From Oscillospiraceae bacterium (GTDB lineage Bacteria; Bacillota; Clostridia; Oscillospirales; Oscillospiraceae): 57,180 bases of DNA. Position 1 is the stretch's first letter; each line of letters opens with the position of its first letter. Below the pieces are notes generated by a model. The model saw only the letters and a program-made list of their open reading frames with translations. It was not told where the DNA came from and did not search any database. Positions 1-57,180 of this stretch are shown here, in pieces. The stretch lies in assembly GCA_902795045.1 (NCBI GenBank), contig CADBJU010000006.1, positions 1 through 57,180 of the forward strand, written 5' to 3'. Position numbers and translations under genes: made by a program.

Positions 1-82
1 GCTATATGCTATTTTTACGTTCATTTTCAAGCGGTTTTTGCTTTCAAAGCAGAAATCTCTGTAACATTTTTGGCAGTGTCAC

Positions 83-1084
83 ATGTGGGAAGTTTTAGTA
101 TATTTACCTGTGCATCGCGGTGCCGGTACGAATACGGTCAACACATACCGGACCGGGCTGAACCAGTATCTGGACTTTGTTGCGGCCACGCAGGGCATTT
201 CAAGATATTCCGTTACTGCGCCTATGTTCAGCTACGAGATGGTGACTGAATACCTTCGCCATCTCACGACCGAGAGAAAGTTATCTTCGGCTACCTGCAA
301 CAACAGGCTTGCGGTAATCCGAGCTTTCGTCACCTATGCCTCGGCGTGTAAACCGGAGTATATTGATCTCAAGAACAGACTTGGCCAGATTAAAAGCAGG
401 AAAAATGATAACTTCGGGAAAGTGGACTACATGAGTGAAGCCGCAGTAAAGGCGTTGATGGAAGCGCCTAATACTTCAACCCCTACAGGAGTTCGCGATC
501 AATTGCTGATGATTCTGCTGTATGACACCGGCGCTCGGATTCAGGAAATTTTGGATTTGAAGCTCCATGACTTCAAGTTAGATAAGACGCCTACGGTAAT
601 ACTTCATGGCAAAGGGAACAAGATTCGCATTGTGCCTCTTATGCTGGAAACGGTTAAGCATCTGAAAAAATACCTTTCGGTATGGCACTCGAATGAGAAC
701 ATGAGTTCACCTTGCTGGCTGTTCTTTACTGTGCGTCATGGGCAAAAGTGCCCGATGTGTGATGACACTGCCCGGTACAGAATCCAAAAGTACGTCACTG
801 CTGCGAAGGAAAAATGCCGAGAGGTTCCCGACAATCCGCATCCACATCTCTGGCGGCATTCCAGAGCAATGCACTTGTACCAGCATGGGATGGATCTTGA
901 AAGGATCTCCCAGTGGTTGGGGCACAGCCAACTGGAAACTACCCTTATTTATGCTCATGTTGATACCGAGGACAAAAGAAAAGCCATTGAAGCGGCTCTC
1001 GGCGGTGGCGTCATAGAAAAGCTGGATTCGGCACCGTATACTGTAGACGATGAAGAGTTGCTGCGAAAGCTGTACGGGCTCTGA
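83..1084 (+). CDS. Tyrosine recombinase/integrase
   Basis: Site-specific DNA recombinase of the phage-integrase family, 333 aa. An N-terminal SAM-like core-binding domain (about residues 10-100) precedes the catalytic domain. The catalytic set is visible: Arg in TGARIQE (about 150), Lys in HGKGNK, the HLWRHSRAMHL box (H-x-x-R), LGHSQLETT, and the nucleophile Tyr in IYAHVD. An in-frame stop lies at 62-64, so the ATG at 83 is the first usable start; no good ribosome site is seen, so translation may be coupled to a gene left of the window. The C-terminal tail after the Tyr is ordinary for the family. Such proteins often occur as two or three consecutive recombinases at one end of a clostridial mobile element, and this is probably the last of such a set (inference). 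Repeats just downstream look like its end sites. Confidence 0.93.
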   Translation: MWEVLVYLPVHRGAGTNTVNTYRTGLNQYLDFVAATQGISRYSVTAPMFSYEMVTEYLRHLTTERKLSSATCNNRLAVIRAFVTYASACKPEYIDLKNRLGQIKSRKNDNFGKVDYMSEAAVKALMEAPNTSTPTGVRDQLLMILLYDTGARIQEILDLKLHDFKLDKTPTVILHGKGNKIRIVPLMLETVKHLKKYLSVWHSNENMSSPCWLFFTVRHGQKCPMCDDTARYRIQKYVTAAKEKCREVPDNPHPHLWRHSRAMHLYQHGMDLERISQWLGHSQLETTLIYAHVDTEDKRKAIEAALGGGVIEKLDSAPYTVDDEELLRKLYGL

Positions 1085-1087
1085 TGC

Positions 1088-1228
1088 AAATATTATCCCG
1101 AAATTCCAAACCGTAGTAAAAAGCATTTACTGAAGCCGTCTCAAACACAGCAAAATATTATCCCGAAAATTTGAGCAGAAAACTGTGGCGTTTCAATAGT
1201 TTCCTGACTCATTTCGGGATAATACTTT
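1088..1228. repeat. Recombinase-end repeats (ATTATCCCGAAA x3)
   Basis: Three copies of a ~16-bp motif follow the recombinase: AAATATTATCCCGAAA at 1088-1103 and 1153-1168 (direct), and its inverted form, ATTTCGGGATAATACTT, at 1211-1227. Two direct plus one inverted copy beside an integrase is the layout expected for core and arm binding sites at an element end. The role is inferred; the boundary itself is not defined. Confidence 0.6.
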
Positions 1229-1255
1229 TTTCGGTATAACTGGTATATTGCTGAT

Positions 1256-1567
1256 TCAGTCTCCCTCCGGAATCGCTGTGCCGAGCTTTGCATAGCCGTC
1301 TTTCCCAGGCACATAGGTGAGACGGTATTTTCTTCCGACCGTGAGATCATAAAACCCGGCGCTCCGCTGCCACCAGAAGACCGGCGTCAGGATCTTTCGA
1401 CCATCCGAAAGAACAAAGAACAGGCGCAGCATCCGATTGCGCGCATCGGCTTTCAGCACCAGGATTCCCTCTACTTCCTCCGCCTCGGTCATGATCGCAT
1501 AGTCGCTTGTGTCAATCTCCCGCTCTCTCATCTCTGTTCGGCTGTAGATTCGGTTTTCATACTGCAT
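1256..1567 (-). CDS. Hypothetical protein, 103 aa, mobile-element associated
   Basis: Small soluble protein of unknown function. The start at 1567 has a strong ribosome site (AAAGGAGGG about 8 nt upstream), which argues that it is real. The sequence is mixed alpha/beta in appearance, with a Glu-rich stretch (MTEAEEVEGILVLKAD), a hydrophobic strand (RMLRLFFVL) and a WW pair. No membrane segment, signal peptide or catalytic motif is seen. It lies between the recombinase and a broken sigma-like gene and shares their strand-mixed mobile context. I do not recognise a family; the GRKYRLTYVPG segment could suggest a small beta-barrel, but that is weak. Confidence 0.7.
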   Translation of the reverse strand: MQYENRIYSRTEMREREIDTSDYAIMTEAEEVEGILVLKADARNRMLRLFFVLSDGRKILTPVFWWQRSAGFYDLTVGRKYRLTYVPGKDGYAKLGTAIPEGD

Positions 1568-1684
1568 GGTTTTTCCCTCCTTTCTCTGTCAGTATTTATC
1601 TCTTCTCTTTCAGCTGGTTAAGGTACTTAGTTATATAGTTATATATAGGCCAGCGAAAGGAAAAGTCGCGGTGTAAAAATGGGC

Positions 1685-1722
1685 GCAAAAAGAGCACCCG
1701 CCAATTCTGCAGCAGGTGCCCT
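1685..1722 (-). terminator. Rho-independent terminator
   Basis: On the minus strand a GCACCTGC...GCGGGTGC hairpin is followed by TCTTTTT. It sits right behind the stop of the sigma-like pseudogene. Confidence 0.55.
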
Positions 1723-2606
1723 AAAAGCCCAGGTCTTTTCCGGACCAGGCTTCATAAGCCAGTCCGATCTTTTTAATGCGTTTCAATACGCCGCTGTGAT
1801 TCTGATATCCCAGCTTCTTTGCGATCTCATCCAGAGAGTACTCCCGCATTCGCAGCTCCAGAATCTGCTGATCCTTTTCGGAAAGCGTCTTTAGAAATTG
1901 CTCGACATTAACCTGACCGAGGACGGTCCTTTCCGTTTGGGCTCCCTCATCCGGTACATCCCAGGCTTCGCCGTTGTGCTTCGCCTCGTAGTCTTCCTGA
2001 TAACCTTCCAGGGAAATCTGTGGATGTTGTGTCCGCATGTGGTACCAGCGCCGGTAAAAAGCCTTTTTCTGTTGGCTGTCCCGATAGTCGAAATCCTCAA
2101 AGCAGCGATATTCCCGCCCGCAGGCTATGATCTCCTGCACATGGTTTTTCACGCATGATGACCGGGACGGCCTTTGAAAGGACCGCTTGCATCGTAGCCA
2201 GGCTGGTATAGCCGAGGTGTACTGTGAACGCATAGCGAATATAATTCTGCAGCTTCGGGAGAACACCTAATTTCTCCAGACCATCAATCCACATTGGTGC
2301 TGCATGGGCATAGCGCCATTCAGGCGCATCCCCTGAAAAGATTTCCATCTGCGACTCTTTATACCCCATGTGCGGCCAGACCAGATAGGCATATACATCG
2401 ATGATTGCCTCAAGGAACAGATCACTTTCTACAATGGCCAGCGCCCGCTCATCATACAGCAGTTCTTTTAAACAGCGCGGGATGCTGTTCAGCTCCGCAC
2501 CGCAGCGGGAAAGGTATTATCTGGGGATATGCATGTACGCCATGATGAACTCACCATTGCGTATTGTGCGGATCGTATTGTCTTTTCGCATAAATCGAAA
2601 ACTCAT
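1721..2606 (-). pseudogene. Broken sigma-70 region-4-like mobile-element gene
   Basis: The reading begins at ATG 2606 behind a near-perfect ribosome site (AGGAGGTGAG). It hits an in-frame TAA at 2517-2519 after 29 codons, then continues in the same frame as plausible coding sequence (LKELLYDERALAIVESD, then VWPHMGYKESQ). It shifts frame in an A5 run at 2145-2149 (minus strand GAAAAACC), and the second frame gives NHVQEIIACGREYR and a C-terminal helix-turn-helix: LSEKDQQILELRMREYSLDE and AKKLGYQNHSGVLKRIKK. That tail resembles sigma-70 region 4 and similar HTH regulators found on clostridial elements. Two independent lesions make this a pseudogene unless one is a sequencing error. Its former job was probably element-specific regulation (inference). 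Confidence 0.72.
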
Positions 2607-2746
2607 AATCTCACCTCCTGTCTGTGTTAAATTGGAGTCTCCACTAATATTATGTCGTTGGTAAGGTCAAAATGTTCCTTGAATTCTGAAAAATATTCAA
2701 AAAACTTTTTTGCTGCGTAGCTTTAGATCGTGTATCAGAAAAGTTG
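2607..2746. other. Intergenic spacer, no gene seen
   Basis: AT-rich spacer between the divergent sigma-like pseudogene and abiE. I see no open frame with a ribosome site. The right end runs into the abiE promoter. Confidence 0.6.
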
Positions 2747-2775
2747 TTGCCCTGCGACTTATCATATGATATAAT
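2747..2775 (+). promoter_or_regulatory. Sigma-A promoter of abiE
   Basis: TTGCCC at 2747-2752, a 17-bp spacer, and a consensus TATAAT at 2770-2775. It lies 44 nt upstream of the abiEi start. Confidence 0.7.
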
Positions 2776-2818
2776 AATCTAGGTATGCAACAGGCTTTTA
2801 TATGTGACTTTTTTGATT

Positions 2819-3424
2819 ATGAAAAAAGATGAACTCGCACGGGCTGTATTGGCCGAAAAAGGCGGCATAGCAAAAACGGCTGACTTTGTCGCTGCCGGCG
2901 TTTCAAAGCCCGATCTCACAGAATTGAACAGACTTGGCATCATAGAGAGGATACGCCACGGATTTTATCAGCTTCCTGGAGAAACCGAGATTTCTGAGGC
3001 GCAGTATCTTTCTGCCTTGCTCCCGGAGGCGATTGTGTCCGTGGAGTCTGCGCTTTTCCATTATGGCTACAGCGATTTTGCGCCCAGGGTATGGACGCTT
3101 TCTGTGCCGCGTTCTCTTTCACCGGCAAAGCTGAAATTTGACGTAGTGCCGGTCAAGCTGTTTTATGTCATGCAGGATATTTTTGCGCTTGGGAAAACCT
3201 CGGACGATTTTGACGGTACGGAACTATCCGTATATGACCGCGAGAGAACAATCTGTGATTGTTTTAAGTATCGTTCCAAGCTGGACAGCGAGACTTTTAA
3301 TAAAGCTGTCAATGCGTATGTTGCCGATGACCAAAAAAATCTGAGCAATCTGTCCCAGTACGCCAAAACGCTTCAGGTTTATAACAGGGTAATGAGTTTG
3401 ATGGAGGTAATGCTCAATGGCTGA
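2819..3424 (+). CDS. abiEi: AbiEi-family antitoxin (type IV toxin-antitoxin)
   Basis: Antitoxin and transcriptional repressor half of an AbiE system, 201 aa from ATG 2819 (an upstream in-frame start at 2804 has no better ribosome site). The N-terminal winged helix (about residues 1-60: ARAVLAEKGGIAKTADF, then LNRLGIIERIRHGFYQLPG) is the DNA-binding part. The C-terminal domain holds the family-typical SVESALFHYGYSD and YDRERTICDCFKYRSKLD stretches. In known AbiE systems this protein represses its operon and opposes AbiEii without binding it. The stop overlaps the start of abiEii by 8 nt, which indicates coupling. The gene is intact although its partner is frameshifted. A diverged second copy of its 3' end occurs at 17.07-17.17 kb. 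Confidence 0.87.
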   Translation: MKKDELARAVLAEKGGIAKTADFVAAGVSKPDLTELNRLGIIERIRHGFYQLPGETEISEAQYLSALLPEAIVSVESALFHYGYSDFAPRVWTLSVPRSLSPAKLKFDVVPVKLFYVMQDIFALGKTSDDFDGTELSVYDRERTICDCFKYRSKLDSETFNKAVNAYVADDQKNLSNLSQYAKTLQVYNRVMSLMEVMLNG

Positions 3425-3827
3425 TATGGGAGCCTCGGTACTGGCAAGGCTGAAAAACAAAGCCGCAGAGACTGGCAGAAGCAATCAGCTGTGCTTGCAG
3501 CTGTTTTGTCAGGAAGAATTTTTGCGCCGTTTGGAGAAATCCAGATATGCAGAAAACCTTGTTTTGAAGGGCGGGCTGTTCCTCTATACACTCACGAATT
3601 TTGACAGCCGCGTTACGATGGATGTGGATTTTCTGCTGAGGCAGATGCCAAATACTCCGGAACAGCTTCGTTCTGTATTGGAAGAAATAATCGCTGCCGA
3701 AACAGACAACGACTTCATTGCATTTGAAATCAAAATATTGCCCCAATAGCCATTGCGAAAAAATACGCCGGTATCGGTGCCTCCCTCATTGGAAGGATCA
3801 AGAACACGCGCACCGCAAAAACGTAGA
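3417..3827 (+). pseudogene. abiEii: AbiEii-like nucleotidyltransferase toxin, frameshifted and truncated
   Basis: N-terminal part of an AbiEii-type nucleotidyltransferase toxin. The start overlaps abiEi. The motif region is clear: LVLKGGLFLYTLTNF and RVTMDVDFLLR, matching the GG and (R)xTxDxDF core of the MNT fold (about residues 45-75). At about 3730 the frame breaks. The first frame ends at 3749, while the +1 frame continues as IAPIAIAKKYAGIGASL and GRIKNTRT until a stop at 3825-3827. The missing C-terminal half is the part preserved in the second remnant at 17.2 kb. The toxin is therefore presumably inactive. Cause (indel in an A-rich stretch) and fate are inferred. Confidence 0.8.
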
Positions 3828-3957
3828 CGCCTATATTGACCTTCACTACGGCGACGGCTATGAGACGCTTGTCCCTTTCTGCTGCTATCTGGGTGCTACA
3901 CCCGCTGAGGAAACGGCAAAGCGGATGGTGGAATGCGTCAACGTGAAATACAACGTG
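3817..3957 (+). pseudogene. Unidentified gene fragment joined to abiEii
   Basis: After the abiEii break, an open reading in another frame gives AYIDLHYGDGYETLVPF and a segment with ATPAEETAKRMVECVNVK. It has no start or ribosome site of its own and runs straight into repeat copy 1. It looks like an internal piece of a protein brought in by recombination. I do not recognise the family. Confidence 0.4.
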
Positions 3958-4085
3958 CGCTCCCGCTGCCGGGATCATTTCGTTTTGATTGAGTCCGTTA
4001 TGAACGCTCGGACCCCCAAACGCGCAAAATCCGAACCGGTTCTTCCCTGTGGGAGACGGGTTCGGATTTTGTGTTTTCCTCGGGT
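3958..4085 (+). repeat. Direct repeat, copy 1, with terminator hairpin
   Basis: About 125 bp shared with copies at 15992-16147 and 17577-17700 (core: CTGCCGGGAT, TTTGATTGAGTCCGTTATGAAC, then the hairpin). This copy carries the best hairpin: AAAATCCGAACC at 4026-4037 pairs perfectly with GGTTCGGATTTT at 4059-4070, with an inner TTCCC/GGGA stem and a TTTTGTGTTTTCC tail. It looks like a gene's 3' end plus its terminator, duplicated around the island. Confidence 0.75.
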
Positions 4086-4330
4086 AATTCCAAGTTTCCG
4101 CGTATCATACTATTTTTCAATAAAAAGCAGATTCTTTTATTGAAAAGGCGCCGCCCCCTCTGTGCGAAAGCACAGAGGACGTCTCATACAGTTTCCGACG
4201 CTCTGACGCGCTAATGACTATATGATGGCAAAACGCTGTAAGGCGTTCCGCCGAGCAGCTTTGCTGCTCGGCGCGACAACAGGGCTGCTGCGTCCTATAT
4301 TCATTGCAATGAGCGTCGAGGGAAGGATCA
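4086..4330. other. Hairpin-rich spacer downstream of the RiPP transport operon
   Basis: No gene is seen. Two perfect hairpins stand out: CCTCTGTGC (4157-4165) with GCACAGAGG (4170-4178) around a GAAA loop, and CGCCGAGCAGC (4249-4259) with its complement at 4263-4273 around TTT. Neither is followed by a T-run on the minus strand, so they are not standard terminators; they may still slow decay or stop transcription leaving the exporter operon (inference). Confidence 0.5.
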
Positions 4331-6514
4331 TTATAAGAGCTGGTACTGCACCAGTTTGGTAAATTCTCCGTTCCTTGCAAGCAGTTCGTCATAGCTCCCC
4401 TCTTCGATGATCCGGCCCTTGTCGAGCACCAGGATGCGGTCGCAGTCCCGGATTGTGCTCAGGCGGTGGGCAATGACGATGCGGGTACAGTGCAGATTGT
4501 CCAGCGCGTCGGTTACCTTCTTCTGCGTCACATTGTCCAATGCGGATGTCGCTTCGTCCAGAATCAGGATGGACGGTTTCTGCGCGATGACACGGGCGAT
4601 GAGCAGGCGCTGCTTCTGCCCGCCGGAAATTGTTACAGCGTCATCCGAGAGGATCGTCTGCATTCCGAGCGGCATAGCCCGTATATCGTCGGCCAGGCCC
4701 GCGGACTCCGCCGCCTCCCACGCCTCTTCCTCTGTCAGATCGGGCCGCGAGATGGCAATGTTCGTAAACACGTTTCCGGAGAAGATCCTGCCCTGCTGCA
4801 GCACGGCCCCGATCTGCCGCCGGACGGCCGCGCTGTCCAGGTGGAGCAGGTTTTCGCCGTCATAGTAGACCGCGCCGGTCTGCGGCTGCTCAAAGCCCAG
4901 CAGCAGGCGCACAAGGGTGGATTTGCCGGAGCCGGAGCTGCCCACGATGGCCAGATACTCCCCGGGCTTCACCTGCATGCTCAGGTGATCCAGCACCAGG
5001 GGCGCGGTTTCACCATAGCGGAAGGACACCTCCTTGAGGGCGATGGCCCCGCTGAGCTTTCCCGGGTCCCGCCCGGCAGACGAGATCTCGGGAACCTCCT
5101 CCAGGATCGGTTTCAGCAGCAGCAGGATCGGGCGAATGGCCGCGATCTGGGAACCCAGGCCGCTCAGTTGGCCGATGGCCGTGTTGCTCATGCTGTAGGC
5201 CGCGAAGAAATAGATGAAGAGATCATCGCTCAGGCCGATCCGGAGGGCCATCCAGAAAAGCAGCGCCATCCCGAAAAGGCCCGCGGCGGGACCGAGGGCG
5301 TTTTGCAGCTTCACGAAAAGCGGCGGGCGAAACTCCGCGTCCGCCTGGCGGTGGTAGGCCTCCATAAAGCGGGCCAGCACCCGCGACTCAGCGTTCGCGT
5401 TCTTCACCTCGGCGATGCCCCACAGGGTGTCGAGCGCCCGCTCGTTCGTCTCCATCTGCCCGCGCAGGCGGTCCATGGCGTTACGGACCTGGCCCAGTAC
5501 GCCGAGCAGCTGCAGCACAAGCTGGATGCCCAGCACCAGCAGGGCAGGGCCGATCATCCGGGGAGCGGCGGTCCTCAGCTCAAGCACGTATACCAGGGAC
5601 AAAAGCGCTGCCAGGCCTGTGGAGAAAAAGAGGGAGCAGAGCACCGTGCATAAGGGCTCCACCAGATTCAGGCTGCCGTAAATGTTGGCCGTCTTGTTTT
5701 TGCGGAAAAACTCAACCGGCAGATCCAGCACGCGCGCGAATAGCGAGCTCTGCAGAAACAGGCTCATCTTCTGGCTGACGCGCGCAACCGCTCGCGCCTG
5801 CACGACCGAGAAGAGATACTTGGAAACGGCGCAGCCCAGGAGAAAGACCATCAGCGAGAAGATAAGCTCGGCGTTGCCGGAGGGGATGACCAGCGTCATC
5901 ATCCACTTGCTTGCGATCGGATAGTAAATGCCGAGCAGGATCACCGCCACGGCGCACATCAGGATCAGGATGCGTTCGCCGCCGGAGACGCAGCTCATCA
6001 TAAACATGAGCAGCTCCTTCAGGCTCAGCCTGGTCTGGGGCGGGGAGCGATAATAGAGCACGGCCTCGCGCTCGATCCCGGCGCTGTTTTTCCTGTCAAC
6101 ATGGACAAGCTCCCCGCTCGAGGGGTCATTGTAGTAATAGTGCCCGTAATTTCCGGGCAGCAGCGTCGTGGTAACGCCGCTTTTGAGCCTGCACAGATAC
6201 GGCCCGAAGGCATTTTTCTCCCAGCCGCGAGAGAGCAGGCACACGCGGGACATGATACCGTTTTTGCGCAGCAGATCCTCCACATACTCTTCGTTTCCGA
6301 TGCGGTCCGGGTGAAAAGCCGGGGTGGAAATGCCGTAAAAGGTGCAGATCTCACGCAGCGCGAACGCGCGGTCACGGGACCGGTCGCTGCTTTTCTCCCG
6401 ATCCTCGGACGCGCCGTGGGCGGTGACGCCGAGAAGCTTGTTCTCCGCGTTCTCCAGGCGTTCGGCGTCGGCCTGCTGTCGGTGCAGGATTCGCTCCTTC
6501 CAGTTGTCGCTCAT
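4331..6514 (-). CDS. RiPP/bacteriocin export ABC transporter, second subunit (NHLP ABC2 type)
   Basis: 727-aa ABC half-transporter of the kind paired with NHLP/Nif11 bacteriocin exporters. The first ~165 residues form a soluble N-terminal domain with no C39 catalytic Cys. A block of about six membrane helices follows (about 175-450, beginning LLMFMMSCVSGGERILILMC). The C-terminal ATPase has Walker A GSSGSGKST, signature ISGGQKQRL, Walker B ILILDEATSALD and the switch His in IAHRLST. The start at 6514 has AGGGGGC upstream, and only 10 nt separate it from the peptidase-bearing transporter, so the two are one operon and probably one heterodimer in the membrane. The N-terminal domain presumably binds leader or adaptor without cutting it (inference from family architecture). 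It is the last gene of the arm. Confidence 0.9.
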   Translation of the reverse strand: MSDNWKERILHRQQADAERLENAENKLLGVTAHGASEDREKSSDRSRDRAFALREICTFYGISTPAFHPDRIGNEEYVEDLLRKNGIMSRVCLLSRGWEKNAFGPYLCRLKSGVTTTLLPGNYGHYYYNDPSSGELVHVDRKNSAGIEREAVLYYRSPPQTRLSLKELLMFMMSCVSGGERILILMCAVAVILLGIYYPIASKWMMTLVIPSGNAELIFSLMVFLLGCAVSKYLFSVVQARAVARVSQKMSLFLQSSLFARVLDLPVEFFRKNKTANIYGSLNLVEPLCTVLCSLFFSTGLAALLSLVYVLELRTAAPRMIGPALLVLGIQLVLQLLGVLGQVRNAMDRLRGQMETNERALDTLWGIAEVKNANAESRVLARFMEAYHRQADAEFRPPLFVKLQNALGPAAGLFGMALLFWMALRIGLSDDLFIYFFAAYSMSNTAIGQLSGLGSQIAAIRPILLLLKPILEEVPEISSAGRDPGKLSGAIALKEVSFRYGETAPLVLDHLSMQVKPGEYLAIVGSSGSGKSTLVRLLLGFEQPQTGAVYYDGENLLHLDSAAVRRQIGAVLQQGRIFSGNVFTNIAISRPDLTEEEAWEAAESAGLADDIRAMPLGMQTILSDDAVTISGGQKQRLLIARVIAQKPSILILDEATSALDNVTQKKVTDALDNLHCTRIVIAHRLSTIRDCDRILVLDKGRIIEEGSYDELLARNGEFTKLVQYQLL

Positions 6515-6524
6515 GCTTGCCCCC

Positions 6525-8675
6525 TCACTGCGATGAGACCAGGGTGTAATAGCTCCCCTGCTGTCTCATCAGCTCGTCGTGTGTGCCCTGCTCGACAATT
6601 TTCCCGCCTGACAGCACGATGATCCTGTCGCAGTCGCGCACGGTGGAGAGTCTGTGCGCCACGATGATCGTGGTGATGCCGCGCGCCTTGATGTTCTCCA
6701 TGATTCTATGCTCGGTCACGGCGTCCAGCGCCGAGGTCGCCTCGTCCAGGATCAGCACCTTCGGATTTCGGACCAGGGCGCGCGCGATCGTGATGCGCTG
6801 GCGCTGACCGCCGGAGAAGTTCTTTCCGCCGGAGCGGACCAGATAGTCGTAGCCGCCCGAATGCATCAGGATATCCTCTTCGATGCAGGCCTCCCGGGCA
6901 GCCCGGGAGATCTCCGGACCGGGGATCCTGCTGTCCCAGAGGCAGATGTTGTTGCGCGCGGTCGCCTCAAAGAGCGTGCTTTCCTGGCTCACGACCGCCA
7001 CACTGTCAGCAAAGAGGGATTTCGGCAGCTTGAAGCGGTCCACCCCGTCATACAGCACCTCCCCCGACCAGGGGAGCACCGCGCCGGTCATGAGCTTTGC
7101 AACGGTGGATTTGCCCGAGCCGGACGCCCCCACGAAGGCCACGCGCTGGCCCGGCTCGATTTTGAAGGAGAAATCATCCAGCAGCGGCGGGCCCAGATGC
7201 GTATAGCCGAAGGTGACGTGCCGAAACTCGACGCCTCCCTGCAGGGGGGCAAGCGTTGTGTCCGCTTCCATGGCGCTGAGCGGGAAGGCCTTGTCCTCCT
7301 TATAGCACCTTACGTCCTCCACCTTCTGGATGGAGCTTGCAAGCTCCCGGGTGTTCCGGCTGACCTGCGCCAGCTCCTGGGCCGGGGCCGTCAGCTTCTG
7401 GATCAGGGTCTGCAGTACGAGGATGAGGCCCACGGTGGTCCTGCCGTGGATGATGGACCAGGCGGCCACGGCCAGCACCAGGGCGTTTGTCAGATCCAGC
7501 AGGAAAACCGAGAGCCCGGTCAGATAGACCGAGACGTCGTTTTCCCTGGTTTTGCCCTCGTTGACCTCCGCCTGCTGGCTGGCCCAGCGGGCGAAATACC
7601 CGTTGGCCACGCCCGAGGACTTGATGGTCTCGATCATGTCGATGCCCGAGATCATGATGGCGTCCATGCGCATCTTGCTGTTCATGCGCTGCTGCTGCGA
7701 CTGAAGCGTGAAGCGGGCCAGGAACCAGGCCGCGAAGACATTGACGCAGAGCGCAAAGCCCCCCAGGAAGGCCGCATGGAGGTTCAGGGCCAGGAGCGCC
7801 GCGAAATAGATCACCACCATCACAAGCTGGATCGCCGTCGGCGTGATCCTGCGCACCAGAAGCTCGGCAATGGTGGAATTCATCGTGAGCCTTGAGATCA
7901 GATCCCCGGCGGAGCGCTGCTGGTAGAACTCAATGGGAAGCCTCAGCAGGTGCGCGAAGAACGCCGTGTTCGTCCGGATCGACATGTCACCCTGTATCCG
8001 ATAAATATACATTTCGCGCAGAATATCCGCGACAAGCTCGACCGCGCCCAGAAGCAGGAGCAGGAGGAAAAACTGCCCCTGCCAGCCCTGCCGCCCCTCC
8101 AGGATCATATCGGTGAAGATCCTCTGAAATACGGGGATCATCAGCCCCGTGAGCGATACCGCGAGCGCGTCCAGCGCCAGAAACAGCAGGCCCGAGCGGT
8201 ATTGCCGCGCCCTCTCGCGCAGATAGCCGACGACCGTGGGCGCCTTTCCGTCCCGCACGAAGTTCTCCCCGGGGCTGAACTCCAGCACGATGCCGGTAAA
8301 GCTCCTGTTGAATTCCTCCATGCTGACGGTGATTTCGCCGCGGCCCGGGTCGTTGAGATAGGCCTTGTTTCTGCCGAAGCCGCGCAGCACCACGAAATGC
8401 GCCATGTTCCAGTGGATGATGCAGGGGAAGTGCGCCTTCTCCATCACGCTCTCCACCGACCAGCGATAGCCCTGGGCGGTCATGCCGTAGTTCTCCGCCG
8501 CGCTGACAATGTTGGACGCGCGCGACCCGTCCCGGGATACGCCGCAGTCCCGGCGTACCTGCTCGAGAGGCACATATTTCCCATAATAGGCCAGAATCAT
8601 CGCAAGCGAAGCCGCCCCGCATTCGACGTACTCCATCTGCATGATCAGCGGTACCTTTACATGTGAATATTTCAT
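6525..8675 (-). CDS. C39 peptidase-containing ABC exporter for GG-leader peptides (PCAT type)
   Basis: 716-aa bifunctional exporter. Residues 1-135 are a C39 papain-like peptidase: catalytic Cys19 in VECGAASL, His in NMAHFVVLRGF (about 93) and Asp in LNDPGRGE (about 109). It should cut after the double glycine of the precursor leader. Six membrane helices follow (about 155-440). The ATPase has Walker A GASGSGKST, signature FSGGQRQRI, Walker B VLILDEATSALD and AHRLST. All catalytic residues are present, so processing and export look functional. It matches the NHLP-system peptidase/permease/ATPase family. It is the only C39 enzyme in the window, so it could also process the second GG peptide at 16.4-16.65 kb. 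An 18-nt gap to the HlyD gene upstream indicates a shared transcript. Confidence 0.94.
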   Translation of the reverse strand: MKYSHVKVPLIMQMEYVECGAASLAMILAYYGKYVPLEQVRRDCGVSRDGSRASNIVSAAENYGMTAQGYRWSVESVMEKAHFPCIIHWNMAHFVVLRGFGRNKAYLNDPGRGEITVSMEEFNRSFTGIVLEFSPGENFVRDGKAPTVVGYLRERARQYRSGLLFLALDALAVSLTGLMIPVFQRIFTDMILEGRQGWQGQFFLLLLLLGAVELVADILREMYIYRIQGDMSIRTNTAFFAHLLRLPIEFYQQRSAGDLISRLTMNSTIAELLVRRITPTAIQLVMVVIYFAALLALNLHAAFLGGFALCVNVFAAWFLARFTLQSQQQRMNSKMRMDAIMISGIDMIETIKSSGVANGYFARWASQQAEVNEGKTRENDVSVYLTGLSVFLLDLTNALVLAVAAWSIIHGRTTVGLILVLQTLIQKLTAPAQELAQVSRNTRELASSIQKVEDVRCYKEDKAFPLSAMEADTTLAPLQGGVEFRHVTFGYTHLGPPLLDDFSFKIEPGQRVAFVGASGSGKSTVAKLMTGAVLPWSGEVLYDGVDRFKLPKSLFADSVAVVSQESTLFEATARNNICLWDSRIPGPEISRAAREACIEEDILMHSGGYDYLVRSGGKNFSGGQRQRITIARALVRNPKVLILDEATSALDAVTEHRIMENIKARGITTIIVAHRLSTVRDCDRIIVLSGGKIVEQGTHDELMRQQGSYYTLVSSQ

Positions 8676-8693
8676 TTTCTGCGTCCTCGCTGC

Positions 8694-9218
8694 TCAGGGA
8701 TTGATCATAAGGACGATGGGCCGCACATGGTCGACAGTGATGACCGCCTCCACCAGATCTTCCTTCTGCAGGGGCGAATTCACCTTGACGGTGACATAGT
8801 AGTTGTAATCTGCTTTGGCAACCTCGTTAAAGACCCAGTCGCTCTCGATGATATTCGACATTTCCTCCTGGGAATGGGGCTTGTCCGAGACGCCGACCAC
8901 CTTGCCCCGAAGAATGCCGCCGTTGGGCTGGGTAACACGCACGTCATCCCCCTGATCTGTCTCATATGTCTGCATCTGCTGGGGCGTCAGGAAGAGGATA
9001 CACTCGTTCCCCGTGTTCGGGGCAAAGCCTTTGCACGACACCGTGACAGGCAGCTTGCCGGCAAAGGCCCAGATCAGAAAGGACAGCACCAGGATCAGCA
9101 CCGCCACGAGCGTCATCCACGGCATGAGGCGCGTTGCGCTTACATAGGGGCCGGTCTTGGTCTGCCGACTCAGCTGATCCATGCTCTCTCTGCGAAACAG
9201 GTTTTCACTATTTGCCAT
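8694..9218 (-). CDS. Short HlyD-like secretion adaptor
   Basis: 174-aa membrane-anchored protein. The N-terminus (ENLFRRESMDQLSRQ) resembles that of NHLP-system HlyD proteins; one membrane helix follows at about 33-54 (TLVAVLILVLSFLIWAFAG). A small extracellular beta-rich domain has GDDVRVTQPNGGILRGKVVG, like the lipoyl/barrel portion of HlyD adaptors. The long coiled-coil hairpin of ordinary HlyD proteins is absent, so this is a minimal version. AGGAGAGG precedes the ATG. It lies 18 nt from both neighbours in the export operon, so a role connecting the two ABC subunits to export across the Gram-positive wall is likely. The function is by family and context only. Confidence 0.75.
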   Translation of the reverse strand: MANSENLFRRESMDQLSRQTKTGPYVSATRLMPWMTLVAVLILVLSFLIWAFAGKLPVTVSCKGFAPNTGNECILFLTPQQMQTYETDQGDDVRVTQPNGGILRGKVVGVSDKPHSQEEMSNIIESDWVFNEVAKADYNYYVTVKVNSPLQKEDLVEAVITVDHVRPIVLMINP

Positions 9219-9236
9219 CGTAAGCCTCTCCTCTTA

Positions 9237-11168
9237 TCAGGCCGAGGCGGGAAGCGCCAGGGATATGCAGCGCCCGCCCAGCTTTGCCAGAACATTCAGC
9301 GCGGTGAGCTTTTCCACCGAGGCAAGGATCTCCTCGCCGCTCGCTTCCCCGCCCAGGGCGCTGAGAAGCTGCTTTTCCGTCTTCACCTCGTCGCAGGCGA
9401 GGTATACCGCCCTGTCCACCCCGGTCAGGAGGATGAAGGGCTGCACCATGCAGGGCCGCGAGTCCAGCAGCAGAAGCCCACTTTCGGTCTCGGCCATCAC
9501 AAGGCCGCGCTTTTCCCCGGACGCCGCGTTCCTTTTCCATTCATACACCGCCGTGTAGAGCCGGTTATACCAGGGCTGCATATGCTCCAGCGACGCCTGA
9601 AAAGCGCCGCCCGTCAGGCGGTAGTACATGCACATGCTCTCGACCCGGTCGTCGTTGTCGCCGTAGATGCAGCGGTATATCTCATACGGTTCGAGCTCCA
9701 GGCCGTACTGCGCCGGGTTTTCGAGGTAACGCGAATAGCGCTGGAACATGATCGGGAAGGTGCCCGTCGGCGGATGGAAGTGCACGAGCTTCGGGATGAG
9801 CTCGATCATCTCCTCGTAGTCCTCCTCCCGCTCGCCCGGCATGGCTATCAGCAGGTTCCAGGAAAGCCCCAGATTGTGCTTGCGGCAGTATTTCAGAAAG
9901 GCCACGTGGGAGGCGGCGTTGTTGCCCTTGTTCATCAGCTCCAGCAGGTGGTCGTTCAGGCTCTCGATGCCGGGCTGCACGATGCAGAAGCCCGCCTTCA
10001 CAAGCCGCTCGATGTCCCGCTCCTTCAGGTTCGTCTTGACCTCGCCGACGAGCTGCAGCTTCTCTCCGCTCTCAGCGAGCATGGGCAGGAGCTTTTCCAT
10101 CGCGTCAAAGCTCAGGATATTGTCCGTGAGCTGGATGAGCTGGTTATCGTATTTGCGGCTGAGCGCCAGGATCTCCTCATACAGGCGCCCGGCGCTCTTG
10201 TAGCGGTAGACGTTTTTGCGCCCATTCAGGCCGCAGAAGCTGCACGGGTGCTTCTGCCCCCACCAGCAGCCGCGCGAGCCCTCCAGGTACAGGGCGTAGT
10301 TTGCGCCCGACAGATAGAGCAGCTGCTTGTTTTCCTCGACAAACTCCGAGCCGAACATGGGCGGGCCGTACTCCCCCGCCTGCTCGCGCTCCCAGGCGTC
10401 GATAAAGTCGGAATAATCGGGATAGCAGACCCGGTTCATATCCTGCGTCATGCGGTGCGGGATCGGGTCGGGGATCTCCTCCCCGTGCCGGATCACGCCG
10501 TAGGGCATGGGGCCGGGCACGGCGCCCATGGCGATGCGGCAGACCTCGGCAAACACCTCGTCCCCCTCGCCGAAGAAGACGTAGTCCACGCTCGGATAAT
10601 GGCGCAGCACCGCCGCTCCCGCCTCGCCGGACACGTTGGTGCCGCCGAGGATCGTGGCGATCTCCGGCGCAAGCTCCTTGACGCGCCGGATGACGGCGAG
10701 CGCGCCGTTATTCTGCGAAAAGATGGTGCTGACCGCGAGCACGCCGGGCCGGGCCCGCACGATCTCCTGCGCAAGTTCCTCCACGCACTGCCGGGCCTTT
10801 TCCCTGGCATCGGCGATCAGCGCAAGCAGTTCCTCCACGGGATAGACCGGGTACTCCCGGCACACAAGCCGGGCAAAGGTCTCATCGTCGTATGTGTTTT
10901 CCGCGTCGGTCATGTGGGCGAAGAGGTACTCCTGCAGGCCTCCCGTATAGGGGATGGCGTCGATCTTCCTCGCGGTCTCGATGCCGAGCAGATGAGACAG
11001 GCGAAACATCGGGTAGAGGACGCGCGAGCGCATCCCCGCCTCGTTCAGGCACTGCCGGAAGATCGACAGCGCGATCGACGGGCGCGGCGGAAAATCGTAT
11101 GGCGGGGACAGCAGGACGACGTCAAGCCGCTCTTCTTCGCTGGGGTTCTTGTGCAGTTCGGAACTCAT
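9237..11168 (-). CDS. B12-binding radical SAM RiPP maturase (rSAM_ocin_1 / C-methyltransferase family)
   Basis: 643 aa from ATG 11168, which has GGAGGAGAG upstream (the frame is open further 5' but through the terminator hairpin). Residues about 15-210 form a cobalamin-binding-like Rossmann domain (VVLLSPPYDFPPRPSI; later GVLAVSTIF, ILGGTNVSGE and YVFFGEGDEVF). The radical SAM core follows, with a CX7CX2C cluster motif at Cys301, Cys309 and Cys312 (GSRGCWWGQKHPCSFCGLNG). The spacing and the CWWG...FCGLNG signature are those of the RiPP maturation radical SAM protein 1 family, whose members are proposed or shown to C-methylate peptide carbons. A C-terminal extension of about 150 residues may bind the leader (inference). 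It is the second gene of the minus arm, after the precursor. Expected role: methylation of unactivated carbons in the core peptide; other radical chemistry cannot be excluded. Confidence 0.9.
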   Translation of the reverse strand: MSSELHKNPSEEERLDVVLLSPPYDFPPRPSIALSIFRQCLNEAGMRSRVLYPMFRLSHLLGIETARKIDAIPYTGGLQEYLFAHMTDAENTYDDETFARLVCREYPVYPVEELLALIADAREKARQCVEELAQEIVRARPGVLAVSTIFSQNNGALAVIRRVKELAPEIATILGGTNVSGEAGAAVLRHYPSVDYVFFGEGDEVFAEVCRIAMGAVPGPMPYGVIRHGEEIPDPIPHRMTQDMNRVCYPDYSDFIDAWEREQAGEYGPPMFGSEFVEENKQLLYLSGANYALYLEGSRGCWWGQKHPCSFCGLNGRKNVYRYKSAGRLYEEILALSRKYDNQLIQLTDNILSFDAMEKLLPMLAESGEKLQLVGEVKTNLKERDIERLVKAGFCIVQPGIESLNDHLLELMNKGNNAASHVAFLKYCRKHNLGLSWNLLIAMPGEREEDYEEMIELIPKLVHFHPPTGTFPIMFQRYSRYLENPAQYGLELEPYEIYRCIYGDNDDRVESMCMYYRLTGGAFQASLEHMQPWYNRLYTAVYEWKRNAASGEKRGLVMAETESGLLLLDSRPCMVQPFILLTGVDRAVYLACDEVKTEKQLLSALGGEASGEEILASVEKLTALNVLAKLGGRCISLALPASA

Positions 11169-11230
11169 AGGACACTCTCCTCCCGGATATGAGGCAATAC
11201 CGCAGTCGTATTGTGCGGTGCTCCCTAAAG

Positions 11231-11287
11231 CAAAACCGGCAGCCGAAACCCGGCTGCCGGCAGTTGCGGGCAGGCTGCTTCCTGCCC
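11231..11287 (-). terminator. Leaky terminator between precursor and maturation genes
   Basis: Reading the minus strand after the precursor stop: first a GGCAGG/CCTGCC hairpin (11268-11287), then a perfect 10-bp stem CCGGCAGCCG / CGGCTGCCGG (11236-11260, 5-nt loop) followed by TTTTG. It would cap most precursor transcripts while letting some read through into the enzymes and exporters, a common stoichiometry device in RiPP operons (inference). Confidence 0.75.
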
Positions 11288-11300
11288 GGTGGACGAACAA

Positions 11301-11585
11301 TCAGCAGGTAGCGAGGGAAGAAACGGAAATGGTAACGCCCGCAGCAGGAACGATGGTGGCGACAGTGGGGGTGGTGCCGCCGGCGACCTCGTCGAGCTGG
11401 CTCTTGTCGAGCTTGCCCTCGGCAGCGTTGGCGTTGACGAAGGCCTTGAGCTCATCGACGGTGGCCTCGATGCCCAGCTCCTTCAGAACGGTCTCCAGGG
11501 GCTTGCCGCTCTTGGCAGCCTCGGCAACCTTTGCCTGCAGTTCGCTGTTGTTCGCAGCTTTTTCATAGAATTCTTTCAGTGTCAT
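11301..11585 (-). CDS. Nif11-leader RiPP precursor peptide
   Basis: 94-aa precursor peptide. Residues 1-70 are a Nif11-type leader (MTLKEFYEKAANNSELQAKV at the start, LKELGIEATVDELKAFVNA in the middle) ending with the double-glycine site LDEVAGG. Residues 71-94 are the core: it begins TTPTVATIVP and ends ISVSSLATC, with 6 Thr, 3 Ser, 2 Pro and a single Cys as the last residue. The ATG at 11585 has AAGGAG at good spacing; the longer in-frame start at 11624 lies upstream of that site and is rejected. A consensus promoter precedes it. The C39 exporter should cut after GG, LanM should dehydrate Ser/Thr, and the rSAM enzyme should modify carbons. With one Cys at most one thioether ring could form. 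The chemistry is inferred. Confidence 0.92.
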   Translation of the reverse strand: MTLKEFYEKAANNSELQAKVAEAAKSGKPLETVLKELGIEATVDELKAFVNANAAEGKLDKSQLDEVAGGTTPTVATIVPAAGVTISVSSLATC

Positions 11586-11677
11586 TGTATATGATCTCCT
11601 TTCCTCGGCCTGAGCCGAAATCAACTGTTTATCCGCCCTGAAAAAGCAGGGTTTGCTTCCTTCAATTACCGACTCCG

Positions 11678-11706
11678 ATTATAGCATTGCGTTTTTCCTC
11701 TGTCAA
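11678..11706 (-). promoter_or_regulatory. Consensus sigma-A promoter of the precursor/export operon
   Basis: On the minus strand: TTGACA (11701-11706), 17-bp spacer, TATAAT (11678-11683). Both hexamers match consensus exactly, predicting strong, possibly constitutive, transcription of the precursor. Confidence 0.85.
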
Positions 11707-11764
11707 TAATTACTTACTTTATGTTAAATAATCTTAATAAAAACACAAAAATGAACTGGAAATC

Positions 11765-11793
11765 TTGCGGTGAGCGTGTAAAAATGCTATAGT
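11765..11793 (+). promoter_or_regulatory. Promoter of the flavoprotein-LanM arm
   Basis: TTGCGG (11765-11770), 17-bp spacer, TATAGT (11788-11793). It is weaker than the divergent precursor promoter, fitting a catalytic rather than a substrate gene. The predicted start leaves a ~40-nt leader with GGAGGG. Confidence 0.65.
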
Positions 11794-11841
11794 GCCGTTG
11801 TGAATAAAAACTTACTCTGAAAAAACACGGAGGGATGCGAT

Positions 11842-12594
11842 ATGAAAATACTGGCGCTTGTATTCGCCTCGCGCCGGGAGGGCAAGTCTGTGACCCTGCA
11901 GGTGACGGAGGAGCTCTGCGGCCTGCTCCACGCGCGAAGCGCTGGGGCGGAGCTTGAGATCGTCACCATGAGCGAGCTGCCCGTGCTGTCCTGCGTCGGC
12001 TGCAAAACCTGCTTTCAGGAGGGCTTCTGCCCCCAGGACGGGGCGGACGGCATGGCCGCGCTCCGGCAAAAGCTCCGGGACTGCGACGCCTTGATCGCCG
12101 CGACGCCCGTATACATGTACTCGGTCAGCGGCTGGTGCAAGAATTTTCTGGACCGCTGCGCCCGCTGGTGCCATGTGTTCGAGCTGCTCGGAAAGCCCTG
12201 CGTGGCGCTCAGCGTGACCGGCCAGACCGGCGCGGCGCGCGCCTGCGACTATCTCTCCGAGTGTCTGGAGACCATGGGCTGCTGCGTCGCGGCGCGGCTT
12301 CCCATGCAGCGGCAGGGCGAGGGTCTTCTGGTCGGGAGCGAGGAAGCGCAGGCTGCCTTGTCGGAGGCCGCCGGGAAACTCCTGGACGCGGTCAGGCAGC
12401 CCGAAAACTATCTCTCCGAGCTTGCCGAGGCCCAATTTCAGACCCTGCTGAGAAGCTTCCGCAGTATTGAAACCTTCCGCACCCTCATGGGCCGGCGCTG
12501 CCCCGATGAGGTGGACACCTTCCGGCAGCGCGGCCTGATGAACTGCGCCTCCCTGCGCGAGGCGCTGCTGAAGAAAGGAGGGTCGGCCACATGA
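11842..12594 (+). CDS. Iron-sulfur flavoprotein / NADPH-dependent FMN reductase-like
   Basis: 250-aa flavodoxin-fold oxidoreductase. It starts KILALVFASRREGKSVTLQV, where the loop after the first strand binds FMN phosphate. The compact cysteine motif CVGCKTCFQEGFC (about residues 52-64) is CX2CX2CX5C, as in iron-sulfur flavoproteins. ATPVYMYSVSGWCKNFLDR (about 92-110) is the second flavin-binding loop. GGAGGG precedes the ATG, and the stop overlaps lanM as ATGA, so the two proteins are translationally coupled. In lanthipeptide pathways, flavin-dependent LanJ-type reductases hydrogenate dehydroalanine and dehydrobutyrine to D-amino acids; a similar role here is a context-based hypothesis. Alternatives are redox support for the radical SAM enzyme or a general quinone/FMN reductase. 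Confidence 0.85.
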   Translation: MKILALVFASRREGKSVTLQVTEELCGLLHARSAGAELEIVTMSELPVLSCVGCKTCFQEGFCPQDGADGMAALRQKLRDCDALIAATPVYMYSVSGWCKNFLDRCARWCHVFELLGKPCVALSVTGQTGAARACDYLSECLETMGCCVAARLPMQRQGEGLLVGSEEAQAALSEAAGKLLDAVRQPENYLSELAEAQFQTLLRSFRSIETFRTLMGRRCPDEVDTFRQRGLMNCASLREALLKKGGSAT

Positions 12595-15350
12595 GCAGGA
12601 CCCCTGAGAACACGGAAAACAGGCAGGCCCCTGAAGGACAGGCAGGGGATCTTTTCGATTTTCTTCGCCCCATGGCGGAGGACGAGGTGCGCGCGATCTC
12701 GCGGCTGCCGGATCTCCCGATGCGGGAAGCAGCTATGCTCGGGCAGGATCTCCTGTTCCGCCGTCTGAAGGATCTCGCGGAGCCGACTGTGCAGGCGGCG
12801 TTGGAGGAAGCTCTTTGCCGCATCAACCCCGCCGTCCAGCTTTCGCCGCATTTTGCTTCAGACAGCGACCGTGCGCAGGCCCACGCCCAGACGCTTCAAC
12901 GCCTGTCGGCTCCCGGTGGGAATCCCTTTGAGCACTATCCTCTTCTCAAGCAGGACGCCAGCCGTGTCTGCGCAAACTTCCGCGCGTTTTTTACGACCTT
13001 CCTGCGCCGCGTGAGCGAATACGCTGGACAGATCGAGCGGGAGCTGCTGGAGGGCCGCAGCTTGGGCAGGCTCCTCTCACTCGGCGCCTCCGGGGCTGAC
13101 ATGCATCTTCACGGTCAGTGCGCCATGCGCGTTGTGTGTGAGGGCGGTGTGTTTTATTACAAACCCCGCGACAGCCGGCTCGATCTTCTCTATCTTCGGA
13201 TCGTGAAACGCTTCTGTTCTGAAGAAACCCTTGCGCCGCGCGCTGTGTGTGGCGAAGGTTTTGCCTTTATTGAATCCATGAAGACCGCGCCGGTACATAG
13301 CCTTGAGGATATTGCGCGGTATTACCGGCACTTCGGCGCGCTGACGGCGTTGTTCCGCTTCCTCGGCAGCTCCGACATGCATTTCGAAAACATCCTTGCC
13401 TGCGGCGTCTATCCGACCGCCATTGACATGGAAACGCTTTTTACGCCCGCCGCGGACCCTTATCAGGGCTGTGAAATCAGCTCGGTCGAAGAGATGAACG
13501 CGGTATGGAGGGACTTGATGTTTTCCGCGCAGAACACGCTGGTGTTCCCCATGATGCTGCAGGGCAAGGCGCAGATCAGCCCTCTGCTGCGCGGCGGGAC
13601 GGAGACCGCAAATTGTCTTCCGGTTCTGGAGGGGCGGCAGATTCCCATTTACGGATATGAGGACAGCTTCATGCAGGGCTTTGCGCGCATGTATGACCGC
13701 CTGCTTTCTCGGCGCGGCGAGCTTGCGGGAATGGTGCGTGAGGCGGAAAGCATGAGCGCCCGCTTTGTCCTGCGGGCCTCGGCCTATTACGCATTGACGC
13801 TGCACGAGCTGCATTCCCCCGCGGGCTGCGCCTCAAGCGAGGCGCGTGAAAAGATTCTGGCAGACCTGAACAGGCACTTTGAAAAAGCGCCGGAATATCT
13901 GCCGGTGGTACAATGGGAACGCGCCTGTCTTGAGGAGGGCGACATCCCCTATTTTTCATTCCGCGCCGGTCATGGCAGCCTGTATGGGGACTCGCGGGGC
14001 GAGATTCTGATGGACGATTACTTCCACATGACGGCCACCGAGCACTGCTTCCAAACGCTGGAGCATTCCGGACCGGAGGAGAAGCGTTTTGAGCTGGATT
14101 ACATTCGGCGGCGTCTTTATCAGGGACCTGATTATTCGTCTGCGCCGCAGGCTGTGCTGCCCGAGACGGAGCCGCTTCCGCTCTCTGCCGATCAGGCCCG
14201 CGCCGAGGCGCGCAGAATCCTCGGAGACATGGAGAATATGGCCTTGAAGCTGACCGACGGTAGCCGGATTCTGCTGAGTGCGGATCATCATCTTGTCCCG
14301 ACCCATCACCCAAATTTCGAACGGGGTCTGCCCGGCATGAGCGTTTTTTTTGACCGCGCCGTGAAGACCGCCGCCCTCGGCTGTGAAGCGCAGGCGCTGC
14401 GTCTTCTCGAGGATACGAAGGAAGATCTTCTGCGATCGAGAAGAACCTATCGTCAAATGAGCGAAACTTTCCGCGCCGTTCTGCATCCGGGCCTGCGCAA
14501 GGGTGTGGGAGGACTGCTGCTTTCCCCCTGCATGGACGCGGCGGGAATTGAAGACATCATAGAAAGCTTAAAGCTGACAAGCCGGAGCTTTGATGAAGAG
14601 AACGCCGGCCTATACGCCGGGATCGGCGGGCTTCTTCTCGGCTGCATTGCGGCGGCAGAGCGAGTCGGGTATGAGGGAGCGCCAAAGTCGCTCCTGCAGC
14701 TCATCGAGCGCCTGAATCCTCTCGTGATTGCGCGGGTGGATAAGCCTGGTCAGGTTTCCGGACTCGGAAAGGGCATGTCAGGCACAGGTCTTGCACTGGT
14801 ACAGAGCTTCCGTCTCACCGGCAATGCGGATTGCCTGAAAGCTGCGGAAAAAGCGTTCCGGTTTGAGAACGCGCAGTATCGCAAGCTGCTGGACGGCTGG
14901 CCGAATTATGAGAAGTCATCCTTTCCTGTCATCCGCGGCGAGGGACTGGAGGCCGGTGCGCCGGGAATCGCCTTTGCCGCGGCTTTGTGCGAAGAGACTG
15001 TGCCCGCCGCTACCGAGCTTGTGGACAGGGCCCTTGCGTGTACGCTTTCGCTGCCGTTTCTTGAAACGGATGATCTGGCCTGCGGCAACGCGGGCATCGC
15101 CCTGGCGCTGACCGCGGCAGCCAGCCGCCGGGAAAGCCCGGCCCTTCTGCGTGCGGCGGGCGTGCGGCTTGCCCGGTCTGCCAGCAGGGCGCAGCGGGAC
15201 GGCGGCTATCGCTCTCTCCCGCTGCGCTTGCGCAACGTCCCCGATCCTTCCTTCTGGCGCGGCATCGCCGGCATCGCTTACGCCATGCTGGTCTATGCGG
15301 ACGCGCTGGAATCTCCGACTCTGCATGCTTATCCTGTTTTTTATTGCTGA
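12591..15350 (+). CDS. LanM-type (class II) lanthipeptide synthetase with degenerate cyclase
   Basis: 919 aa, full length for LanM. The N-terminal dehydratase keeps the kinase-like residues: Asp170/His172 (GADMHLHG), Lys191 (YYKPRD), Asp262/His264/Asn267 (SDMHFEN) and Asp279/Glu281 (IDMETLF). In the elimination motif Arg391 is present, but the usual Thr is Ser397 (RFVLRAS). The C-terminal LanC-like domain keeps the fold (LYAGIGGLLLG, GAPGIAFA, CGNAGI, FWRGIAGIAYA) but has lost its chemistry: the WCxGAPG cysteine is Glu787, the CCG pair is Ala830-Cys831, and the HG histidine is Lys727. Only one of three zinc ligands remains. Expected activity: phosphorylation and elimination of core Ser/Thr without enzyme-driven thioether closure. 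It overlaps the flavoprotein gene by 4 nt. Family assignment is strong; the cyclase loss is read directly from the codons. Confidence 0.93.
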   Translation: MSRTPENTENRQAPEGQAGDLFDFLRPMAEDEVRAISRLPDLPMREAAMLGQDLLFRRLKDLAEPTVQAALEEALCRINPAVQLSPHFASDSDRAQAHAQTLQRLSAPGGNPFEHYPLLKQDASRVCANFRAFFTTFLRRVSEYAGQIERELLEGRSLGRLLSLGASGADMHLHGQCAMRVVCEGGVFYYKPRDSRLDLLYLRIVKRFCSEETLAPRAVCGEGFAFIESMKTAPVHSLEDIARYYRHFGALTALFRFLGSSDMHFENILACGVYPTAIDMETLFTPAADPYQGCEISSVEEMNAVWRDLMFSAQNTLVFPMMLQGKAQISPLLRGGTETANCLPVLEGRQIPIYGYEDSFMQGFARMYDRLLSRRGELAGMVREAESMSARFVLRASAYYALTLHELHSPAGCASSEAREKILADLNRHFEKAPEYLPVVQWERACLEEGDIPYFSFRAGHGSLYGDSRGEILMDDYFHMTATEHCFQTLEHSGPEEKRFELDYIRRRLYQGPDYSSAPQAVLPETEPLPLSADQARAEARRILGDMENMALKLTDGSRILLSADHHLVPTHHPNFERGLPGMSVFFDRAVKTAALGCEAQALRLLEDTKEDLLRSRRTYRQMSETFRAVLHPGLRKGVGGLLLSPCMDAAGIEDIIESLKLTSRSFDEENAGLYAGIGGLLLGCIAAAERVGYEGAPKSLLQLIERLNPLVIARVDKPGQVSGLGKGMSGTGLALVQSFRLTGNADCLKAAEKAFRFENAQYRKLLDGWPNYEKSSFPVIRGEGLEAGAPGIAFAAALCEETVPAATELVDRALACTLSLPFLETDDLACGNAGIALALTAAASRRESPALLRAAGVRLARSASRAQRDGGYRSLPLRLRNVPDPSFWRGIAGIAYAMLVYADALESPTLHAYPVFYC

Positions 15351-15374
15351 AGTTTTCCCATCGCATCGTTATTA

Positions 15375-15408
15375 CAGGCAGCCGCTACCGGTGGCTGCCT
15401 GTTGCTTT
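15375..15408 (+). terminator. Terminator after lanM
   Basis: CAGGCAGCC (15375-15383) pairs with GGCTGCCTG (15393-15401), followed by TTGCTTTG. It sits 25 nt past the lanM stop. Confidence 0.7.
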
Positions 15409-15419
15409 GTCGTTGGACT

Positions 15420-15791
15420 TCAGCAGTAAATGAACTCGTCCGATACGATCTCTTCTGCACGGTTCCTGATGTTGTTCATGCGCCGGACCCACTCCATCTG
15501 GTTCTCATCCTTGAGCTGTTCTGTGACGCCTTCTGTCCTGGCCATTTGCGTAATCAGGACGTCAAGCTGGCCGCTGGCCTGAGCATCAATTTCCCGCAAG
15601 TAATCATACAGTTTGCCGGTGGTGAGAAGATTGGTAAACGTGACGCGGCGGTTTCGTTTCAGCCATCGCAGATGCCGCTGGCCCCAAATTCCGACAACTG
15701 GCTTCTCATCATCTTCCCCAGCGATCACATAGTAATCACCCTGCAGCTCATATTGCAAACTTGTTCTTTCATCTGTCTTGTATTGGTTCAT
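15420..15791 (-). CDS. tnpV: Transposon-encoded protein TnpV
   Basis: 123-aa accessory protein of clostridial transposable elements. The family pattern is clear: VGIWGQRHLRWLKRNRRVTF, LLTTGKLYDYLREIDAQA, EGVTEQLKDENQMEWVRRM and NNIRNRAEEIVSDEFIYC, over the family's usual length. The biochemical role of TnpV is not established. AAGGAG precedes the ATG, and the gene follows a 48-aa gene by 10 nt, so they form a pair. It is convergent with lanM and marks the right side of the RiPP cluster as mobile DNA. Confidence 0.88.
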   Translation of the reverse strand: MNQYKTDERTSLQYELQGDYYVIAGEDDEKPVVGIWGQRHLRWLKRNRRVTFTNLLTTGKLYDYLREIDAQASGQLDVLITQMARTEGVTEQLKDENQMEWVRRMNNIRNRAEEIVSDEFIYC

Positions 15792-15801
15792 AGTACACTC
15801 C

Positions 15802-15948
15802 TTATCCCGCCATTTTCAAGATGATCTCATCAACTGTATCGGTGTATCTGCCCTGGGCGATCAGCTTGCTGCGCATTTCGTTCAGCGCCAGCAGCATCAC
15901 CCGCCATTCGGTATCGGTCAGATACAGATATCTTTTCGTTGTTCTCAT
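15802..15948 (-). CDS. 48-aa protein upstream of tnpV
   Basis: Small protein starting MRTTKRYLYLTDTEWRVMLL and ending TVDEIILKMAG, with a helical, charged middle (NEMRSKLIAQGRYTD). An excellent ribosome site (AAAGGAGGTCG) precedes the ATG at 15948, and it is spaced 10 nt from tnpV, so the pair is probably co-transcribed. No catalytic motif or membrane segment is seen. The TDTEWRVM and TVDEII pattern hints at a small helical DNA- or protein-binding unit; the function is unknown. Confidence 0.75.
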   Translation of the reverse strand: MRTTKRYLYLTDTEWRVMLLALNEMRSKLIAQGRYTDTVDEIILKMAG

Positions 15949-15991
15949 ATCGTTCGACCTCCTTTGAGTCCATTGTAGAGCAAGGCTTTCA

Positions 15992-16147
15992 AGAAATCGA
16001 ATGTACCGATGAAAAAGTTTGGAATATGTGTGCCCACTGCCGGGATTATTTCATTTTGATTGAGTCCGTTATGAACACTCGGACCAAACGCACAAAATCC
16101 GGACCGGTTCTTCCCTGTGGGAGACGGGCTCGGATTTTGTGTTTTCT
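15992..16147 (+). repeat. Direct repeat, copy 2
   Basis: Same ~125-bp unit as at 3958-4085, in the same orientation, extended leftward by ATCGAATGTACCGATGAAAA, which is shared with copy 3 only. The hairpin AAAATCCGGACC...GCTCGGATTTT (16094-16138) is less perfect than in copy 1. Copies 1 and 2 are ~12.07 kb apart and bracket the RiPP genes and tnpV. Confidence 0.75.
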
Positions 16148-16232
16148 TTGGGTATGAGTATTACAGAAACGGCGTAAAGCGCAAAACCGAGCCTCAGGAT
16201 AAAACCAAGGAAAGGATTCGGAGGTAAAGATT

Positions 16233-16406
16233 ATGCGAAAACTGATTTCTTGCAAGTATCACGAGGATTCCCAGACCGTGGAGTTGCTGTACACCGATGG
16301 CACGCTGATCGGCATTGACTGCATGGCCGTCGAGGACGAAGTCGCCCGCAACATGTACGAGCGCTCAGAGCTGGACTATCTGCTCGATAATGACCCGGTA
16401 GGCTAA
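16233..16406 (+). CDS. 57-aa conserved small protein (DUF6061-like)
   Basis: Starts MRKLISCKYHEDSQTVELLY and ends RSELDYLLDNDPVG. A strong ribosome site (GGAGGTAAAG) precedes the ATG. From memory it resembles the DUF6061-type small proteins carried by clostridial mobile elements; family members I recall are longer at the C-terminus, so this copy may be truncated. A beta-strand/helix mix and an acidic tail are seen; no known activity. It lies between repeat copy 2 and the second GG peptide. Confidence 0.68.
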   Translation: MRKLISCKYHEDSQTVELLYTDGTLIGIDCMAVEDEVARNMYERSELDYLLDNDPVG

Positions 16407-16437
16407 TCTCCTTTGTTTTTTATATATTTGATTGATG

Positions 16438-16653
16438 TTAGTTTCTGGAATTGAGGTAGTCAATGAGCGTGGTAAACTCATCTTCCGGACTTACCTGCTG
16501 GCCCATAGGACCCGGTTCAGGCTTCGGCTCCGCCGGTTCTTGCGGCGCGGCAGGCGGATCATAATGATGACCCGGATGCAGAATGGGCACACCGCCGGCA
16601 ACCTTTTCTTTTTCCACTTCATTGAGTTCTCTCATATTTTCAATGTTCTTCAT
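16438..16653 (-). CDS. Double-glycine leader peptide, bacteriocin-like (orphan)
   Basis: 71-aa peptide. The leader MKNIENMRELNEVEKEKVAG plus Gly21 matches the class II bacteriocin / double-glycine pattern (ELNExEKxKVxGG). The 50-residue remainder is Pro- and Glu-rich, starts VPILHPGHHYDPPAAPQEP, has no Cys and ends LIDYLNSRN. AAAGGAG lies at good spacing upstream of ATG 16653; a -10-like TATACT lies further upstream, but without a convincing -35. It does not look like Nif11. The only C39 exporter in the window is at 6.5-8.7 kb, so shared processing is possible. It could be a linear bacteriocin, a signal peptide, or a RiPP precursor that has lost its own enzymes. Confidence 0.68.
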   Translation of the reverse strand: MKNIENMRELNEVEKEKVAGGVPILHPGHHYDPPAAPQEPAEPKPEPGPMGQQVSPEDEFTTLIDYLNSRN

Positions 16654-16781
16654 TTTTGTTATCTCCTTTGTTTTTATATATTTTATGGTGTTTGTTTTTT
16701 TGTTTTCTGTACCTGTCTCTCAAGTACGGGAACAGTATAGCACCCCGTACATCACATAACCGTCACAATATTCCTGCAAGC

Positions 16782-16810
16782 AAAAAGGAAGAGCCCTCCG
16801 ACTCTTCCTT
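16782..16810 (-). terminator. Terminator, minus strand
   Basis: AAGGAAGAG (16785-16793) pairs with CTCTTCCTT (16802-16810); on the minus strand TTTTT follows. It closes the parB-remnant side and insulates the GG-peptide gene. Confidence 0.7.
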
Positions 16811-16861
16811 ACAAGATGATAGATCCTGTCCTCCTTTTGCCTATGTCCAACTGGATGTATT

Positions 16862-16978
16862 TTAAAAGATGCTTTCGATGAGCGCCTCCATTTCCTCATC
16901 ATCTCGCACCTTATAGGGGTGGTGAGCAAACGACTTTGGTTTACATAATTCAATATTCTTGAGCTGTTCAGGTTTCAA
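16862..16978 (-). pseudogene. ParB/Spo0J-type partition protein, N-terminal remnant
   Basis: Starts at TTG 16978 behind AAGGAGGAATTGC and reads KPEQLKNIELCKPKSF, then FAHHPYKVRDDEEMEALIES, then a stop after 38 residues. The HPYKVRDDEEMEALIESI stretch is the ParB N-terminal domain entry; the remainder of ParB (about 250 aa) is missing, replaced by unrelated sequence and a terminator. It is a relic of the partition module of a plasmid or conjugative element. Confidence 0.65.
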
Positions 16979-17085
16979 GCAATTCCTCCTTTTCCTTTTT
17001 CTGCGGCGCAATGACCGCATCCCCAATTTTCAGTATCGTGTCCTCCAGCATGCGGACACTCTCATCGTAGCGCCGGGCATCCGAG
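16968..17085 (-). pseudogene. C-terminal fragment of an unidentified gene upstream of parB
   Basis: The minus-strand frame reads RRYDESVRMLEDTILKIGDA, then VIAPQKKEKEELLET and stop, overlapping the parB remnant start by about 11 nt, as in a coupled operon. Upstream of ~17085 the frame runs into plus-strand abiE remnant sequence, so only the last ~36 codons survive. I do not recognise the family. Confidence 0.4.
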
Positions 17086-17170
17086 GAAAAACATCCCGAA
17101 CCTGATGGCTTATGCCAAGCCTCTGCGCGTAGCAAAGCCGATTCGGGATTTGATAGGAGTGTGGCTGTAA
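17070..17170 (+). pseudogene. abiEi remnant (3' end only)
   Basis: The frame ending at TAA 17168-17170 reads RKNIPNLMAYAKPLRV, then IRDLIGVWL. This aligns with the intact AbiEi C-terminus at 3.4 kb (QKNLSNLSQYAKTLQV, then MSLMEVML). Everything upstream is gone, replaced by the parB-side fragment. Its stop overlaps the following abiEii-like ATG, as in the intact operon. Confidence 0.65.
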
Positions 17171-17556
17171 TGGCAGACCAGGCAGCTCGGTACTCGCAAG
17201 ACTGAAAAACAAGGCAAAGGCCAGCGGCGCCTATTACCATGCAGCGGGAGTATCACGGGATCAGCACCCAGATCACCGGCTCCATCAAGAACGTCCGTGT
17301 CCCGTTCTCTGTGGACATCGGCGTCGGTGATGTCATTGTCCCCGGCACGACAGCCCGCACCATGCAGACACAGCTTGACGGCTTCGACGCGCCGGAGATC
17401 CTGACCTATTCGCTGGAAAGCACCGTGGCGGAAAAGCTTGACGCGATCCTGCAGCGCTTTGAGCTGACCAGCCGGATGAAGGATTTTTATGACATTACCT
17501 ATCTCTCCCGGACCTTTGACTTTGAGGGGGGAGAAGCTGAAAACCGCTGGATGTGA
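17170..17556 (+). pseudogene. abiEii remnant with internal deletion
   Basis: ATG 17170 begins like abiEii at 3417 (shared GGCAGCTCGGTACT...GCAAGACTGAAAAACAA), but a 2-nt loss breaks the frame, and at ~17235 it jumps to the C-terminal half. From 17239 an open frame reads YHGISTQITGSIKNVRVPFS, DIGVGDVIVPGTTARTMQ, and PEILTYSLESTVAEKLDAI, then MKDFYDITYLSRTFDF, typical of the AbiEii C-terminal region with its conserved VAEKLDAI and KDFYD. The GG/DxD active-site part is deleted, so it cannot be a functional nucleotidyltransferase. It is complementary in content to the N-terminal remnant at 3.4 kb. Confidence 0.78.
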
Positions 17557-17576
17557 AGAACAGAAGAAGGCTCCTG

Positions 17577-17700
17577 AGAAATCGAATGTACCGATGAAAA
17601 AGTTTGAAATATGTGTGCCCGCTGCCGGGATTATTTCGTTTTGATCGAGTCCGTTGTGAACACTCGGACCAAATGCACAAAATCCGAAGCGGTTCTATAC
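17577..17700 (+). repeat. Direct repeat, copy 3 (decayed)
   Basis: Shares GAAATCGAATGTACCGATG...CTGCCGGGATTATTTCGTTT with copy 2. The left hairpin arm AAAATCCG is at 17679-17686, but the right arm has been lost at the junction with the HU upstream region. All three copies have the same orientation; copies 1 and 3 each follow an abiEii remnant. Confidence 0.72.
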
Positions 17701-17738
17701 CTTGCAGACGCGGCGGGACGATTGAAATAAAAAAGAAC

Positions 17739-17787
17739 AGGATTGGTAAAGATTTCTCTTTACCAATCCTATATACTCTGCTATAAT
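17739..17787 (+). promoter_or_regulatory. HU promoter with overlapping 13-bp inverted repeat
   Basis: AGGATTGGTAAAG (17739-17751) and its exact complement CTTTACCAATCCT (17758-17770) are separated by 6 nt. The right arm contains the -35 hexamer TTTACC (17759-17764); 17 bp later is the -10 TATAAT (17782-17787). The palindrome could be an operator for a dimeric regulator or the terminator of the invading island now serving as promoter sequence. Confidence 0.7.
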
Positions 17788-17832
17788 TCGACTGTAAACA
17801 CCTTTTCACACATAAAAAAGGAGAGTAATAAA

Positions 17833-18111
17833 ATGAACAAAACAGAATTGATCAAGAAAGTCGCGGCAGAAAACGAACTGACCCAGAAGCAGGCAGCAGC
17901 CGTTGTGAACAGCGTTCTCAACAACATCATGGACTCTCTCGCCGCGCATGACCCCGTCGCGATCCTCGGCTTCGGCACCTTCTCCTGCAAGCACCGTGAC
18001 GCCCGCCAGGGCCGCAACCCCGCAAACGGCAAGACGATCAACATCGCCGCCAGCAACACCCCCGTGTTCAAGGCCGCCAAGGTATTCAAGGACAAGGTAA
18101 ACAAACACTGA
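17833..18111 (+). CDS. hup: HU-family DNA-binding protein
   Basis: 92-aa histone-like protein that binds and bends DNA as a dimer, compacting the nucleoid. It starts MNKTELIKKVAAENELTQKQ; the beta-arm region reads GFGTFSCKHRDARQGRNPAN with the conserved RNP turn, and it ends AAKVFKDKVNKH. AAGGAG precedes the ATG. It is monocistronic, between its own promoter and a strong terminator. It is the first gene of apparently ancestral chromosome right of the island, and the island junction lies directly in its upstream region. Confidence 0.95.
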   Translation: MNKTELIKKVAAENELTQKQAAAVVNSVLNNIMDSLAAHDPVAILGFGTFSCKHRDARQGRNPANGKTINIAASNTPVFKAAKVFKDKVNKH

Positions 18112-18123
18112 CCCATAAAACAG

Positions 18124-18167
18124 AAAACTCCCGCCCGACGGTGCAATACCGGGGGCGGGAGTTTTTT
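18124..18167. terminator. Bidirectional terminator between HU and the convergent gene
   Basis: AAAACTCCCGCCC (18124-18136) pairs with GGGCGGGAGTTTT (18153-18165). A TTTTTT follows on the plus strand and TTTTCTG on the minus strand, so it can stop both convergent genes. Confidence 0.88.
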
Positions 18168-18169
18168 GA

Positions 18170-19828
18170 TCAGTCAACACTGTAGCGGATCAGCTGCATG
18201 GTCGGGACCCCGTCATGGACATATGGCCGGACGATTGCCGTGCCGGAGCCTTCCCGCGTGAAGTTCGGATCGGCCTCGGCGGCGGAGGACGTGAGGTAAT
18301 AATAGCTGTTGTCCACAGCATCGTTTGCCTGCCGGTATAGAAAGATGTCCTCGCCGTATATATCAAAGAACAGGCGGAAATTCCCGTCCGGCAGCTGCTC
18401 GATCTGCCTTACCACCGTCATGCGGTTATATGCCTCTCCGCTGGACGCGATCATGTAAAAGTTTCCTTCGGCATAGAAAAACTGTTCATTCCACGCCTGC
18501 TGCCGCAGCTCGTCGTCCCGGAGCGTGATGCCGAAATGACGATAGAGAATATCGTTGACTGTATCCAGTGTGAAGGTAAAGTAGGCGTGCTCCATGTCCT
18601 GCGACGGCAGCTGAATGCGCTGCACACGCAGGGCATCCTGACGGTTGATCACGCAGTGGAGATACGCGAAAGCGGCCAGCTCTCTCGCATCATAGTGATC
18701 TGCGTCAAAGCCGTTTCTCTCAAAGGCGCGCTGCTCGGAGAAGTTGGAGAGAAAGATGTTGGCGGCATACTGTACGCCGGATTCGATAGGGATGACGGTC
18801 CCGCTTTGCTCGGCAGGCTGCTGCGGGACGGAAGCGGAGGCCGCTTCGGTCCGGACGTTCAACGCTGAACGGACAAATTCATCCCAGCCCATGGCCCGGA
18901 TCTCGTCAACGGTGCAGAAGGGGAGTGTCCGGATGGCGTCGCTCGGACGGCTCAGCTCCTGCATGCCGATGCTGCCGTTTTGCAGAGTATAGTATTCGGT
19001 CTTCACAAGACCGTTATTGCCGTCGGTGCAGAAAAGACCCGGGTAAGACGGATCGTCAACGGCATATAGCTGACAGGCGCGGAAACCGATTTTGCCCAAA
19101 GGACGCACCTGGCCCTGCTCAAAGGTGAAGACGTAGTCAACGCCGCCTGCCATGGAGGCAGCACCGTTAAAGATAATCAGCTCCGGGGGATCGCTGCGAT
19201 CCAGGTCGTAAAGGCTGAAGCGCGGCTCACTGTAGTCGCTTTTGAAGTACTGCAGACCGTCCATTGTATAGGCCTTCTCACCGATCACCGTTGAGACGAC
19301 AACATCAAAGACCGCATCCCGGTCGAGAACATAGGCCCGGTAGGCATCACTCCAGGAATTGGGATCGGACTGCCCGCCGACATTCTGGTTTGCAAAACCA
19401 TCCGCCGGGGATTCTGTCGGCAGCGTGTAAGGGTCCGGCTCATTTGCCCGGCGGTCTTCAACAGGCGCAGTCGGCGCGGCTGCGCTGCCGTTTTTTCCCG
19501 ACGGCAGCATGCCCGTCAGCGTGTCCGAAAAGGAGGGCACAAAGACCGCGCATACAAAAGCACCTATCACAAGCAGCGACAGGATCACCAGAAACCAGGG
19601 GAAAACAGGCCTGCGTTTTGCGCTTTGGGGCGCCTCGCTGTCGGGGGCAGCATGACTTTCCGGGCGGGGAGCCTCCGCAGGCCGTGCCCTCTGAGGCTGG
19701 GGCGCCGGCACGGCAGGCGCTCTGTGTCGCGAGGGCCCGGCTCCCGACTTTTCAAAGAGTGCCCCGCAGTAACAGCACCACCCGGTGTTTTCCGTATTAT
19801 CTCGTTTGCAGTTGGGACAAATCATCAT
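18170..19828 (-). CDS. Zinc-ribbon membrane protein of unknown function
   Basis: 552 aa. The N-terminus is a zinc ribbon (ICPNCKRDN, then GWCCYCGALFE). A Pro/Ala-rich linker follows, then one membrane helix (PWFLVILSLLVIGAFVCAVF, about 77-97) and a large extracellular region of about 450 residues. That region has two recognisable parts: a YVLDRDAVFDVV...YSEPRFSLYDLDRSDPPEL segment, typical of secreted clostridial proteins that report a calculated value, and a C-terminal NYFSV-like half with FTREGSGTAIVRPYV. GGGAGAG precedes the ATG. The zinc-ribbon-plus-helix layout is common in clostridial surface proteins near envelope genes. No enzyme motif is seen. It is probably co-transcribed with the membrane protein upstream (41-nt gap). 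Confidence 0.8.
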   Translation of the reverse strand: MMICPNCKRDNTENTGWCCYCGALFEKSGAGPSRHRAPAVPAPQPQRARPAEAPRPESHAAPDSEAPQSAKRRPVFPWFLVILSLLVIGAFVCAVFVPSFSDTLTGMLPSGKNGSAAAPTAPVEDRRANEPDPYTLPTESPADGFANQNVGGQSDPNSWSDAYRAYVLDRDAVFDVVVSTVIGEKAYTMDGLQYFKSDYSEPRFSLYDLDRSDPPELIIFNGAASMAGGVDYVFTFEQGQVRPLGKIGFRACQLYAVDDPSYPGLFCTDGNNGLVKTEYYTLQNGSIGMQELSRPSDAIRTLPFCTVDEIRAMGWDEFVRSALNVRTEAASASVPQQPAEQSGTVIPIESGVQYAANIFLSNFSEQRAFERNGFDADHYDARELAAFAYLHCVINRQDALRVQRIQLPSQDMEHAYFTFTLDTVNDILYRHFGITLRDDELRQQAWNEQFFYAEGNFYMIASSGEAYNRMTVVRQIEQLPDGNFRLFFDIYGEDIFLYRQANDAVDNSYYYLTSSAAEADPNFTREGSGTAIVRPYVHDGVPTMQLIRYSVD

Positions 19829-19869
19829 AGCTCTCCCGCAAAAACGTTTCGTGTGATGCGCGTTTGGAG

Positions 19870-20400
19870 TTATTGCTCATCGCTTCCCTCGCGCAGCCGC
19901 TGCGCTGCAAGCTTGATGTAGCTCCTCAGATAAGCCGCGACCATCGGGTCCACATCATCGAGGCGCGACATGATGCTGCGCGCCGCGACGGCGATCTCCC
20001 GGCGCTCCGTGCCTTTGACGATGGTGTTGAGCTTACACGCGCAGTCATAGTCGATCCGCGCCTCGGCTCCCGTATCGGCGCGATAAAGCACGCCATGCCT
20101 CCAGCCGAGCTCATGGTTGCAGATGCAGCAGCGCTTTTCCTGAAACGCCGGGATCGTCTCCGAAAAAACGAAGGTCGGCAGTTCATCCGGAACCGGGGGC
20201 ACAAGCACCGTGACCGGGCTCTCCTGCGTTGCGGCGGACGCTTCTTCCGACTGTCCGTTCCGGTCATCGGCGGGGGCTTCTTGTGCCGGTGCTGCCTTCG
20301 TGCCGTTATACTGCGGCCGCTTGATTTCTCTTATCAGGAAGAAAGCGATCACACCGAACAAGACGGCGCATCCTATTAATATAATAAGCCATACGTCCAT
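19870..20400 (-). CDS. Membrane-anchored cysteine-motif protein, unknown
   Basis: 176 aa. One N-terminal helix (VWLIILIGCAVLFGVIAFFL) is followed by a low-complexity Ala/Glu/Ser linker to about residue 70. A globular part then holds KRCCICNHELGWRHGVLYRA and DYDCACKL, four or five Cys that could bind a metal or iron-sulfur centre. The C-terminal helical part reads DPMVAAYLRSYIKLAAQRLR. It precedes the zinc-ribbon protein by 41 nt on the same strand, so the two may act together. No family recognised. Confidence 0.72.
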   Translation of the reverse strand: MDVWLIILIGCAVLFGVIAFFLIREIKRPQYNGTKAAPAQEAPADDRNGQSEEASAATQESPVTVLVPPVPDELPTFVFSETIPAFQEKRCCICNHELGWRHGVLYRADTGAEARIDYDCACKLNTIVKGTERREIAVAARSIMSRLDDVDPMVAAYLRSYIKLAAQRLREGSDEQ

Positions 20401-20544
20401 TCCGCGCCTCCTCCCGAAGTTTGCTTCGTTCTCCCAATAAGGGGAAAATTGACATTTTTGATTTACATAACTATATCACCGGAGAAGAGCGAATGCAATA
20501 GCGTGTCAAAATCTTTTGAAATCAAGCGAATACGGCGAACTCTG
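20401..20544. other. Spacer containing a TTTACATAA motif
   Basis: AT-rich spacer upstream of the cysteine-motif gene. It contains the recurrent 9-mer TTTACATAA at 20462-20470. No gene is seen. Confidence 0.5.
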
Positions 20545-20580
20545 ACTGAAAAAAGCCGTCCCCGGGAGGGACGGCCTGAG
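20545..20580 (-). terminator. Terminator after cdsA
   Basis: On the minus strand GCCGTCCC...GGGACGGC (20555-20575) is followed by TTTTTT. Confidence 0.88.
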
Positions 20581-20591
20581 AGGAGGTTTTA

Positions 20592-21383
20592 TTAAATCCC
20601 GTTTACAAGGAAGCACAGATACACCGTTGGGATCGAGAACAGCAGACTGTCGGCCCGGTCGAAGACACCGCCGTGGCCGGGGATGAGGTTGGAGAAATCC
20701 TTCACGCCGATCATGCGCTTGAGTAGGGATTCCGCCAGATCGCCGATCTGTCCCATGACGCAGGCGAGAAACGCCGTCAGCAGGCACAGCCGCAGGGACA
20801 CGGGCGTGGACATACCGAGGATCCAATAGGCCAGCAGCCCGGACAGAATCGACGAGAGCAGACCGCACAGGGCTCCCTCCACCGTCTTCTTCGGGCTGAC
20901 CAGCGGCGCCAGCTTGTGCTTGCCGAAGCGCATGCCGCCGAAGAGGGCCGCGCTGTCGCAGATCCAGGTGGCAAGGCAGGCGGTCAGGAGGGTCTGCCAC
21001 CAGATATCGCTCACGCTGATGACGAGGATGATGCCGAAGAGCACGCAGGGATAATTCATGCCCGCAAGGGTATACAGCGCCCCGATGCCGGATACCTCCT
21101 TGTGCAGCACCCCGGAAAACAGCGAGAGATACAGACAGAAAATGAAGCATACCACATACAGGAACAGGCCCATATGAAAATAAGCCAGCACCGCATGCAC
21201 GGCCAGATACACGATCATCACCCAGAGTGTGCACCTTGCGTTGAGCTTTTCCACGTTCTTGCTGTATTCATAGGCGCAAAGCCCCCCCGCACCGGCAAAA
21301 TAGAGTATGCGGGTGATGGCCCAGGGCATACAGGCTGCCGTGACGGCCACCAGTATGACGGCGGATTTGACACGATCCTTCAA
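20592..21383 (-). CDS. cdsA: Phosphatidate cytidylyltransferase (CDP-diacylglycerol synthase)
   Basis: Membrane enzyme joining CTP and phosphatidic acid to give CDP-diacylglycerol, the precursor of anionic phospholipids. I place the start at TTG 21383 (GAGAGGA upstream), giving 263 aa; the frame is open further 5', but that part reads as non-coding and carries no ribosome site. About eight membrane helices are seen. The family signature is present near the C-terminus: LLKRMIGVKDFSNLIPGHGG followed by VFDRADSLLFSIP, with the metal-binding Asp residues. It is divergent from the HerA-like gene. Neighbouring undecaprenyl-phosphate genes usually next to cdsA are not seen here. Confidence 0.92.
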   Translation of the reverse strand: MKDRVKSAVILVAVTAACMPWAITRILYFAGAGGLCAYEYSKNVEKLNARCTLWVMIVYLAVHAVLAYFHMGLFLYVVCFIFCLYLSLFSGVLHKEVSGIGALYTLAGMNYPCVLFGIILVISVSDIWWQTLLTACLATWICDSAALFGGMRFGKHKLAPLVSPKKTVEGALCGLLSSILSGLLAYWILGMSTPVSLRLCLLTAFLACVMGQIGDLAESLLKRMIGVKDFSNLIPGHGGVFDRADSLLFSIPTVYLCFLVNGI

Positions 21384-21515
21384 GACGGCGTCCTCTCTTT
21401 CTTTGGCGCTTTTATTTTTATCAGAATACCATAAACCGAATAGAAACACAACAGGGGAGAAGAGGCTGAAAGGCAACTTTTTCAAAATTTTGAATGAAAA
21501 ACAGTGTATTTTTTG

Positions 21516-21544
21516 TTGTGCCGCGCGTAAGACTGTGGTATCAT
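21516..21544 (+). promoter_or_regulatory. Promoter of the HerA-like gene
   Basis: TTGTGC (21516-21521), 17-bp spacer, TATCAT (21539-21544), 43 nt upstream of the start, with AGGAGG in the leader. Confidence 0.6.
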
Positions 21545-21586
21545 AAATACACGTGAAACTCAAAAATACAACAGGAGGACAGATAC

Positions 21587-23314
21587 ATGTTTACAGACAA
21601 TAAAATCTGGATGGCGCAGTCGGACAAGCGGCTGTTCCTGCTCCCGAACATGGCAAACCGCCACGGCCTGATCGCGGGCGCGACCGGCACCGGCAAGACC
21701 ATCACCATGAAGGTCATGGCAGAATCCTTCTCCGAGATGGGTGTCCCGGTATTCCTCGCAGACATCAAGGGCGACCTGACCGGCATGTGCAAGCCCGGCA
21801 AGGACAGCGCCGATATGCAGGCGCGCATCCAGCGCTTCGGCATCGAGGACTTCTCCTTCCACGGCTATCCCACCCGCTTCTGGGATATCTTCGGCGAGAT
21901 CGGCCACCCCGTGCGCGTGACCGTGAGCTCCATGGGCCCCGTGCTGCTGGCAAGGCTCCTGGGACTTACCGAGATCCAGACCGGCGTTCTCAATATCGTC
22001 TTCAAGGTTGCCGACGATAACGGCCTGCTGCTCCTGGACCTCAAGGATCTGCGCTCCATGCTCCAGTTCGTGGGTGAGAACCGGGCGGAGTTCACCGTGG
22101 AGTACGGCAATGTCTCTGCCGCCAGCATCGGCGCCATTCAGCGCGCTCTGCTCGCCTTTGAGCAGGAAGGCGGCGAGATGTTCTTCGGTGAGCCGGAGCT
22201 GGACATCAGCGACTGGATGGCCACCGATGTAAACGGCCGCGGCTACATCAACATCCTCTCCAGCCAGAAGCTCATCCAGAGCCCCACGGTCTACGCGACC
22301 TTCCTGCTCTGGATGCTCTCCGAGCTCTTCGAGAAGCTGCCCGAGGTGGGTGACCTCGACAAGCCCAAGATGATTTTCTTCTTCGACGAGGCGCATTTCC
22401 TCTTCAGCGATATGCCCAAGGCCCTGCTGCAGAAGATCGTCCAGGTGGTCAAGCTGATCCGCTCCAAGGGCGTGGGCGTCTACTTCATCACCCAGAGCCC
22501 GAGCGATATCCCCGGCGATGTGCTGGCCCAGCTCTCCAACCGCGTGCAGCACGCCCTGCGCGCCTACACCCCGGACGAGATGAAGGCTGTCCGCGCCGCG
22601 GCCAGAGCCTTCCGCGCCAATCCCGCCTTTAAGACCGAGGAGGCTATCATGGAGCTCGGTGTGGGCGAGGCGCTGGTGAGCTTCCTCGATGAGCACGGCA
22701 TCCCCAACCTGGTCGAGCGCGCCAACATCCTCCCGCCCCAGAGCCTCATGGGTGCTGCCGGCGAAGAAGAGGTCAAGCGCATCATTTACGCCGACGAGCT
22801 GGATGAGAAGTACCGCGAGGGCGTAGACCGCGAGTCTGCCTATGAGATCCTCACCCGCGCCGCGGTCGAGCTTGAAAAGCAGCGGGCCGAGGCAGCCATT
22901 GCCGCCGCCGAGGAGGCGGCCCGCCTCAAGGCCGAGGCCGAGGCCGAGAAGCAGCGCCTGAAGGAAGAGGCCGCTGCCGAGCGTGAGCGCATCCGCGCCG
23001 CCGCCGCTGCCGAGAAACAGCGTCTGAAGGAAGAAGCAGCCGCCATCAAGGCAGCGGAGAAGGAGGCCCTCGCCGCGCAGAAGGAAGCCGAGCGCGAGGC
23101 CGCCAAGAAGAAACGCATTGCCCAGCAGGCGGTGACCACCGCAGCGTCCTCCGTGATGGGGGCTCTCTCCACCAATATCATCAACGCGGCCACCGGCGGC
23201 AAGACCTCCAGCGCTCAGACCATCGCCAAGCGCGCCGCGAGAAATGCCCTCAGCTCCGCCATGCGCAACAGCACCAGCTCCATCATCCGCGGCCTGTTCG
23301 GCAATAAAAAGTAA
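21587..23314 (+). CDS. HerA/YjgR-type ATPase (DUF853)
   Basis: 575-aa P-loop ATPase of the HerA/FtsK superclass. Walker A is GATGTGKT (residues 31-38); Walker B is [12 protein letters not shown] (about 262-273); [20 protein letters not shown] carries the sensor and an arginine-containing stretch follows ([14 protein letters not shown]). This matches the YjgR/DUF853 family, whose cellular role is poorly defined (proposed DNA-translocating or helicase-related). From about residue 425 to 515 an Ala/Glu/Lys-rich coiled coil follows ([20 protein letters not shown]), then a small basic C-terminal domain with [19 protein letters not shown] precedes the ATG. It is divergent from cdsA and monocistronic, ending in a large palindrome. 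Confidence 0.9.
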
Positions 23315-23329
23315 ATCACACATATCATC

Positions 23330-23476
23330 AAAAGGGCGCATTGCAAAACGCCTGTCATCCCGAGCGTAAGCGAAGGATCTTTCTCCGAAAGTTTGTGAAA
23401 ACCTTCAAAAGAAAGATCCTTCGTCACTATGTTCCTCAGGATGACAAAACAATAAACGTTTTGCAGTGCGCCCTTT
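23330..23476. repeat. Palindromic repeat (TGTCATCC family) with outer inverted arms
   Basis: The inner part, TGTCATCCCGAGCG...CTCAGGATGACA (23353-23446), belongs to a dispersed family also at 44.5, 49.96 and 52.85 kb. Outer arms AAAGGGCGCATTGCAAAACG (23331-23350) and CGTTTTGCAGTGCGCCCTTT (23457-23476) are near-perfect complements. As RNA it would fold into one long hairpin behind the HerA-like gene. Confidence 0.8.
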
Positions 23477-23528
23477 TGTGTCTTTGCGCCTTTTCCTGCA
23501 TACAATAAGGCAGGAAGGGGGAAATACC

Positions 23529-24485
23529 TTGGATCAGACTTTTTTTCTCGCGGCAAACTCCGGGCAGGGCTTTTATTCGCTCTATGACGGTTTCCCGGGT
23601 GCGTCGGCGTTTTTGCATATTATCAAGGGCGGGCCGGGGACCGGAAAATCCGGCTTCATGAAACGCATTCGCCGGGCGGTGCAGGAGCGCGGCCTGGACA
23701 CCGAGAGCATCCCGTGCTCCGGCGACCCGGAATCTCTCGACGGCCTGCTTGTTCCCGCACTGGGGCAGGCCTGGGTGGACGGGACCGCGCCTCACATCCG
23801 GGAGCCGGGGCTGTTCGGTGCAGACTCGGATTATGTTAACCTCGGACAATTCTGCCGCCTGCCGCTGGGGGAGCAGGACCGCGCCAAAGCACAGGCTTTG
23901 AACCGGGAGTATAAAGCGTTCTACAAGACCGCATACGAGCATCTTGCCGCCGCTGCTGCCATGGAAAAGGCAGAGGAGCTGCACGACGCGGCGGTCTCGC
24001 AGGAGGAGGTACAGCGTGTGCGGGCGATCCTGGACGCGCTGCCGGACAGGGAGGGGGAGTGCGTAAAAGAGAGGCGCTTTCTGTCCGCCATCTCCTGCCG
24101 GGGCATGCTTCGTATGAACAAGACGGTAAACTTATTATGTAAACAAATTTATTATCTGCGCGGCCACGCGGTCCTGGAGCAGGCGGCAGTCATGGCGGAG
24201 AGAAAGGCGGAGCGCATGATCCTCTGCCCGCGCCCGCTGCGGCCCGAGCAGCTGGAGGCGGTGCTGCTGCCGGAGCAGGGGATCGCCCTCATGCGCGCAC
24301 CGGCAGCGGTCAGAGTCCCACAAGGGGAGCACACGCAAAGCGACCGCGCCCTGGCCCGGGCCATGGACGAACTGCGCGGGGCAAAGACCCTGCACGATAA
24401 GCTTGAGGCGGTCTACAGGCCGTATATGGACTTTGATGCGCTGACAAAGTATACCGATGCGTATATTGAAAAGCTGTTTTCATAA
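23529..24485 (+). CDS. P-loop ATPase, PRK06851-like
   Basis: 318 aa from TTG 23529 (GGAAGGGGG upstream; the longer reading starts inside the palindrome). Walker A is GGPGTGKS (about residues 34-41) in a nucleotide-kinase-like context (AFLHIIKGGPGTGKSGFMKR). It then reads ESIPCSGDPESLDGLL and DGTAPHIREP, which resembles the clostridial/bacillar ATPase family PRK06851 of unknown function. The middle is helical (about 140-195), the C-terminus ends DALTKYTDAYIEKLFS. PRK06851 proteins as I recall carry a duplicated ATPase half; this is the shorter form. Codon 207 region contains the 9-mer TTATGTAAA. No operon partner. Confidence 0.75.
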   Translation: MDQTFFLAANSGQGFYSLYDGFPGASAFLHIIKGGPGTGKSGFMKRIRRAVQERGLDTESIPCSGDPESLDGLLVPALGQAWVDGTAPHIREPGLFGADSDYVNLGQFCRLPLGEQDRAKAQALNREYKAFYKTAYEHLAAAAAMEKAEELHDAAVSQEEVQRVRAILDALPDREGECVKERRFLSAISCRGMLRMNKTVNLLCKQIYYLRGHAVLEQAAVMAERKAERMILCPRPLRPEQLEAVLLPEQGIALMRAPAAVRVPQGEHTQSDRALARAMDELRGAKTLHDKLEAVYRPYMDFDALTKYTDAYIEKLFS

Positions 24486-24492
24486 AGCAAAA

Positions 24493-24765
24493 GGGATGTG
24501 AAAAAGTCCCCCGCATCAAGAACACAGAAATATCAGTAACGTAGGGGCCGACGCTTATCACGCGGCCCGGCAGAGGAAACTCAATAATTACACGTATCCC
24601 CGGCAAATTCGCAACATTTGTGCGTTTTCGCCGGGGATTTCTGCGTGTTTTTGAGCTGTTCCACACGGGCCGCCGAGGGAAAGGTGAATTGCCCCAAAGG
24701 GGCAAGAGAGGCCGGCCTGGGCCGCGTCGGCCCCTACACTGTCAATTGACTTTTTTCACAGCCTC
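24493..24765. repeat. MITE-like nested inverted-repeat element
   Basis: Fills the 288-bp gap between two convergent genes. Outer arms TGTGAAAAAGTC (24497-24508) and GACTTTTTTCACA (24748-24760); next, a perfect 14-bp pair GTAGGGGCCGACGC (24541-24554) / GCGTCGGCCCCTAC (24724-24737); inside, ATCCCCGGC...GCCGGGGAT (24596-24638). There is no open frame. Nested arms suggest a non-autonomous mobile element. Confidence 0.65.
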
Positions 24766-24773
24766 TTTCCTGT

Positions 24774-25892
24774 TCATTTTTTCTTAAACACCCATTTTTT
24801 CTGGATGAAATAGCTGATAAAGAAAAGCGCCGTTTCCACCACGATCTTCACAAAGGTTGCAAGACCCGGGGAGGAGATCTCCAGCGCCCTGACAAGCGAG
24901 GTCAGGCACACCATGGAGATGAGCGTCTGCGGGATGCACAGGCAGTAATACTTGACGAAGGCCTTGCCGTGGTCAGACTTGTTTTGGAAGACAAAGCGGT
25001 CATTCATCGTGAAGTTGAACAGCGACGACAGCACACGCGCGACAGCCTGCGCCGCGGCCGATGCCGCCTCCTTTGCCATGCTCCCCAGAAACAGGGAGAA
25101 CAGCAGGTGGTACAGCCCGTTATCCAGCAGGAAGGAGAGAAACGAGCTCACCAGATAGCGAAAGCCGGAGCCCGTGATCAGAAAGCGCAGCATCACCTTT
25201 GTGATGCGCCAGGAGTCCTTCACAGCATTATAGTGGGAGCTGTAGTCGTCAGGGTCGTAGACGGTGGCGATGGGCTGCTCGAGAAAGCCGATGCCGAGGC
25301 GCTTCATGTACAGCAGCATATTGGTCTCGTACTCAAAGCGCTCGCCCTCAATGTCGCAGAAGGTCTGCAGAAACTTTGCCGGAATGGCGCGAAGGCCCGT
25401 CTGGGTGTCGGAGAGGTGGATCCCGAACAGGATCCGGAAAAAGCGGGAGGTGGTCCGGTTGCCCGCCACCGAGCGCGGCGGTACGCCGGGCTGGCTGAAA
25501 TCCCGGCACCCGAGCACGACCTTGTCCTCGTTTTCCAGCATCTTCTGTCCGCAGGCGATGATGTCCTTCGTCAGGTGCTGCCCGTCGCCGTCGATAGTGA
25601 TCACGCCGCGCAGCTCAGGCAAATGCTCCCGCACATAGCCGAAGGCGGTTTTGAGCGCCCGGCCCTTGCCGCGGTTGACCTCGTGGGTCAGCACCGTGCA
25701 GCCGGGCTTCTGCGCCGCCTCGTCAAAGAAGTGGCGGTGTTCCTCCCTGCTCCCGTCGTTGACGATGACAAGGTGCCGAAAGCCTTCCTGAAGAAGGCTT
25801 TCGATGACGTTTATAAACTTTTTGTCCGGATCGAGCGACGGCAGCACAATGGCCGTACACGCCCGGCAATCCAATTGCTTTGATTGATCCAC
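24774..25892 (-). CDS. Glycosyltransferase family 2 fused to GtrA domain
   Basis: 372-aa membrane protein. The N-terminal GT-A domain (about 1-235) has VIVNDGS, the metal-binding ITIDGDGQHL, VLGCRDFS and DTQTGLRA, typical of polyprenyl-phosphate-sugar synthases. From about 243 a GtrA-like four-helix membrane domain follows (RYLVSSFLSFLLDNGLYHLL, then LFNFTMNDRFVF, ending FFISYFIQKKWVFKKK), the part linked to flipping of lipid-linked sugars. The start is GTG 25892 with GGAGG upstream. It is the last gene of a four-gene operon with two membrane-anchored proteins and a phosphodiester glycosidase, so a role in cell-surface glycan modification is likely (inference). Confidence 0.9.
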   Translation of the reverse strand: MDQSKQLDCRACTAIVLPSLDPDKKFINVIESLLQEGFRHLVIVNDGSREEHRHFFDEAAQKPGCTVLTHEVNRGKGRALKTAFGYVREHLPELRGVITIDGDGQHLTKDIIACGQKMLENEDKVVLGCRDFSQPGVPPRSVAGNRTTSRFFRILFGIHLSDTQTGLRAIPAKFLQTFCDIEGERFEYETNMLLYMKRLGIGFLEQPIATVYDPDDYSSHYNAVKDSWRITKVMLRFLITGSGFRYLVSSFLSFLLDNGLYHLLFSLFLGSMAKEAASAAAQAVARVLSSLFNFTMNDRFVFQNKSDHGKAFVKYYCLCIPQTLISMVCLTSLVRALEISSPGLATFVKIVVETALFFISYFIQKKWVFKKK

Positions 25893-25905
25893 GGATATTC
25901 CTCCG

Positions 25906-27075
25906 TTAATTCACCTTAAAGGCCAGAGTCGTGCTTCCGTCGTCGTAGACAATAACGCTGAGCGGGATGATATCGGTGACCTCACCCTTGCCGTAGGTGT
26001 AGGTGTCGGTCGTGGCGGTGACGCCGCAGACATAGCAGTTGTTCGCCAGCGGCAGGACACCGTTGAACTGAAAATCGGTGAGCTTGAAGGAGGAGGTGTG
26101 CGCCCAGCTCAGACCATCCAGCGCATCCTGCGCACGTTTTTCGATATCAGAGCCGGGAACAATATAGGGCTTGAGGTTATTGAGCGCGGTCAGGCCGTCG
26201 GTGGCGCCGGAACGGAAGAGCAGATACTTTTCCGTAAAGGGCTGCATGAGGTTAATGAGCCGCTGCTGGGTCTCCTCATCCACGGGCTTGATGAACTGGA
26301 TATCGCCCTTGTTGGGGTCAATGGTGAAGGGGTTGCCGTCCTCATCGCGGATCTCGGCCTCCACATCGCCGATGACGTTGTCAAAGCGGTAGGTGACCTT
26401 GGTGGGCAGCGTGGGCAGATCGTAGTAGTAGTCCTCATACACGTCGTAGTGGATGTCCCGTGCTACGATGTACTCCTCGCCGAGCTGGGTGCCGTTGAGG
26501 AAGACCGTGTATGTACTGGGAACTGTGATCTCAAAGGAGTTATAGAGATTGGAGAAGTCGAAACTGTCGGAATAGAGCACCCAGGGCTTGAGGCCCCATT
26601 CCAGAATACCGGGCAGGAAGCGGCTGACAAGCGGCCAGGGCATCTCATCCAGATTCACCTTGCCGCGGTAGTTCTGGTTCTCGACAATGGTCATGCTGCC
26701 GATCTCACGGCCGTCGCAGCGCAGGCTGTAGCTGAGGGTGCCGGAATCGTTGACGCCGCTTTTGCGCACGGCGGTGATGCCGCCGCCCAGTCTGCTCTGG
26801 ACGAAGGCCTTGATCTCCGCGTCGCTCTGGGTCTCATGCGGCATGGCCTGTACGGCGCGCTCCATGCCGTCGTTCCACTTGTCGCGGTTGAGCGTTTCCA
26901 GATAAGCGTCCACAGCCTTCTGCGGGCGCGACAGCTCATACTGCTCGGCATAGTCGTATACCCGTTCGAGCCAGGTGTAGGCCGTCAGGAGCAGGAAAGC
27001 CCCGAACGCCAGCAGCACCAGCGTATAGATGAATTTACCGAGCAGGCCACGCCTGCGTGTGCTTTTTCCGGCCAT
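25906..27075 (-). CDS. Membrane-anchored protein, paralog A
   Basis: 389 aa from ATG 27075 (AGAGAGGACAG upstream). After a basic start (AGKSTRRRGLLGKF) comes one helix (IYTLVLLAFGAFLLLTAYTW), then a large extracellular region. It shares with the next gene, over its whole length, the pattern AMPHETQSD, TVFLNGTQLG, TYRFDNVIGD, IQFIKPVDEE, and DALDGLSWAHTSS; the two are clear paralogs. No Cys pair, lipobox or enzyme motif is seen; the VPSTYTVFLNGTQLG segment resembles a PEGA-like/TcaA-like beta repeat. It is in an operon with NAGPA and the glycosyltransferase, 13 nt from the latter. Function unknown. Confidence 0.8.
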   Translation of the reverse strand: MAGKSTRRRGLLGKFIYTLVLLAFGAFLLLTAYTWLERVYDYAEQYELSRPQKAVDAYLETLNRDKWNDGMERAVQAMPHETQSDAEIKAFVQSRLGGGITAVRKSGVNDSGTLSYSLRCDGREIGSMTIVENQNYRGKVNLDEMPWPLVSRFLPGILEWGLKPWVLYSDSFDFSNLYNSFEITVPSTYTVFLNGTQLGEEYIVARDIHYDVYEDYYYDLPTLPTKVTYRFDNVIGDVEAEIRDEDGNPFTIDPNKGDIQFIKPVDEETQQRLINLMQPFTEKYLLFRSGATDGLTALNNLKPYIVPGSDIEKRAQDALDGLSWAHTSSFKLTDFQFNGVLPLANNCYVCGVTATTDTYTYGKGEVTDIIPLSVIVYDDGSTTLAFKVN

Positions 27076-27170
27076 CTCTCTGTCCTCTCTCTCCTGAAAT
27101 TCCATTTCTGACGGAATTTGAAACAAGCTGTAGTTCCAAAGGAAAATTGCGAATCACATTCGCAATTGAC

Positions 27171-28307
27171 TCAATAAAGCTCCAAGAATATCGCCCGGAT
27201 ATCGTCGTTCCTCTCGCGGGCGATCACGCGCATGTTGCTGACACTTTCCGACTCGCCCTTGCCGTTGGTGTAGGTCGTGGCGATGGAGGTAATGTCCAGA
27301 ATATAATAGTTGTCTCCCAGGGCGAGCGCGCCGTTGAGTGTTGCCGACTCCACATTGATCGATGAGGTGTGGGCCCAGTGCAGGCCGTCGAGCGCGTCGT
27401 GCATGCGCTTGTCCAGGTCCCCGCCCGCGAGCAGGTAGGGCTGGAGCCGCTGGTAACCGTAGGTCGGATCCACCACACCGGAGGTATAGCGCAGGTAGCG
27501 CTCCACAAAGCCCGCCGTGAACTGGGCAAGGCGCTCCAGCTTTTCCGGGGAGCAGGGCTTGATAAACTGGGCGTCGTCCCGCTTGGGATCGACGACAAAC
27601 ACCTCGCCGTCCTCATCGAGGATCACAGGGTCGATGCTGCCGATGATGTTGTCAAAGCGGTAGCGGATCTTGGTGGGCAGACCGTCATAGCGATCATAGT
27701 AGTTTTTCAGCACGTCGAAGGGGATGCCGGTCTCCACCACATGCTCCGCACCCAGCTGCACGCCGTTGAGCAGAACGCGGAAGGTGCGGGGGATCACGAT
27801 CTCCACCGAGCTGTAAAGGCCGCCGAAGTCAAAGGTCTCGCTCTCCACGTGCCAGGGCTTGATGCTCCAGGGGAGCAGTGTCCAGGGAAAGCGGCTCATG
27901 TCGAAGGGGGGCTCGTAGTTTTCATCCTCGGCGATGGTGACGGTGCCGATCTCGTTGCCGCGGCAGCGCAGGGAGTAGATTGCGCGGCCCTCGCCTCCGC
28001 CGCTCTTGCGGGAGTAGCTGATGCCGTCGGCGAGCATCTCGCGCACGCGTTCGCCGACTTCCTCGTCGGACTGAACCTCATGCGGCATGGCCTTGATCGT
28101 ATCTGCGATTCCCTCGTCCCAAAGGTTGCGGCTGAGATCGGCCACATACGCGTCCATTGTGTGGTTGGGGCGGGAGGCCTCATAAGCCTCGGCGTAGGTC
28201 CAGACCTTATCGAGACCGTAGTACACAGCGCAGCAAAGCAGCGCTGCCCACAGGGCCAGGAAGAGCGTATACAGCACTCTCCCAAGGCGCCTTTTCTTTT
28301 TTGCCAT
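27171..28307 (-). CDS. Membrane-anchored protein, paralog B
   Basis: 378 aa, starting MAKKKRRLGRVLYTLFLALW, one helix to about residue 31, then an extracellular region parallel to paralog A (AMPHEVQSDEEV, RVLLNGVQLGAEH, RYRFDNIIG, AQFIKPCSPEK, DALDGLHWAHTSS). The two genes are 95 nt apart and probably arose by tandem duplication; the identity is moderate, so the duplication is old. The upstream gap to NAGPA is 16 nt. The function is unknown; the pair may form a heterodimer at the outer face of the membrane (inference). Confidence 0.8.
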   Translation of the reverse strand: MAKKKRRLGRVLYTLFLALWAALLCCAVYYGLDKVWTYAEAYEASRPNHTMDAYVADLSRNLWDEGIADTIKAMPHEVQSDEEVGERVREMLADGISYSRKSGGGEGRAIYSLRCRGNEIGTVTIAEDENYEPPFDMSRFPWTLLPWSIKPWHVESETFDFGGLYSSVEIVIPRTFRVLLNGVQLGAEHVVETGIPFDVLKNYYDRYDGLPTKIRYRFDNIIGSIDPVILDEDGEVFVVDPKRDDAQFIKPCSPEKLERLAQFTAGFVERYLRYTSGVVDPTYGYQRLQPYLLAGGDLDKRMHDALDGLHWAHTSSINVESATLNGALALGDNYYILDITSIATTYTNGKGESESVSNMRVIARERNDDIRAIFLELY

Positions 28308-28323
28308 AAACGAAATTCCTTAC

Positions 28324-29445
28324 TTATCTGAACAAGAATGCGTTGGGAAGGGGACGCGGGTTGCCGCCCTCGGCCGAGCAGCTGTTGACATAGCGGCCTT
28401 CGTAGTACATGACCGTGGAGGAGCCGCCGTCCATATTGCAGGCGTTGACAGCGCCGTAGCTGAGAAGCAGGTCCACCATGTCCTGATAGGTCGCGCCGAT
28501 GGAGTGCACCTGGCGGCCGTCGATGACCAGCATGATGATCGCACCGTCCGCGCGCTGGGCGATGGCGGTTCGGGGGTTGACGCTGGAGGTGAGGTAGGCG
28601 GGATCGGTGGGCACGCCGTTGGAGATGAGGATGGGGCCGAAGGACACCGCGTGGACGATGTCATTGGCTACACAGTCCTCGTAGGAGTAAAAGCCCACAT
28701 GCAGGATGCCGTCCTTGTCAAGACCGGCGAAGCCCTCGGTCACGTCCATGTCGCGGTTATAGCACACACCGTCGACAATGGTCAGTCCTTCCGGCATGCC
28801 GCCTAAGCCCCCGCCGCCGTCATCCTTGAAGCCGCCGGCGTTGATGCCGCCGATGGCGCCGTACTTTTGGCACATCTGCTCGAGCGTGAGGCCGACGCCG
28901 CCGTAGCTGTCGGGCATACCGACGAACACGCGCTTGGGGTCGAGGATCACGGTCATATAGCCGAGATAGCCGTTGCCCTTGACCTCCTTGAAGATGATAC
29001 CGTCGCCGTCCTCATCCACCAGACCGTAGGGGTCGGCGTCACTGCCCGTGCTGCTGGCGCTGCCGATTTGGGTGACGGTGCGCTCCTGGTTGGCGGCAAC
29101 GGTGATGAGGTTTTTATCGGTGGCGATGTCGGTCTCCATCTTCTTGCGGGTGCGGATGGCGTTTAATTCATCCGCTGTCATGAAGATCTGCGGCATGGAG
29201 CGGAAGCGCCGCGTCTCGTCCATCGTGCTGATGAACAGATCGCGCAGCGCGGGGGAGGGGCCCTTGAGGATCACATACTCCAGCCCCAGCAGGCCGCTGC
29301 ACAGCACGATCACAAACACGATGATGAAGCCGGCCAGCCTGTCCCAAAAGCGCCGCGCCTTGAGATGGCGGATCAGCTTCTTCTTTTTCCTCTCGGACAG
29401 CTGATTCACCTGATCTATTTCGTCGATGTTGTCTTTTTTCTTCAC
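28324..29445 (-). CDS. Phosphodiester glycosidase family protein (NAGPA domain)
   Basis: 373 aa. A basic cytoplasmic tail (about 1-38) precedes one helix (LAGFIIVFVIVLCSGLLGLE). The extracellular C-terminal half is a NAGPA domain: GYMTVILDPKRVFVG, AIGGINAGGFKDDGG, FGPILISNG, RTAIAQRADG, VIDGRQ, and NACNMDGGSSTVMYYEG. The domain is found in mammalian uncovering enzyme and in bacterial exopolysaccharide and teichoic-acid-related proteins that cleave sugar-phosphate diesters. It is the first gene of the four-gene operon. A linker rich in Asp and Ser lies at about 125-145. The substrate is presumably an envelope glycan phosphodiester (inference). Confidence 0.9.
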   Translation of the reverse strand: MKKKDNIDEIDQVNQLSERKKKKLIRHLKARRFWDRLAGFIIVFVIVLCSGLLGLEYVILKGPSPALRDLFISTMDETRRFRSMPQIFMTADELNAIRTRKKMETDIATDKNLITVAANQERTVTQIGSASSTGSDADPYGLVDEDGDGIIFKEVKGNGYLGYMTVILDPKRVFVGMPDSYGGVGLTLEQMCQKYGAIGGINAGGFKDDGGGGLGGMPEGLTIVDGVCYNRDMDVTEGFAGLDKDGILHVGFYSYEDCVANDIVHAVSFGPILISNGVPTDPAYLTSSVNPRTAIAQRADGAIIMLVIDGRQVHSIGATYQDMVDLLLSYGAVNACNMDGGSSTVMYYEGRYVNSCSAEGGNPRPLPNAFLFR

Positions 29446-29663
29446 TTCTACACCTTCAACTGTTATTTTGTGTCAAGCCATTTACATAACAACCCAAAGT
29501 ACCAAAATATTTTACCATAAGCCCGCCCTCCTGACAAGCGGATTTTGCTGGATTTTGTCAATACAATGGAATTATTTTTGAGAATTTCCCTGCTTGCGAC
29601 AGACAGTTAGACTGAATCAAAGCAAAAATGTTCCCGTGTTTCTCTTTCCTGCCCTCAAAACAA
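29446..29663. other. Intergenic spacer between divergent genes
   Basis: About 290 bp separate the NAGPA operon from the metallophosphoesterase. The spacer is AT-rich, contains TTTACATAA at 29481-29489, and ends in a plus-strand promoter. No gene, and no clear minus-strand promoter, is seen. Confidence 0.5.
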
Positions 29664-29692
29664 TTGAACAATCCCCGCAAACATGCTATAAT
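29664..29692 (+). promoter_or_regulatory. Promoter of the metallophosphoesterase-STAS ligase pair
   Basis: TTGAAC (29664-29669), 17-bp spacer, TATAAT (29687-29692). Confidence 0.72.
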
Positions 29693-29733
29693 AACAAAAC
29701 CGCTATTTCACAAATATTCGAGGTGTAGGTTCA

Positions 29734-30870
29734 TTGTCCAGACCGCATGTGTTTTTCGGGGAGAGGGAATACCTGATGTGGGTCATCATCATGCTGGTGC
29801 TGGGGCTTACGGCGCTGGCGTCCTTTGTCTATCTGCTGACGCGCTTTCACAGCTTTTCGTTTATCCGCGCGCATGACGAAAAAAGCCGTGTGCAGGCCTG
29901 GCTCGCCGCCCTGCTGCCGCTGCTGCTCACGGGCGTGTTCTGGCTTCGCTTCAACGTGACGACGCTCTTTGTCGTGCTGCTGCACCTGATGGCGGCATTT
30001 CTGCTGTGCGGGCTTGTTTTTTTCCTTATTCGGAAACTCGGAAAAATCAGCGTCCCGTATGACCTCGAGGGCGCTGCCGCCATTCTGTTGACCATCGTGT
30101 ATCTCGGTTTCGGCTGGTATAACGGCCACCATGTTTCCCAGACGGATTACCGCTTTGAGACCGCAAAGGACATTAAGCGCGACTACCGCATTGTGGAGAT
30201 CGCGGATTCCCACTTCGGCATCACCCAGACGGGGGAGACCTTTACCCGTGAAATGCAGCGCGTCCAGGCGCTGAACCCCGACGCGGTTGTCATCGTGGGC
30301 GACTTCGTGGACGACGACAGCGACCGGGCCGACATGATCGAAGCCTGCAAGGCCCTGGGCGGGCTCAGGACCACCTTCGGCGTCTTCTTCGTCTATGGCA
30401 ACCACGACAACGGCTATTACAAATACCGCAATTTCGATTCTCAGGAGCTTCGCGCGGAGCTTGAGAAAAACGGCGTCACCATCCTTACGGACGAGAGCGT
30501 CCTGCTGGACGACAGCCTGTACCTCGTCGGGCGGCGCGACCGCTCGGACCGCGGCAGAGCACCCATCGACGAGCTTATGGCCGGACTTGACGGGACAAAA
30601 TATACTGTCGTCCTCGACCATCAGCCCAACGACTTTGACGCCGAGGCCGCTGCGGGCGCGGACCTTGTCCTGTGCGGCCACACCCACGGCGGGCACATCT
30701 TCCCCGCGGGACAGATCGGCCTTCTCATGGGCGCAAACGATGCCGTCTATGGCGCGTCGAAGCGCAAGGATACGAGCTTCGTCGTGACCTCCGGCATCTC
30801 CGGCTGGGCCATCCCCTTCAAAACCGGCACCTTTTCCGAGTTCGTGGTCATCGACCTGATTAAATCGTAA
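29734..30870 (+). CDS. Membrane-bound metallophosphoesterase
   Basis: 378 aa from TTG 29734 (GAGGTG upstream; an ATG at 29776 is an alternative). About four N-terminal helices (15-35, 50-70, 74-98, 110-125) anchor a calcineurin-like phosphoesterase with all metal motifs: IADSHFG, VGDFVDDD, YGNHDNGY, and CGHTHGGHIFP. Related YkuE/YaeI proteins act on lipid or nucleotide phosphodiesters at the membrane. It is followed 12 nt later by the STAS-acyl-CoA ligase fusion, so a joint lipid-related function is possible (inference). Confidence 0.9.
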   Translation: MSRPHVFFGEREYLMWVIIMLVLGLTALASFVYLLTRFHSFSFIRAHDEKSRVQAWLAALLPLLLTGVFWLRFNVTTLFVVLLHLMAAFLLCGLVFFLIRKLGKISVPYDLEGAAAILLTIVYLGFGWYNGHHVSQTDYRFETAKDIKRDYRIVEIADSHFGITQTGETFTREMQRVQALNPDAVVIVGDFVDDDSDRADMIEACKALGGLRTTFGVFFVYGNHDNGYYKYRNFDSQELRAELEKNGVTILTDESVLLDDSLYLVGRRDRSDRGRAPIDELMAGLDGTKYTVVLDHQPNDFDAEAAAGADLVLCGHTHGGHIFPAGQIGLLMGANDAVYGASKRKDTSFVVTSGISGWAIPFKTGTFSEFVVIDLIKS

Positions 30871-30882
30871 GGAGGAACTGCT

Positions 30883-32754
30883 TTGAAAATCAAAATGGAA
30901 CAACTAAACGCCCGCGCCTGGCGCCTGCGCATCAGCGGAAGGCTTGACCCGGACAGCGCGGACGCCGCCCGCCTGGTCTTCGCCGCCATGCCCGACGACG
31001 CGGAAGTCATCACCGTGGACTGCGCAGCCCTCAATGACGTGACCCTCGCGGGCCTGCGCGAGCTGCTCATTGCCCGCAGGCGTTTTACCGCAGGCATCAT
31101 GCGCCTTGTCAACGTGCGCCCCAAGGTCATGGAGACGCTGAACGTCAGCGGCTTTCGGGACTTCTTCGAGGTGAGCGCCGAGGAGGAGCCTGGCCCGGAA
31201 TACATGCGCGTGAGCTTCCGGGATTTTCTCTCCACCAAGCGCTGCGCGATGCCGGAGCGCGTCGCGGCGGTGAGCGAGGCGGGGGAGCATACCTGGCGGG
31301 AGATCGACGCCTGTGCCGACGTGATCGCCTCCGATCTCGCGCGCCTCGGCGTGCGCAAGGGCAGCCATGTGGCCATCTGCGGCCGCAACGCCATCAACTG
31401 GATCTATGCCTTCTTTGCCGTACAGAAGCTGGGCGCGGTCGCTGCGCTCGTAAACCCCGGCCTCAAGGCTGCCGAGATCGCCGCCGTTGCCCTGGGCGGA
31501 GACGCAGATTTCCTTTGCTTCGGTGAGATCCTGGAGATGAAGGACGAAGGGGCTTTCCTGCAAGAGATTGAAGCCGCCTCCGGCGGCAGGCTCATGCGGT
31601 TTTACTCCATCCGCAATACCGTAGACTTTCGCGCGCGGCAGCATGAGCCGGTCAGCTATCTGCTTGCCCCCTCCCGCGGGGACGATCCTGCCCTCATGAT
31701 CTTTACCTCGGGCTACACCGGCACGCCCAAGGGGGTGCTGCTGTCGGCCTGGGGCGTGCTGAATGCCTCCCGCGGCAGTGCCGGGAACCAGCGTCTGACG
31801 GAGCGGGACAAGATCTGCCTCATCCTGCCGATGTTTCACATCTTCGGCCTGGTTGCCGGGCTCTTTGCCGGGGCCTGCGCGGACGCCATCCTGTATCTGC
31901 CGAAGGATATCCGCACGGATACGATCCTGGAGCTTATCAGCCGCGAGCAGTGCACGGTCTTCCACTCGGTGCCGTCCATGCTCATTGCGCTCATCAACAA
32001 CAAGAGCTTTGCGCCGGAGAAGCTTTCCAGCCTGCGCTGCACCATCATCTCCGCCGCCGCCGCCACCCGCGCGCAGATGGAGCGCTTCCAGGCCGCCATG
32101 CCGCAGAACCACTTTCTCTCCTCCTACGGCCTGAGCGAGATGGCCCCGGTCAGCATCACCGACTACGAGGACACGGACGAACACGTCATGTTCACCGTCG
32201 GCAAGCCCTGGCCGGATATCCGCATCAAGATCATAAATCGCGACACCGGCAGGGAATGTCCCGCAGGTACGGATGGCGAGATCCTGGTCCAGGGCTACAG
32301 CCTCATGGGCGGCTACTATCGCATCGGCCTTGACGATCAGGCAATAGACGCGGAGGGCTGGCTCCACACCGGCGACCGGGGCCTTCTGGACGAGGAGGGC
32401 TACCTGCGCCTGCTGGGCCGTTATAAAGAGCTCATCCTGCGCGGCGGTGAGAACGTCATGCCCGGCGAGATCGAGTACGCCCTGACAGAGCTCGACAGCG
32501 TCGCCAACGCCAAGGTCATCGGCGTGCCGAGCGACTTCTTCGGCGAGGAGGTCTGCGCCTGCGTGGTCTGTGCTCCCGGCAAAAGCTTTGACGAGGAAGC
32601 GGCCCGTACAGCGCTCTCAGCCCGACTTGCCCGCTACAAGGTGCCGTCCTTCTTCCTCGAATACGAGCAGCTGCCCCTTCTCGCCACCGGCAAGGTCAAT
32701 ATCGCGGCCCTCAAAAAGGACGCGGTGGAGCGGATCAAAAACATGCAGAAATGA
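30883..32754 (+). CDS. STAS domain fused to AMP-forming acyl-CoA synthetase
   Basis: 623 aa from TTG 30883 (AAGGAGGAACTGC upstream). Residues about 1-95 are a STAS-type domain (RLRISGRLDPDSADAARLVF, VDCAALNDVTLAGLRELL, GIMRLVNVRPKVMETLNVSG), as in anti-sigma antagonists. The remainder is an AMP-forming ligase: P-loop TSGYTGTPKG (about 275-284; the usual second Ser/Thr is Tyr), SSYGLSEMAP, LHTGDRGLLDEEGYLRLLGR, YKELILRGGENVMPGEIE, and the catalytic Lys in LPLLATGKVNIAALKK. It should activate a carboxylic acid with ATP and CoA; the acid is unknown. STAS fusion to this family is unusual and suggests regulation by binding a partner or ligand. A Ser for phosphorylation at the canonical DVTxxG turn is replaced by Thr (DVTLAG). 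Confidence 0.9.
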   Translation: MKIKMEQLNARAWRLRISGRLDPDSADAARLVFAAMPDDAEVITVDCAALNDVTLAGLRELLIARRRFTAGIMRLVNVRPKVMETLNVSGFRDFFEVSAEEEPGPEYMRVSFRDFLSTKRCAMPERVAAVSEAGEHTWREIDACADVIASDLARLGVRKGSHVAICGRNAINWIYAFFAVQKLGAVAALVNPGLKAAEIAAVALGGDADFLCFGEILEMKDEGAFLQEIEAASGGRLMRFYSIRNTVDFRARQHEPVSYLLAPSRGDDPALMIFTSGYTGTPKGVLLSAWGVLNASRGSAGNQRLTERDKICLILPMFHIFGLVAGLFAGACADAILYLPKDIRTDTILELISREQCTVFHSVPSMLIALINNKSFAPEKLSSLRCTIISAAAATRAQMERFQAAMPQNHFLSSYGLSEMAPVSITDYEDTDEHVMFTVGKPWPDIRIKIINRDTGRECPAGTDGEILVQGYSLMGGYYRIGLDDQAIDAEGWLHTGDRGLLDEEGYLRLLGRYKELILRGGENVMPGEIEYALTELDSVANAKVIGVPSDFFGEEVCACVVCAPGKSFDEEAARTALSARLARYKVPSFFLEYEQLPLLATGKVNIAALKKDAVERIKNMQK

Positions 32755-32899
32755 TACACCTCTTGCCTCCCCCGGCCGCGCATGCGGCGATGAGGGGGAG
32801 GGGGACCGCTTCAGCGGTGGAAGGGGCTTGCAAGATAACAGGGAATCCCCGACGAATACGTGAAAATCGTTCACGTTTTCGACGGGGATTCTTGACAGT
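32755..32899. terminator. Hairpin region after the STAS ligase
   Basis: GAATCCCCG (32843-32851) pairs with CGGGGATTC (32883-32891), with an inner ACGTGAA/TTCACGT stem. The same plan occurs at 24596-24638. It lies between convergent genes. There is no good T-run, so it is a terminator or a REP-like element. Confidence 0.6.
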
Positions 32900-33448
32900 T
32901 CAAGCTTTCTTCTTCTCTTCCTTCAATCTTTGCCGCACATAGGCAAACGCCGTGTCCTCGCCCTCATCCCTGAGTACGCGCAGCATCTTTTCCAGCTCAG
33001 CCCCGGTCTCGGGGTGGATCATGATAATGCCTTTTGAGTTTACATAATATTCATACGGCGCGGCGTCGGTATACTTGTCGCCGAGATAGATCCGACTTGC
33101 CGCGATGCGGTCGCAGAACATCTCCGCCACGAAGCGCAGCGGCATTTTGTTCCCGCCGTAGCCCACGCTGCCGTCGGGGTTGATGACATAGTCCACCCAG
33201 TATTCCAAATGGTGGCGATTGCGCCCCTTGTGGTGCAGCCACGCCAGCGACACGCCGGTGGCTTTGCGCTCGGCGTCGTTGGGGCTGCGGTTGCCCTGAT
33301 AGTATTTCGCGCCGGTAAAGAACTCAGCCGGGGAATACTTGCTCAAATCGTGCTTGAGCCCCTGGGAGTAAAGTCCCAGTCGGAAGCAGTATTTGCACAC
33401 CAGATTGCGGTGGCGGGTGATGGTCTTGAAATGGGCGATGGGATGCAT
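32900..33448 (-). CDS. DUF5662 family protein
   Basis: 182 aa, soluble. It starts MHPIAHFKTITRHRNLVCKY, then LKHDLSKYSPAEFF and AWLHHKGRNRHHLEYWVDY, a His/Asp-rich arrangement resembling a metal-dependent HD-like phosphohydrolase site. The family (DUF5662, Catalase-like name absent) is widespread in Clostridia and has no assigned function. It ends in a basic tail with KEEKKKA. It is convergent with the STAS ligase. No ribosome site strong enough to argue against a slightly different start; GGAGGC lies upstream of ATG 33448. Contains an in-frame TTTACATAA at 33039-33047. Confidence 0.85.
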   Translation of the reverse strand: MHPIAHFKTITRHRNLVCKYCFRLGLYSQGLKHDLSKYSPAEFFTGAKYYQGNRSPNDAERKATGVSLAWLHHKGRNRHHLEYWVDYVINPDGSVGYGGNKMPLRFVAEMFCDRIAASRIYLGDKYTDAAPYEYYVNSKGIIMIHPETGAELEKMLRVLRDEGEDTAFAYVRQRLKEEKKKA

Positions 33449-33553
33449 GAGCGGGCCTCCGATATTTGGAATGATTTTGCATTATAACAGAAAGCTTCCC
33501 GGATTGCAAATTGATACAGGATCGTTTAATATATATAGAAAGAGGTGAGGGAA

Positions 33554-34807
33554 ATGAAAAAGCTGCTGTCCTGCTGTCTGGCGCTGCTCCTGCTTTATAC
33601 TGTGCTCCCGCGCTCTGCCCGCGCAGAGCAAGACTGTACGCTGCTCACTGCAACAGACCCGCACTTTGTCGCGCCGGGGCTTACCGATCACGGCGCTTAC
33701 TTCACCGCCCTCACCGAAAGCTCCGACGGAAAGCTCATGCGCTGCAGTGAGGAGATCATGGACGCCTTCCTAGCCGAGGCCGTGGCAGCGGAGCCCGAAG
33801 CACTGCTGTTGACAGGCGACCTCACCTTCAACGGTGCGCTCCAGAGCCATACGGCCCTGGCCGCGAAACTGCACGAGGCGGAGGAACGGGGACTTCGGGT
33901 ATACGTCCTGCCCGGCAACCATGACCTGGATAACCCCAACGCGGCCTCCTTTTCCGGCGAGAGCTTCACCCGTGTGGCCTACGCGACGGCGGAGAATTTT
34001 CGCCGCATTTACGCCGACTTCGGCTTTGACGAGGCCCTGAGCATCGACCCTGACTCTCTGAGCTATGTTGCTGCTCTGAATGGGGACACGCGGCTTTTAA
34101 TGCTGGACTTCAACACCCGGCACGATCCCTGCGGCATCTCGGAAAAGAGCCTCGAATGGGTCGAGGCTCAATTGAAGGACGCTCGGGACGCGGGAGTGAG
34201 AATGCTCGCGGCCGGACACCAGAATCTCTTCCAGCTCACCATGTTCCGCGCGGGCTATGTGATCCAAAACGCGGAAAAGCTTGCGGCGCTTTTCCGGGAA
34301 TACGGCGTCACGCTCTATCTGAGCGGGCACCTGCACTGTCAGCACTGGAAGACGGAGGAGGGCCTTACCGAGATCGCCACCTCCGCCCTGTCCGTGTCTC
34401 CATGCCAGTACGGCATACTCAAGGTTACAGGGGAAACACTGCACTATGAGACGAAGGAGACGGACGTTACCGCCTGGGCAAAGGCACAGGGGAGAACGGA
34501 AAAGGACCTGCTGGACTTCCGAACCTACGCGGCAGATTTCTTTGACAGCCGCAACCGGCAAAGCACAGCCGAAACCCTTTCTCTGTTCGCCTTCACACCG
34601 GAGGAGATCGGGCGCATGACGGAATACATTATCAAGCTCAACCGCGCCTACTTTTCGGGTGACATGCGCGATGCCGCATCCTTCGATCCGGACGGGGAGA
34701 TCGCAGCACTCTTTGACCGCAGCGCCAATCTCTATACGGTGTATCTTAAGTCCGTACGCCCGGATTACGGTATGGACTTTCGCAAGTGGAACAGCAGTAT
34801 AAATTAA
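33554..34807 (+). CDS. Secreted metallophosphoesterase
   Basis: 417 aa from ATG 33554 (AGAGGTGAGG upstream). A signal peptide (KKLLSCCLALLLLYTVLP, cleavage likely after ARA at about 24) is followed by a calcineurin-like phosphoesterase domain: ATDPHF, LLTGDLTFNG, LPGNHDLDN, AAGHQNLF, and LSGHLHCQHW. A C-terminal extension of about 130 residues is helical and has no anchor, so the protein is probably free or wall-associated. Its substrate is unknown; extracellular members of the family act on nucleotides or phosphodiesters. It is monocistronic, next to the AT-rich spacers. Confidence 0.9.
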   Translation: MKKLLSCCLALLLLYTVLPRSARAEQDCTLLTATDPHFVAPGLTDHGAYFTALTESSDGKLMRCSEEIMDAFLAEAVAAEPEALLLTGDLTFNGALQSHTALAAKLHEAEERGLRVYVLPGNHDLDNPNAASFSGESFTRVAYATAENFRRIYADFGFDEALSIDPDSLSYVAALNGDTRLLMLDFNTRHDPCGISEKSLEWVEAQLKDARDAGVRMLAAGHQNLFQLTMFRAGYVIQNAEKLAALFREYGVTLYLSGHLHCQHWKTEEGLTEIATSALSVSPCQYGILKVTGETLHYETKETDVTAWAKAQGRTEKDLLDFRTYAADFFDSRNRQSTAETLSLFAFTPEEIGRMTEYIIKLNRAYFSGDMRDAASFDPDGEIAALFDRSANLYTVYLKSVRPDYGMDFRKWNSSIN

Positions 34808-35007
34808 GTTAACGATATTATGTAAATCAAAGCGGCGCAAAAGCGCATGCTGTTATCCTGAGCAGCAAGAGAGCTCTTTTCCGGCATGTGGGAAAAAGAT
34901 ATTGCGTCCTGCGCCGCATGAGAATCAAATTATAGTTATGTAAACGAAAATAAGTAAATCAAAATATGTAAACAACAATATGTTAATAAAGAAAGAGGAG
35001 CTCGACT
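34808..35007. other. AT-rich spacer with repeated (T)TATGTAAA motifs
   Basis: No gene. TTATGTAAA (complement of TTTACATAA) at 34818 and 34936, near-matches at 34965, plus TATGTTAATAAAG at the right. Between them is a degenerate copy of the dispersed palindrome (TTATCCTGAGCAGC). AT content is far higher than in the flanking genes. GNAT's ribosome site (AAAGAGGAG) closes it. Confidence 0.55.
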
Positions 35008-35502
35008 ATGGAAGTAATCACTGTCAGAGCATATACGGAAGCCGACCTGCCTGAAATGGCGGCAATATGGAACGAGGTCGTGGAGGAGGGGATCGCCTTC
35101 CCGCAGGAGGAAAGCCTGAGCCTTGACGAGGCACGCGTCTTCTTCGCCTCCCAGACCCGCAGCGCCGTCGCCGTACGGCAGAGCGACGGGAAGGTCCTCG
35201 GTCTGTACATCCTGCATCCGAATAATGTGGGCCGCTGCGGGCACATCTGCAACGCAAGCTATGCGGTGTCCTCCGCGAGCCGCGGCCTGCGCATCGGAGA
35301 AAAGCTGGTGCGCGACTGTATCGCCTCCGCGCCCGCCTTCGGCTATCGGGTCCTGCAGTTCAACGCTGTCGTCGCCACGAACACCCGCGCCCGCAGGCTG
35401 TATGAAAAGCTCGGCTTTACCCAGCTCGGCGTGATCCCCGGCGGCTTTCGCATGAAGGACGGACACTATGAGGACATCTGCCCGTACTACATTACACTAT
35501 AA
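35008..35502 (+). CDS. GNAT-family N-acetyltransferase
   Basis: 164 aa. Acetyl-CoA-dependent acyltransferase fold: it starts EVITVRAYTEADLPEMAAIW, has the central beta-4 strand with VLGLYILHPN, the CoA-pyrophosphate loop SRGLRIGEKLVRDC (motif A, normally Q/RxxGxG/A), and the C-terminal FNAVVATNTRARRLYEKLGF. Members close to this acetylate amines, antibiotics or protein N-termini; the substrate is not predictable. AAGAGGAG precedes the ATG. AT-rich spacers with the TTTACATAA motif flank it. Confidence 0.88.
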   Translation: MEVITVRAYTEADLPEMAAIWNEVVEEGIAFPQEESLSLDEARVFFASQTRSAVAVRQSDGKVLGLYILHPNNVGRCGHICNASYAVSSASRGLRIGEKLVRDCIASAPAFGYRVLQFNAVVATNTRARRLYEKLGFTQLGVIPGGFRMKDGHYEDICPYYITL

Positions 35503-35587
35503 TTATGTAAACAGCAATAAGTTAACGATGTTATGAATAATGAAATATGTTAACATCATTATGAAAATCAACAGGAGGAAATCTGCC

Positions 35588-35818
35588 ATGGGACTTTTCA
35601 AAAGACATCAGCCGGAGCCGGAGACCACCGCCTTTGACCCGGCGGTATACGAGCCGGTAATCCGCTCAAGCATTTGCACGGGGGAAAAGGTTGCCTGCAT
35701 GCGTGATCGCACCACAGGCAAACTCCAGGAGCTGATGCTGATCCGCTCAGACGAAGACCTTGCCGTCTTCTGCCGCCGCTATCACGTCAGAGCAGAAGAC
35801 GTGAAAACGATATATTGA
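35588..35818 (+). CDS. Small conserved protein, 76 aa, unknown
   Basis: From ATG 35588 (AGGAGGAAATCTGCC upstream; a longer frame starting in the AT-rich spacer is rejected). It reads MGLFKRHQPEPETTAFDPAV, then CTGEKVACMRDRTTGKLQEL, and RSDEDLAVFCRRYHV. Soluble, with two helices near the end. No motif or family recognised; the sequence reads as real coding (strong site, codon use like neighbours). Confidence 0.72.
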   Translation: MGLFKRHQPEPETTAFDPAVYEPVIRSSICTGEKVACMRDRTTGKLQELMLIRSDEDLAVFCRRYHVRAEDVKTIY

Positions 35819-35939
35819 TTTACATAACATTATCTACATAAAATAAATTACGGAACTTAATAAACATAAGATAGGCAACATATAATTATTAACGTAAAAT
35901 AAATAACATAATACAGTTAACATAAAGAAAGGAACGCCT
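35819..35939. other. Very AT-rich spacer built of ACATAA-like units
   Basis: 121 bp, with TTTACATAA at 35819-35827, then CTACATAA, AAACATAA, AACATAAT, and AACATAAAG units before the next gene. It is strikingly AT-rich against a GC-rich background. It may hold regulator or nucleoid-protein sites (inference). Confidence 0.55.
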
Positions 35940-36191
35940 ATGGAACCGAACAACAAACCGCCGAAGCAATACGCCGGTACCAAGGGACTGAGTCTTGCCA
36001 TCGTCATCGGCATCGCTATCGGGACGGTGATCGGCAAGCTCATGAACAACATGAACACAGGGCTGATGCTCGGTCTTGTGCTGGGTGTGGCCGGCTGGGT
36101 GCTGCTCTTCAACCGCAGGTCAAAAACCGAAGGCAAGGAAGAAAGCACGGAAACCGAAGCGAAAGCGCCGCCGGACAATGGCACAAAATAG
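35940..36191 (+). CDS. Small membrane protein, 83 aa
   Basis: Two helices: SLAIVIGIAIGTVIGKLMNN and MLGLVLGVAGWVLLFNR, with glycine-zipper spacing, and a hydrophilic Glu/Lys tail. The hydrophilic start reads MEPNNKPPKQYAGTKG. AAGAAAGGA is the likely ribosome site. The topology suggests both ends in the cytoplasm. No known family; holin-like or YtxH-like by shape only. Confidence 0.72.
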   Translation: MEPNNKPPKQYAGTKGLSLAIVIGIAIGTVIGKLMNNMNTGLMLGLVLGVAGWVLLFNRRSKTEGKEESTETEAKAPPDNGTK

Positions 36192-36193
36192 GG

Positions 36194-36221
36194 AAATCCC
36201 CTGCCGGGAGGCAGGGGATTT
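36194..36221. terminator. Terminator between convergent genes
   Basis: AAATCCCCTGCC (36194-36205) and GGCAGGGGATTT (36210-36221), perfect 12-bp stem. Confidence 0.75.
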
Positions 36222-36227
36222 ATACTG

Positions 36228-37592
36228 TCAGAAATTGAAATAGACAAACGGCGTAAACGAGGAGCTGATGATAAACATGATGCACACAATTAATAAAACA
36301 AGATGCATGCCGTTGAGCACGATCAGACGCATACCTTTCTCCGGCACCGCAGCTTTTTTCAAGATTGGGAAGGAAAACAGCAGCGCAAAGGGCAGGGAAA
36401 GCGCCTTGGAGCATACCGACGCGTCCAGCGACAACAGAGCGCGCCAGTCCGTCGGCATATAGACGAACATGCGCCGGAGCTTTTCCAGTATGAGCGGCGG
36501 ATCGGGGATGCAGAAAAAGACCCAGCCGATATTGACCAGCGCGAAGGTCACAAGCCAGCGCAGGAGCACGGGCAAGCGCTCCAGTCGTTTGCCGATCACC
36601 AGCCTTTCGATCACCAGCAGCACGCCGTAATACAGCCCCCAGAGCACATAGTTCCAGGACGCGCCGTGCCACAGGCCGGTCAGCGCCCAGACGATCAGCA
36701 GGTTCAGCGCGAAGCGTCCGCGCCGGACACGGTTGCCGCCAAGGGGAATATACACATAATCGCGAAACCACCGGGAGAGCGTCATGTGCCAACGCCGCCA
36801 GAAATCCGACACGGACAGAGCGGCAAAGGGATGGTCAAAGTTCTCCGGCAGCTTGAAGCCGAACAGCCGCCCGAGCCCGATGGCCATATCGCTGTAGCCG
36901 GAGAAGTCATAATAGACCTGCATCCCATAGCACAGCGCGGCGAGCCACAGCCCCGACGTACCGGAGAGTGTGCGCTGACCGTAGAGGGTCGAGGCGAGCA
37001 CCGCCGCCTGATCGGCAATCAGCACCTTTTTTGCAAGCCCGCGCACAAATCGGCGCAGACCGCCGACCGCGCCATCAAGCATGACACTTCGTTCCCCAAG
37101 CATCGGCGCGGTTGCGCCGTAGCGCAGGATCGGCCCCTGCAAAAGCTGAGGGAAAAAGCTTATATAGAGCAGGAAGCGGAAGAAATTTCGCTCGGCCCGG
37201 ATCTGCCCGCGCCTGAGGTCGATGCTGTAGGCCATGAGCTGAAAGCTCGTGAAGCTGATCCCGGCGGGCAAGAGCAGCGCTGGCAGGGACTTTACACCGA
37301 CCAGACCGGCAAAGAAGCCCAGATACTTGAACAGTACCAGGCTCCCCAGCACGAAGGCGAGGGACAGGGGGTGGCAGAAACCGAGTCCCTTTTCGCTTCC
37401 GAGGCCGCACAGCCATACGAGCGCCGCCATCCCGACAAGCAGCGGCAGCGCCTTCGGCGCGCCCCAGGCGTAAAAGAACAGAGACGCGAAAAGCAGCACG
37501 CCGTTTCGCCATTGCGGGGAGGGAGCGAGATAATACAGAATGACAGTCAGAGGCAGGAAGGCATACAGAAAGCTCAAAGAGGAAAAGGACAT
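36228..37592 (-). CDS. MBOAT-family O-acyltransferase (AlgI/DltB-like)
   Basis: 454-aa polytopic membrane protein with about ten helices. The family motifs are clear: RRWHMTLSRWFRDYVYIPLG (about 265-285) and LTGLWHGASWNYVLWGLYYG with the catalytic His. It transfers acyl (usually acetyl) groups across the membrane to extracellular polymers. It partners with DHHW/AlgJ-type proteins; such a gene lies directly upstream (1-nt gap). Together they probably O-acetylate a cell-wall or exported glycan (inference). The AlgI-type is preferred over DltB because no dltACD is near. Confidence 0.92.
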   Translation of the reverse strand: MSFSSLSFLYAFLPLTVILYYLAPSPQWRNGVLLFASLFFYAWGAPKALPLLVGMAALVWLCGLGSEKGLGFCHPLSLAFVLGSLVLFKYLGFFAGLVGVKSLPALLLPAGISFTSFQLMAYSIDLRRGQIRAERNFFRFLLYISFFPQLLQGPILRYGATAPMLGERSVMLDGAVGGLRRFVRGLAKKVLIADQAAVLASTLYGQRTLSGTSGLWLAALCYGMQVYYDFSGYSDMAIGLGRLFGFKLPENFDHPFAALSVSDFWRRWHMTLSRWFRDYVYIPLGGNRVRRGRFALNLLIVWALTGLWHGASWNYVLWGLYYGVLLVIERLVIGKRLERLPVLLRWLVTFALVNIGWVFFCIPDPPLILEKLRRMFVYMPTDWRALLSLDASVCSKALSLPFALLFSFPILKKAAVPEKGMRLIVLNGMHLVLLIVCIMFIISSSFTPFVYFNF

Positions 37593-37593
37593 T

Positions 37594-38781
37594 TCAGTGC
37601 CCTCCTTCCCGCAGGAGCGTTTCGCCGAAATAATCCACCCCGCCGATGAAGACCGCGCAGTCGATCCCGTGCTCCCCGAGATAATCCGCCATCACAAAGG
37701 GGTGTCCAAGCTCTGCGGCATAGGAACGCAGGTCCACGCAGTATGTTTTGGAAAACCCCGCCGCCAGCGCCTTGACGACGGCATTGTCATAGGAGTCGCC
37801 CATCACCAGCAGGGTTTTCCCGGGCCTGCCGGTGTCAAATACAAGCTCGCCGCAGTCCACGCCGAAGATACTGCCGTAGGAAACGCTTTCCAGCTCACCG
37901 CTTACAAACAGCGACTGCATCCCGTAATCCGGGATGGGGCCGGACGGGATCGTGACCGTCATGTCCGGGTAGTCATACAGGTTAACGGCAAAATCCTCCG
38001 CCGGTACGCCCTCGACCCCGGCGGCGCGGGTGCCGTGATAGCAGGCCGGGACCCGGTACTGCCCCCGGACTGCCAGCGGCGTGATGCCGAGCAGTGTGCA
38101 GAGATCAAGATAGCCCTGGTACGAACCATCCGCGTTCCAGTGGTGGTCCGTCTTGAAAAAGAGGCGGCGATAATCGGCGAAGGAGTCGACGCGCAGCCGC
38201 CCGACCCGCTCCGCCGGGAGGGCAAGAGCGCCGGCGAGACAGTCGTAGAGTCCGCTTTTCGCGCCGGTTTCCAGATTCAGATCCCGGTCTGTCTCAATAT
38301 AATATACATAAAACTCCGTCCCCGGCGCGGCCTCCTGCCAGCTGTCGATGAGCCGGGCAGCGGCAAGGAATGTGTCCTCCTTTTCGGCAAGTGCAACGGG
38401 CCGAACAACCAGCATGTCCTCAAAAAAGCAGATGTTCCGAAAGCCCACATAGCCGCCGCCGTGTCCCACCAGGCGAATCAGCGGCAGAGCGGCCCGAGTG
38501 TCGAAAATGTTGTACAGCTTTTTCATGCGGATTGCTGCCGGGATCTGATCGGAAAAGGCGTCCTCAACGTCCGACTGCCAAGTCCCGTCAAGAAAGGAAG
38601 ACGCACTGAAGGCAGGAAAGCGGTTTGCGGGCCGGTTTTCATAGAAGATCTCCGTGTCGGGAGAGAGGAGCGTACGCGCAAAGCCGGCCAGCAGAAACAG
38701 CAGCAAGAGCGCCACGGTTACGATTTGTATGGTCCTGGTTTTGATGAGATCACCCGGCCTTTCTTCAGGGATATACCACAT
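37594..38781 (-). CDS. DHHW-type acetyltransferase partner (AlgJ/AlgX-like)
   Basis: 395 aa with one N-terminal helix (TIQIVTVALLLLFLLAGFAR, about 16-37). The family signature Asp212-His-His-Trp215 is in FFKTDHHWNADGSYQGY; a GDSY (LLVMGDSYDNAV) serine block lies near 325, and PANRFPAFSASSFLDG near the start is the family's typical N-terminal entry. The GDSL/SGNH-like fold uses Asp-His and Ser to pass acetyl groups from the MBOAT protein to polymer. Its start overlaps the GH25 gene by 17 nt, and its stop is 1 nt from MBOAT, so the three are one operon. Confidence 0.9.
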   Translation of the reverse strand: MWYIPEERPGDLIKTRTIQIVTVALLLLFLLAGFARTLLSPDTEIFYENRPANRFPAFSASSFLDGTWQSDVEDAFSDQIPAAIRMKKLYNIFDTRAALPLIRLVGHGGGYVGFRNICFFEDMLVVRPVALAEKEDTFLAAARLIDSWQEAAPGTEFYVYYIETDRDLNLETGAKSGLYDCLAGALALPAERVGRLRVDSFADYRRLFFKTDHHWNADGSYQGYLDLCTLLGITPLAVRGQYRVPACYHGTRAAGVEGVPAEDFAVNLYDYPDMTVTIPSGPIPDYGMQSLFVSGELESVSYGSIFGVDCGELVFDTGRPGKTLLVMGDSYDNAVVKALAAGFSKTYCVDLRSYAAELGHPFVMADYLGEHGIDCAVFIGGVDYFGETLLREGGH

Positions 38782-39796
38782 TCATGTCCACCACGCCGCG
38801 CACCCCGGCGACCACGCCGCAGTCGGTAAACTGCCACATGTCATAGGCGTAGGGAAAATCCGGCAGGCGGTTATAGCGCGTGTAGCTTGCAAGCCACACG
38901 GGGTTTTCCGCAAGCGTATGAAAGGCCACGTGGTTTTTCAGATAGTTCTGTCCGGAGTAGACTCCCACCTCATAGCCGCCGTCCCGGATGGCGCGGCAGA
39001 AGGCGGTGACGATCTCATAGCGCCGCACCTTGTGGAGCCTGTCGGCCCGCCCGTAGGGGTATTCGCCCGACTGCTCGGTGTCAAAATAGACCGGCAGATC
39101 CAGCGGGAAGCCGTTCAGGCGCGAGAGCACAAGTCCCGCCTCCGCCTGGGCCTCAGCGGCGTTGACGGCGGTGGAGTAGATATACACGCCCACCTTGAGC
39201 CCCGCGGCCTTCGCCCCGCGCAGGTTCTGTTCAAAGCAGTCGTCATCATGCAGCAGACCGGTCTCCCATCCGCGATAGCCCAGGCGGATAATGGCGAAGT
39301 CCACCCCCTGGGCGCGCACGGCGTCCCAGTTGATGCCCAGATTGTGGTAGGAAACGTCGACGCCGAGGGCTGAGGCGTGCTGCCCGTCTATATTAAAATA
39401 ATGAAGCTTGCCGTCAATGAGGTGCAGACCGGTGAGCAAATTCCCGTTCGGCAGCACATAGTATTCACTGTCACCGTAGGTCTTGAAGCCCCAGGGCGGT
39501 TCCGGTGTGGGTTCCGGCGTCGGAACGGGAGTCGGGGGCGGCGTGGGGGAAGTCATGGGCTCGGGTGTCGGTACAAAATAGGGATCCGGAGTCTGCGCGG
39601 CGATTTGCTCCGCCGTGAGGGTATTGAGTCGGACCTCGCGCATGAGCTGCAGCGAGCGGATAATGGAGTACAGCGACAGCAGCATGATCACCACGCAGGC
39701 CGAAATGAGCGCGATCAGAAACACCCGGTTGCCCAGGAGTCTGTGCGCTACATCTGCAAGCGTGATCCTATTCCGTTTATCCCTGTCCCTCGGCAT
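38765..39796 (-). CDS. GH25-family muramidase (membrane-anchored)
   Basis: 343 aa. N-terminal helix (VFLIALISACVVIMLLSLYS, about 29-48), then a Pro/Thr linker with repeated PTPEP units (about 78-100), a short SH3-like or cell-wall-binding segment (YYVLPNGNLLTGLHLIDGKL), and the GH25 domain: GVDVSYHNLGINWD, AIIRLGYRGWETG, VYIYSTAVNAAEA, and YFDTEQSG (catalytic Asp-x-Glu), closing with AYDMWQFTDCGVV. It should cut N-acetylmuramic-acid beta-1,4 linkages in peptidoglycan. In an operon with a peptide/glycan O-acetyl-transfer pair, an acetylation-dependent wall remodelling role is plausible (inference). Confidence 0.92.
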   Translation of the reverse strand: MPRDRDKRNRITLADVAHRLLGNRVFLIALISACVVIMLLSLYSIIRSLQLMREVRLNTLTAEQIAAQTPDPYFVPTPEPMTSPTPPPTPVPTPEPTPEPPWGFKTYGDSEYYVLPNGNLLTGLHLIDGKLHYFNIDGQHASALGVDVSYHNLGINWDAVRAQGVDFAIIRLGYRGWETGLLHDDDCFEQNLRGAKAAGLKVGVYIYSTAVNAAEAQAEAGLVLSRLNGFPLDLPVYFDTEQSGEYPYGRADRLHKVRRYEIVTAFCRAIRDGGYEVGVYSGQNYLKNHVAFHTLAENPVWLASYTRYNRLPDFPYAYDMWQFTDCGVVAGVRGVVDMNVVYP

Positions 39797-39972
39797 GCGC
39801 TGTCCGTCCTTTTATTATTTCGTGTTTACATAATAGTGTTCAACGGGGAAAATGTCAAGCGCCCTCTCAGTCATGACGCTTGCGGGAGACGCGTCATGCC
39901 AGCTCCCCCAAAGGGGGAGCCGAGTATATCAAAAACAAGGAACATTGATTACAGATGCTTGCAATACGGTGC
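39797..39972. other. Spacer with a TTTACATAA motif and a GCTCCCCC hairpin
   Basis: Contains TTTACATAA at 39825-39833 and the hairpin GCTCCCCCAAAGGGGGAGC (39901-39919). No gene is seen. Confidence 0.5.
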
Positions 39973-40001
39973 TTGTTTATAGAATGGGAATGTGGTACAA
40001 T
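39973..40001 (+). promoter_or_regulatory. Promoter directly abutting the helicase start
   Basis: TTGTTT (39973-39978), 17-bp spacer, TACAAT (39996-40001). The expected transcription start falls at or within a few bases of the ATG at 40008, with no ribosome site between, so the mRNA may be leaderless. Confidence 0.55.
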
Positions 40002-40007
40002 GCTCCC

Positions 40008-42401
40008 ATGATGACTGAATTTGAAAAACAATATCTGGACGCTCGCAAAGAGCTGATCCTGAGCGACTTTGCTTCGCTCAACCCCATGCAGCAGGAGGCC
40101 GTGCTCAAGACCGAGGGAGCGCTTCTCATCCTCGCGGGAGCCGGCAGCGGCAAGACCACCGTGCTCATCAACCGCATCGCCAAGCTCTTGAAGTACGGCC
40201 GCGCCGGAGACTGTGAGGAGATCCCCGAGGACGCGGACGAAGAGCAGCTTGCGCTTTTGCGCGCCGGTGGGGACGAAGCCAAAGCCCTCGCCGCCTGGGA
40301 CCGGGTCGAGCCCTGGCGCATCCTCGCCATCACCTTCACCAACAAGGCGGCGGGGGAGCTCAAGGCGCGGCTCGAGAGCATGCTGGGCGAGGCGGCGCAG
40401 GACATCTGGGCCTGCACCTTCCACTCGGCCTGCGTGCGCATCCTGCGCCGGGACGCCGAGCGTCTCGGCTATACCGGCAGCTTTACCATCTACGACACCT
40501 CCGACAGCCTGAGTCTCTTGAAGCACATCGTCAAGGACATGGACCTGGACGAGAAGACCTACGCGCCCCGGACCATCCTCTCCGAGATGGGCAGGGCCAA
40601 GGACGACGGCGTTTCCCCTACGGAGTATCTCCGGCAGGCGGGCATGACCTCGGACCTCAGGCGAAGGAAGATGGGCGAGGTCTACGCCGAGTACGCCCGC
40701 CGCTGCTTTGCCGCCAACGCCATGGACTTTGACGATCTCGTGTACAACACCGTCAAGCTCCTGGAGGAAAACGCCGACGTGCTCGAGCACTGGCAGCGCC
40801 GCTTCCGCTACGTGCTCATCGACGAGTACCAGGACACGAACCGCCTGCAGTACCGCCTGTCCTCGCTTCTGGCCGACGGCTGGGGGAACATCTGCGTGGT
40901 GGGCGACGACGACCAGTCCATCTATAAATTCCGCGGTGCAACCATCGAGAACATCCTGAGCTTTGAGAGCCAGTACAAGGGCTGCCGCGTGATCAGACTC
41001 GAGCAGAATTACCGCAGCACCTCCCACATCCTGGACGCGGCCAATGCCGTCATCGCCCACAACACCCGGCGCAAGGGCAAGGAGCTTTGGACAAGTAAGG
41101 ACGGCGGGGAACTGCTGACCCATTATTTCGCCGACGACGAGCGGGACGAGGCCCAGTTTGTGGCCTCGCAGATCATGAGCGCCTACGGACGCGGCTCCAA
41201 CTGGCGTGACCACGCGGTGCTCTACCGTATGAACGCCCAGTCCAACCAGTTCGAATATGCCTTCAAGCGCAGCGGGATTCCCTATCGCATCATCGGCGGT
41301 ACCCGCTTCTTCGACCGGGCCGAGGTCAAGGACATTCTGGCTTATCTGAGCCTCATTTCCTCACCGTCGGACGATCTGCGCCTGCGGAGGATCATCAACA
41401 GCCCGCCGCGCGGCATCGGTCCGCGCACGGTGGAGACGGTGGGGGAGATCGCGGCGGAGCAGAATACCTCCATGTTCGAGATCCTGCGCCGCTCGGAGGA
41501 GTTTTCCGATTTACAGCGCGCCGGTGTCAAGCTGCGGCTCTTTGCCAATCTCATCCTGGAACTGAAGGACTTCTCCCAAACCCACCGTCCGGACGAGCTG
41601 ATGGACGAGCTGCTGGAGAAGACCGGCTACGTGCGCGCGCTGGAGGAAAAGAACACCACCGAGGACACCGCCCGCGCAGAAAACGTGCGCGAATTAAAGA
41701 CCAGCATCCTCACCTACATGAAGGAATCCGGCGACGAGACCCTGGAGGGGTATCTGGCAAACGTGGCCCTCTATACCGACATGGACAACTACGATGCCGA
41801 CGCGGACGCCGTGGTGCTCATGACCATGCACAGCGCCAAGGGCCTGGAGTTTCCCACGGTCTTCATCGTCGGCATGGAGGAGACCATCTTCCCAGGCACC
41901 CGGGCCATCGGCGAGCCCGAGGAGATGGAGGAGGAGCGGCGCCTGTGCTACGTCGCCATCACGAGAGCCAAGGAAAAGCTGTATCTGACCTCTGCCCACC
42001 AGCGCATGCTCTTCGGCCGCACGACCGCAAACCGGGTCTCCCGCTTCGTCTATGAGATCCCCGAAGAACATATCCAGAAGAGTATACCCAAAAACTACGG
42101 CTATCAGGACAGAGCGCGGGAAAGCGCCACATCCTTTGATCAGCCGAACCGCTGGGGCGCGCAGGTACGCCGCGAGCCGGCAAAGCCCAAAGCGCCCGCC
42201 TATCCCGCCCCCGCAGCGCCAAAGAGCGCCGAAGCTGTGAGCTACGCGGTCGGCGACAAGGTGCGGCACAAGGCCTTCGGCCCGGGCGAGATCGTCAAGA
42301 TGACCCCCATGGGCGGGGACTTCCTGGTGGAGATCAGATTTGAAGGCGCGGCCAAAAAGCTGATGCTCAGGGCTGCCGCCCAGCATATGACAAAAGCCTG
42401 A
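40008..42401 (+). CDS. pcrA: ATP-dependent DNA helicase PcrA/UvrD
   Basis: About 797 aa, starting at ATG 40008 or 40011 (MMTEFEKQYLDARKEL); earlier in-frame starts would lie inside the promoter. Superfamily 1A helicase, 3'-5', acting in repair and replication-fork or plasmid DNA unwinding. Walker A is AGAGSGKTT, motif Ia ITFTNKAAGELKARLESM, motif II IDEYQDTNRLQ, motif III GDDDQSIYKFRGA, motif IV RLEQNYRSTSHIL, motif V MTMHSAKGLEFPTVFIVGME, motif VI CYVAITRAKEKLYL. The linker reads Pro/Ala-rich near the C-terminus, and a Tudor-like end (YAVGDKVRHKAFGPGEIVKM) matches PcrA, where it binds RNA polymerase. It may lead a cluster with DUF1653 and CYTH genes. Confidence 0.95.
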   Translation: MMTEFEKQYLDARKELILSDFASLNPMQQEAVLKTEGALLILAGAGSGKTTVLINRIAKLLKYGRAGDCEEIPEDADEEQLALLRAGGDEAKALAAWDRVEPWRILAITFTNKAAGELKARLESMLGEAAQDIWACTFHSACVRILRRDAERLGYTGSFTIYDTSDSLSLLKHIVKDMDLDEKTYAPRTILSEMGRAKDDGVSPTEYLRQAGMTSDLRRRKMGEVYAEYARRCFAANAMDFDDLVYNTVKLLEENADVLEHWQRRFRYVLIDEYQDTNRLQYRLSSLLADGWGNICVVGDDDQSIYKFRGATIENILSFESQYKGCRVIRLEQNYRSTSHILDAANAVIAHNTRRKGKELWTSKDGGELLTHYFADDERDEAQFVASQIMSAYGRGSNWRDHAVLYRMNAQSNQFEYAFKRSGIPYRIIGGTRFFDRAEVKDILAYLSLISSPSDDLRLRRIINSPPRGIGPRTVETVGEIAAEQNTSMFEILRRSEEFSDLQRAGVKLRLFANLILELKDFSQTHRPDELMDELLEKTGYVRALEEKNTTEDTARAENVRELKTSILTYMKESGDETLEGYLANVALYTDMDNYDADADAVVLMTMHSAKGLEFPTVFIVGMEETIFPGTRAIGEPEEMEEERRLCYVAITRAKEKLYLTSAHQRMLFGRTTANRVSRFVYEIPEEHIQKSIPKNYGYQDRARESATSFDQPNRWGAQVRREPAKPKAPAYPAPAAPKSAEAVSYAVGDKVRHKAFGPGEIVKMTPMGGDFLVEIRFEGAAKKLMLRAAAQHMTKA

Positions 42402-42414
42402 AAGGGGAGTGCCC

Positions 42415-42669
42415 ATGCGCGACATTGAGCTCAAGCGCGTCTACCGCCACTTCAAGGGGGACTGCTATCTGGTGGAGGATGTGGCGCGCCACTCCGAGAC
42501 CGGGGAGGAGTATGTGGTCTACCGCAAGCTCTACGGCGACGGTTCCCTTTGGATTCGGCCCAAGGCCATGTTCCTGGAACCGGTCGACCGGGAAAAATAC
42601 CCGGATTGCAAACAGAAATACCGCTTTGAATTATTGGACATCCCGAGCAAAGCGGGGCATGAGGATTGA
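42415..42669 (+). CDS. DUF1653 family protein
   Basis: 84 aa from ATG 42415 (AAAGGGGAG; the GTG at 42409 is too close to the site). Small beta-rich domain: KRVYRHFKGDCYLVEDVARH, then EYVVYRKLYGDGSLWIRPKA, and MFLEPVDREKYPD, matching DUF1653, whose function is unknown; solved members are SH3-like barrels. It follows pcrA by 13 nt and precedes CYTH by 3 nt, so it is in their operon. Confidence 0.9.
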   Translation: MRDIELKRVYRHFKGDCYLVEDVARHSETGEEYVVYRKLYGDGSLWIRPKAMFLEPVDREKYPDCKQKYRFELLDIPSKAGHED

Positions 42670-42672
42670 ACC

Positions 42673-43170
42673 ATGAACATCGACGGCTTTGAAATCGAAC
42701 GGAAATTCCTGATCGCCATGCCGGACGAGGCGTTTCTCAAAACGTGCAGCGCTTCCGCAATCACGCAGACCTACCTTGCCTGCGAAGGGAACACCAGCGA
42801 GCGCGTAAGGGAGCGGGCATATCCCGATCACTGTGAATATACCCACACCATCAAGTATAGACTAAACAACATGCGCCGCATTGAGGACGAGCGGGTGATC
42901 GATGAAAACACCTACACCACACTCCTGAAGCGTGCAGACCCCGCGCGGCGGCCGATCCGGAAGGTGCGCTACTGCTTTGAGCATGACGGCAGGCTCTGGG
43001 AGCTGGACGTGTTCCCCTTCTGGAAAAACAGCGCGTACCTGGAAATCGAGCTGACCGGGGAGAATGAGGCCTTCACGCTTCCGCCGGGCCTGCGCCTGAA
43101 GCGCGAGGTGACGGACGATCCGCGCTACACCAACGCCGCCCTCTCGCTGCACATACCGGACGAAGAATAA
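42673..43170 (+). CDS. CYTH-domain protein (triphosphate tunnel enzyme family)
   Basis: 165 aa. The CYTH ExExK signature is present (FEIERKFLIAMPDE), with the beta-barrel strand residues in RVRERAYPDHCEY, KYRLNNMRRIEDERVI, PIRKVRYCFEHDGRLWELDV, and AYLEIELTGE. Members hydrolyse inorganic triphosphate or thiamine triphosphate or act as adenylate cyclases; the YgiF/NeuTTM-like form without a CHAD partner is likely here. The substrate is not decided by sequence. Confidence 0.9.
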   Translation: MNIDGFEIERKFLIAMPDEAFLKTCSASAITQTYLACEGNTSERVRERAYPDHCEYTHTIKYRLNNMRRIEDERVIDENTYTTLLKRADPARRPIRKVRYCFEHDGRLWELDVFPFWKNSAYLEIELTGENEAFTLPPGLRLKREVTDDPRYTNAALSLHIPDEE

Positions 43171-43185
43171 TAATCGAGGGAAAGG

Positions 43186-44505
43186 ATGATGAACATGAAA
43201 AAATGGACAGCGCTTTTGCTGATCGCCGTTTTCTGCCTGAGCCTTTGCGGCTGCGGTGCGCTTGAAAGCCTCAGGCCCGTGCCCACCCCTGCGCCCACCG
43301 AGACCCCGGCCCCCACGCCGGAGCTCACCCCGGAACCGACACCGGAGCCCACCCCCGCGCCCACGCCGGAGCCGACACCCGCGCCTACCCCCGAACCGAA
43401 GGAGGAGCGCGTGACCGTCTCCATCAACCGCACGGAGCTTTCGGCCATGGACCCCCAGAGCGGCCAGACCCGCATCCTGAGCTTCACCTATGACACCCCC
43501 ATCGTGGAAATGGAGTCCAATCCCGAAGCTGCAAAGAAGATCAACGAGTTCATCGCCCTGCAGAGCGAGGCCTTCTACACCGGCGAGAATTACGGCGACG
43601 GCTTCGGCACGGGCTATAACAACATGCTGACCCTGGCCGAGGACAACTATGGCTATCAGGTGGAGTCCGGCGCGGAGAACCCCGGCATTGAGATGAGCGC
43701 TGACCGCCGGGCGGCCGTGGTGCGCAATGACGGCACCGTCCTAAGCTTTCTCATCAACGATTATTACTATATGGGCGGCGCCCACGGCAGCACTGTCTGC
43801 CGCGCCTACTGCTTCGACGTATCCAGCGGCGAGCTGCTGACCCTTAAAACCGTCAGCAGCGATCCCGCCGCCTTCGCGGTGGCCCTTGCCAATGTCATGA
43901 TTATGCAGGTCAATGAGAGTGAGGAGCTGCAGCAGCGCATCGACCTTCTGAGCTCCGACCTCGCCTCCGCCCTCTCCGCTCTGGTGCGCGAGGGCTCCTG
44001 GTACTTCGACTATGACGCCATCGTCATCTTCTCCGATGACTATGAGATCTCAAGCCACGCCTCCGGCCCCGTTGCCTTCCGCATCCCCTATGACGCCGTG
44101 GCGGAGCATCTTGTGCCGCGCTATCTCTCGGTTGCGCCCGAGGGTGACGTGCAGTTCTATATCACCCCGACCGATGCCGTGGGTGAGGCGGACATTGAGA
44201 TCATCGACATGGTGCGTGTGGGCGATGGGGAGCAGACCCTGTACCTCATCGCAAACGGCAAGGCCCATGACGTGAGACTGACGAGCGTGGAGTATTCCGG
44301 CGCCTTCTATGAGACGGCCCAGCTCTGGTCGTGCAGCGTGATGGAGAAATGCGCCGTGCAGGTGTCCACCTGGATCCCGGACGGCATGCCGAATCTCAAG
44401 CTCAGCTACCGCACCGCCGACGGCCTGCAGAACCTCTACCTCACCCAGAGCGGTGAGGACGGAAGCCTCATCCTCATGGACGACAGCATCGAGGCCATCG
44501 GGTAA
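43186..44505 (+). CDS. Lipoprotein with PTPEP linker and DUF3298/PdaC-like domains
   Basis: About 439 aa (start 43186; ATG 43195 also possible, AGGGAAAGG upstream). A lipoprotein signal (KKWTALLLIAVFCLSLCGC) with lipobox LCGC gives a lipid-anchored Cys. A linker rich in PTPEP/PTPAP units (about 30-72) spans the wall. The extracellular part has SFTYDTPIVEMESNPEAAKK, YYMGGAHGSTVCRAYCFD, and DYEISSHASGPVAFRIPYDA, the DUF4163-DUF3298 pair known from RsiV and PdaC. In RsiV this pair binds lysozyme; here the role is unknown. A further C-terminal beta domain (LYLIANGKAHDVRLTSV) resembles an AMIN-like or stalk domain. Confidence 0.88.
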   Translation: MMNMKKWTALLLIAVFCLSLCGCGALESLRPVPTPAPTETPAPTPELTPEPTPEPTPAPTPEPTPAPTPEPKEERVTVSINRTELSAMDPQSGQTRILSFTYDTPIVEMESNPEAAKKINEFIALQSEAFYTGENYGDGFGTGYNNMLTLAEDNYGYQVESGAENPGIEMSADRRAAVVRNDGTVLSFLINDYYYMGGAHGSTVCRAYCFDVSSGELLTLKTVSSDPAAFAVALANVMIMQVNESEELQQRIDLLSSDLASALSALVREGSWYFDYDAIVIFSDDYEISSHASGPVAFRIPYDAVAEHLVPRYLSVAPEGDVQFYITPTDAVGEADIEIIDMVRVGDGEQTLYLIANGKAHDVRLTSVEYSGAFYETAQLWSCSVMEKCAVQVSTWIPDGMPNLKLSYRTADGLQNLYLTQSGEDGSLILMDDSIEAIG

Positions 44506-44513
44506 TGACACAT

Positions 44514-44613
44514 GGTCATGGCTTCGCGGAGCGAAGGAGCTGTTCCCGGGACGTATGCGGGAATAAAAGATCCTTCGCTTGCGCTCAGGATGACACATGC
44601 GCTCAGGATGACA
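44514..44613. repeat. Dispersed palindrome, copy B (with partial duplicate arm)
   Basis: GTCATGGCTTCGCGGAGCGA (44515 on) pairs with TCCTTCGC...CTCAGGATGACAC (to 44596); a further truncated arm GCTCAGGATGACA follows (44601-44613). It is in the 3' region of the lipoprotein gene and upstream of the rplU promoter. Confidence 0.75.
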
Positions 44614-44641
44614 AAAAATATCGCAAACAGTTAAAAAATGC

Positions 44642-44670
44642 TTGACAAGCTGTCCTGCCCGTGATAATCT
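44642..44670 (+). promoter_or_regulatory. Promoter of rplU-rpmA
   Basis: TTGACA (44642-44647), 17-bp spacer, TAATCT (44665-44670). Confidence 0.78.
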
Positions 44671-44676
44671 ATTCAA

Positions 44677-44754
44677 GCCGCATTGAAGGGGCAATCAAAG
44701 TGGGGCCTCGCCTCCGCCTCAAGAGCGAGTCCTGTAAAGAGGGAGGATACATTC
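44677..44754 (+). promoter_or_regulatory. Possible ribosomal protein L21 leader
   Basis: The ~78-nt 5' leader has a GACTCGC/CTCGCC-rich stem region (GCCTCGCCTCC...AGAGCGAG) and the AGGGAGGA ribosome site. Firmicutes carry an L21 leader RNA at this position that controls the operon by L21 binding. The match is by position and length; I cannot confirm the consensus fold. Confidence 0.4.
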
Positions 44755-45069
44755 ATGAAGCATGCGATCATCGTGACCGGCGGCAAGCAGTACCGCGTGG
44801 CCGAGGGCGACGTCATTTTCGTTGAGAAGCTGGACGCCGCTGCCGGTGAGAAGGTCAAGTTCGACCAGGTCCTGGCCGTGATCGACGGCGACAACGCCGT
44901 GTTCGGCAAGCCCGCTGTCGCAGGCGCGACTGTTTCTGCCAATGTCGTCAAGAACGGCAAGGGCGCCAAGGTCCGCGTTTACAAGATGAAGCCCAAAAAG
45001 GGCTATCGCCGCACCCAGGGCCACAGACAGCCCTACACCAAGGTTCAGATCGAAGCGATCAATGCCTGA
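44755..45069 (+). CDS. rplU: 50S ribosomal protein L21
   Basis: 104 aa from ATG 44755 (GAGGGAGGA upstream). It binds 23S rRNA in the large subunit. It reads [20 protein letters not shown], then [20 protein letters not shown] and [16 protein letters not shown], the standard L21 signature. It leads the rplU-rpmA operon. Unlike most Firmicutes no ysxB/prp protease gene lies between it and rpmA; only 39 nt separate them. Confidence 0.97.
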
Positions 45070-45108
45070 TTTTCCGCAACTGATTTTGACTGAAGGAGGA
45101 GCAACCTA

Positions 45109-45372
45109 ATGGCACATAAAAAAGGTATGGGTTCTACCAAGAACGGCCGCGACAGTGAGTCCAAGCGTCTTGGCGCCAAGAGAGCCGACGGTCAGTTCGT
45201 TCTCGCCGGCAACATCCTTGTCAGACAGCGCGGAACGAAGATTCACCCGGGTACCAATGTCGGTAAGGGTAAGGACGACACGCTGTTCTCCCTCGTGGAT
45301 GGCACCGTGAAGTTCGAGCGCATGGGCAAGGACCGCAAGATGGTCTCTGTTTACGAAGAGATCGCTCAGTAA
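45109..45372 (+). CDS. rpmA: 50S ribosomal protein L27, without the N-terminal extension
   Basis: 87 aa starting [30 protein letters not shown] precedes the ATG. L27 reaches into the peptidyl transferase centre through its N-terminal AHKKG tail. In most Firmicutes a ~9-residue extension (ending HFA) precedes AHKKG and is removed by Prp; here the mature form is encoded directly, consistent with the absent prp gene. The body ([20 protein letters not shown]) is normal. Confidence 0.97.
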
Positions 45373-45378
45373 GTGACC

Positions 45379-45408
45379 AAAAGGCCGGACAATTTTGTCC
45401 GGCCTTTT
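45379..45408 (+). terminator. Terminator of rplU-rpmA
   Basis: AAAAGGCCGGACAA (45379-45392) and TTGTCCGGCCTTTT (45395-45408), a perfect 14-bp stem. Confidence 0.95.
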
Positions 45409-45604
45409 CTATCGTCGATTGAAAACATGGTTTTCAATCGAGATACTCGCGCTTATCGCACGCGGCTTACGGGGGACAAGCCGCGCTTGGTCGGCGCGAG
45501 GGTTCGCTATGCTCACCTATGGAGTTTTTGCCGAGGCAAAGCCCCGGCAAAAACGATTTGAATCATTCCTTAGTCCTTCGTTTATTCGATAAGGAGGGAG
45601 TCGC
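45409..45604. other. Hairpin-rich spacer before obgE
   Basis: Three successive hairpins: GATTGAAAAC/GTTTTCAATC (45418-45440), CGCGGCTT/AAGCCGCG, and TTTTTGCCGAGG/CCCCGGCAAAAA (about 45523-45552). No gene. It may be an old repeat element or an RNA leader of obgE. Confidence 0.5.
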
Positions 45605-46888
45605 ATGGCTTCATCTTTCGTTGACAAGGCCCGCATTTCTGTCCACGCCGGCAAGGGCGGAGACGGGGCGGTGGCCTTTCACCGTGAAAAATACGTGGCG
45701 GCGGGCGGCCCGGACGGCGGCGACGGCGGCCGCGGCGGAAACGTCGTTTTCACCGTGGACGAGAACATGTCCACGCTGATGGACTTTCGCTACAAGCGCA
45801 AATATGTCGCCGGCAACGGCGCGAACGGCTCCGGCAAGCGCTGCTACGGCAAGGACGGGGACACGCTGTATATCAAGGTCCCCCGCGGCACCATCGTCCG
45901 CGATACCGAGTCCGGCGCCATCATGCACGACATGTCCGACGGCGAGGACTGGATCGCCGCGAAGGGCGGCCGCGGCGGCTGGGGCAACATGCACTTTGCC
46001 ACTCCGACCCGCCAGGTGCCGCGCTTTGCAAAGCCCGGCCTTCCAGGCGAGAGCCACGACATCACGCTCGAACTCAAGCTTCTGGCGGACGTGGGTCTTG
46101 TGGGCTTTCCGAACGTGGGCAAGTCCACGCTCCTGTCTGTCGTGAGCAAGGCCCACCCCAAGATCGCAAACTACCACTTCACCACGCTTTTCCCGAACCT
46201 CGGCGTGGTGTACGTGGATGAGGGCGTGTCCTTTGTCATGGCGGATATCCCCGGCATCATCGAGGGCGCCTCGGAGGGCGCGGGCCTCGGGCACGACTTT
46301 TTGCGCCACATCGACCGCTGCCGCCTGCTTGTCCACCTGGTGGACGTGTCCGGCAGCGAGGGCCGCGACCCTGTGGAGGACTTCGAGGCCATCAACGCAG
46401 AGCTCAAGGAGTACAGCCCCGAGCTTGCCGAACGGCCCCAGATCGTGGTCGGCAACAAGTGCGATCTCCTGGGCGAGGACCGGGAGAACATCGAAAAGCT
46501 CCGCGCGCATGTGGAGGGGAAGGGCTACGCCTTTTTCGAGCTCAGCGCCGCGGCTCACATGGGCACGCGCGAGCTTGTGCAGGAGTGCGCCCGAAGGCTC
46601 AAGGAGCTGCCGCCCATCCTGCGCTTTGAGGCGGATTACGTCCCGCCCGAGCCGAAGGTGGACACCTCCGGCGAGCTCACCATCGAGCACTTCGACGACA
46701 TGTGGCTGGTGGAGGGCCCGTGGCTGCAGCGCCTGGTGGCGACGGTCAACTTCTCCGACTACGAAAGCCGCATGTACTTCGACCGCGTCCTGCGCGAGGC
46801 GGGCGTGTTCAAGCGCATGGAGGAGATGGGGGTGCGCGACGGCGACACCGTGAGCATGTACGACCTGATGTTTGAATACAAGGATTGA
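45605..46888 (+). CDS. obgE: GTPase ObgE/CgtA
   Basis: 427-aa essential GTPase in ribosome assembly and stress response. Residues about 1-158 form the Obg fold with glycine-rich helices (GGPDGGDGGRGGNVVF, AKGGRGGWGNMHFATPTRQV). The G domain follows: G1 GFPNVGKST, G3 DIPGIIEGAS, G4 NKCD, then LSAAAHMG (G5). The C-terminal ~75 residues (EHFDDMWLVEGPWLQRLVAT, FKRMEEMGVRDGDTVSMYDL) are the OCT domain typical of Gram-positive Obg. AAGGAGGGAG precedes ATG 45605. The stop overlaps the vanZ-like start (TGATG). Confidence 0.97.
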   Translation: MASSFVDKARISVHAGKGGDGAVAFHREKYVAAGGPDGGDGGRGGNVVFTVDENMSTLMDFRYKRKYVAGNGANGSGKRCYGKDGDTLYIKVPRGTIVRDTESGAIMHDMSDGEDWIAAKGGRGGWGNMHFATPTRQVPRFAKPGLPGESHDITLELKLLADVGLVGFPNVGKSTLLSVVSKAHPKIANYHFTTLFPNLGVVYVDEGVSFVMADIPGIIEGASEGAGLGHDFLRHIDRCRLLVHLVDVSGSEGRDPVEDFEAINAELKEYSPELAERPQIVVGNKCDLLGEDRENIEKLRAHVEGKGYAFFELSAAAHMGTRELVQECARRLKELPPILRFEADYVPPEPKVDTSGELTIEHFDDMWLVEGPWLQRLVATVNFSDYESRMYFDRVLREAGVFKRMEEMGVRDGDTVSMYDLMFEYKD

Positions 46889-47325
46889 TGGCGGAAAAAC
46901 AAAAAACGCAGGTCCGGCTGTTCCTGCTGTTGCTGCTGATTGCAACCCTGTGCTTTATCTGGAGCAATTCCATGGTGAGCAGAGAGGGCTCCGCCTCTCT
47001 CAGCCGACGCATCACCGCATGGCTCAACGGCATCGGCATCCCTGTGACGCATTATTTTGTGCGAAAGGCGGCTCATTTCTGTGAATTCGGGCTTCTGGGC
47101 TGTGAACTCATGCTGCTGTTCGGGCTCGGAAGCGGGGTGAGCCTGCAAAGCATGAGCAACGCTGCCTTTGCGGCTTTGCTTACAGCGGTAACGGACGAGA
47201 CGATCCAGATCTTTTCCGGCCGCGGCTCGCAGGTGCAGGATGTGGTGCTGGACTTCTCCGGCGCGCTTACAGGTATCCTGTTTATCAGCCTGGCGCTGAA
47301 ACTGATCCAAAAACGAAAAAACTGA
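46888..47325 (+). CDS. VanZ-family membrane protein
   Basis: 145 aa from ATG 46888, overlapping the obgE stop. Four helices (about 11-26, 52-78, 83-103, 118-136) and the family pattern YFVRKAAHFCEFGLLGCELM plus DETIQIFSGRGSQVQDVVLD. VanZ-like proteins are linked to lipid II or teicoplanin sensitivity and to acid/heat tolerance; the exact role is unknown. It is translated by coupling to obgE. Confidence 0.9.
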   Translation: MAEKQKTQVRLFLLLLLIATLCFIWSNSMVSREGSASLSRRITAWLNGIGIPVTHYFVRKAAHFCEFGLLGCELMLLFGLGSGVSLQSMSNAAFAALLTAVTDETIQIFSGRGSQVQDVVLDFSGALTGILFISLALKLIQKRKN

Positions 47326-47354
47326 CTTCTCTTTCGGAAGTCAGTTTTTTCGTT
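47312..47354. terminator. Bidirectional terminator
   Basis: AACGAAAAAACTGACTTC pairs with GGAAGTCAGTTTTTTCGTT; T-runs on both strands serve the convergent vanZ-like and DUF937 genes. Confidence 0.92.
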
Positions 47355-47366
47355 CAAACAGGCGGA

Positions 47367-47966
47367 TCAGCCGATCTGCTCAAGGAGATAGGAAAGAAGC
47401 TCGGAGCCGTTGACGGAGCTGTCCTTCTTCTGCCGTCTGGCGGTCCCTCCGCTGAACAGGCCCTTTACGATGCTGCCCAGACTGCAGGATTTTTTGCCGA
47501 GCAGCATGCTCAGCAGGCCGCTGAGATTCAGACCTTTTTTGCTTCTGCGCCTGGTGCCGGAGCCGAACACGGCGGCGGACAGAGCGCTCAGCAGTGTCGG
47601 GGCGATACCGCTCAAGGCCTTTGTGACATCCAGCTCGTCCAGGCCGGTCAGAGCGGCGAGGCTCGCCAGGGTGCCTTCCTTGTTGCTGCCGAAAATGTGG
47701 CTGAGGATTTTTCCGCCGTCGACGGTGTCGGCTTCGGCAATCTGCTCTGCGGCGGTTTCAGCTGCCGCATGTTCGGTCAGCGCACCGAGCAGGGAGCTTG
47801 CGCCTTCCTTGTCGGAGGCATTCTTGGTCAGAAACTTCAGCAGCACGGGCACAGCTGCAGGCAGCAGCTTCTTGAGACTGCTGCTCTTGACGCCGGTCTT
47901 TTTGGAAAGAGCGGAGAGTGCGGGCTTGGTCACAAGTGCATCGAGAAGAACGCTTAACAGATTCAT
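47367..47966 (-). CDS. DUF937 domain protein
   Basis: 199 aa, helical. The N-terminal ~150 residues show the DUF937 pattern (LLSVLLDALVTKPALSALSK, KLLPAAVPVLLKFLTKNA, GGKILSHIFGSNKEG, LLSALSAAVFG), a helical domain of unknown function. The C-terminus is Gly/Ser/Lys-rich (LSMLLGKKSC, GSELLSYLLEQIG). No membrane segment. AGGAGGGATC precedes the ATG. Confidence 0.85.
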   Translation of the reverse strand: MNLLSVLLDALVTKPALSALSKKTGVKSSSLKKLLPAAVPVLLKFLTKNASDKEGASSLLGALTEHAAAETAAEQIAEADTVDGGKILSHIFGSNKEGTLASLAALTGLDELDVTKALSGIAPTLLSALSAAVFGSGTRRRSKKGLNLSGLLSMLLGKKSCSLGSIVKGLFSGGTARRQKKDSSVNGSELLSYLLEQIG

Positions 47967-48030
47967 GGGGATCCCTCCTGTTTCTATATGGTAAAGTCAT
48001 TATACAACAAACGTCTGGAAATTGCACCAT

Positions 48031-48417
48031 TTATTTCTTCTTTTTGTGCGGATGAACCGACTTTTTTGACGCACAGGCGCGCATGGCCTCGTGCTCGCGC
48101 CGGAGCTCCCGGCACAATGCCGCCGCGCTCCATGTACTGTTCTGCTCCGTGACCACGGCCTTGAGGGCAACCGCCGCTCCGTTTTTGCGCATATAATCCA
48201 GCAGGGGAGAGCACAGCGCCTCCATCACCAGCATCTCGTCAGAAAAGAGTTCCTGGCTGTCAGACGGCCGGAAGCCCTCATGCCCCAGCAAGTACCCGAT
48301 CGGATTACCGAAGGCATCCTCCGGCACCTCGATCAGCGTAAGCCCCAACAGCCCCGCCGCACTTTGAATTTTCGCAAGCTTCTCGCCTGTAATATTATAT
48401 AGTAAGACTTTCGTCAT
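48031..48417 (-). CDS. DUF3783 family protein
   Basis: 128 aa from ATG 48417 (AAAGGAGCGG upstream). It reads TKVLLYNITGEKLAKIQSAA, a C-terminal part with KAVVTEQNSTWSAAALCREL, and a Lys-rich tail. DUF3783 is a small domain common in Clostridia, without assigned function. It is divergent from MATE with well-formed promoters in the 126-bp gap. Confidence 0.82.
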   Translation of the reverse strand: MTKVLLYNITGEKLAKIQSAAGLLGLTLIEVPEDAFGNPIGYLLGHEGFRPSDSQELFSDEMLVMEALCSPLLDYMRKNGAAVALKAVVTEQNSTWSAAALCRELRREHEAMRACASKKSVHPHKKKK

Positions 48418-48445
48418 AGCAGTCCGCTCCTTTGATGTGTATAAA

Positions 48446-48474
48446 ACTGTAGTATTAATCCCGCTTCTTGTCAA
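48446..48474 (-). promoter_or_regulatory. Promoter of the DUF3783 gene
   Basis: Minus strand: TTGACA (48469-48474), 17-bp spacer, TACAGT (48446-48451). Confidence 0.7.
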
Positions 48475-48480
48475 GAGTCC

Positions 48481-48509
48481 TTGCAATTTGCGCATTTGTG
48501 GTTTATACT
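48481..48509 (+). promoter_or_regulatory. Promoter of the MATE gene
   Basis: TTGCAA (48481-48486), 17-bp spacer, TATACT (48504-48509). The start codon TTG 48544 lies 35 nt downstream. Confidence 0.68.
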
Positions 48510-48543
48510 GTCGCAGATTTTGAATTGTCAGGCGGTGTCACCC

Positions 48544-49923
48544 TTGAAAAAATATATCGGCAACAGGGCTTTTTACGGAAAGCTCTTTGCTATCCTGATC
48601 CCTATCCTTATCCAGAACGTCATCACAAACTTTGTGAGCCTGCTGGATAACATCATGGTCGGCCAGGTGGGCACTGAGCCCATGTCCGGTGTCGCGATCG
48701 TCAATCAGCTGCTTTTTGTCTTCAATCTCTGCATCTTCGGAGGACTTGCGGGCGCGGGCATCCTCACCGCGCAGTTCTATGGCAGCGGCGACCAAAAGGG
48801 CGTGGCCGACACCTTCCGCGCCAAGCTCTACATCGCCTTCGGCGCCGCGGTGAGCTTTCTCATGATCTTCTCCTTCGGCGGCGAGGCCCTCATCCGCCAG
48901 TTCATCCACGAGGGCGGCGAGAACCTGGACATGGCGGCGACGCTCATGCACGCCAAGGACTACCTCCACATCATGCTCTTCCAGATCCCGCCCTTCGCCC
49001 TCCAGATGGCCTATGCCAGCACGCTGCGCGAGACAGGGGAGACGGTGCTGCCCATGAAGGCCGGCATCACGGCGGTGCTGGTGAACCTGGTCTTAAACTA
49101 TATCCTGATTTTCGGCAAGCTCGGTGCGCCTGTCCTCGGGGTCGAGGGCGCAGCCGTCGCCACGGTCATAGCCCGCTATATCGAGTGCGCCATCATCGTG
49201 ATCTGGACGCACCGGCACCGGGAGCGCAATCCCTTCCTGGAGACAGCCTATACCACCTTCCGCATCCCCGGAGCGCTTGTCAGGCAGATCGCCGTGATGG
49301 GACTGCCGCTGCTGATAAACGAGCTTCTATGGTCGAGCGGCATGGCGGTTCTGAACCAGTGCTACTCCATGCGCGGGCTTGAGGTGGTGTCCGCGACAAA
49401 CATCTCCTCTACGGTCTCCAATCTCTTCTTCTGCGCCTTCCTCTCCATGGGCAACGCCACCTCCATCATTGTTGGTCAGATCCTCGGGGCGGGCGAGCTG
49501 GAGCGGGCTGTGGACGAGGACAGAAAGCTCATCGCCTTCTCGGTGGCGCTGTGCGCCGCGGTCGGCCTTGTGATGGCCTTCATTGCCCCGCTGGTGCCGC
49601 GCATTTACAATACCTCCGACACTGTCCGTGCCCTGGCTGCCAAGCTCATTTTCATACAGGCTCTCTTCATGCCCTTTTTTGCCTTTACCAATTCCTGCTA
49701 TTTTACCCTGCGCGCAGGCGGTCAGACGATCATTACCTTTGTCTTTGACAGCCTCTACCAGTGGACGATAGTGGTGCCGCTGGCCTTTGTGCTCTCGCGC
49801 TATACCGCCATGCCCATCGTGCCCATGTATTTTACCGTGCAGTGCATGGAGCTCATTAAGTGCGTCCTCGGCTATTACTTCCTTAAAAAACGCAAATGGG
49901 TCCGCGACCTCGTCAACGGATAA
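48544..49923 (+). CDS. MATE-family multidrug/cation antiporter
   Basis: 459 aa from TTG 48544 (AGGCGGTG upstream; the longer frame begins inside the promoter). Twelve-helix transporter with the two pseudo-symmetric halves: NFVSLLDNIMVGQVGTEPMS in the first, MGNATSIIVGQILGAG in the second. MATE proteins export drugs or metabolites in exchange for Na+ or H+. C-terminus ends in a short basic tail. The helix pattern fits the DinF/NorM-type of Clostridia. No regulator gene adjoins; substrate unknown. Confidence 0.92.
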   Translation: MKKYIGNRAFYGKLFAILIPILIQNVITNFVSLLDNIMVGQVGTEPMSGVAIVNQLLFVFNLCIFGGLAGAGILTAQFYGSGDQKGVADTFRAKLYIAFGAAVSFLMIFSFGGEALIRQFIHEGGENLDMAATLMHAKDYLHIMLFQIPPFALQMAYASTLRETGETVLPMKAGITAVLVNLVLNYILIFGKLGAPVLGVEGAAVATVIARYIECAIIVIWTHRHRERNPFLETAYTTFRIPGALVRQIAVMGLPLLINELLWSSGMAVLNQCYSMRGLEVVSATNISSTVSNLFFCAFLSMGNATSIIVGQILGAGELERAVDEDRKLIAFSVALCAAVGLVMAFIAPLVPRIYNTSDTVRALAAKLIFIQALFMPFFAFTNSCYFTLRAGGQTIITFVFDSLYQWTIVVPLAFVLSRYTAMPIVPMYFTVQCMELIKCVLGYYFLKKRKWVRDLVNG

Positions 49924-49956
49924 ACGGAAACGCGGGTTCATGACCACATTTAAAAA

Positions 49957-50039
49957 CCTGTCATTCTGAGCAAAGCGAAGGATCTTTTGTTCCGGCATGT
50001 ACCGAAGAAAGATCCTTCGCTGACGCTCAGGATGACAGG
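49957..50039. repeat. Dispersed palindrome, copy C (best conserved)
   Basis: CCTGTCATTCTGAG...AGCGAAGGATCTT pairs with AAAGATCCTTCGCT...CTCAGGATGACAGG. It lies between the convergent MATE and carboxypeptidase genes and probably serves as their terminator too. Confidence 0.85.
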
Positions 50040-50048
50040 CTGTTTACT

Positions 50049-51185
50049 TTATATCCCGAAGAGGCTCAGCGCAAGCTTTGCGAAGATCCCGCCGAAGCCG
50101 ATGCGCGGCACGTCCTCCGCCGCACAGATCGGCACCTCGGCCAGGAGATTTTCTCCCACCGTCACGCGCAGACTCCCGAGCGCCTGCCCCTCCCTGACCG
50201 GGGCTGCCACTGTGGAGGGGAGCGTGAGGGCATAGGACGCCTCGCCGCCCTTCTCCGCCACCTGATAGCCCGGGCCGTCCAGTTTAAGCGGCACACTTTT
50301 CTTTTTCCCCAGCTCCACGGGCAGCGTCGGCAGGGGAGCGGAGTCTGACAAGGGGATCAGCCGGTAATTGGCAAAGCCGTAGCTCAGGAGCGTCTCGGCG
50401 TCCCGGTTGCGGCTGTCCGCGGTCTCCCCGTGCATGACCACTGCGATGTACTCCACGCCGTTTCGCTCCGCCGTGGCCGACAGACAGTAGCGCGCCGTGG
50501 AGGTATAGCCGGTCTTGAGCCCCGTGCAGCCGGGGTACCAGTAGACCAGCTTGTTGGTGTTGGCAAGATCGAAGCTGCCGTCGCGGATGGAGTCCATCCA
50601 GATGGTGGTATACTCCTTGATGGCGTCGTGGCGGATGAGCTCCCGCGACATAACGGCAACATCCCGGGCGGTGGTGTAGTGCTGCCCGTCGTCAAAGAGC
50701 CCCGTGCAGTTTGAAAAATGGGTGTGGGCAAGACCCAGCTCCTTTGCCCGATCGTTCATCTTTTTGACGAAGGCCTCCTCACTGCCGCACAGAAACTCCG
50801 CCATGGCCACCGCGCAGTCGTTGGCCGAAACCACCGCGATGCACTTGAGCATGTCGCGCACGCTCATGCGCTCGCCCGCCTCGAGATAGACGCAGCTGCC
50901 GCCGAAGGAGGCGGCGCGCTCGCTCGCGGTCACAATGTCGTCGGGCGTGAAGGCGCCGTTTTCCATGGCCTCCATAATGAGCAGCAGGGTCATGATCTTC
51001 GTGACGCTCGCGGGAAAGCCCGGCTCATCGGCCTTTTTCTCGAAGAGCACCGTGCCGGTTTCCTTCTCCATCAATATGGCCGAGGGCGCGGCAATGGTGA
51101 GCGCCGGTGCCTCCGCGCACGCGGACAGGGGCAGACAGGCGCACAGCAGGGACAGGGTCAGGACAAAACAGAAAATTTGCTTCAT
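50049..51185 (-). CDS. D-alanyl-D-alanine carboxypeptidase (DacF/PBP5-like)
   Basis: 378-aa secreted or membrane-associated penicillin-binding protein that trims the terminal D-Ala of peptidoglycan stems. Signal peptide about 1-24 (KQIFCFVLTLSLLCACLPLS). The catalytic motifs are complete: Ser60-Val-Thr-Lys63 (PASVTK), Ser120-Ala-Asn122, and Lys224-Thr-Gly226 (LKTGYTSTARYC). A C-terminal PBP5_C-like beta domain (LPVELGKKKSVPLKLDG) follows, and the tail IFAKLALSLFGI could be an amphipathic membrane anchor, as in DacA/DacF. DacF-type names imply sporulation use; this is not shown here. Confidence 0.92.
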   Translation of the reverse strand: MKQIFCFVLTLSLLCACLPLSACAEAPALTIAAPSAILMEKETGTVLFEKKADEPGFPASVTKIMTLLLIMEAMENGAFTPDDIVTASERAASFGGSCVYLEAGERMSVRDMLKCIAVVSANDCAVAMAEFLCGSEEAFVKKMNDRAKELGLAHTHFSNCTGLFDDGQHYTTARDVAVMSRELIRHDAIKEYTTIWMDSIRDGSFDLANTNKLVYWYPGCTGLKTGYTSTARYCLSATAERNGVEYIAVVMHGETADSRNRDAETLLSYGFANYRLIPLSDSAPLPTLPVELGKKKSVPLKLDGPGYQVAEKGGEASYALTLPSTVAAPVREGQALGSLRVTVGENLLAEVPICAAEDVPRIGFGGIFAKLALSLFGI

Positions 51186-51466
51186 GGCTCCCTCCGAATC
51201 ATTCCTTCTGTCACGAGCCTATGAATGCCGGTTCAAAGCTATGCGGCGGTTTACCTGATTATGTATAAATCGACAAGTTTCGCCCTTTTATTCATAAACG
51301 AATAATGAACAAATTGTGGACGAAGCAGCGGTTTTTAACACTTTCCACAGACTTTTCAACAAAATCGATCGGAGAGGGAACCGACAAAGCCCCATAATTA
51401 GTTTACATAATAATATTGCAAATGAATATCAATCAGTTAAGCTTTTGTAAAAACTGATGCGGACGC
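51186..51466. other. Intergenic region between divergent genes
   Basis: No gene. TTTACATAA at 51402-51410. A stretch with TTGTGGA and TTTCCACAG (51316-51352) resembles degenerate DnaA boxes, but not enough to claim. Confidence 0.5.
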
Positions 51467-51495
51467 TTGACGCCGGGCTGCGCAGCGGCTAAAAT
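51467..51495 (+). promoter_or_regulatory. Promoter of the AI-2E-family transporter
   Basis: TTGACG (51467-51472), 17-bp GC-rich spacer, TAAAAT (51490-51495). The leader carries AAAGGAGGAGC. Confidence 0.65.
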
Positions 51496-51540
51496 AGGAT
51501 CGCAAGCCTGATACGGGCCCGGCCCGGAAAGGAGGAGCAA

Positions 51541-52815
51541 ATGCGGCGGATCTTTCGCTGGGATAAAAAATATCTCTACTGGGGCATCACCGCCTTCTGT
51601 GTGATCGCCTGCGCCATCCTGTTTTTCATGGCGCTGAACTATCTGGATACGCTCAAGCAGGGAATTGCGGCGCTGATACGCATACTCGGGCCCTTTATCT
51701 GGGGCCTTGTGATCGTGTACCTGCTCAGCCCTCTGGTGCGCTTTCTGCAAAGGAAGGTTTTCGGTCCGATCTGCTCAAGGTTCTCCGCCAAAAGGCCGGA
51801 AAAGGGGCAGAGCTGCGCGCGGGTGCTGTCGGTGATCTTTGCCGAGATTTTCATGCTGGCCCTCATCACGGGCCTGTTCTTCCTCATCATCCCGCAGCTG
51901 TACAGCAGCATTGAGACCATCGTCGTCAACTCCCCGACCTATATCGACTCTTTGACCACCTGGGCCACCAAAAAGCTCGCGGCCTATCCGGAAATCAGCA
52001 ACTATGTGGCCAACCTGCTGGGTGATGTGAACACGAATATCATCACCTGGCTCCAGAACACCATCCTCCCCAAGCTCGGCAGTCTCCTGACAAATGTGGG
52101 CATGGGCGTGCGCTATGTGGTGACGGGGGTATACAATCTCGTCATCGGCATCATCGTCTCCATCTACATCCTCAGCAATATCGAAGGCTTTACCGCCAGC
52201 GCCAAGCGCCTGATCTACAGCATCATGAACGTGGACACCGCAAAAAAATTCCTCGACGGCCTGCGCTTTACGGATAAGACCTTCAACGGCTTTCTCATGG
52301 GCAAGCTCCTGGATTCGGCCATCATCGGCCTGATCTGCTACATCGTCTGCGTCATCCTGAAAATGCCCTACGCCCTGCTCGTGAGCGTGATGGTGGGCGT
52401 AACGAACATCATCCCCTTCTTCGGGCCGCTCATCGGCGCGATCCCGAGCGCCATCATCATCCTCATGGTCGACCCCTCCAAGTGCCTGATCTTCGTGATC
52501 TTTGTCATCCTGCTCCAGCAGCTTGACGGCAACATCATCGGCCCGAAGATCCTGGGCAGCTCCGTCGGCATCAACGGCTTCTGGGTCATGTTCTCCATCA
52601 TCCTGGGCGCCGGACTCTTCGGCTTCTGGGGCATGCTCCTGGGCGTGCCGGTGTTCGTCGTGATCTATACCATCATCAACAAGAGCATCGAGCGCAAGCT
52701 CCGCCGCAATGACCTCCCCGTGGAGGAATCAGCCTACGCAAACCTTGACTACATCGACCCTGTCACCCTCCAGCCAGTCCGCCAGAAGGAGGACGAGGAT
52801 GAGGACGAGGAGTAG
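51541..52815 (+). CDS. AI-2E family transporter
   Basis: 424 aa from ATG 51541 (GGAAAGGAGGAGC). Eight helices in the AI-2E/PerM pattern: AFCVIACAILFFMALNYLDT and FIWGLVIVYLLSPLVRFL near the start, the paired ISIYILSNIEGF region, then PYALLVSVMVGVTNIIPFFG and IGAIPSAIIILMVDP with the family-typical Pro. C-terminus is highly acidic (QKEDEDEDEE). Members transport small molecules or Na+/H+; the autoinducer-2 role is documented only for some. Followed by copy D of the palindrome. Confidence 0.92.
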   Translation: MRRIFRWDKKYLYWGITAFCVIACAILFFMALNYLDTLKQGIAALIRILGPFIWGLVIVYLLSPLVRFLQRKVFGPICSRFSAKRPEKGQSCARVLSVIFAEIFMLALITGLFFLIIPQLYSSIETIVVNSPTYIDSLTTWATKKLAAYPEISNYVANLLGDVNTNIITWLQNTILPKLGSLLTNVGMGVRYVVTGVYNLVIGIIVSIYILSNIEGFTASAKRLIYSIMNVDTAKKFLDGLRFTDKTFNGFLMGKLLDSAIIGLICYIVCVILKMPYALLVSVMVGVTNIIPFFGPLIGAIPSAIIILMVDPSKCLIFVIFVILLQQLDGNIIGPKILGSSVGINGFWVMFSIILGAGLFGFWGMLLGVPVFVVIYTIINKSIERKLRRNDLPVEESAYANLDYIDPVTLQPVRQKEDEDEDEE

Positions 52816-52852
52816 AAGCAATCGAATAACGTGACGTGTCAGTTATGAAGCA

Positions 52853-52930
52853 TGTCATTCTGAGGCCGGAGGCCGAAGAATCTTTCCGGGAGATAGTCGG
52901 GAAGTTCCTTCGCTTTCGCTCAGGATGACA
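52853..52930. repeat. Dispersed palindrome, copy D
   Basis: TGTCATTCTGAGG...CTCAGGATGACA with an inner CCGAAGAATC...TTCCTTCG stem, between the transporter and the rpsL promoter. Confidence 0.78.
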
Positions 52931-52991
52931 TTCTTTTTCCGGCTGTAATGCGATGCTTCAAAAATTTTTTCTCTTGAATCAACAAAAATTC

Positions 52992-53020
52992 TTGACTGTA
53001 TTTGTGAAATATGCTAATAT
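52992..53020 (+). promoter_or_regulatory. Promoter of the str operon (rpsL)
   Basis: TTGACT (52992-52997), 17-bp spacer, TAATAT (53015-53020). It leaves a ~110-nt leader before rpsL. Confidence 0.75.
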
Positions 53021-53140
53021 ACAAAAATGCGTGGGTGAAAGAAAAATGCGCACAAAACGGGCTCAAAAATCCGTCGATACCGGATAAAAGTCCGCCGCAC
53101 GCGCACAGATCCCCGCGACAACGAAAGAAAGGAGAAAACA

Positions 53141-53566
53141 ATGCCTACTTTTAACCAGCTGGTGAGAAAGGGCAGAGAGAAGGTCACCTACAAGTCCGCC
53201 TCCCCTGCAATGCAGAAGGGCCTGAACACCCTCAAGAACAAGGAGACCGACCTGAGCGCTCCTCAGAAGAGAGGCGTCTGCACCGCAGTCCGTACCTCCA
53301 CCCCCAAGAAGCCGAACTCCGCTCTGCGTAAAATCGCCCGTGTCCGCCTGACCAACGGCTATGAGGTCACCGCCTACATCCCCGGTATCGGCCACAACCT
53401 GCAGGAGCACTCCGTGGTCATGATCCGCGGCGGCCGTGTCAAGGACCTGCCTGGTGTGCGTTACCACATCATCCGCGGCACCCTCGACGCTCAGGGCGTC
53501 AATGGCCGTATGCAGGGCCGTTCCAAGTACGGTGCGAAGAGACCCAAGGCTGCAAAGAAGAAGTAA
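53141..53566 (+). CDS. rpsL: 30S ribosomal protein S12
   Basis: 141-aa S12, part of the decoding site. It reads [20 protein letters not shown], the S12 loop [20 protein letters not shown] (Lys43-type residue linked to streptomycin response), and [20 protein letters not shown] (Lys88-type residue). The C-terminus is the usual basic tail ([15 protein letters not shown]). AGAAAGGAG precedes the ATG. First gene of the str operon. No resistance-type substitutions are seen at those Lys. Confidence 0.98.
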
Positions 53567-53705
53567 TAACTTCAGCGGCAATTTGCCCTGTCGTTTATCA
53601 ATACAGCATTGTTTTCTGTTGCCATGATAAACCTCGGGGCGCAACGGATACCCGTGTGTATTCGAGTACCTGTGATTCCATTTTTTAATGAAGGAGGGAA
53701 GCAAC
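53567..53705 (+). other. rpsL-rpsG spacer
   Basis: 139 bp with a GTTTATCA...TGATAAAC inverted repeat (about 53591-53630). This is longer than usual for str operons. No gene; a regulatory fold is possible but unsupported. Confidence 0.35.
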
Positions 53706-54176
53706 GTGCCCAGAAGAGGTAATGTTCCCAAGAGAGAAATTTTGCCTGATCCTATGTATAACAGCGTGCTGGTGACCAAGCTCATCAACGGTGTTATGCT
53801 CGACGGCAAGAAGGGTGTTGCGCAGAAGGTCGTTTACGACGCTTTTGACATCATCAAAGAGAAGACCGGCAAGGAGCCCCTTGACGCCTTCGCAGAGGCC
53901 ATGAACAACATCATGCCCGCCCTCGAGGTCAAGGCCCGCCGTGTCGGCGGCGCAACCTATCAGGTTCCTATCGAAGTTCGCCCCGCCCGTCGTCAGACCC
54001 TGGCTCTGCGGTGGCTTGTCGACTACAGCCGCAAGCGCAGCGAGAAGACCATGAAGGAGCGCCTCGCAGGCGAGATCATGGATGCCTGCAACAACCTCGG
54101 CAACTCTGTCAAGAAGCGCGAGGATATGCACAAGAATGCCGAAGCCAACAAGGCCTTCGCGCATTTCAGATGGTAA
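53706..54176 (+). CDS. rpsG: 30S ribosomal protein S7
   Basis: 156 aa from GTG 53706 (AAGGAGGGAAGCAAC), chosen over the ATG at 53688, which sits within the site. S7 nucleates assembly of the 30S head. It reads [60 protein letters not shown] and ends [12 protein letters not shown], full family length. Second gene of the str operon. Confidence 0.97.
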
Positions 54177-54197
54177 TCATCTGTTCAGGAGTTTTTC

Positions 54198-56288
54198 ATG
54201 CCCAGACAATATTCACTTGAAAAAACGAGAAATATCGGCATCATGGCTCACATCGATGCGGGAAAGACCACGACTACCGAGCGTATTCTTTTCTACACCG
54301 GCGTAAACTATAAGTTAGGTGAGACCCATGAAGGCACCGCGACCATGGACTGGATGGAACAGGAGCAGGAGCGCGGCATCACCATCACCTCCGCCGCCAC
54401 CACCTGCCACTGGCGGGGCACCCGCATCAACATCATCGACACCCCGGGCCACGTGGACTTTACCGCCGAGGTCGAGCGCTCCCTCAGAGTGCTTGACGGC
54501 TGCGTGACGGTCCTGTGCGCCAAGGGCGGCGTTGAGCCCCAGTCCGAGACCGTTTGGAGACAGGCCGACCACTACCACGTGCCGCGCATGATCTACGTCA
54601 ACAAGATGGACATCACCGGCGCGGACTTCTACAGGGTTCTCGGCATGGTCCATGACCGCCTCAAGTGCAACGCGGTACCCATCCAGCTGCCCATCGGCAA
54701 GGAGGACAGCTTCGAAGGTATTATCGACCTTGTGGATATGAATTCCAGAGTCTATTACGACGACCTTGGCAAGGATATGCGGACCGAGCCCATTCCGGAC
54801 GATATGGTCGAGCTTGCCGAGGAATATCGTGAGAAGCTGCTGGAGGCAGTCTCCGACTTTGACGACGAGATCATGGAACTGTATCTCGACGGCAAAGAGG
54901 TGCCCGCGGACAAGATCCGCGCCGCCATCCGGAAGGCCACATGCGCGGTGGAGATGGTCCCCGTGACCTGCGGCACTTCCTACAAGAACAAAGGCGTACA
55001 GAAGCTGCTGGACGCGATCGTGGACTACATGCCGTCTCCGCTGGACGTTCCGGCCATCGAAGGCGTCAACCCCAAGACCGACGAGACCGAGTGCCGTCAC
55101 GCTGACGACAACGGCCCCTTCGCGGCCCTGGCGTTCAAGATCATGTCCGACCCCTACGTCGGCAAGCTGAGCTTCTTCCGTGTCTATTCCGGCACGCTGG
55201 AGACCGGCAAGACCGTCATGAATACCACCAAGGGCATTCGTGAACGTATGGGCCGCATCCTGCTGATGCACGCAAACCACAGAGAAGATCTCCAGCAGAT
55301 CTACACCGGCGACATCGCCGCAGCCGTGGGTCTCAAGAATACGACCACCGGCGACACCCTCTGTGATGAAAAGAACCCCATTATCCTTGAGTCCATGGAA
55401 TTTCCCGATCCCGTCATCCGCGTGGCCATCGAGCCCAAGACGAAGGCGGGCCAGGAAAAGATGGCCATTGCCCTGCAGAAGCTGGCGGAGGAGGACCCGA
55501 CCTTCAAGACCTACACGGATGAGGAGACGGGCCAGACCATTATTGCCGGCATGGGCGAGCTGCATCTGGAGATCATCGTGGACAGGCTCCTGCGCGAGTT
55601 CAAGGTGGAGGCCAATGTCGGCAAGCCTCAGGTTTCCTACAAGGAGACCGTGAAGAAGGCTGTCACGGTCGATACCCGCTATGCTCGCCAGACGGGCGGC
55701 AAGGGACAGTTCGCGCACGTCAAACTGATGATCGAACCCAACGAGTCCGGCAAGGGCTACGAGTTCATCAACAAAGTCACCGGCGGCGCGATCCCCAAGG
55801 AATTTATCCCCTGCGTCGATCAGGGCATCCAGGGCGCCATGCTCTCCGGTGTCCTCGCCGGCTACCAGGTGGTGGACGTCAAGGCAACGCTGCTTGACGG
55901 CTCGTTCCACGAGGTCGACTCCTCGGAGCTTGCCTTCAAGATCTGCGGTTCCATGGCCTTCAAGGAGGCCTGCGAGAAAGCCAATCCCACCCTGCTTGAG
56001 CCGATCATGAAGGTCGTTGTCACCGCCCCTGAGGAATACATGGGCGACGTGATGGGCGACATCAACGCACGGCGCGGTCAGATTCTCGGCTCCGACATCC
56101 GAAACGGCGCTGCCATCATCGAATGCAACGTTCCGCTCTCCACGATGTTCGGCTATGCCACCGACCTTCGCAGCAAGACCCAGGGCAGAGCTACCTACAG
56201 CATGGAGCCCAGCCACTTCGTCGAGCTGCCCAAGAATTTGCAGGAGTCCCTTGTGCATTCCCACACGGGCTTCGGATACGGTAAGTAA
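54198..56288 (+). CDS. fusA: Elongation factor G
   Basis: 696 aa. Ribosomal translocase GTPase. G domain motifs: [26 protein letters not shown]. The later domains have [31 protein letters not shown], and [20 protein letters not shown]. The usual fusidic-acid-region residues are not altered as far as I can see. ATG 54198, 21 nt after rpsG, in the str operon. AGGAG precedes the start. Confidence 0.98.
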
Positions 56289-56325
56289 AAGTAACATTTA
56301 TATTCTATTTTAGGAGGATATCACA

Positions 56326-57180
56326 ATGGCAAAACAGATGTACAACAGAAGCAAGCCCCACGTGAACATCGGCACCATCGGCCACATCGACCACGGCAAG
56401 ACCACCCTTACCGCTGCCATCACCAAGTACCTCGCCCTGCAGGGCAAGGCTGAGTACACCGACTACTCTTCCATCGACAAGGCTCCCGAAGAGAGAGAGC
56501 GCGGCATCACCATCAACACCGCTCACGTCGAGTATGAGACCGAGAAGCGTCACTACGCTCACGTTGACTGCCCGGGCCACGCTGACTATATCAAGAACAT
56601 GATCACCGGCGCTGCTCAGATGGACGGCGCAATCCTCGTTATCGCCGCCTCCGACGGCCCCATGGCCCAGACCCGCGAGCACCTGCTGCTTGCCCGTCAG
56701 GTTAACGTTCCTTCCGTTCTGGTCTTCCTGAACAAGTGCGATCAGGTCGACGACGAGGAGCTGCTTGAGCTGGTCGAGATGGAAGTCCGCGAGCTGCTCG
56801 ACTTCTACGGCTTCCCTGGCGACGACACCCCCATCATCCGCGGCAGCGCTCTGAACGCTCTGGTTTCCGAGTCCACCGATCCCAATGCCCCCGAGTATGC
56901 CTGCATCAAGGAGCTCATGGACGCTGTTGACACCTGGATCCCCACCCCCGACCGCAAGGCCGACCAGCCCTTCCTTATGCCCATCGAGGACGTCTTCACC
57001 ATCTCCGGCCGCGGCACTGTTGTTACCGGTCGTGTTGAGCGTGGCCGCGTCAAGGTCGGCGACAAGGTCGAGATCGTTGGTCTGAAGGACGAGTCCACCG
57101 AGACCACCGTTACCGGCACCGAGATGTTCCACAAGACCCTCGAGTACGCCGAGGCCGGCGACAACGTGGGCTGCCTGCTC
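56326..57180 (+). CDS. tuf: Elongation factor Tu, partial (3' end outside window)
   Basis: First 285 codons of EF-Tu, which carries aminoacyl-tRNA to the ribosome. TAGGAGGATATC precedes ATG 56326. GHIDHGKTT (G1), DCPGHADY (G3), NKCD (G4), SALNALV (G5), then domain 2 with [20 protein letters not shown]. The usual Val in G1 (GHVDHGKT) is Ile here. The gene runs off the right end of the window; about 110 codons are missing. It follows fusA by 37 nt. Confidence 0.97.

Follow-up and report, generated by a model that had tools for sequence, protein, structure and literature searches.

What becomes of the dehydroamino acids in a peptide pathway whose LanM enzyme has lost its zinc site and whose neighbouring gene encodes a flavoprotein? 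The question is raised by a gene cluster of ~11 kb in the window, by which we mean the whole 57,180-nt stretch of contig CADBJU010000006.1 (Oscillospiraceae bacterium, GCA_902795045.1) that was analysed. The host is a gut bacterium, probably of rumen origin, and its genome is 92% complete. We propose that the cluster may encode a RiPP pathway of the buv type, akin to class II lanthipeptides, without a stand-alone cyclase and with an FMN flavoprotein added, a reading that we hold to be evenly poised between right and wrong. It is built on gene content, residues, conservation and selection; lanthionine has been shown by others for buv alone. The unusual point is that a flavoprotein is present while a stand-alone cyclase is missing, a combination that the sequence-only reading of this region had not singled out.

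Gene content and relatives of the cluster

NCBIfam and Pfam profile searches located every gene named by that reading within 4331–15350, together with a short HlyD gene that it had not named; its right-hand boundary, 15408, lies 58 bases past the end of LanM. The minus-strand arm encodes a second NHLM-type ABC permease/ATPase (4331–6514; TIGR03797, 619 bits, below the 709 cut-off), a C39 peptidase–ABC exporter predicted to remove the GG leader and export the product (6525–8675; TIGR03796, 828 bits, cut-off 853; PF03412, PF00005 and PF00664), a 174-aa HlyD-like export accessory protein (8694–9218; TIGR03794, 30 bits over 38 residues of a 421-position model), a B12-radical SAM enzyme of the RiPP C-methyltransferase type rSAM_ocin_1 (9237–11168; TIGR03975, 505.6 bits, cut-off 281.85; PF02310 and PF04055) and a 94-aa Nif11-leader precursor (11301–11585; TIGR03798, 32.5 bits, cut-off 32.3; PF07862, 24.2 bits, cut-off 23.8). 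The plus-strand arm consists of an FMN_red flavoprotein, a candidate LanJB-like dehydroamino-acid reductase (11842–12594; PF03358, 85.9 bits), and LanM, a DUF4135 dehydratase joined to a zinc-less LanC-like domain (12591–15350; TIGR03897, 302.4 bits, cut-off 304; PF13575, 200.3 bits; PF05147 (LANC_like), 46.4 bits); the two genes overlap by 4 nt. A large plus-strand open reading frame at 8727–11192, antisense to the radical SAM and HlyD genes, was rejected as a high-GC by-product.

The precursor comprises a 70-residue leader ending in VAGG and a 24-residue core, TTPTVATIVPAAGVTISVSSLATC. TIGR03798 was its sole NCBIfam match at E 0.01, a search in which the nitrile-hydratase-like leader of proteusins was not found. 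Upstream lies a promoter-like site (11678–11706, minus strand), TTGACA-17-TATAAT, whose second hexamer is preceded by TG and in which 12 of 12 consensus positions are matched; one such site was found against a shuffle mean of 0.5 (sd 0.7), a sequence match only. Between the precursor and radical SAM genes is a terminator-like hairpin (11235–11261, minus strand; 12 pairs, 9 of them G–C); the region has two such sites, where shuffled sequences average 1.2 (sd 1.2). On visual inspection, the related loci L046, L047 and L048 have a comparable hairpin after their precursor genes.

These three loci, from three MAG species, contain all seven gene types in the order seen in the window, so the cluster is not a chance assembly; in L048 LanM is split between two frames. 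From their RUG prefix we take the three to come from the rumen. The relatives are the best 80 of 557 confirmed stretches (592 matched), in 75 loci, and more may exist. They were annotated by BLAST with the window proteins as the only queries, and unlike precursors would therefore be missed; open reading frame starts outside the window were set mechanically. Two further loci, L049 and L050, form a sister clade, joined to the window clade at 99/99 in the LanM tree. Both carry a Nif11 precursor, a zinc-less LanM, the radical SAM enzyme, a short HlyD and the C39-ABC exporter, L050 also has the second ABC gene, and each encodes a stand-alone LanC with the zinc ligands Cys, Cys and Cys. Precursors related to that of the window were found in L046–L050, as were short HlyD relatives of 170–174 aa. 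L050, from Butyrivibrio VCD2006, is the published buv cluster, since its leader is identical to that in the paper's figure legend.

That reading had treated both arms as one pathway acting on one precursor. The arms are divergent and the genome encodes two further Nif11 precursors, which could mean that each arm serves a different peptide and only one acts on the Nif11 peptide of the window. Both arms stay together in L046–L048, however; in L050 the precursor, LanM, radical SAM, HlyD and both ABC genes are co-directional, with LanM and radical SAM in one run of overlapping reading frames; and the precursor, BuvM, BuvX and BuvC are treated as one cluster in the buv account (PMC10831782). The two other precursors have a gene set of their own on contig C9, where a zinc-less LanM overlaps the same kind of flavoprotein and the radical SAM enzyme is of another type. 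We consider separate precursors extremely improbable, and the single-pathway claim is supported.

LanM and the adjoining flavoprotein

The dehydration step also claimed for LanM is consistent with its residues: CylM D252, H254, K274, D347, H349, N352, D364 and R506 are kept in all six aligned LanMs. Could the enzyme nevertheless only phosphorylate, as EmbM of phospeptin does on a Nif11-leader substrate and without a zinc cyclase (PMC9505594, as described there), and so yield a phosphopeptide? In its favour, Ser397 takes the place of CylM's eliminating Thr512 throughout the window clade. The serine retains a hydroxyl, the other elimination residues (D252, H254 and R506 in CylM; D170, H172 and R391 in the window) are kept, and BuvM also has Ser here and took part in the co-expression that yielded a lanthionine (PMC10831782), a product that needs elimination. 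We regard phosphorylation alone as very improbable.

The cyclase half is different. Where CylM has its three zinc ligands (Cys, Cys and His), motif alignment with zinc-type LanM and LanC proteins puts Glu, Ala and Cys in the window LanM, in line with the earlier description of it as cyclase-dead: two of three ligands are gone, and the third place is Leu in L048. BuvM likewise lacks zinc ligands, whereas BuvC has them. The window, L046, L047 and L048 have Lys or Arg in place of the HG-motif His of cyclases (SGLGHGM in LanC of L050), a residue that we take to be catalytic. By Nei–Gojobori counts on single pairs (in which the core region spans just 22–25 codons), dN/dS between the window and L047 was 0.195 for the dehydratase part, 0.216 for the zinc-less part, 0.201 for the radical SAM enzyme and 0.346 for the flavoprotein; the flavoprotein value against L046, 0.98, comes from ~1% change. 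On these counts the zinc-less LanC-like domain is under purifying selection. The last LanM codons are unlike those of all relatives and lie at the junction with flanking DNA; DNA homology to L046, L047 and L048 stops at 15310, 15317 and 15304, respectively.

A separate cyclase was sought in the related loci and in the host. No stand-alone LanC was found in L046–L048 (~10 kb on each side), and no BuvC-type cyclase in the window cluster or the 92%-complete host genome, where the one LANC_like match listed is LanM's own domain. Conversely, no flavoprotein match was found within 21.9 kb of L050. L049 has both LanC and a flavoprotein, the latter ~4.3 kb from the precursor and closer to the contig C9 type. 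The alternation of LanC without flavoprotein and flavoprotein without LanC rests on one or two events, which counts against the proposed reading. Zinc-intact LanMs of two other genomes (G196 and G057) had no flavoprotein in the stretches searched, so LanMs are not generally accompanied by one.

The 'Fe-S' label of the flavoprotein reflects a CX2CX2CX5C motif (Cys51/54/57/63), kept in all five aligned flavoproteins and a candidate cluster site; the motif of Isf is stated as CX2CX2CX5–7C (PMC3164229), and none of the seven chains listed by phmmer is named Isf. The NADPH-dependent FMN-reductase family includes the LanJB enzymes (PMC7268733), and the PF03358 match of the window lies within a class II-type cluster. 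The C-terminal Cys of the core prompted the idea that a LanD enzyme forms AviCys, which was rejected: FMN_red and Flavodoxin_2 are the families that the flavoprotein matches, with none of the LanD type among those listed for it.

Flavodoxin-like proteins and Fe-S flavoproteins are able to transfer electrons, and both flavoprotein clusters of this genome also hold a radical SAM gene, whose reading frame overlaps that of the flavoprotein on contig C9. The flavoprotein might then activate the radical SAM enzyme instead of reducing the peptide. Its gene in the window, however, overlaps LanM on the strand opposite to the radical SAM gene, it accompanies two unlike radical SAM types, and L050 has the same radical SAM type with no flavoprotein match in its 21.9 kb. 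A regular partnership with the C9 radical SAM type (ACGX, TIGR04340) was also dropped: none of 14 other loci showed a flavoprotein in the stretch searched (up to 1.5 kb on each side; two were short, at 3,424 and 2,444 bases). An electron-donor role therefore appears unlikely.

The radical SAM enzyme itself carries the motif Cx7Cx2C (C301/C309/C312) and a B12-binding domain (PF02310). The C-methylation envisaged by the sequence-only reading fits both the TIGR03975 family and the published Cx7Cx2C motif of PoyC (PMC11285071), and remains a predicted role. Phages gave no match to the enzyme and plasmids gave 67 records, every one below 60% identity; for LanM, 71 plasmid records included none reaching 80% coverage, and a search of genome contigs with LanM as the sole query gave no match. 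In L035–L037 (20 kb around TIGR03975 proteins in two other Clostridia-class genomes), LanM, Nif11 and flavoprotein were not found; very large open reading frames adjoin the radical SAM gene in two of the three.

The fate of the dehydrated residues

Because no separate cyclase was found and a flavin enzyme adjoins LanM, the product may be reduced instead of, or besides, being ring-closed. The core speaks for a ring as well. It holds S20-L-A-T-C24, at the spacing of the buv S-L-A-A-C, and the C-terminal Ser-x-x-x-Cys motif is present in the window, L046, L048, L049 and L050. Three of the four FMN-type clusters thus keep S-x-A-x-C (the exception is L047), and so a ring may still form: C24 would add to dehydrated S20, unaided or through the zinc-less domain, the flavoprotein would act elsewhere, and the product would be a true lanthipeptide. 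Conservation at the place where buv forms its DL-lanthionine and purifying selection on the zinc-less domain favour this view. Class III cyclase domains, too, function without zinc. A zinc-independent domain has also been described for carnazolamide (PMC10676384). Against it, L047 has neither Cys nor ring motif while its other cluster genes remain, and the HG-motif His is replaced throughout the window clade. That the sister clusters encode a separate LanC although their LanMs are likewise zinc-less suggests that the zinc-less domain is insufficient. We rate ring closure a serious contender that nonetheless falls short of an even chance; it is compatible with the other steps proposed below. 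The claim of a product class outside the classic lanthipeptides is accordingly unproved, given the retained ring spacing.

In the buv-type pathway with added flavoprotein, the precursor would be transcribed from its own promoter, and LanM, using the Nif11 leader, would phosphorylate Ser/Thr of the core and eliminate the phosphate to give Dha/Dhb. The zinc-less LanC-like domain would no longer activate thiols and is probably retained in a structural role within the dehydratase. The flavoprotein may reduce some Dha/Dhb to D-Ala/D-Abu, the radical SAM enzyme may C-methylate unactivated carbons in the Val/Ile/Thr-rich core, and the C39 domain would cleave after Gly-Gly, with the ABC pair and short HlyD exporting the product. 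If Thr1 were dehydrated, enamine hydrolysis could leave a 2-oxobutyryl end, by polytheonamide logic. The absence of an enzymatically formed ring is presumed, as are the promoter, reduction, methylation and export steps and the role of the zinc-less domain.

A bolder version, which we consider doubtful, is that this lineage exchanged ring closure for hydrogenation of its dehydroamino acids: it lost, or never acquired, the stand-alone cyclase, and an Fe-S flavoprotein coupled to LanM assumed that step. The product would be linear and C-methylated, bear D-amino acids and have a 2-oxobutyryl end, the pseudo-cyclase domain would serve as a docking or dehydratase part, and the Cys-less L047 would be the end point. 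If true, dehydration–reduction chemistry would extend to B12-radical SAM-tailored peptides of gut anaerobes. The zinc-less LanMs of the ligand alignment (eight, three of them from one genome) are a natural set with which to study the function that such a dead cyclase domain retains.

Comparison with known systems

The first claim, that no described pathway has exactly this gene set, is right in part at best. It passes over buv, which combines a Nif11 precursor, a zinc-less LanM and a radical SAM enzyme and whose exporters are visible in L050; LanM cyclase domains without zinc ligands are, moreover, known from carnazolamide (PMC10676384). There, according to the available account, the zinc-less cyclase domain of CcaM (LanMbC) is fused to the LanM dehydratase and needed for dehydration. 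The dehydrazole carnazolamide resembles the window in this fusion and has no lanthionine rings; it differs in its NHLP leader, YcaO azoles and class III-like cyclase domain (PMC10676384), and no YcaO match was found among the window cluster proteins with NCBIfam and Pfam.

Phospeptin (EmbA/EmbM) shares the Nif11 leader and a LanM-like enzyme without zinc cyclase; by its published description EmbM only phosphorylates, whereas the window LanM keeps three of four elimination residues, with Thr replaced by Ser at the fourth. To our knowledge, known LanJB enzymes (BsjJB and CrnJ) all serve ring-bearing lanthipeptides; the window flavoprotein, likened to LanJB by family and not by sequence, is marked by its CX2CX2CX5C motif and stands beside a LanM without a zinc site. 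Polytheonamide (PoyF with PoyB/PoyC), as its available description has it, similarly combines a LanM-type dehydratase without cyclase, a Cx7Cx2C B12-radical SAM C-methylase and Thr at core position 1. Unlike those proteusins, the window has a Nif11 and not an NHLP leader and a single radical SAM gene, with no second one that would act as epimerase; PoyF consists solely of a dehydratase domain, whereas the window also has the zinc-less LanC-like domain and the flavoprotein.

The closest system is buv (LanII-21, Butyrivibrio sp. VCD2006), in which BuvA, BuvM, BuvX and BuvC, expressed together in E. coli, yielded a DL-lanthionine at the C terminus (PMC10831782); the portion of that account available to us states no function for BuvX. 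VCD2006 is absent from the main text of the Hungate1000 bacteriocin paper, and LanII-21 from that of the FAST-RiPPs paper. The window combines the Nif11 precursor, zinc-less LanM and TIGR03975-type radical SAM enzyme that mark the buv type; no counterpart of the stand-alone zinc LanC was found in the cluster or the 92%-complete genome, and LanM lacks the zinc cyclase site of class II lanthipeptides. Shared besides are the TTP start of the core and its C-terminal S-x-A-x-C, the short HlyD and the C39-ABC and second ABC proteins, and the LanM clades are sisters. L050 encodes BuvC, and its 21.9 kb gave no flavoprotein match, whereas the window shows the reverse; with their cores alike, the two clusters offer a direct test of how a RiPP lineage might pass from ring closure to reduction.

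Gene content and relatives of the cluster

The gene set claimed in the sequence-only reading (Nif11 precursor, B12-radical SAM (rSAM) enzyme, flavoprotein, LanM, and C39-ABC plus ABC) was located in full in the window. The minus strand encodes, in order of transcription, the Nif11-leader precursor (11585-11301) and the rSAM enzyme (11168-9237), both scoring above their NCBIfam cut-offs, then a short HlyD-like protein (9218-8694) and two exporters, C39-ABC (8675-6525) and another ABC (ABC2, 6514-4331), both of these exporters scoring below their cut-offs. The FMN_red flavoprotein (11842-12594) and LanM (12591-15350; 1.6 bits under its cut-off) lie on the plus strand, and their genes share 4 bases. 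A promoter-like site upstream of the precursor gene (12/12 match) and a terminator-like hairpin separating the precursor and rSAM genes are known as consensus matches only, and terminator-like sites in this region are barely commoner than in shuffled sequence. The rSAM enzyme combines a B12 domain with C301-x7-C309-x2-C312, a spacing described for PoyC (PMC11285071); judged by its family, it would C-methylate its substrate. Its plasmid relatives were all <60% identical, and a search for phage relatives found none.

Proteins above the cut-off of TIGR03975, the rSAM family, occurred in 1 of 400 family genomes (the window's own), 3 of 391 class-set genomes and 7 of 299 phylum-set genomes, own included in each. 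The LanM profile A4 (E 1e-40) matched 3 of 400 family genomes, including the own genome, which was also the single match among 291 class genomes. At two loci of another genome (L035 and L036, G534), TIGR03975 proteins above cut-off adjoin very large ORFs (1,000-2,900 aa) resembling NRPS/PKS enzymes by look; 'RiPP maturation' as the family name may not suit every member.

A scan of named genomes with our rSAM alignment A2 yielded at least 75 loci. BLAST with window proteins as queries found both LanM-like and Nif11-like ORFs near the rSAM gene in 7 of these 75 (L046-L050, L059 and L064). Three metagenome-assembled loci, L046 (RUG13571), L047 (RUG13116) and L048 (RUG282), hold all seven gene types in the order of the window. 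L049 (a Lachnospiraceae assembly) and L050 (Butyrivibrio sp. VCD2006) encode Nif11, LanM, rSAM, short HlyD and C39-ABC plus a stand-alone LanC; ABC2 is present in L050, and the L049 contig runs out at that point. In the LanM tree, the window and L046-L048 group with L049 and L050 at 99/99. L059 (3134-16218) and L064 (9941-20614) are Lachnospiraceae Nif11 clusters with Thr/Ala-rich cores of other kinds, LanM, a TIGR03975-type rSAM and exporters; with YcaO seen in L059, they are possibly Nif11 relatives of dehydrazoles. Another compared locus (L131, 197-2310, genome G057) carries a tandem array of five Nif11 precursors, plus a short fragment of a sixth, upstream of a LanM with an intact zinc site and a radical SAM gene.

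Flanks and probable exchange of the cluster

Over the window's first 20 kb, DNA homology with L046-L048 begins at 4332-4340 and ends at 15304-15317. G+C content is 60-62% across 4001-14000 and 47-49% in the flanks (1-4000 and 16001-18000). In these low-G+C flanks a phage-type integrase is encoded at 83-1084 and an AbiEi-like protein at 2804-3424, and diverged copies of one repeat lie on either side of the cluster (3962-4086, 16033-16154 and 17618-17670). Such features hint at mobility or recombination of the stretches 1-4330 and 15351-18150. A small plus-strand ORF (17834-18111) resembles an HU-type DNA-binding protein by look. The final LanM codons and stop (15310-15350) lie outside the homologous DNA; the C-terminal residues at this junction are unlike those of relatives, which stop earlier and differently.

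Compared with L046, from another species, the window is a mosaic: DNA identity is 96-100% across most of 6.4-12.4 kb, with a patch of 90-93% at 7.9-8.8 kb, and 75-87% across most of LanM. Over 4331-15317 the rSAM proteins are 99.8% and the precursors 99% identical, the LanMs only 79%, a pattern pointing to a recent transfer in which the LanM allele was exchanged.

The zinc-less LanM and its flavoprotein

Eight CylM residues with roles in phosphorylation and elimination, as given in PMC4550811 (D252, H254, K274, D347, H349, N352, D364 and R506), correspond to D170, H172, K191, D262, H264, N267, D279 and R391 of the window LanM and are invariant in 6/6 rows of alignment A4. The CylM T512 position is S397 in 5/5 rows of alignment A3 (window, L046, L047, L049 and L050). 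Motif alignment of the LanC-like parts with a zinc-type LanM (L073) placed E, A, C at the three zinc-ligand positions in the window and in its relatives L046 and L047; L048 has E, A, L there, L049 has E, I, E and L050 has E, L, N. By contrast, C, C, C occupies these positions in the LanMs of two further genomes of the family (G196 and G057), as it does in the stand-alone LanCs that L049 and L050 encode. The earlier description of a cyclase-dead LanM agrees with the residues of the window protein. The zinc-less part nevertheless is not decaying, because its dN/dS is close to that of the dehydratase part (0.216 versus 0.195 against L047; 0.240 versus 0.208 against L046). For carnazolamide, PMC10676384 describes dehydration as requiring the zinc-less cyclase domain.

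The own genome holds a second Nif11 cluster (L125; contig C9, 31109-45238), with two precursors whose cores begin TSCI, a zinc-less LanM of 899 aa whose gene overlaps an FMN flavoprotein of the window kind, a LanM-like protein of 651 aa, an ACGX-type SPASM rSAM whose ORF overlaps the opposite end of the flavoprotein ORF, a short HlyD, C39-ABC and ABC2. It looks like a two-component RiPP cluster. Both its LanM proteins have Thr at the T512 position, and a single origin of zinc loss including them is weakly backed (56/74). All five aligned flavoproteins contain CX2CX2CX5C, the motif given for iron-sulfur flavoproteins in PMC3164229. Within the stretches examined, none of 14 other loci with the ACGX-type rSAM had such a flavoprotein; the flavoprotein therefore seems to go with the zinc-less LanM, not with the rSAM.

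Core peptides and comparison with the buv pathway

The core is TTPTVATIVPAAGVTISVSSLATC in the window and L046, TTPTTVATVIPAAGVLISVTSA in L047, TTPTIATVVPAAGVTISISSAATC in L048, TTPTISTVVPAAGAGISVASLAAC in L049 and TTPVTTITTVGVAVGTYSLAAC in L050. All six begin TTP, and five of the six end in S-x-A-x-C, L047 being the exception. L050 is the buv cluster, its leader being identical to that printed in PMC10831782. When BuvX (rSAM), BuvM (LanM), BuvC (cyclase) and BuvA (precursor) were co-expressed in E. coli, a single DL-lanthionine formed, and it was assigned to a C-terminal five-membered ring (PMC10831782). Dehydration by a LanM of the window type and S-x-x-x-C ring closure are thus experimentally backed with BuvC present.

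BLAST queries that included the LanC of L050 found no stand-alone LanC in the L046-L048 loci, and in the own genome (92% complete) the one LANC_like match listed was the LanM's own domain. Two observations speak against a simple swap, with the flavoprotein in place of the stand-alone LanC: L049 has both a LanC and a flavoprotein of the C9 kind ~4.3 kb from the precursor, and G196 and G057 have LanM with no flavoprotein match in the stretches examined. The flavoprotein dN/dS between the window and L046 (0.98, from ~1% change and so too little for judging) was also set against it, while L047 and L048 give 0.346 and 0.207. We lean towards reduction as the step added in the window pathway; ring closure in the window product, enzymatic or spontaneous, is less probable but still a substantial possibility.

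The sequence-only reading knew of no described pathway with this gene set. That holds in part: the open-licence literature, with subscription journals mostly outside the search, held no report of a Nif11, zinc-less LanM, B12-rSAM and FMN flavoprotein cluster lacking a cyclase, whereas buv is a published sister. The window contains a genuine conserved RiPP cluster, sister to buv, and its striking difference from that pathway is that the separate cyclase is missing and an FMN flavoprotein is there instead.
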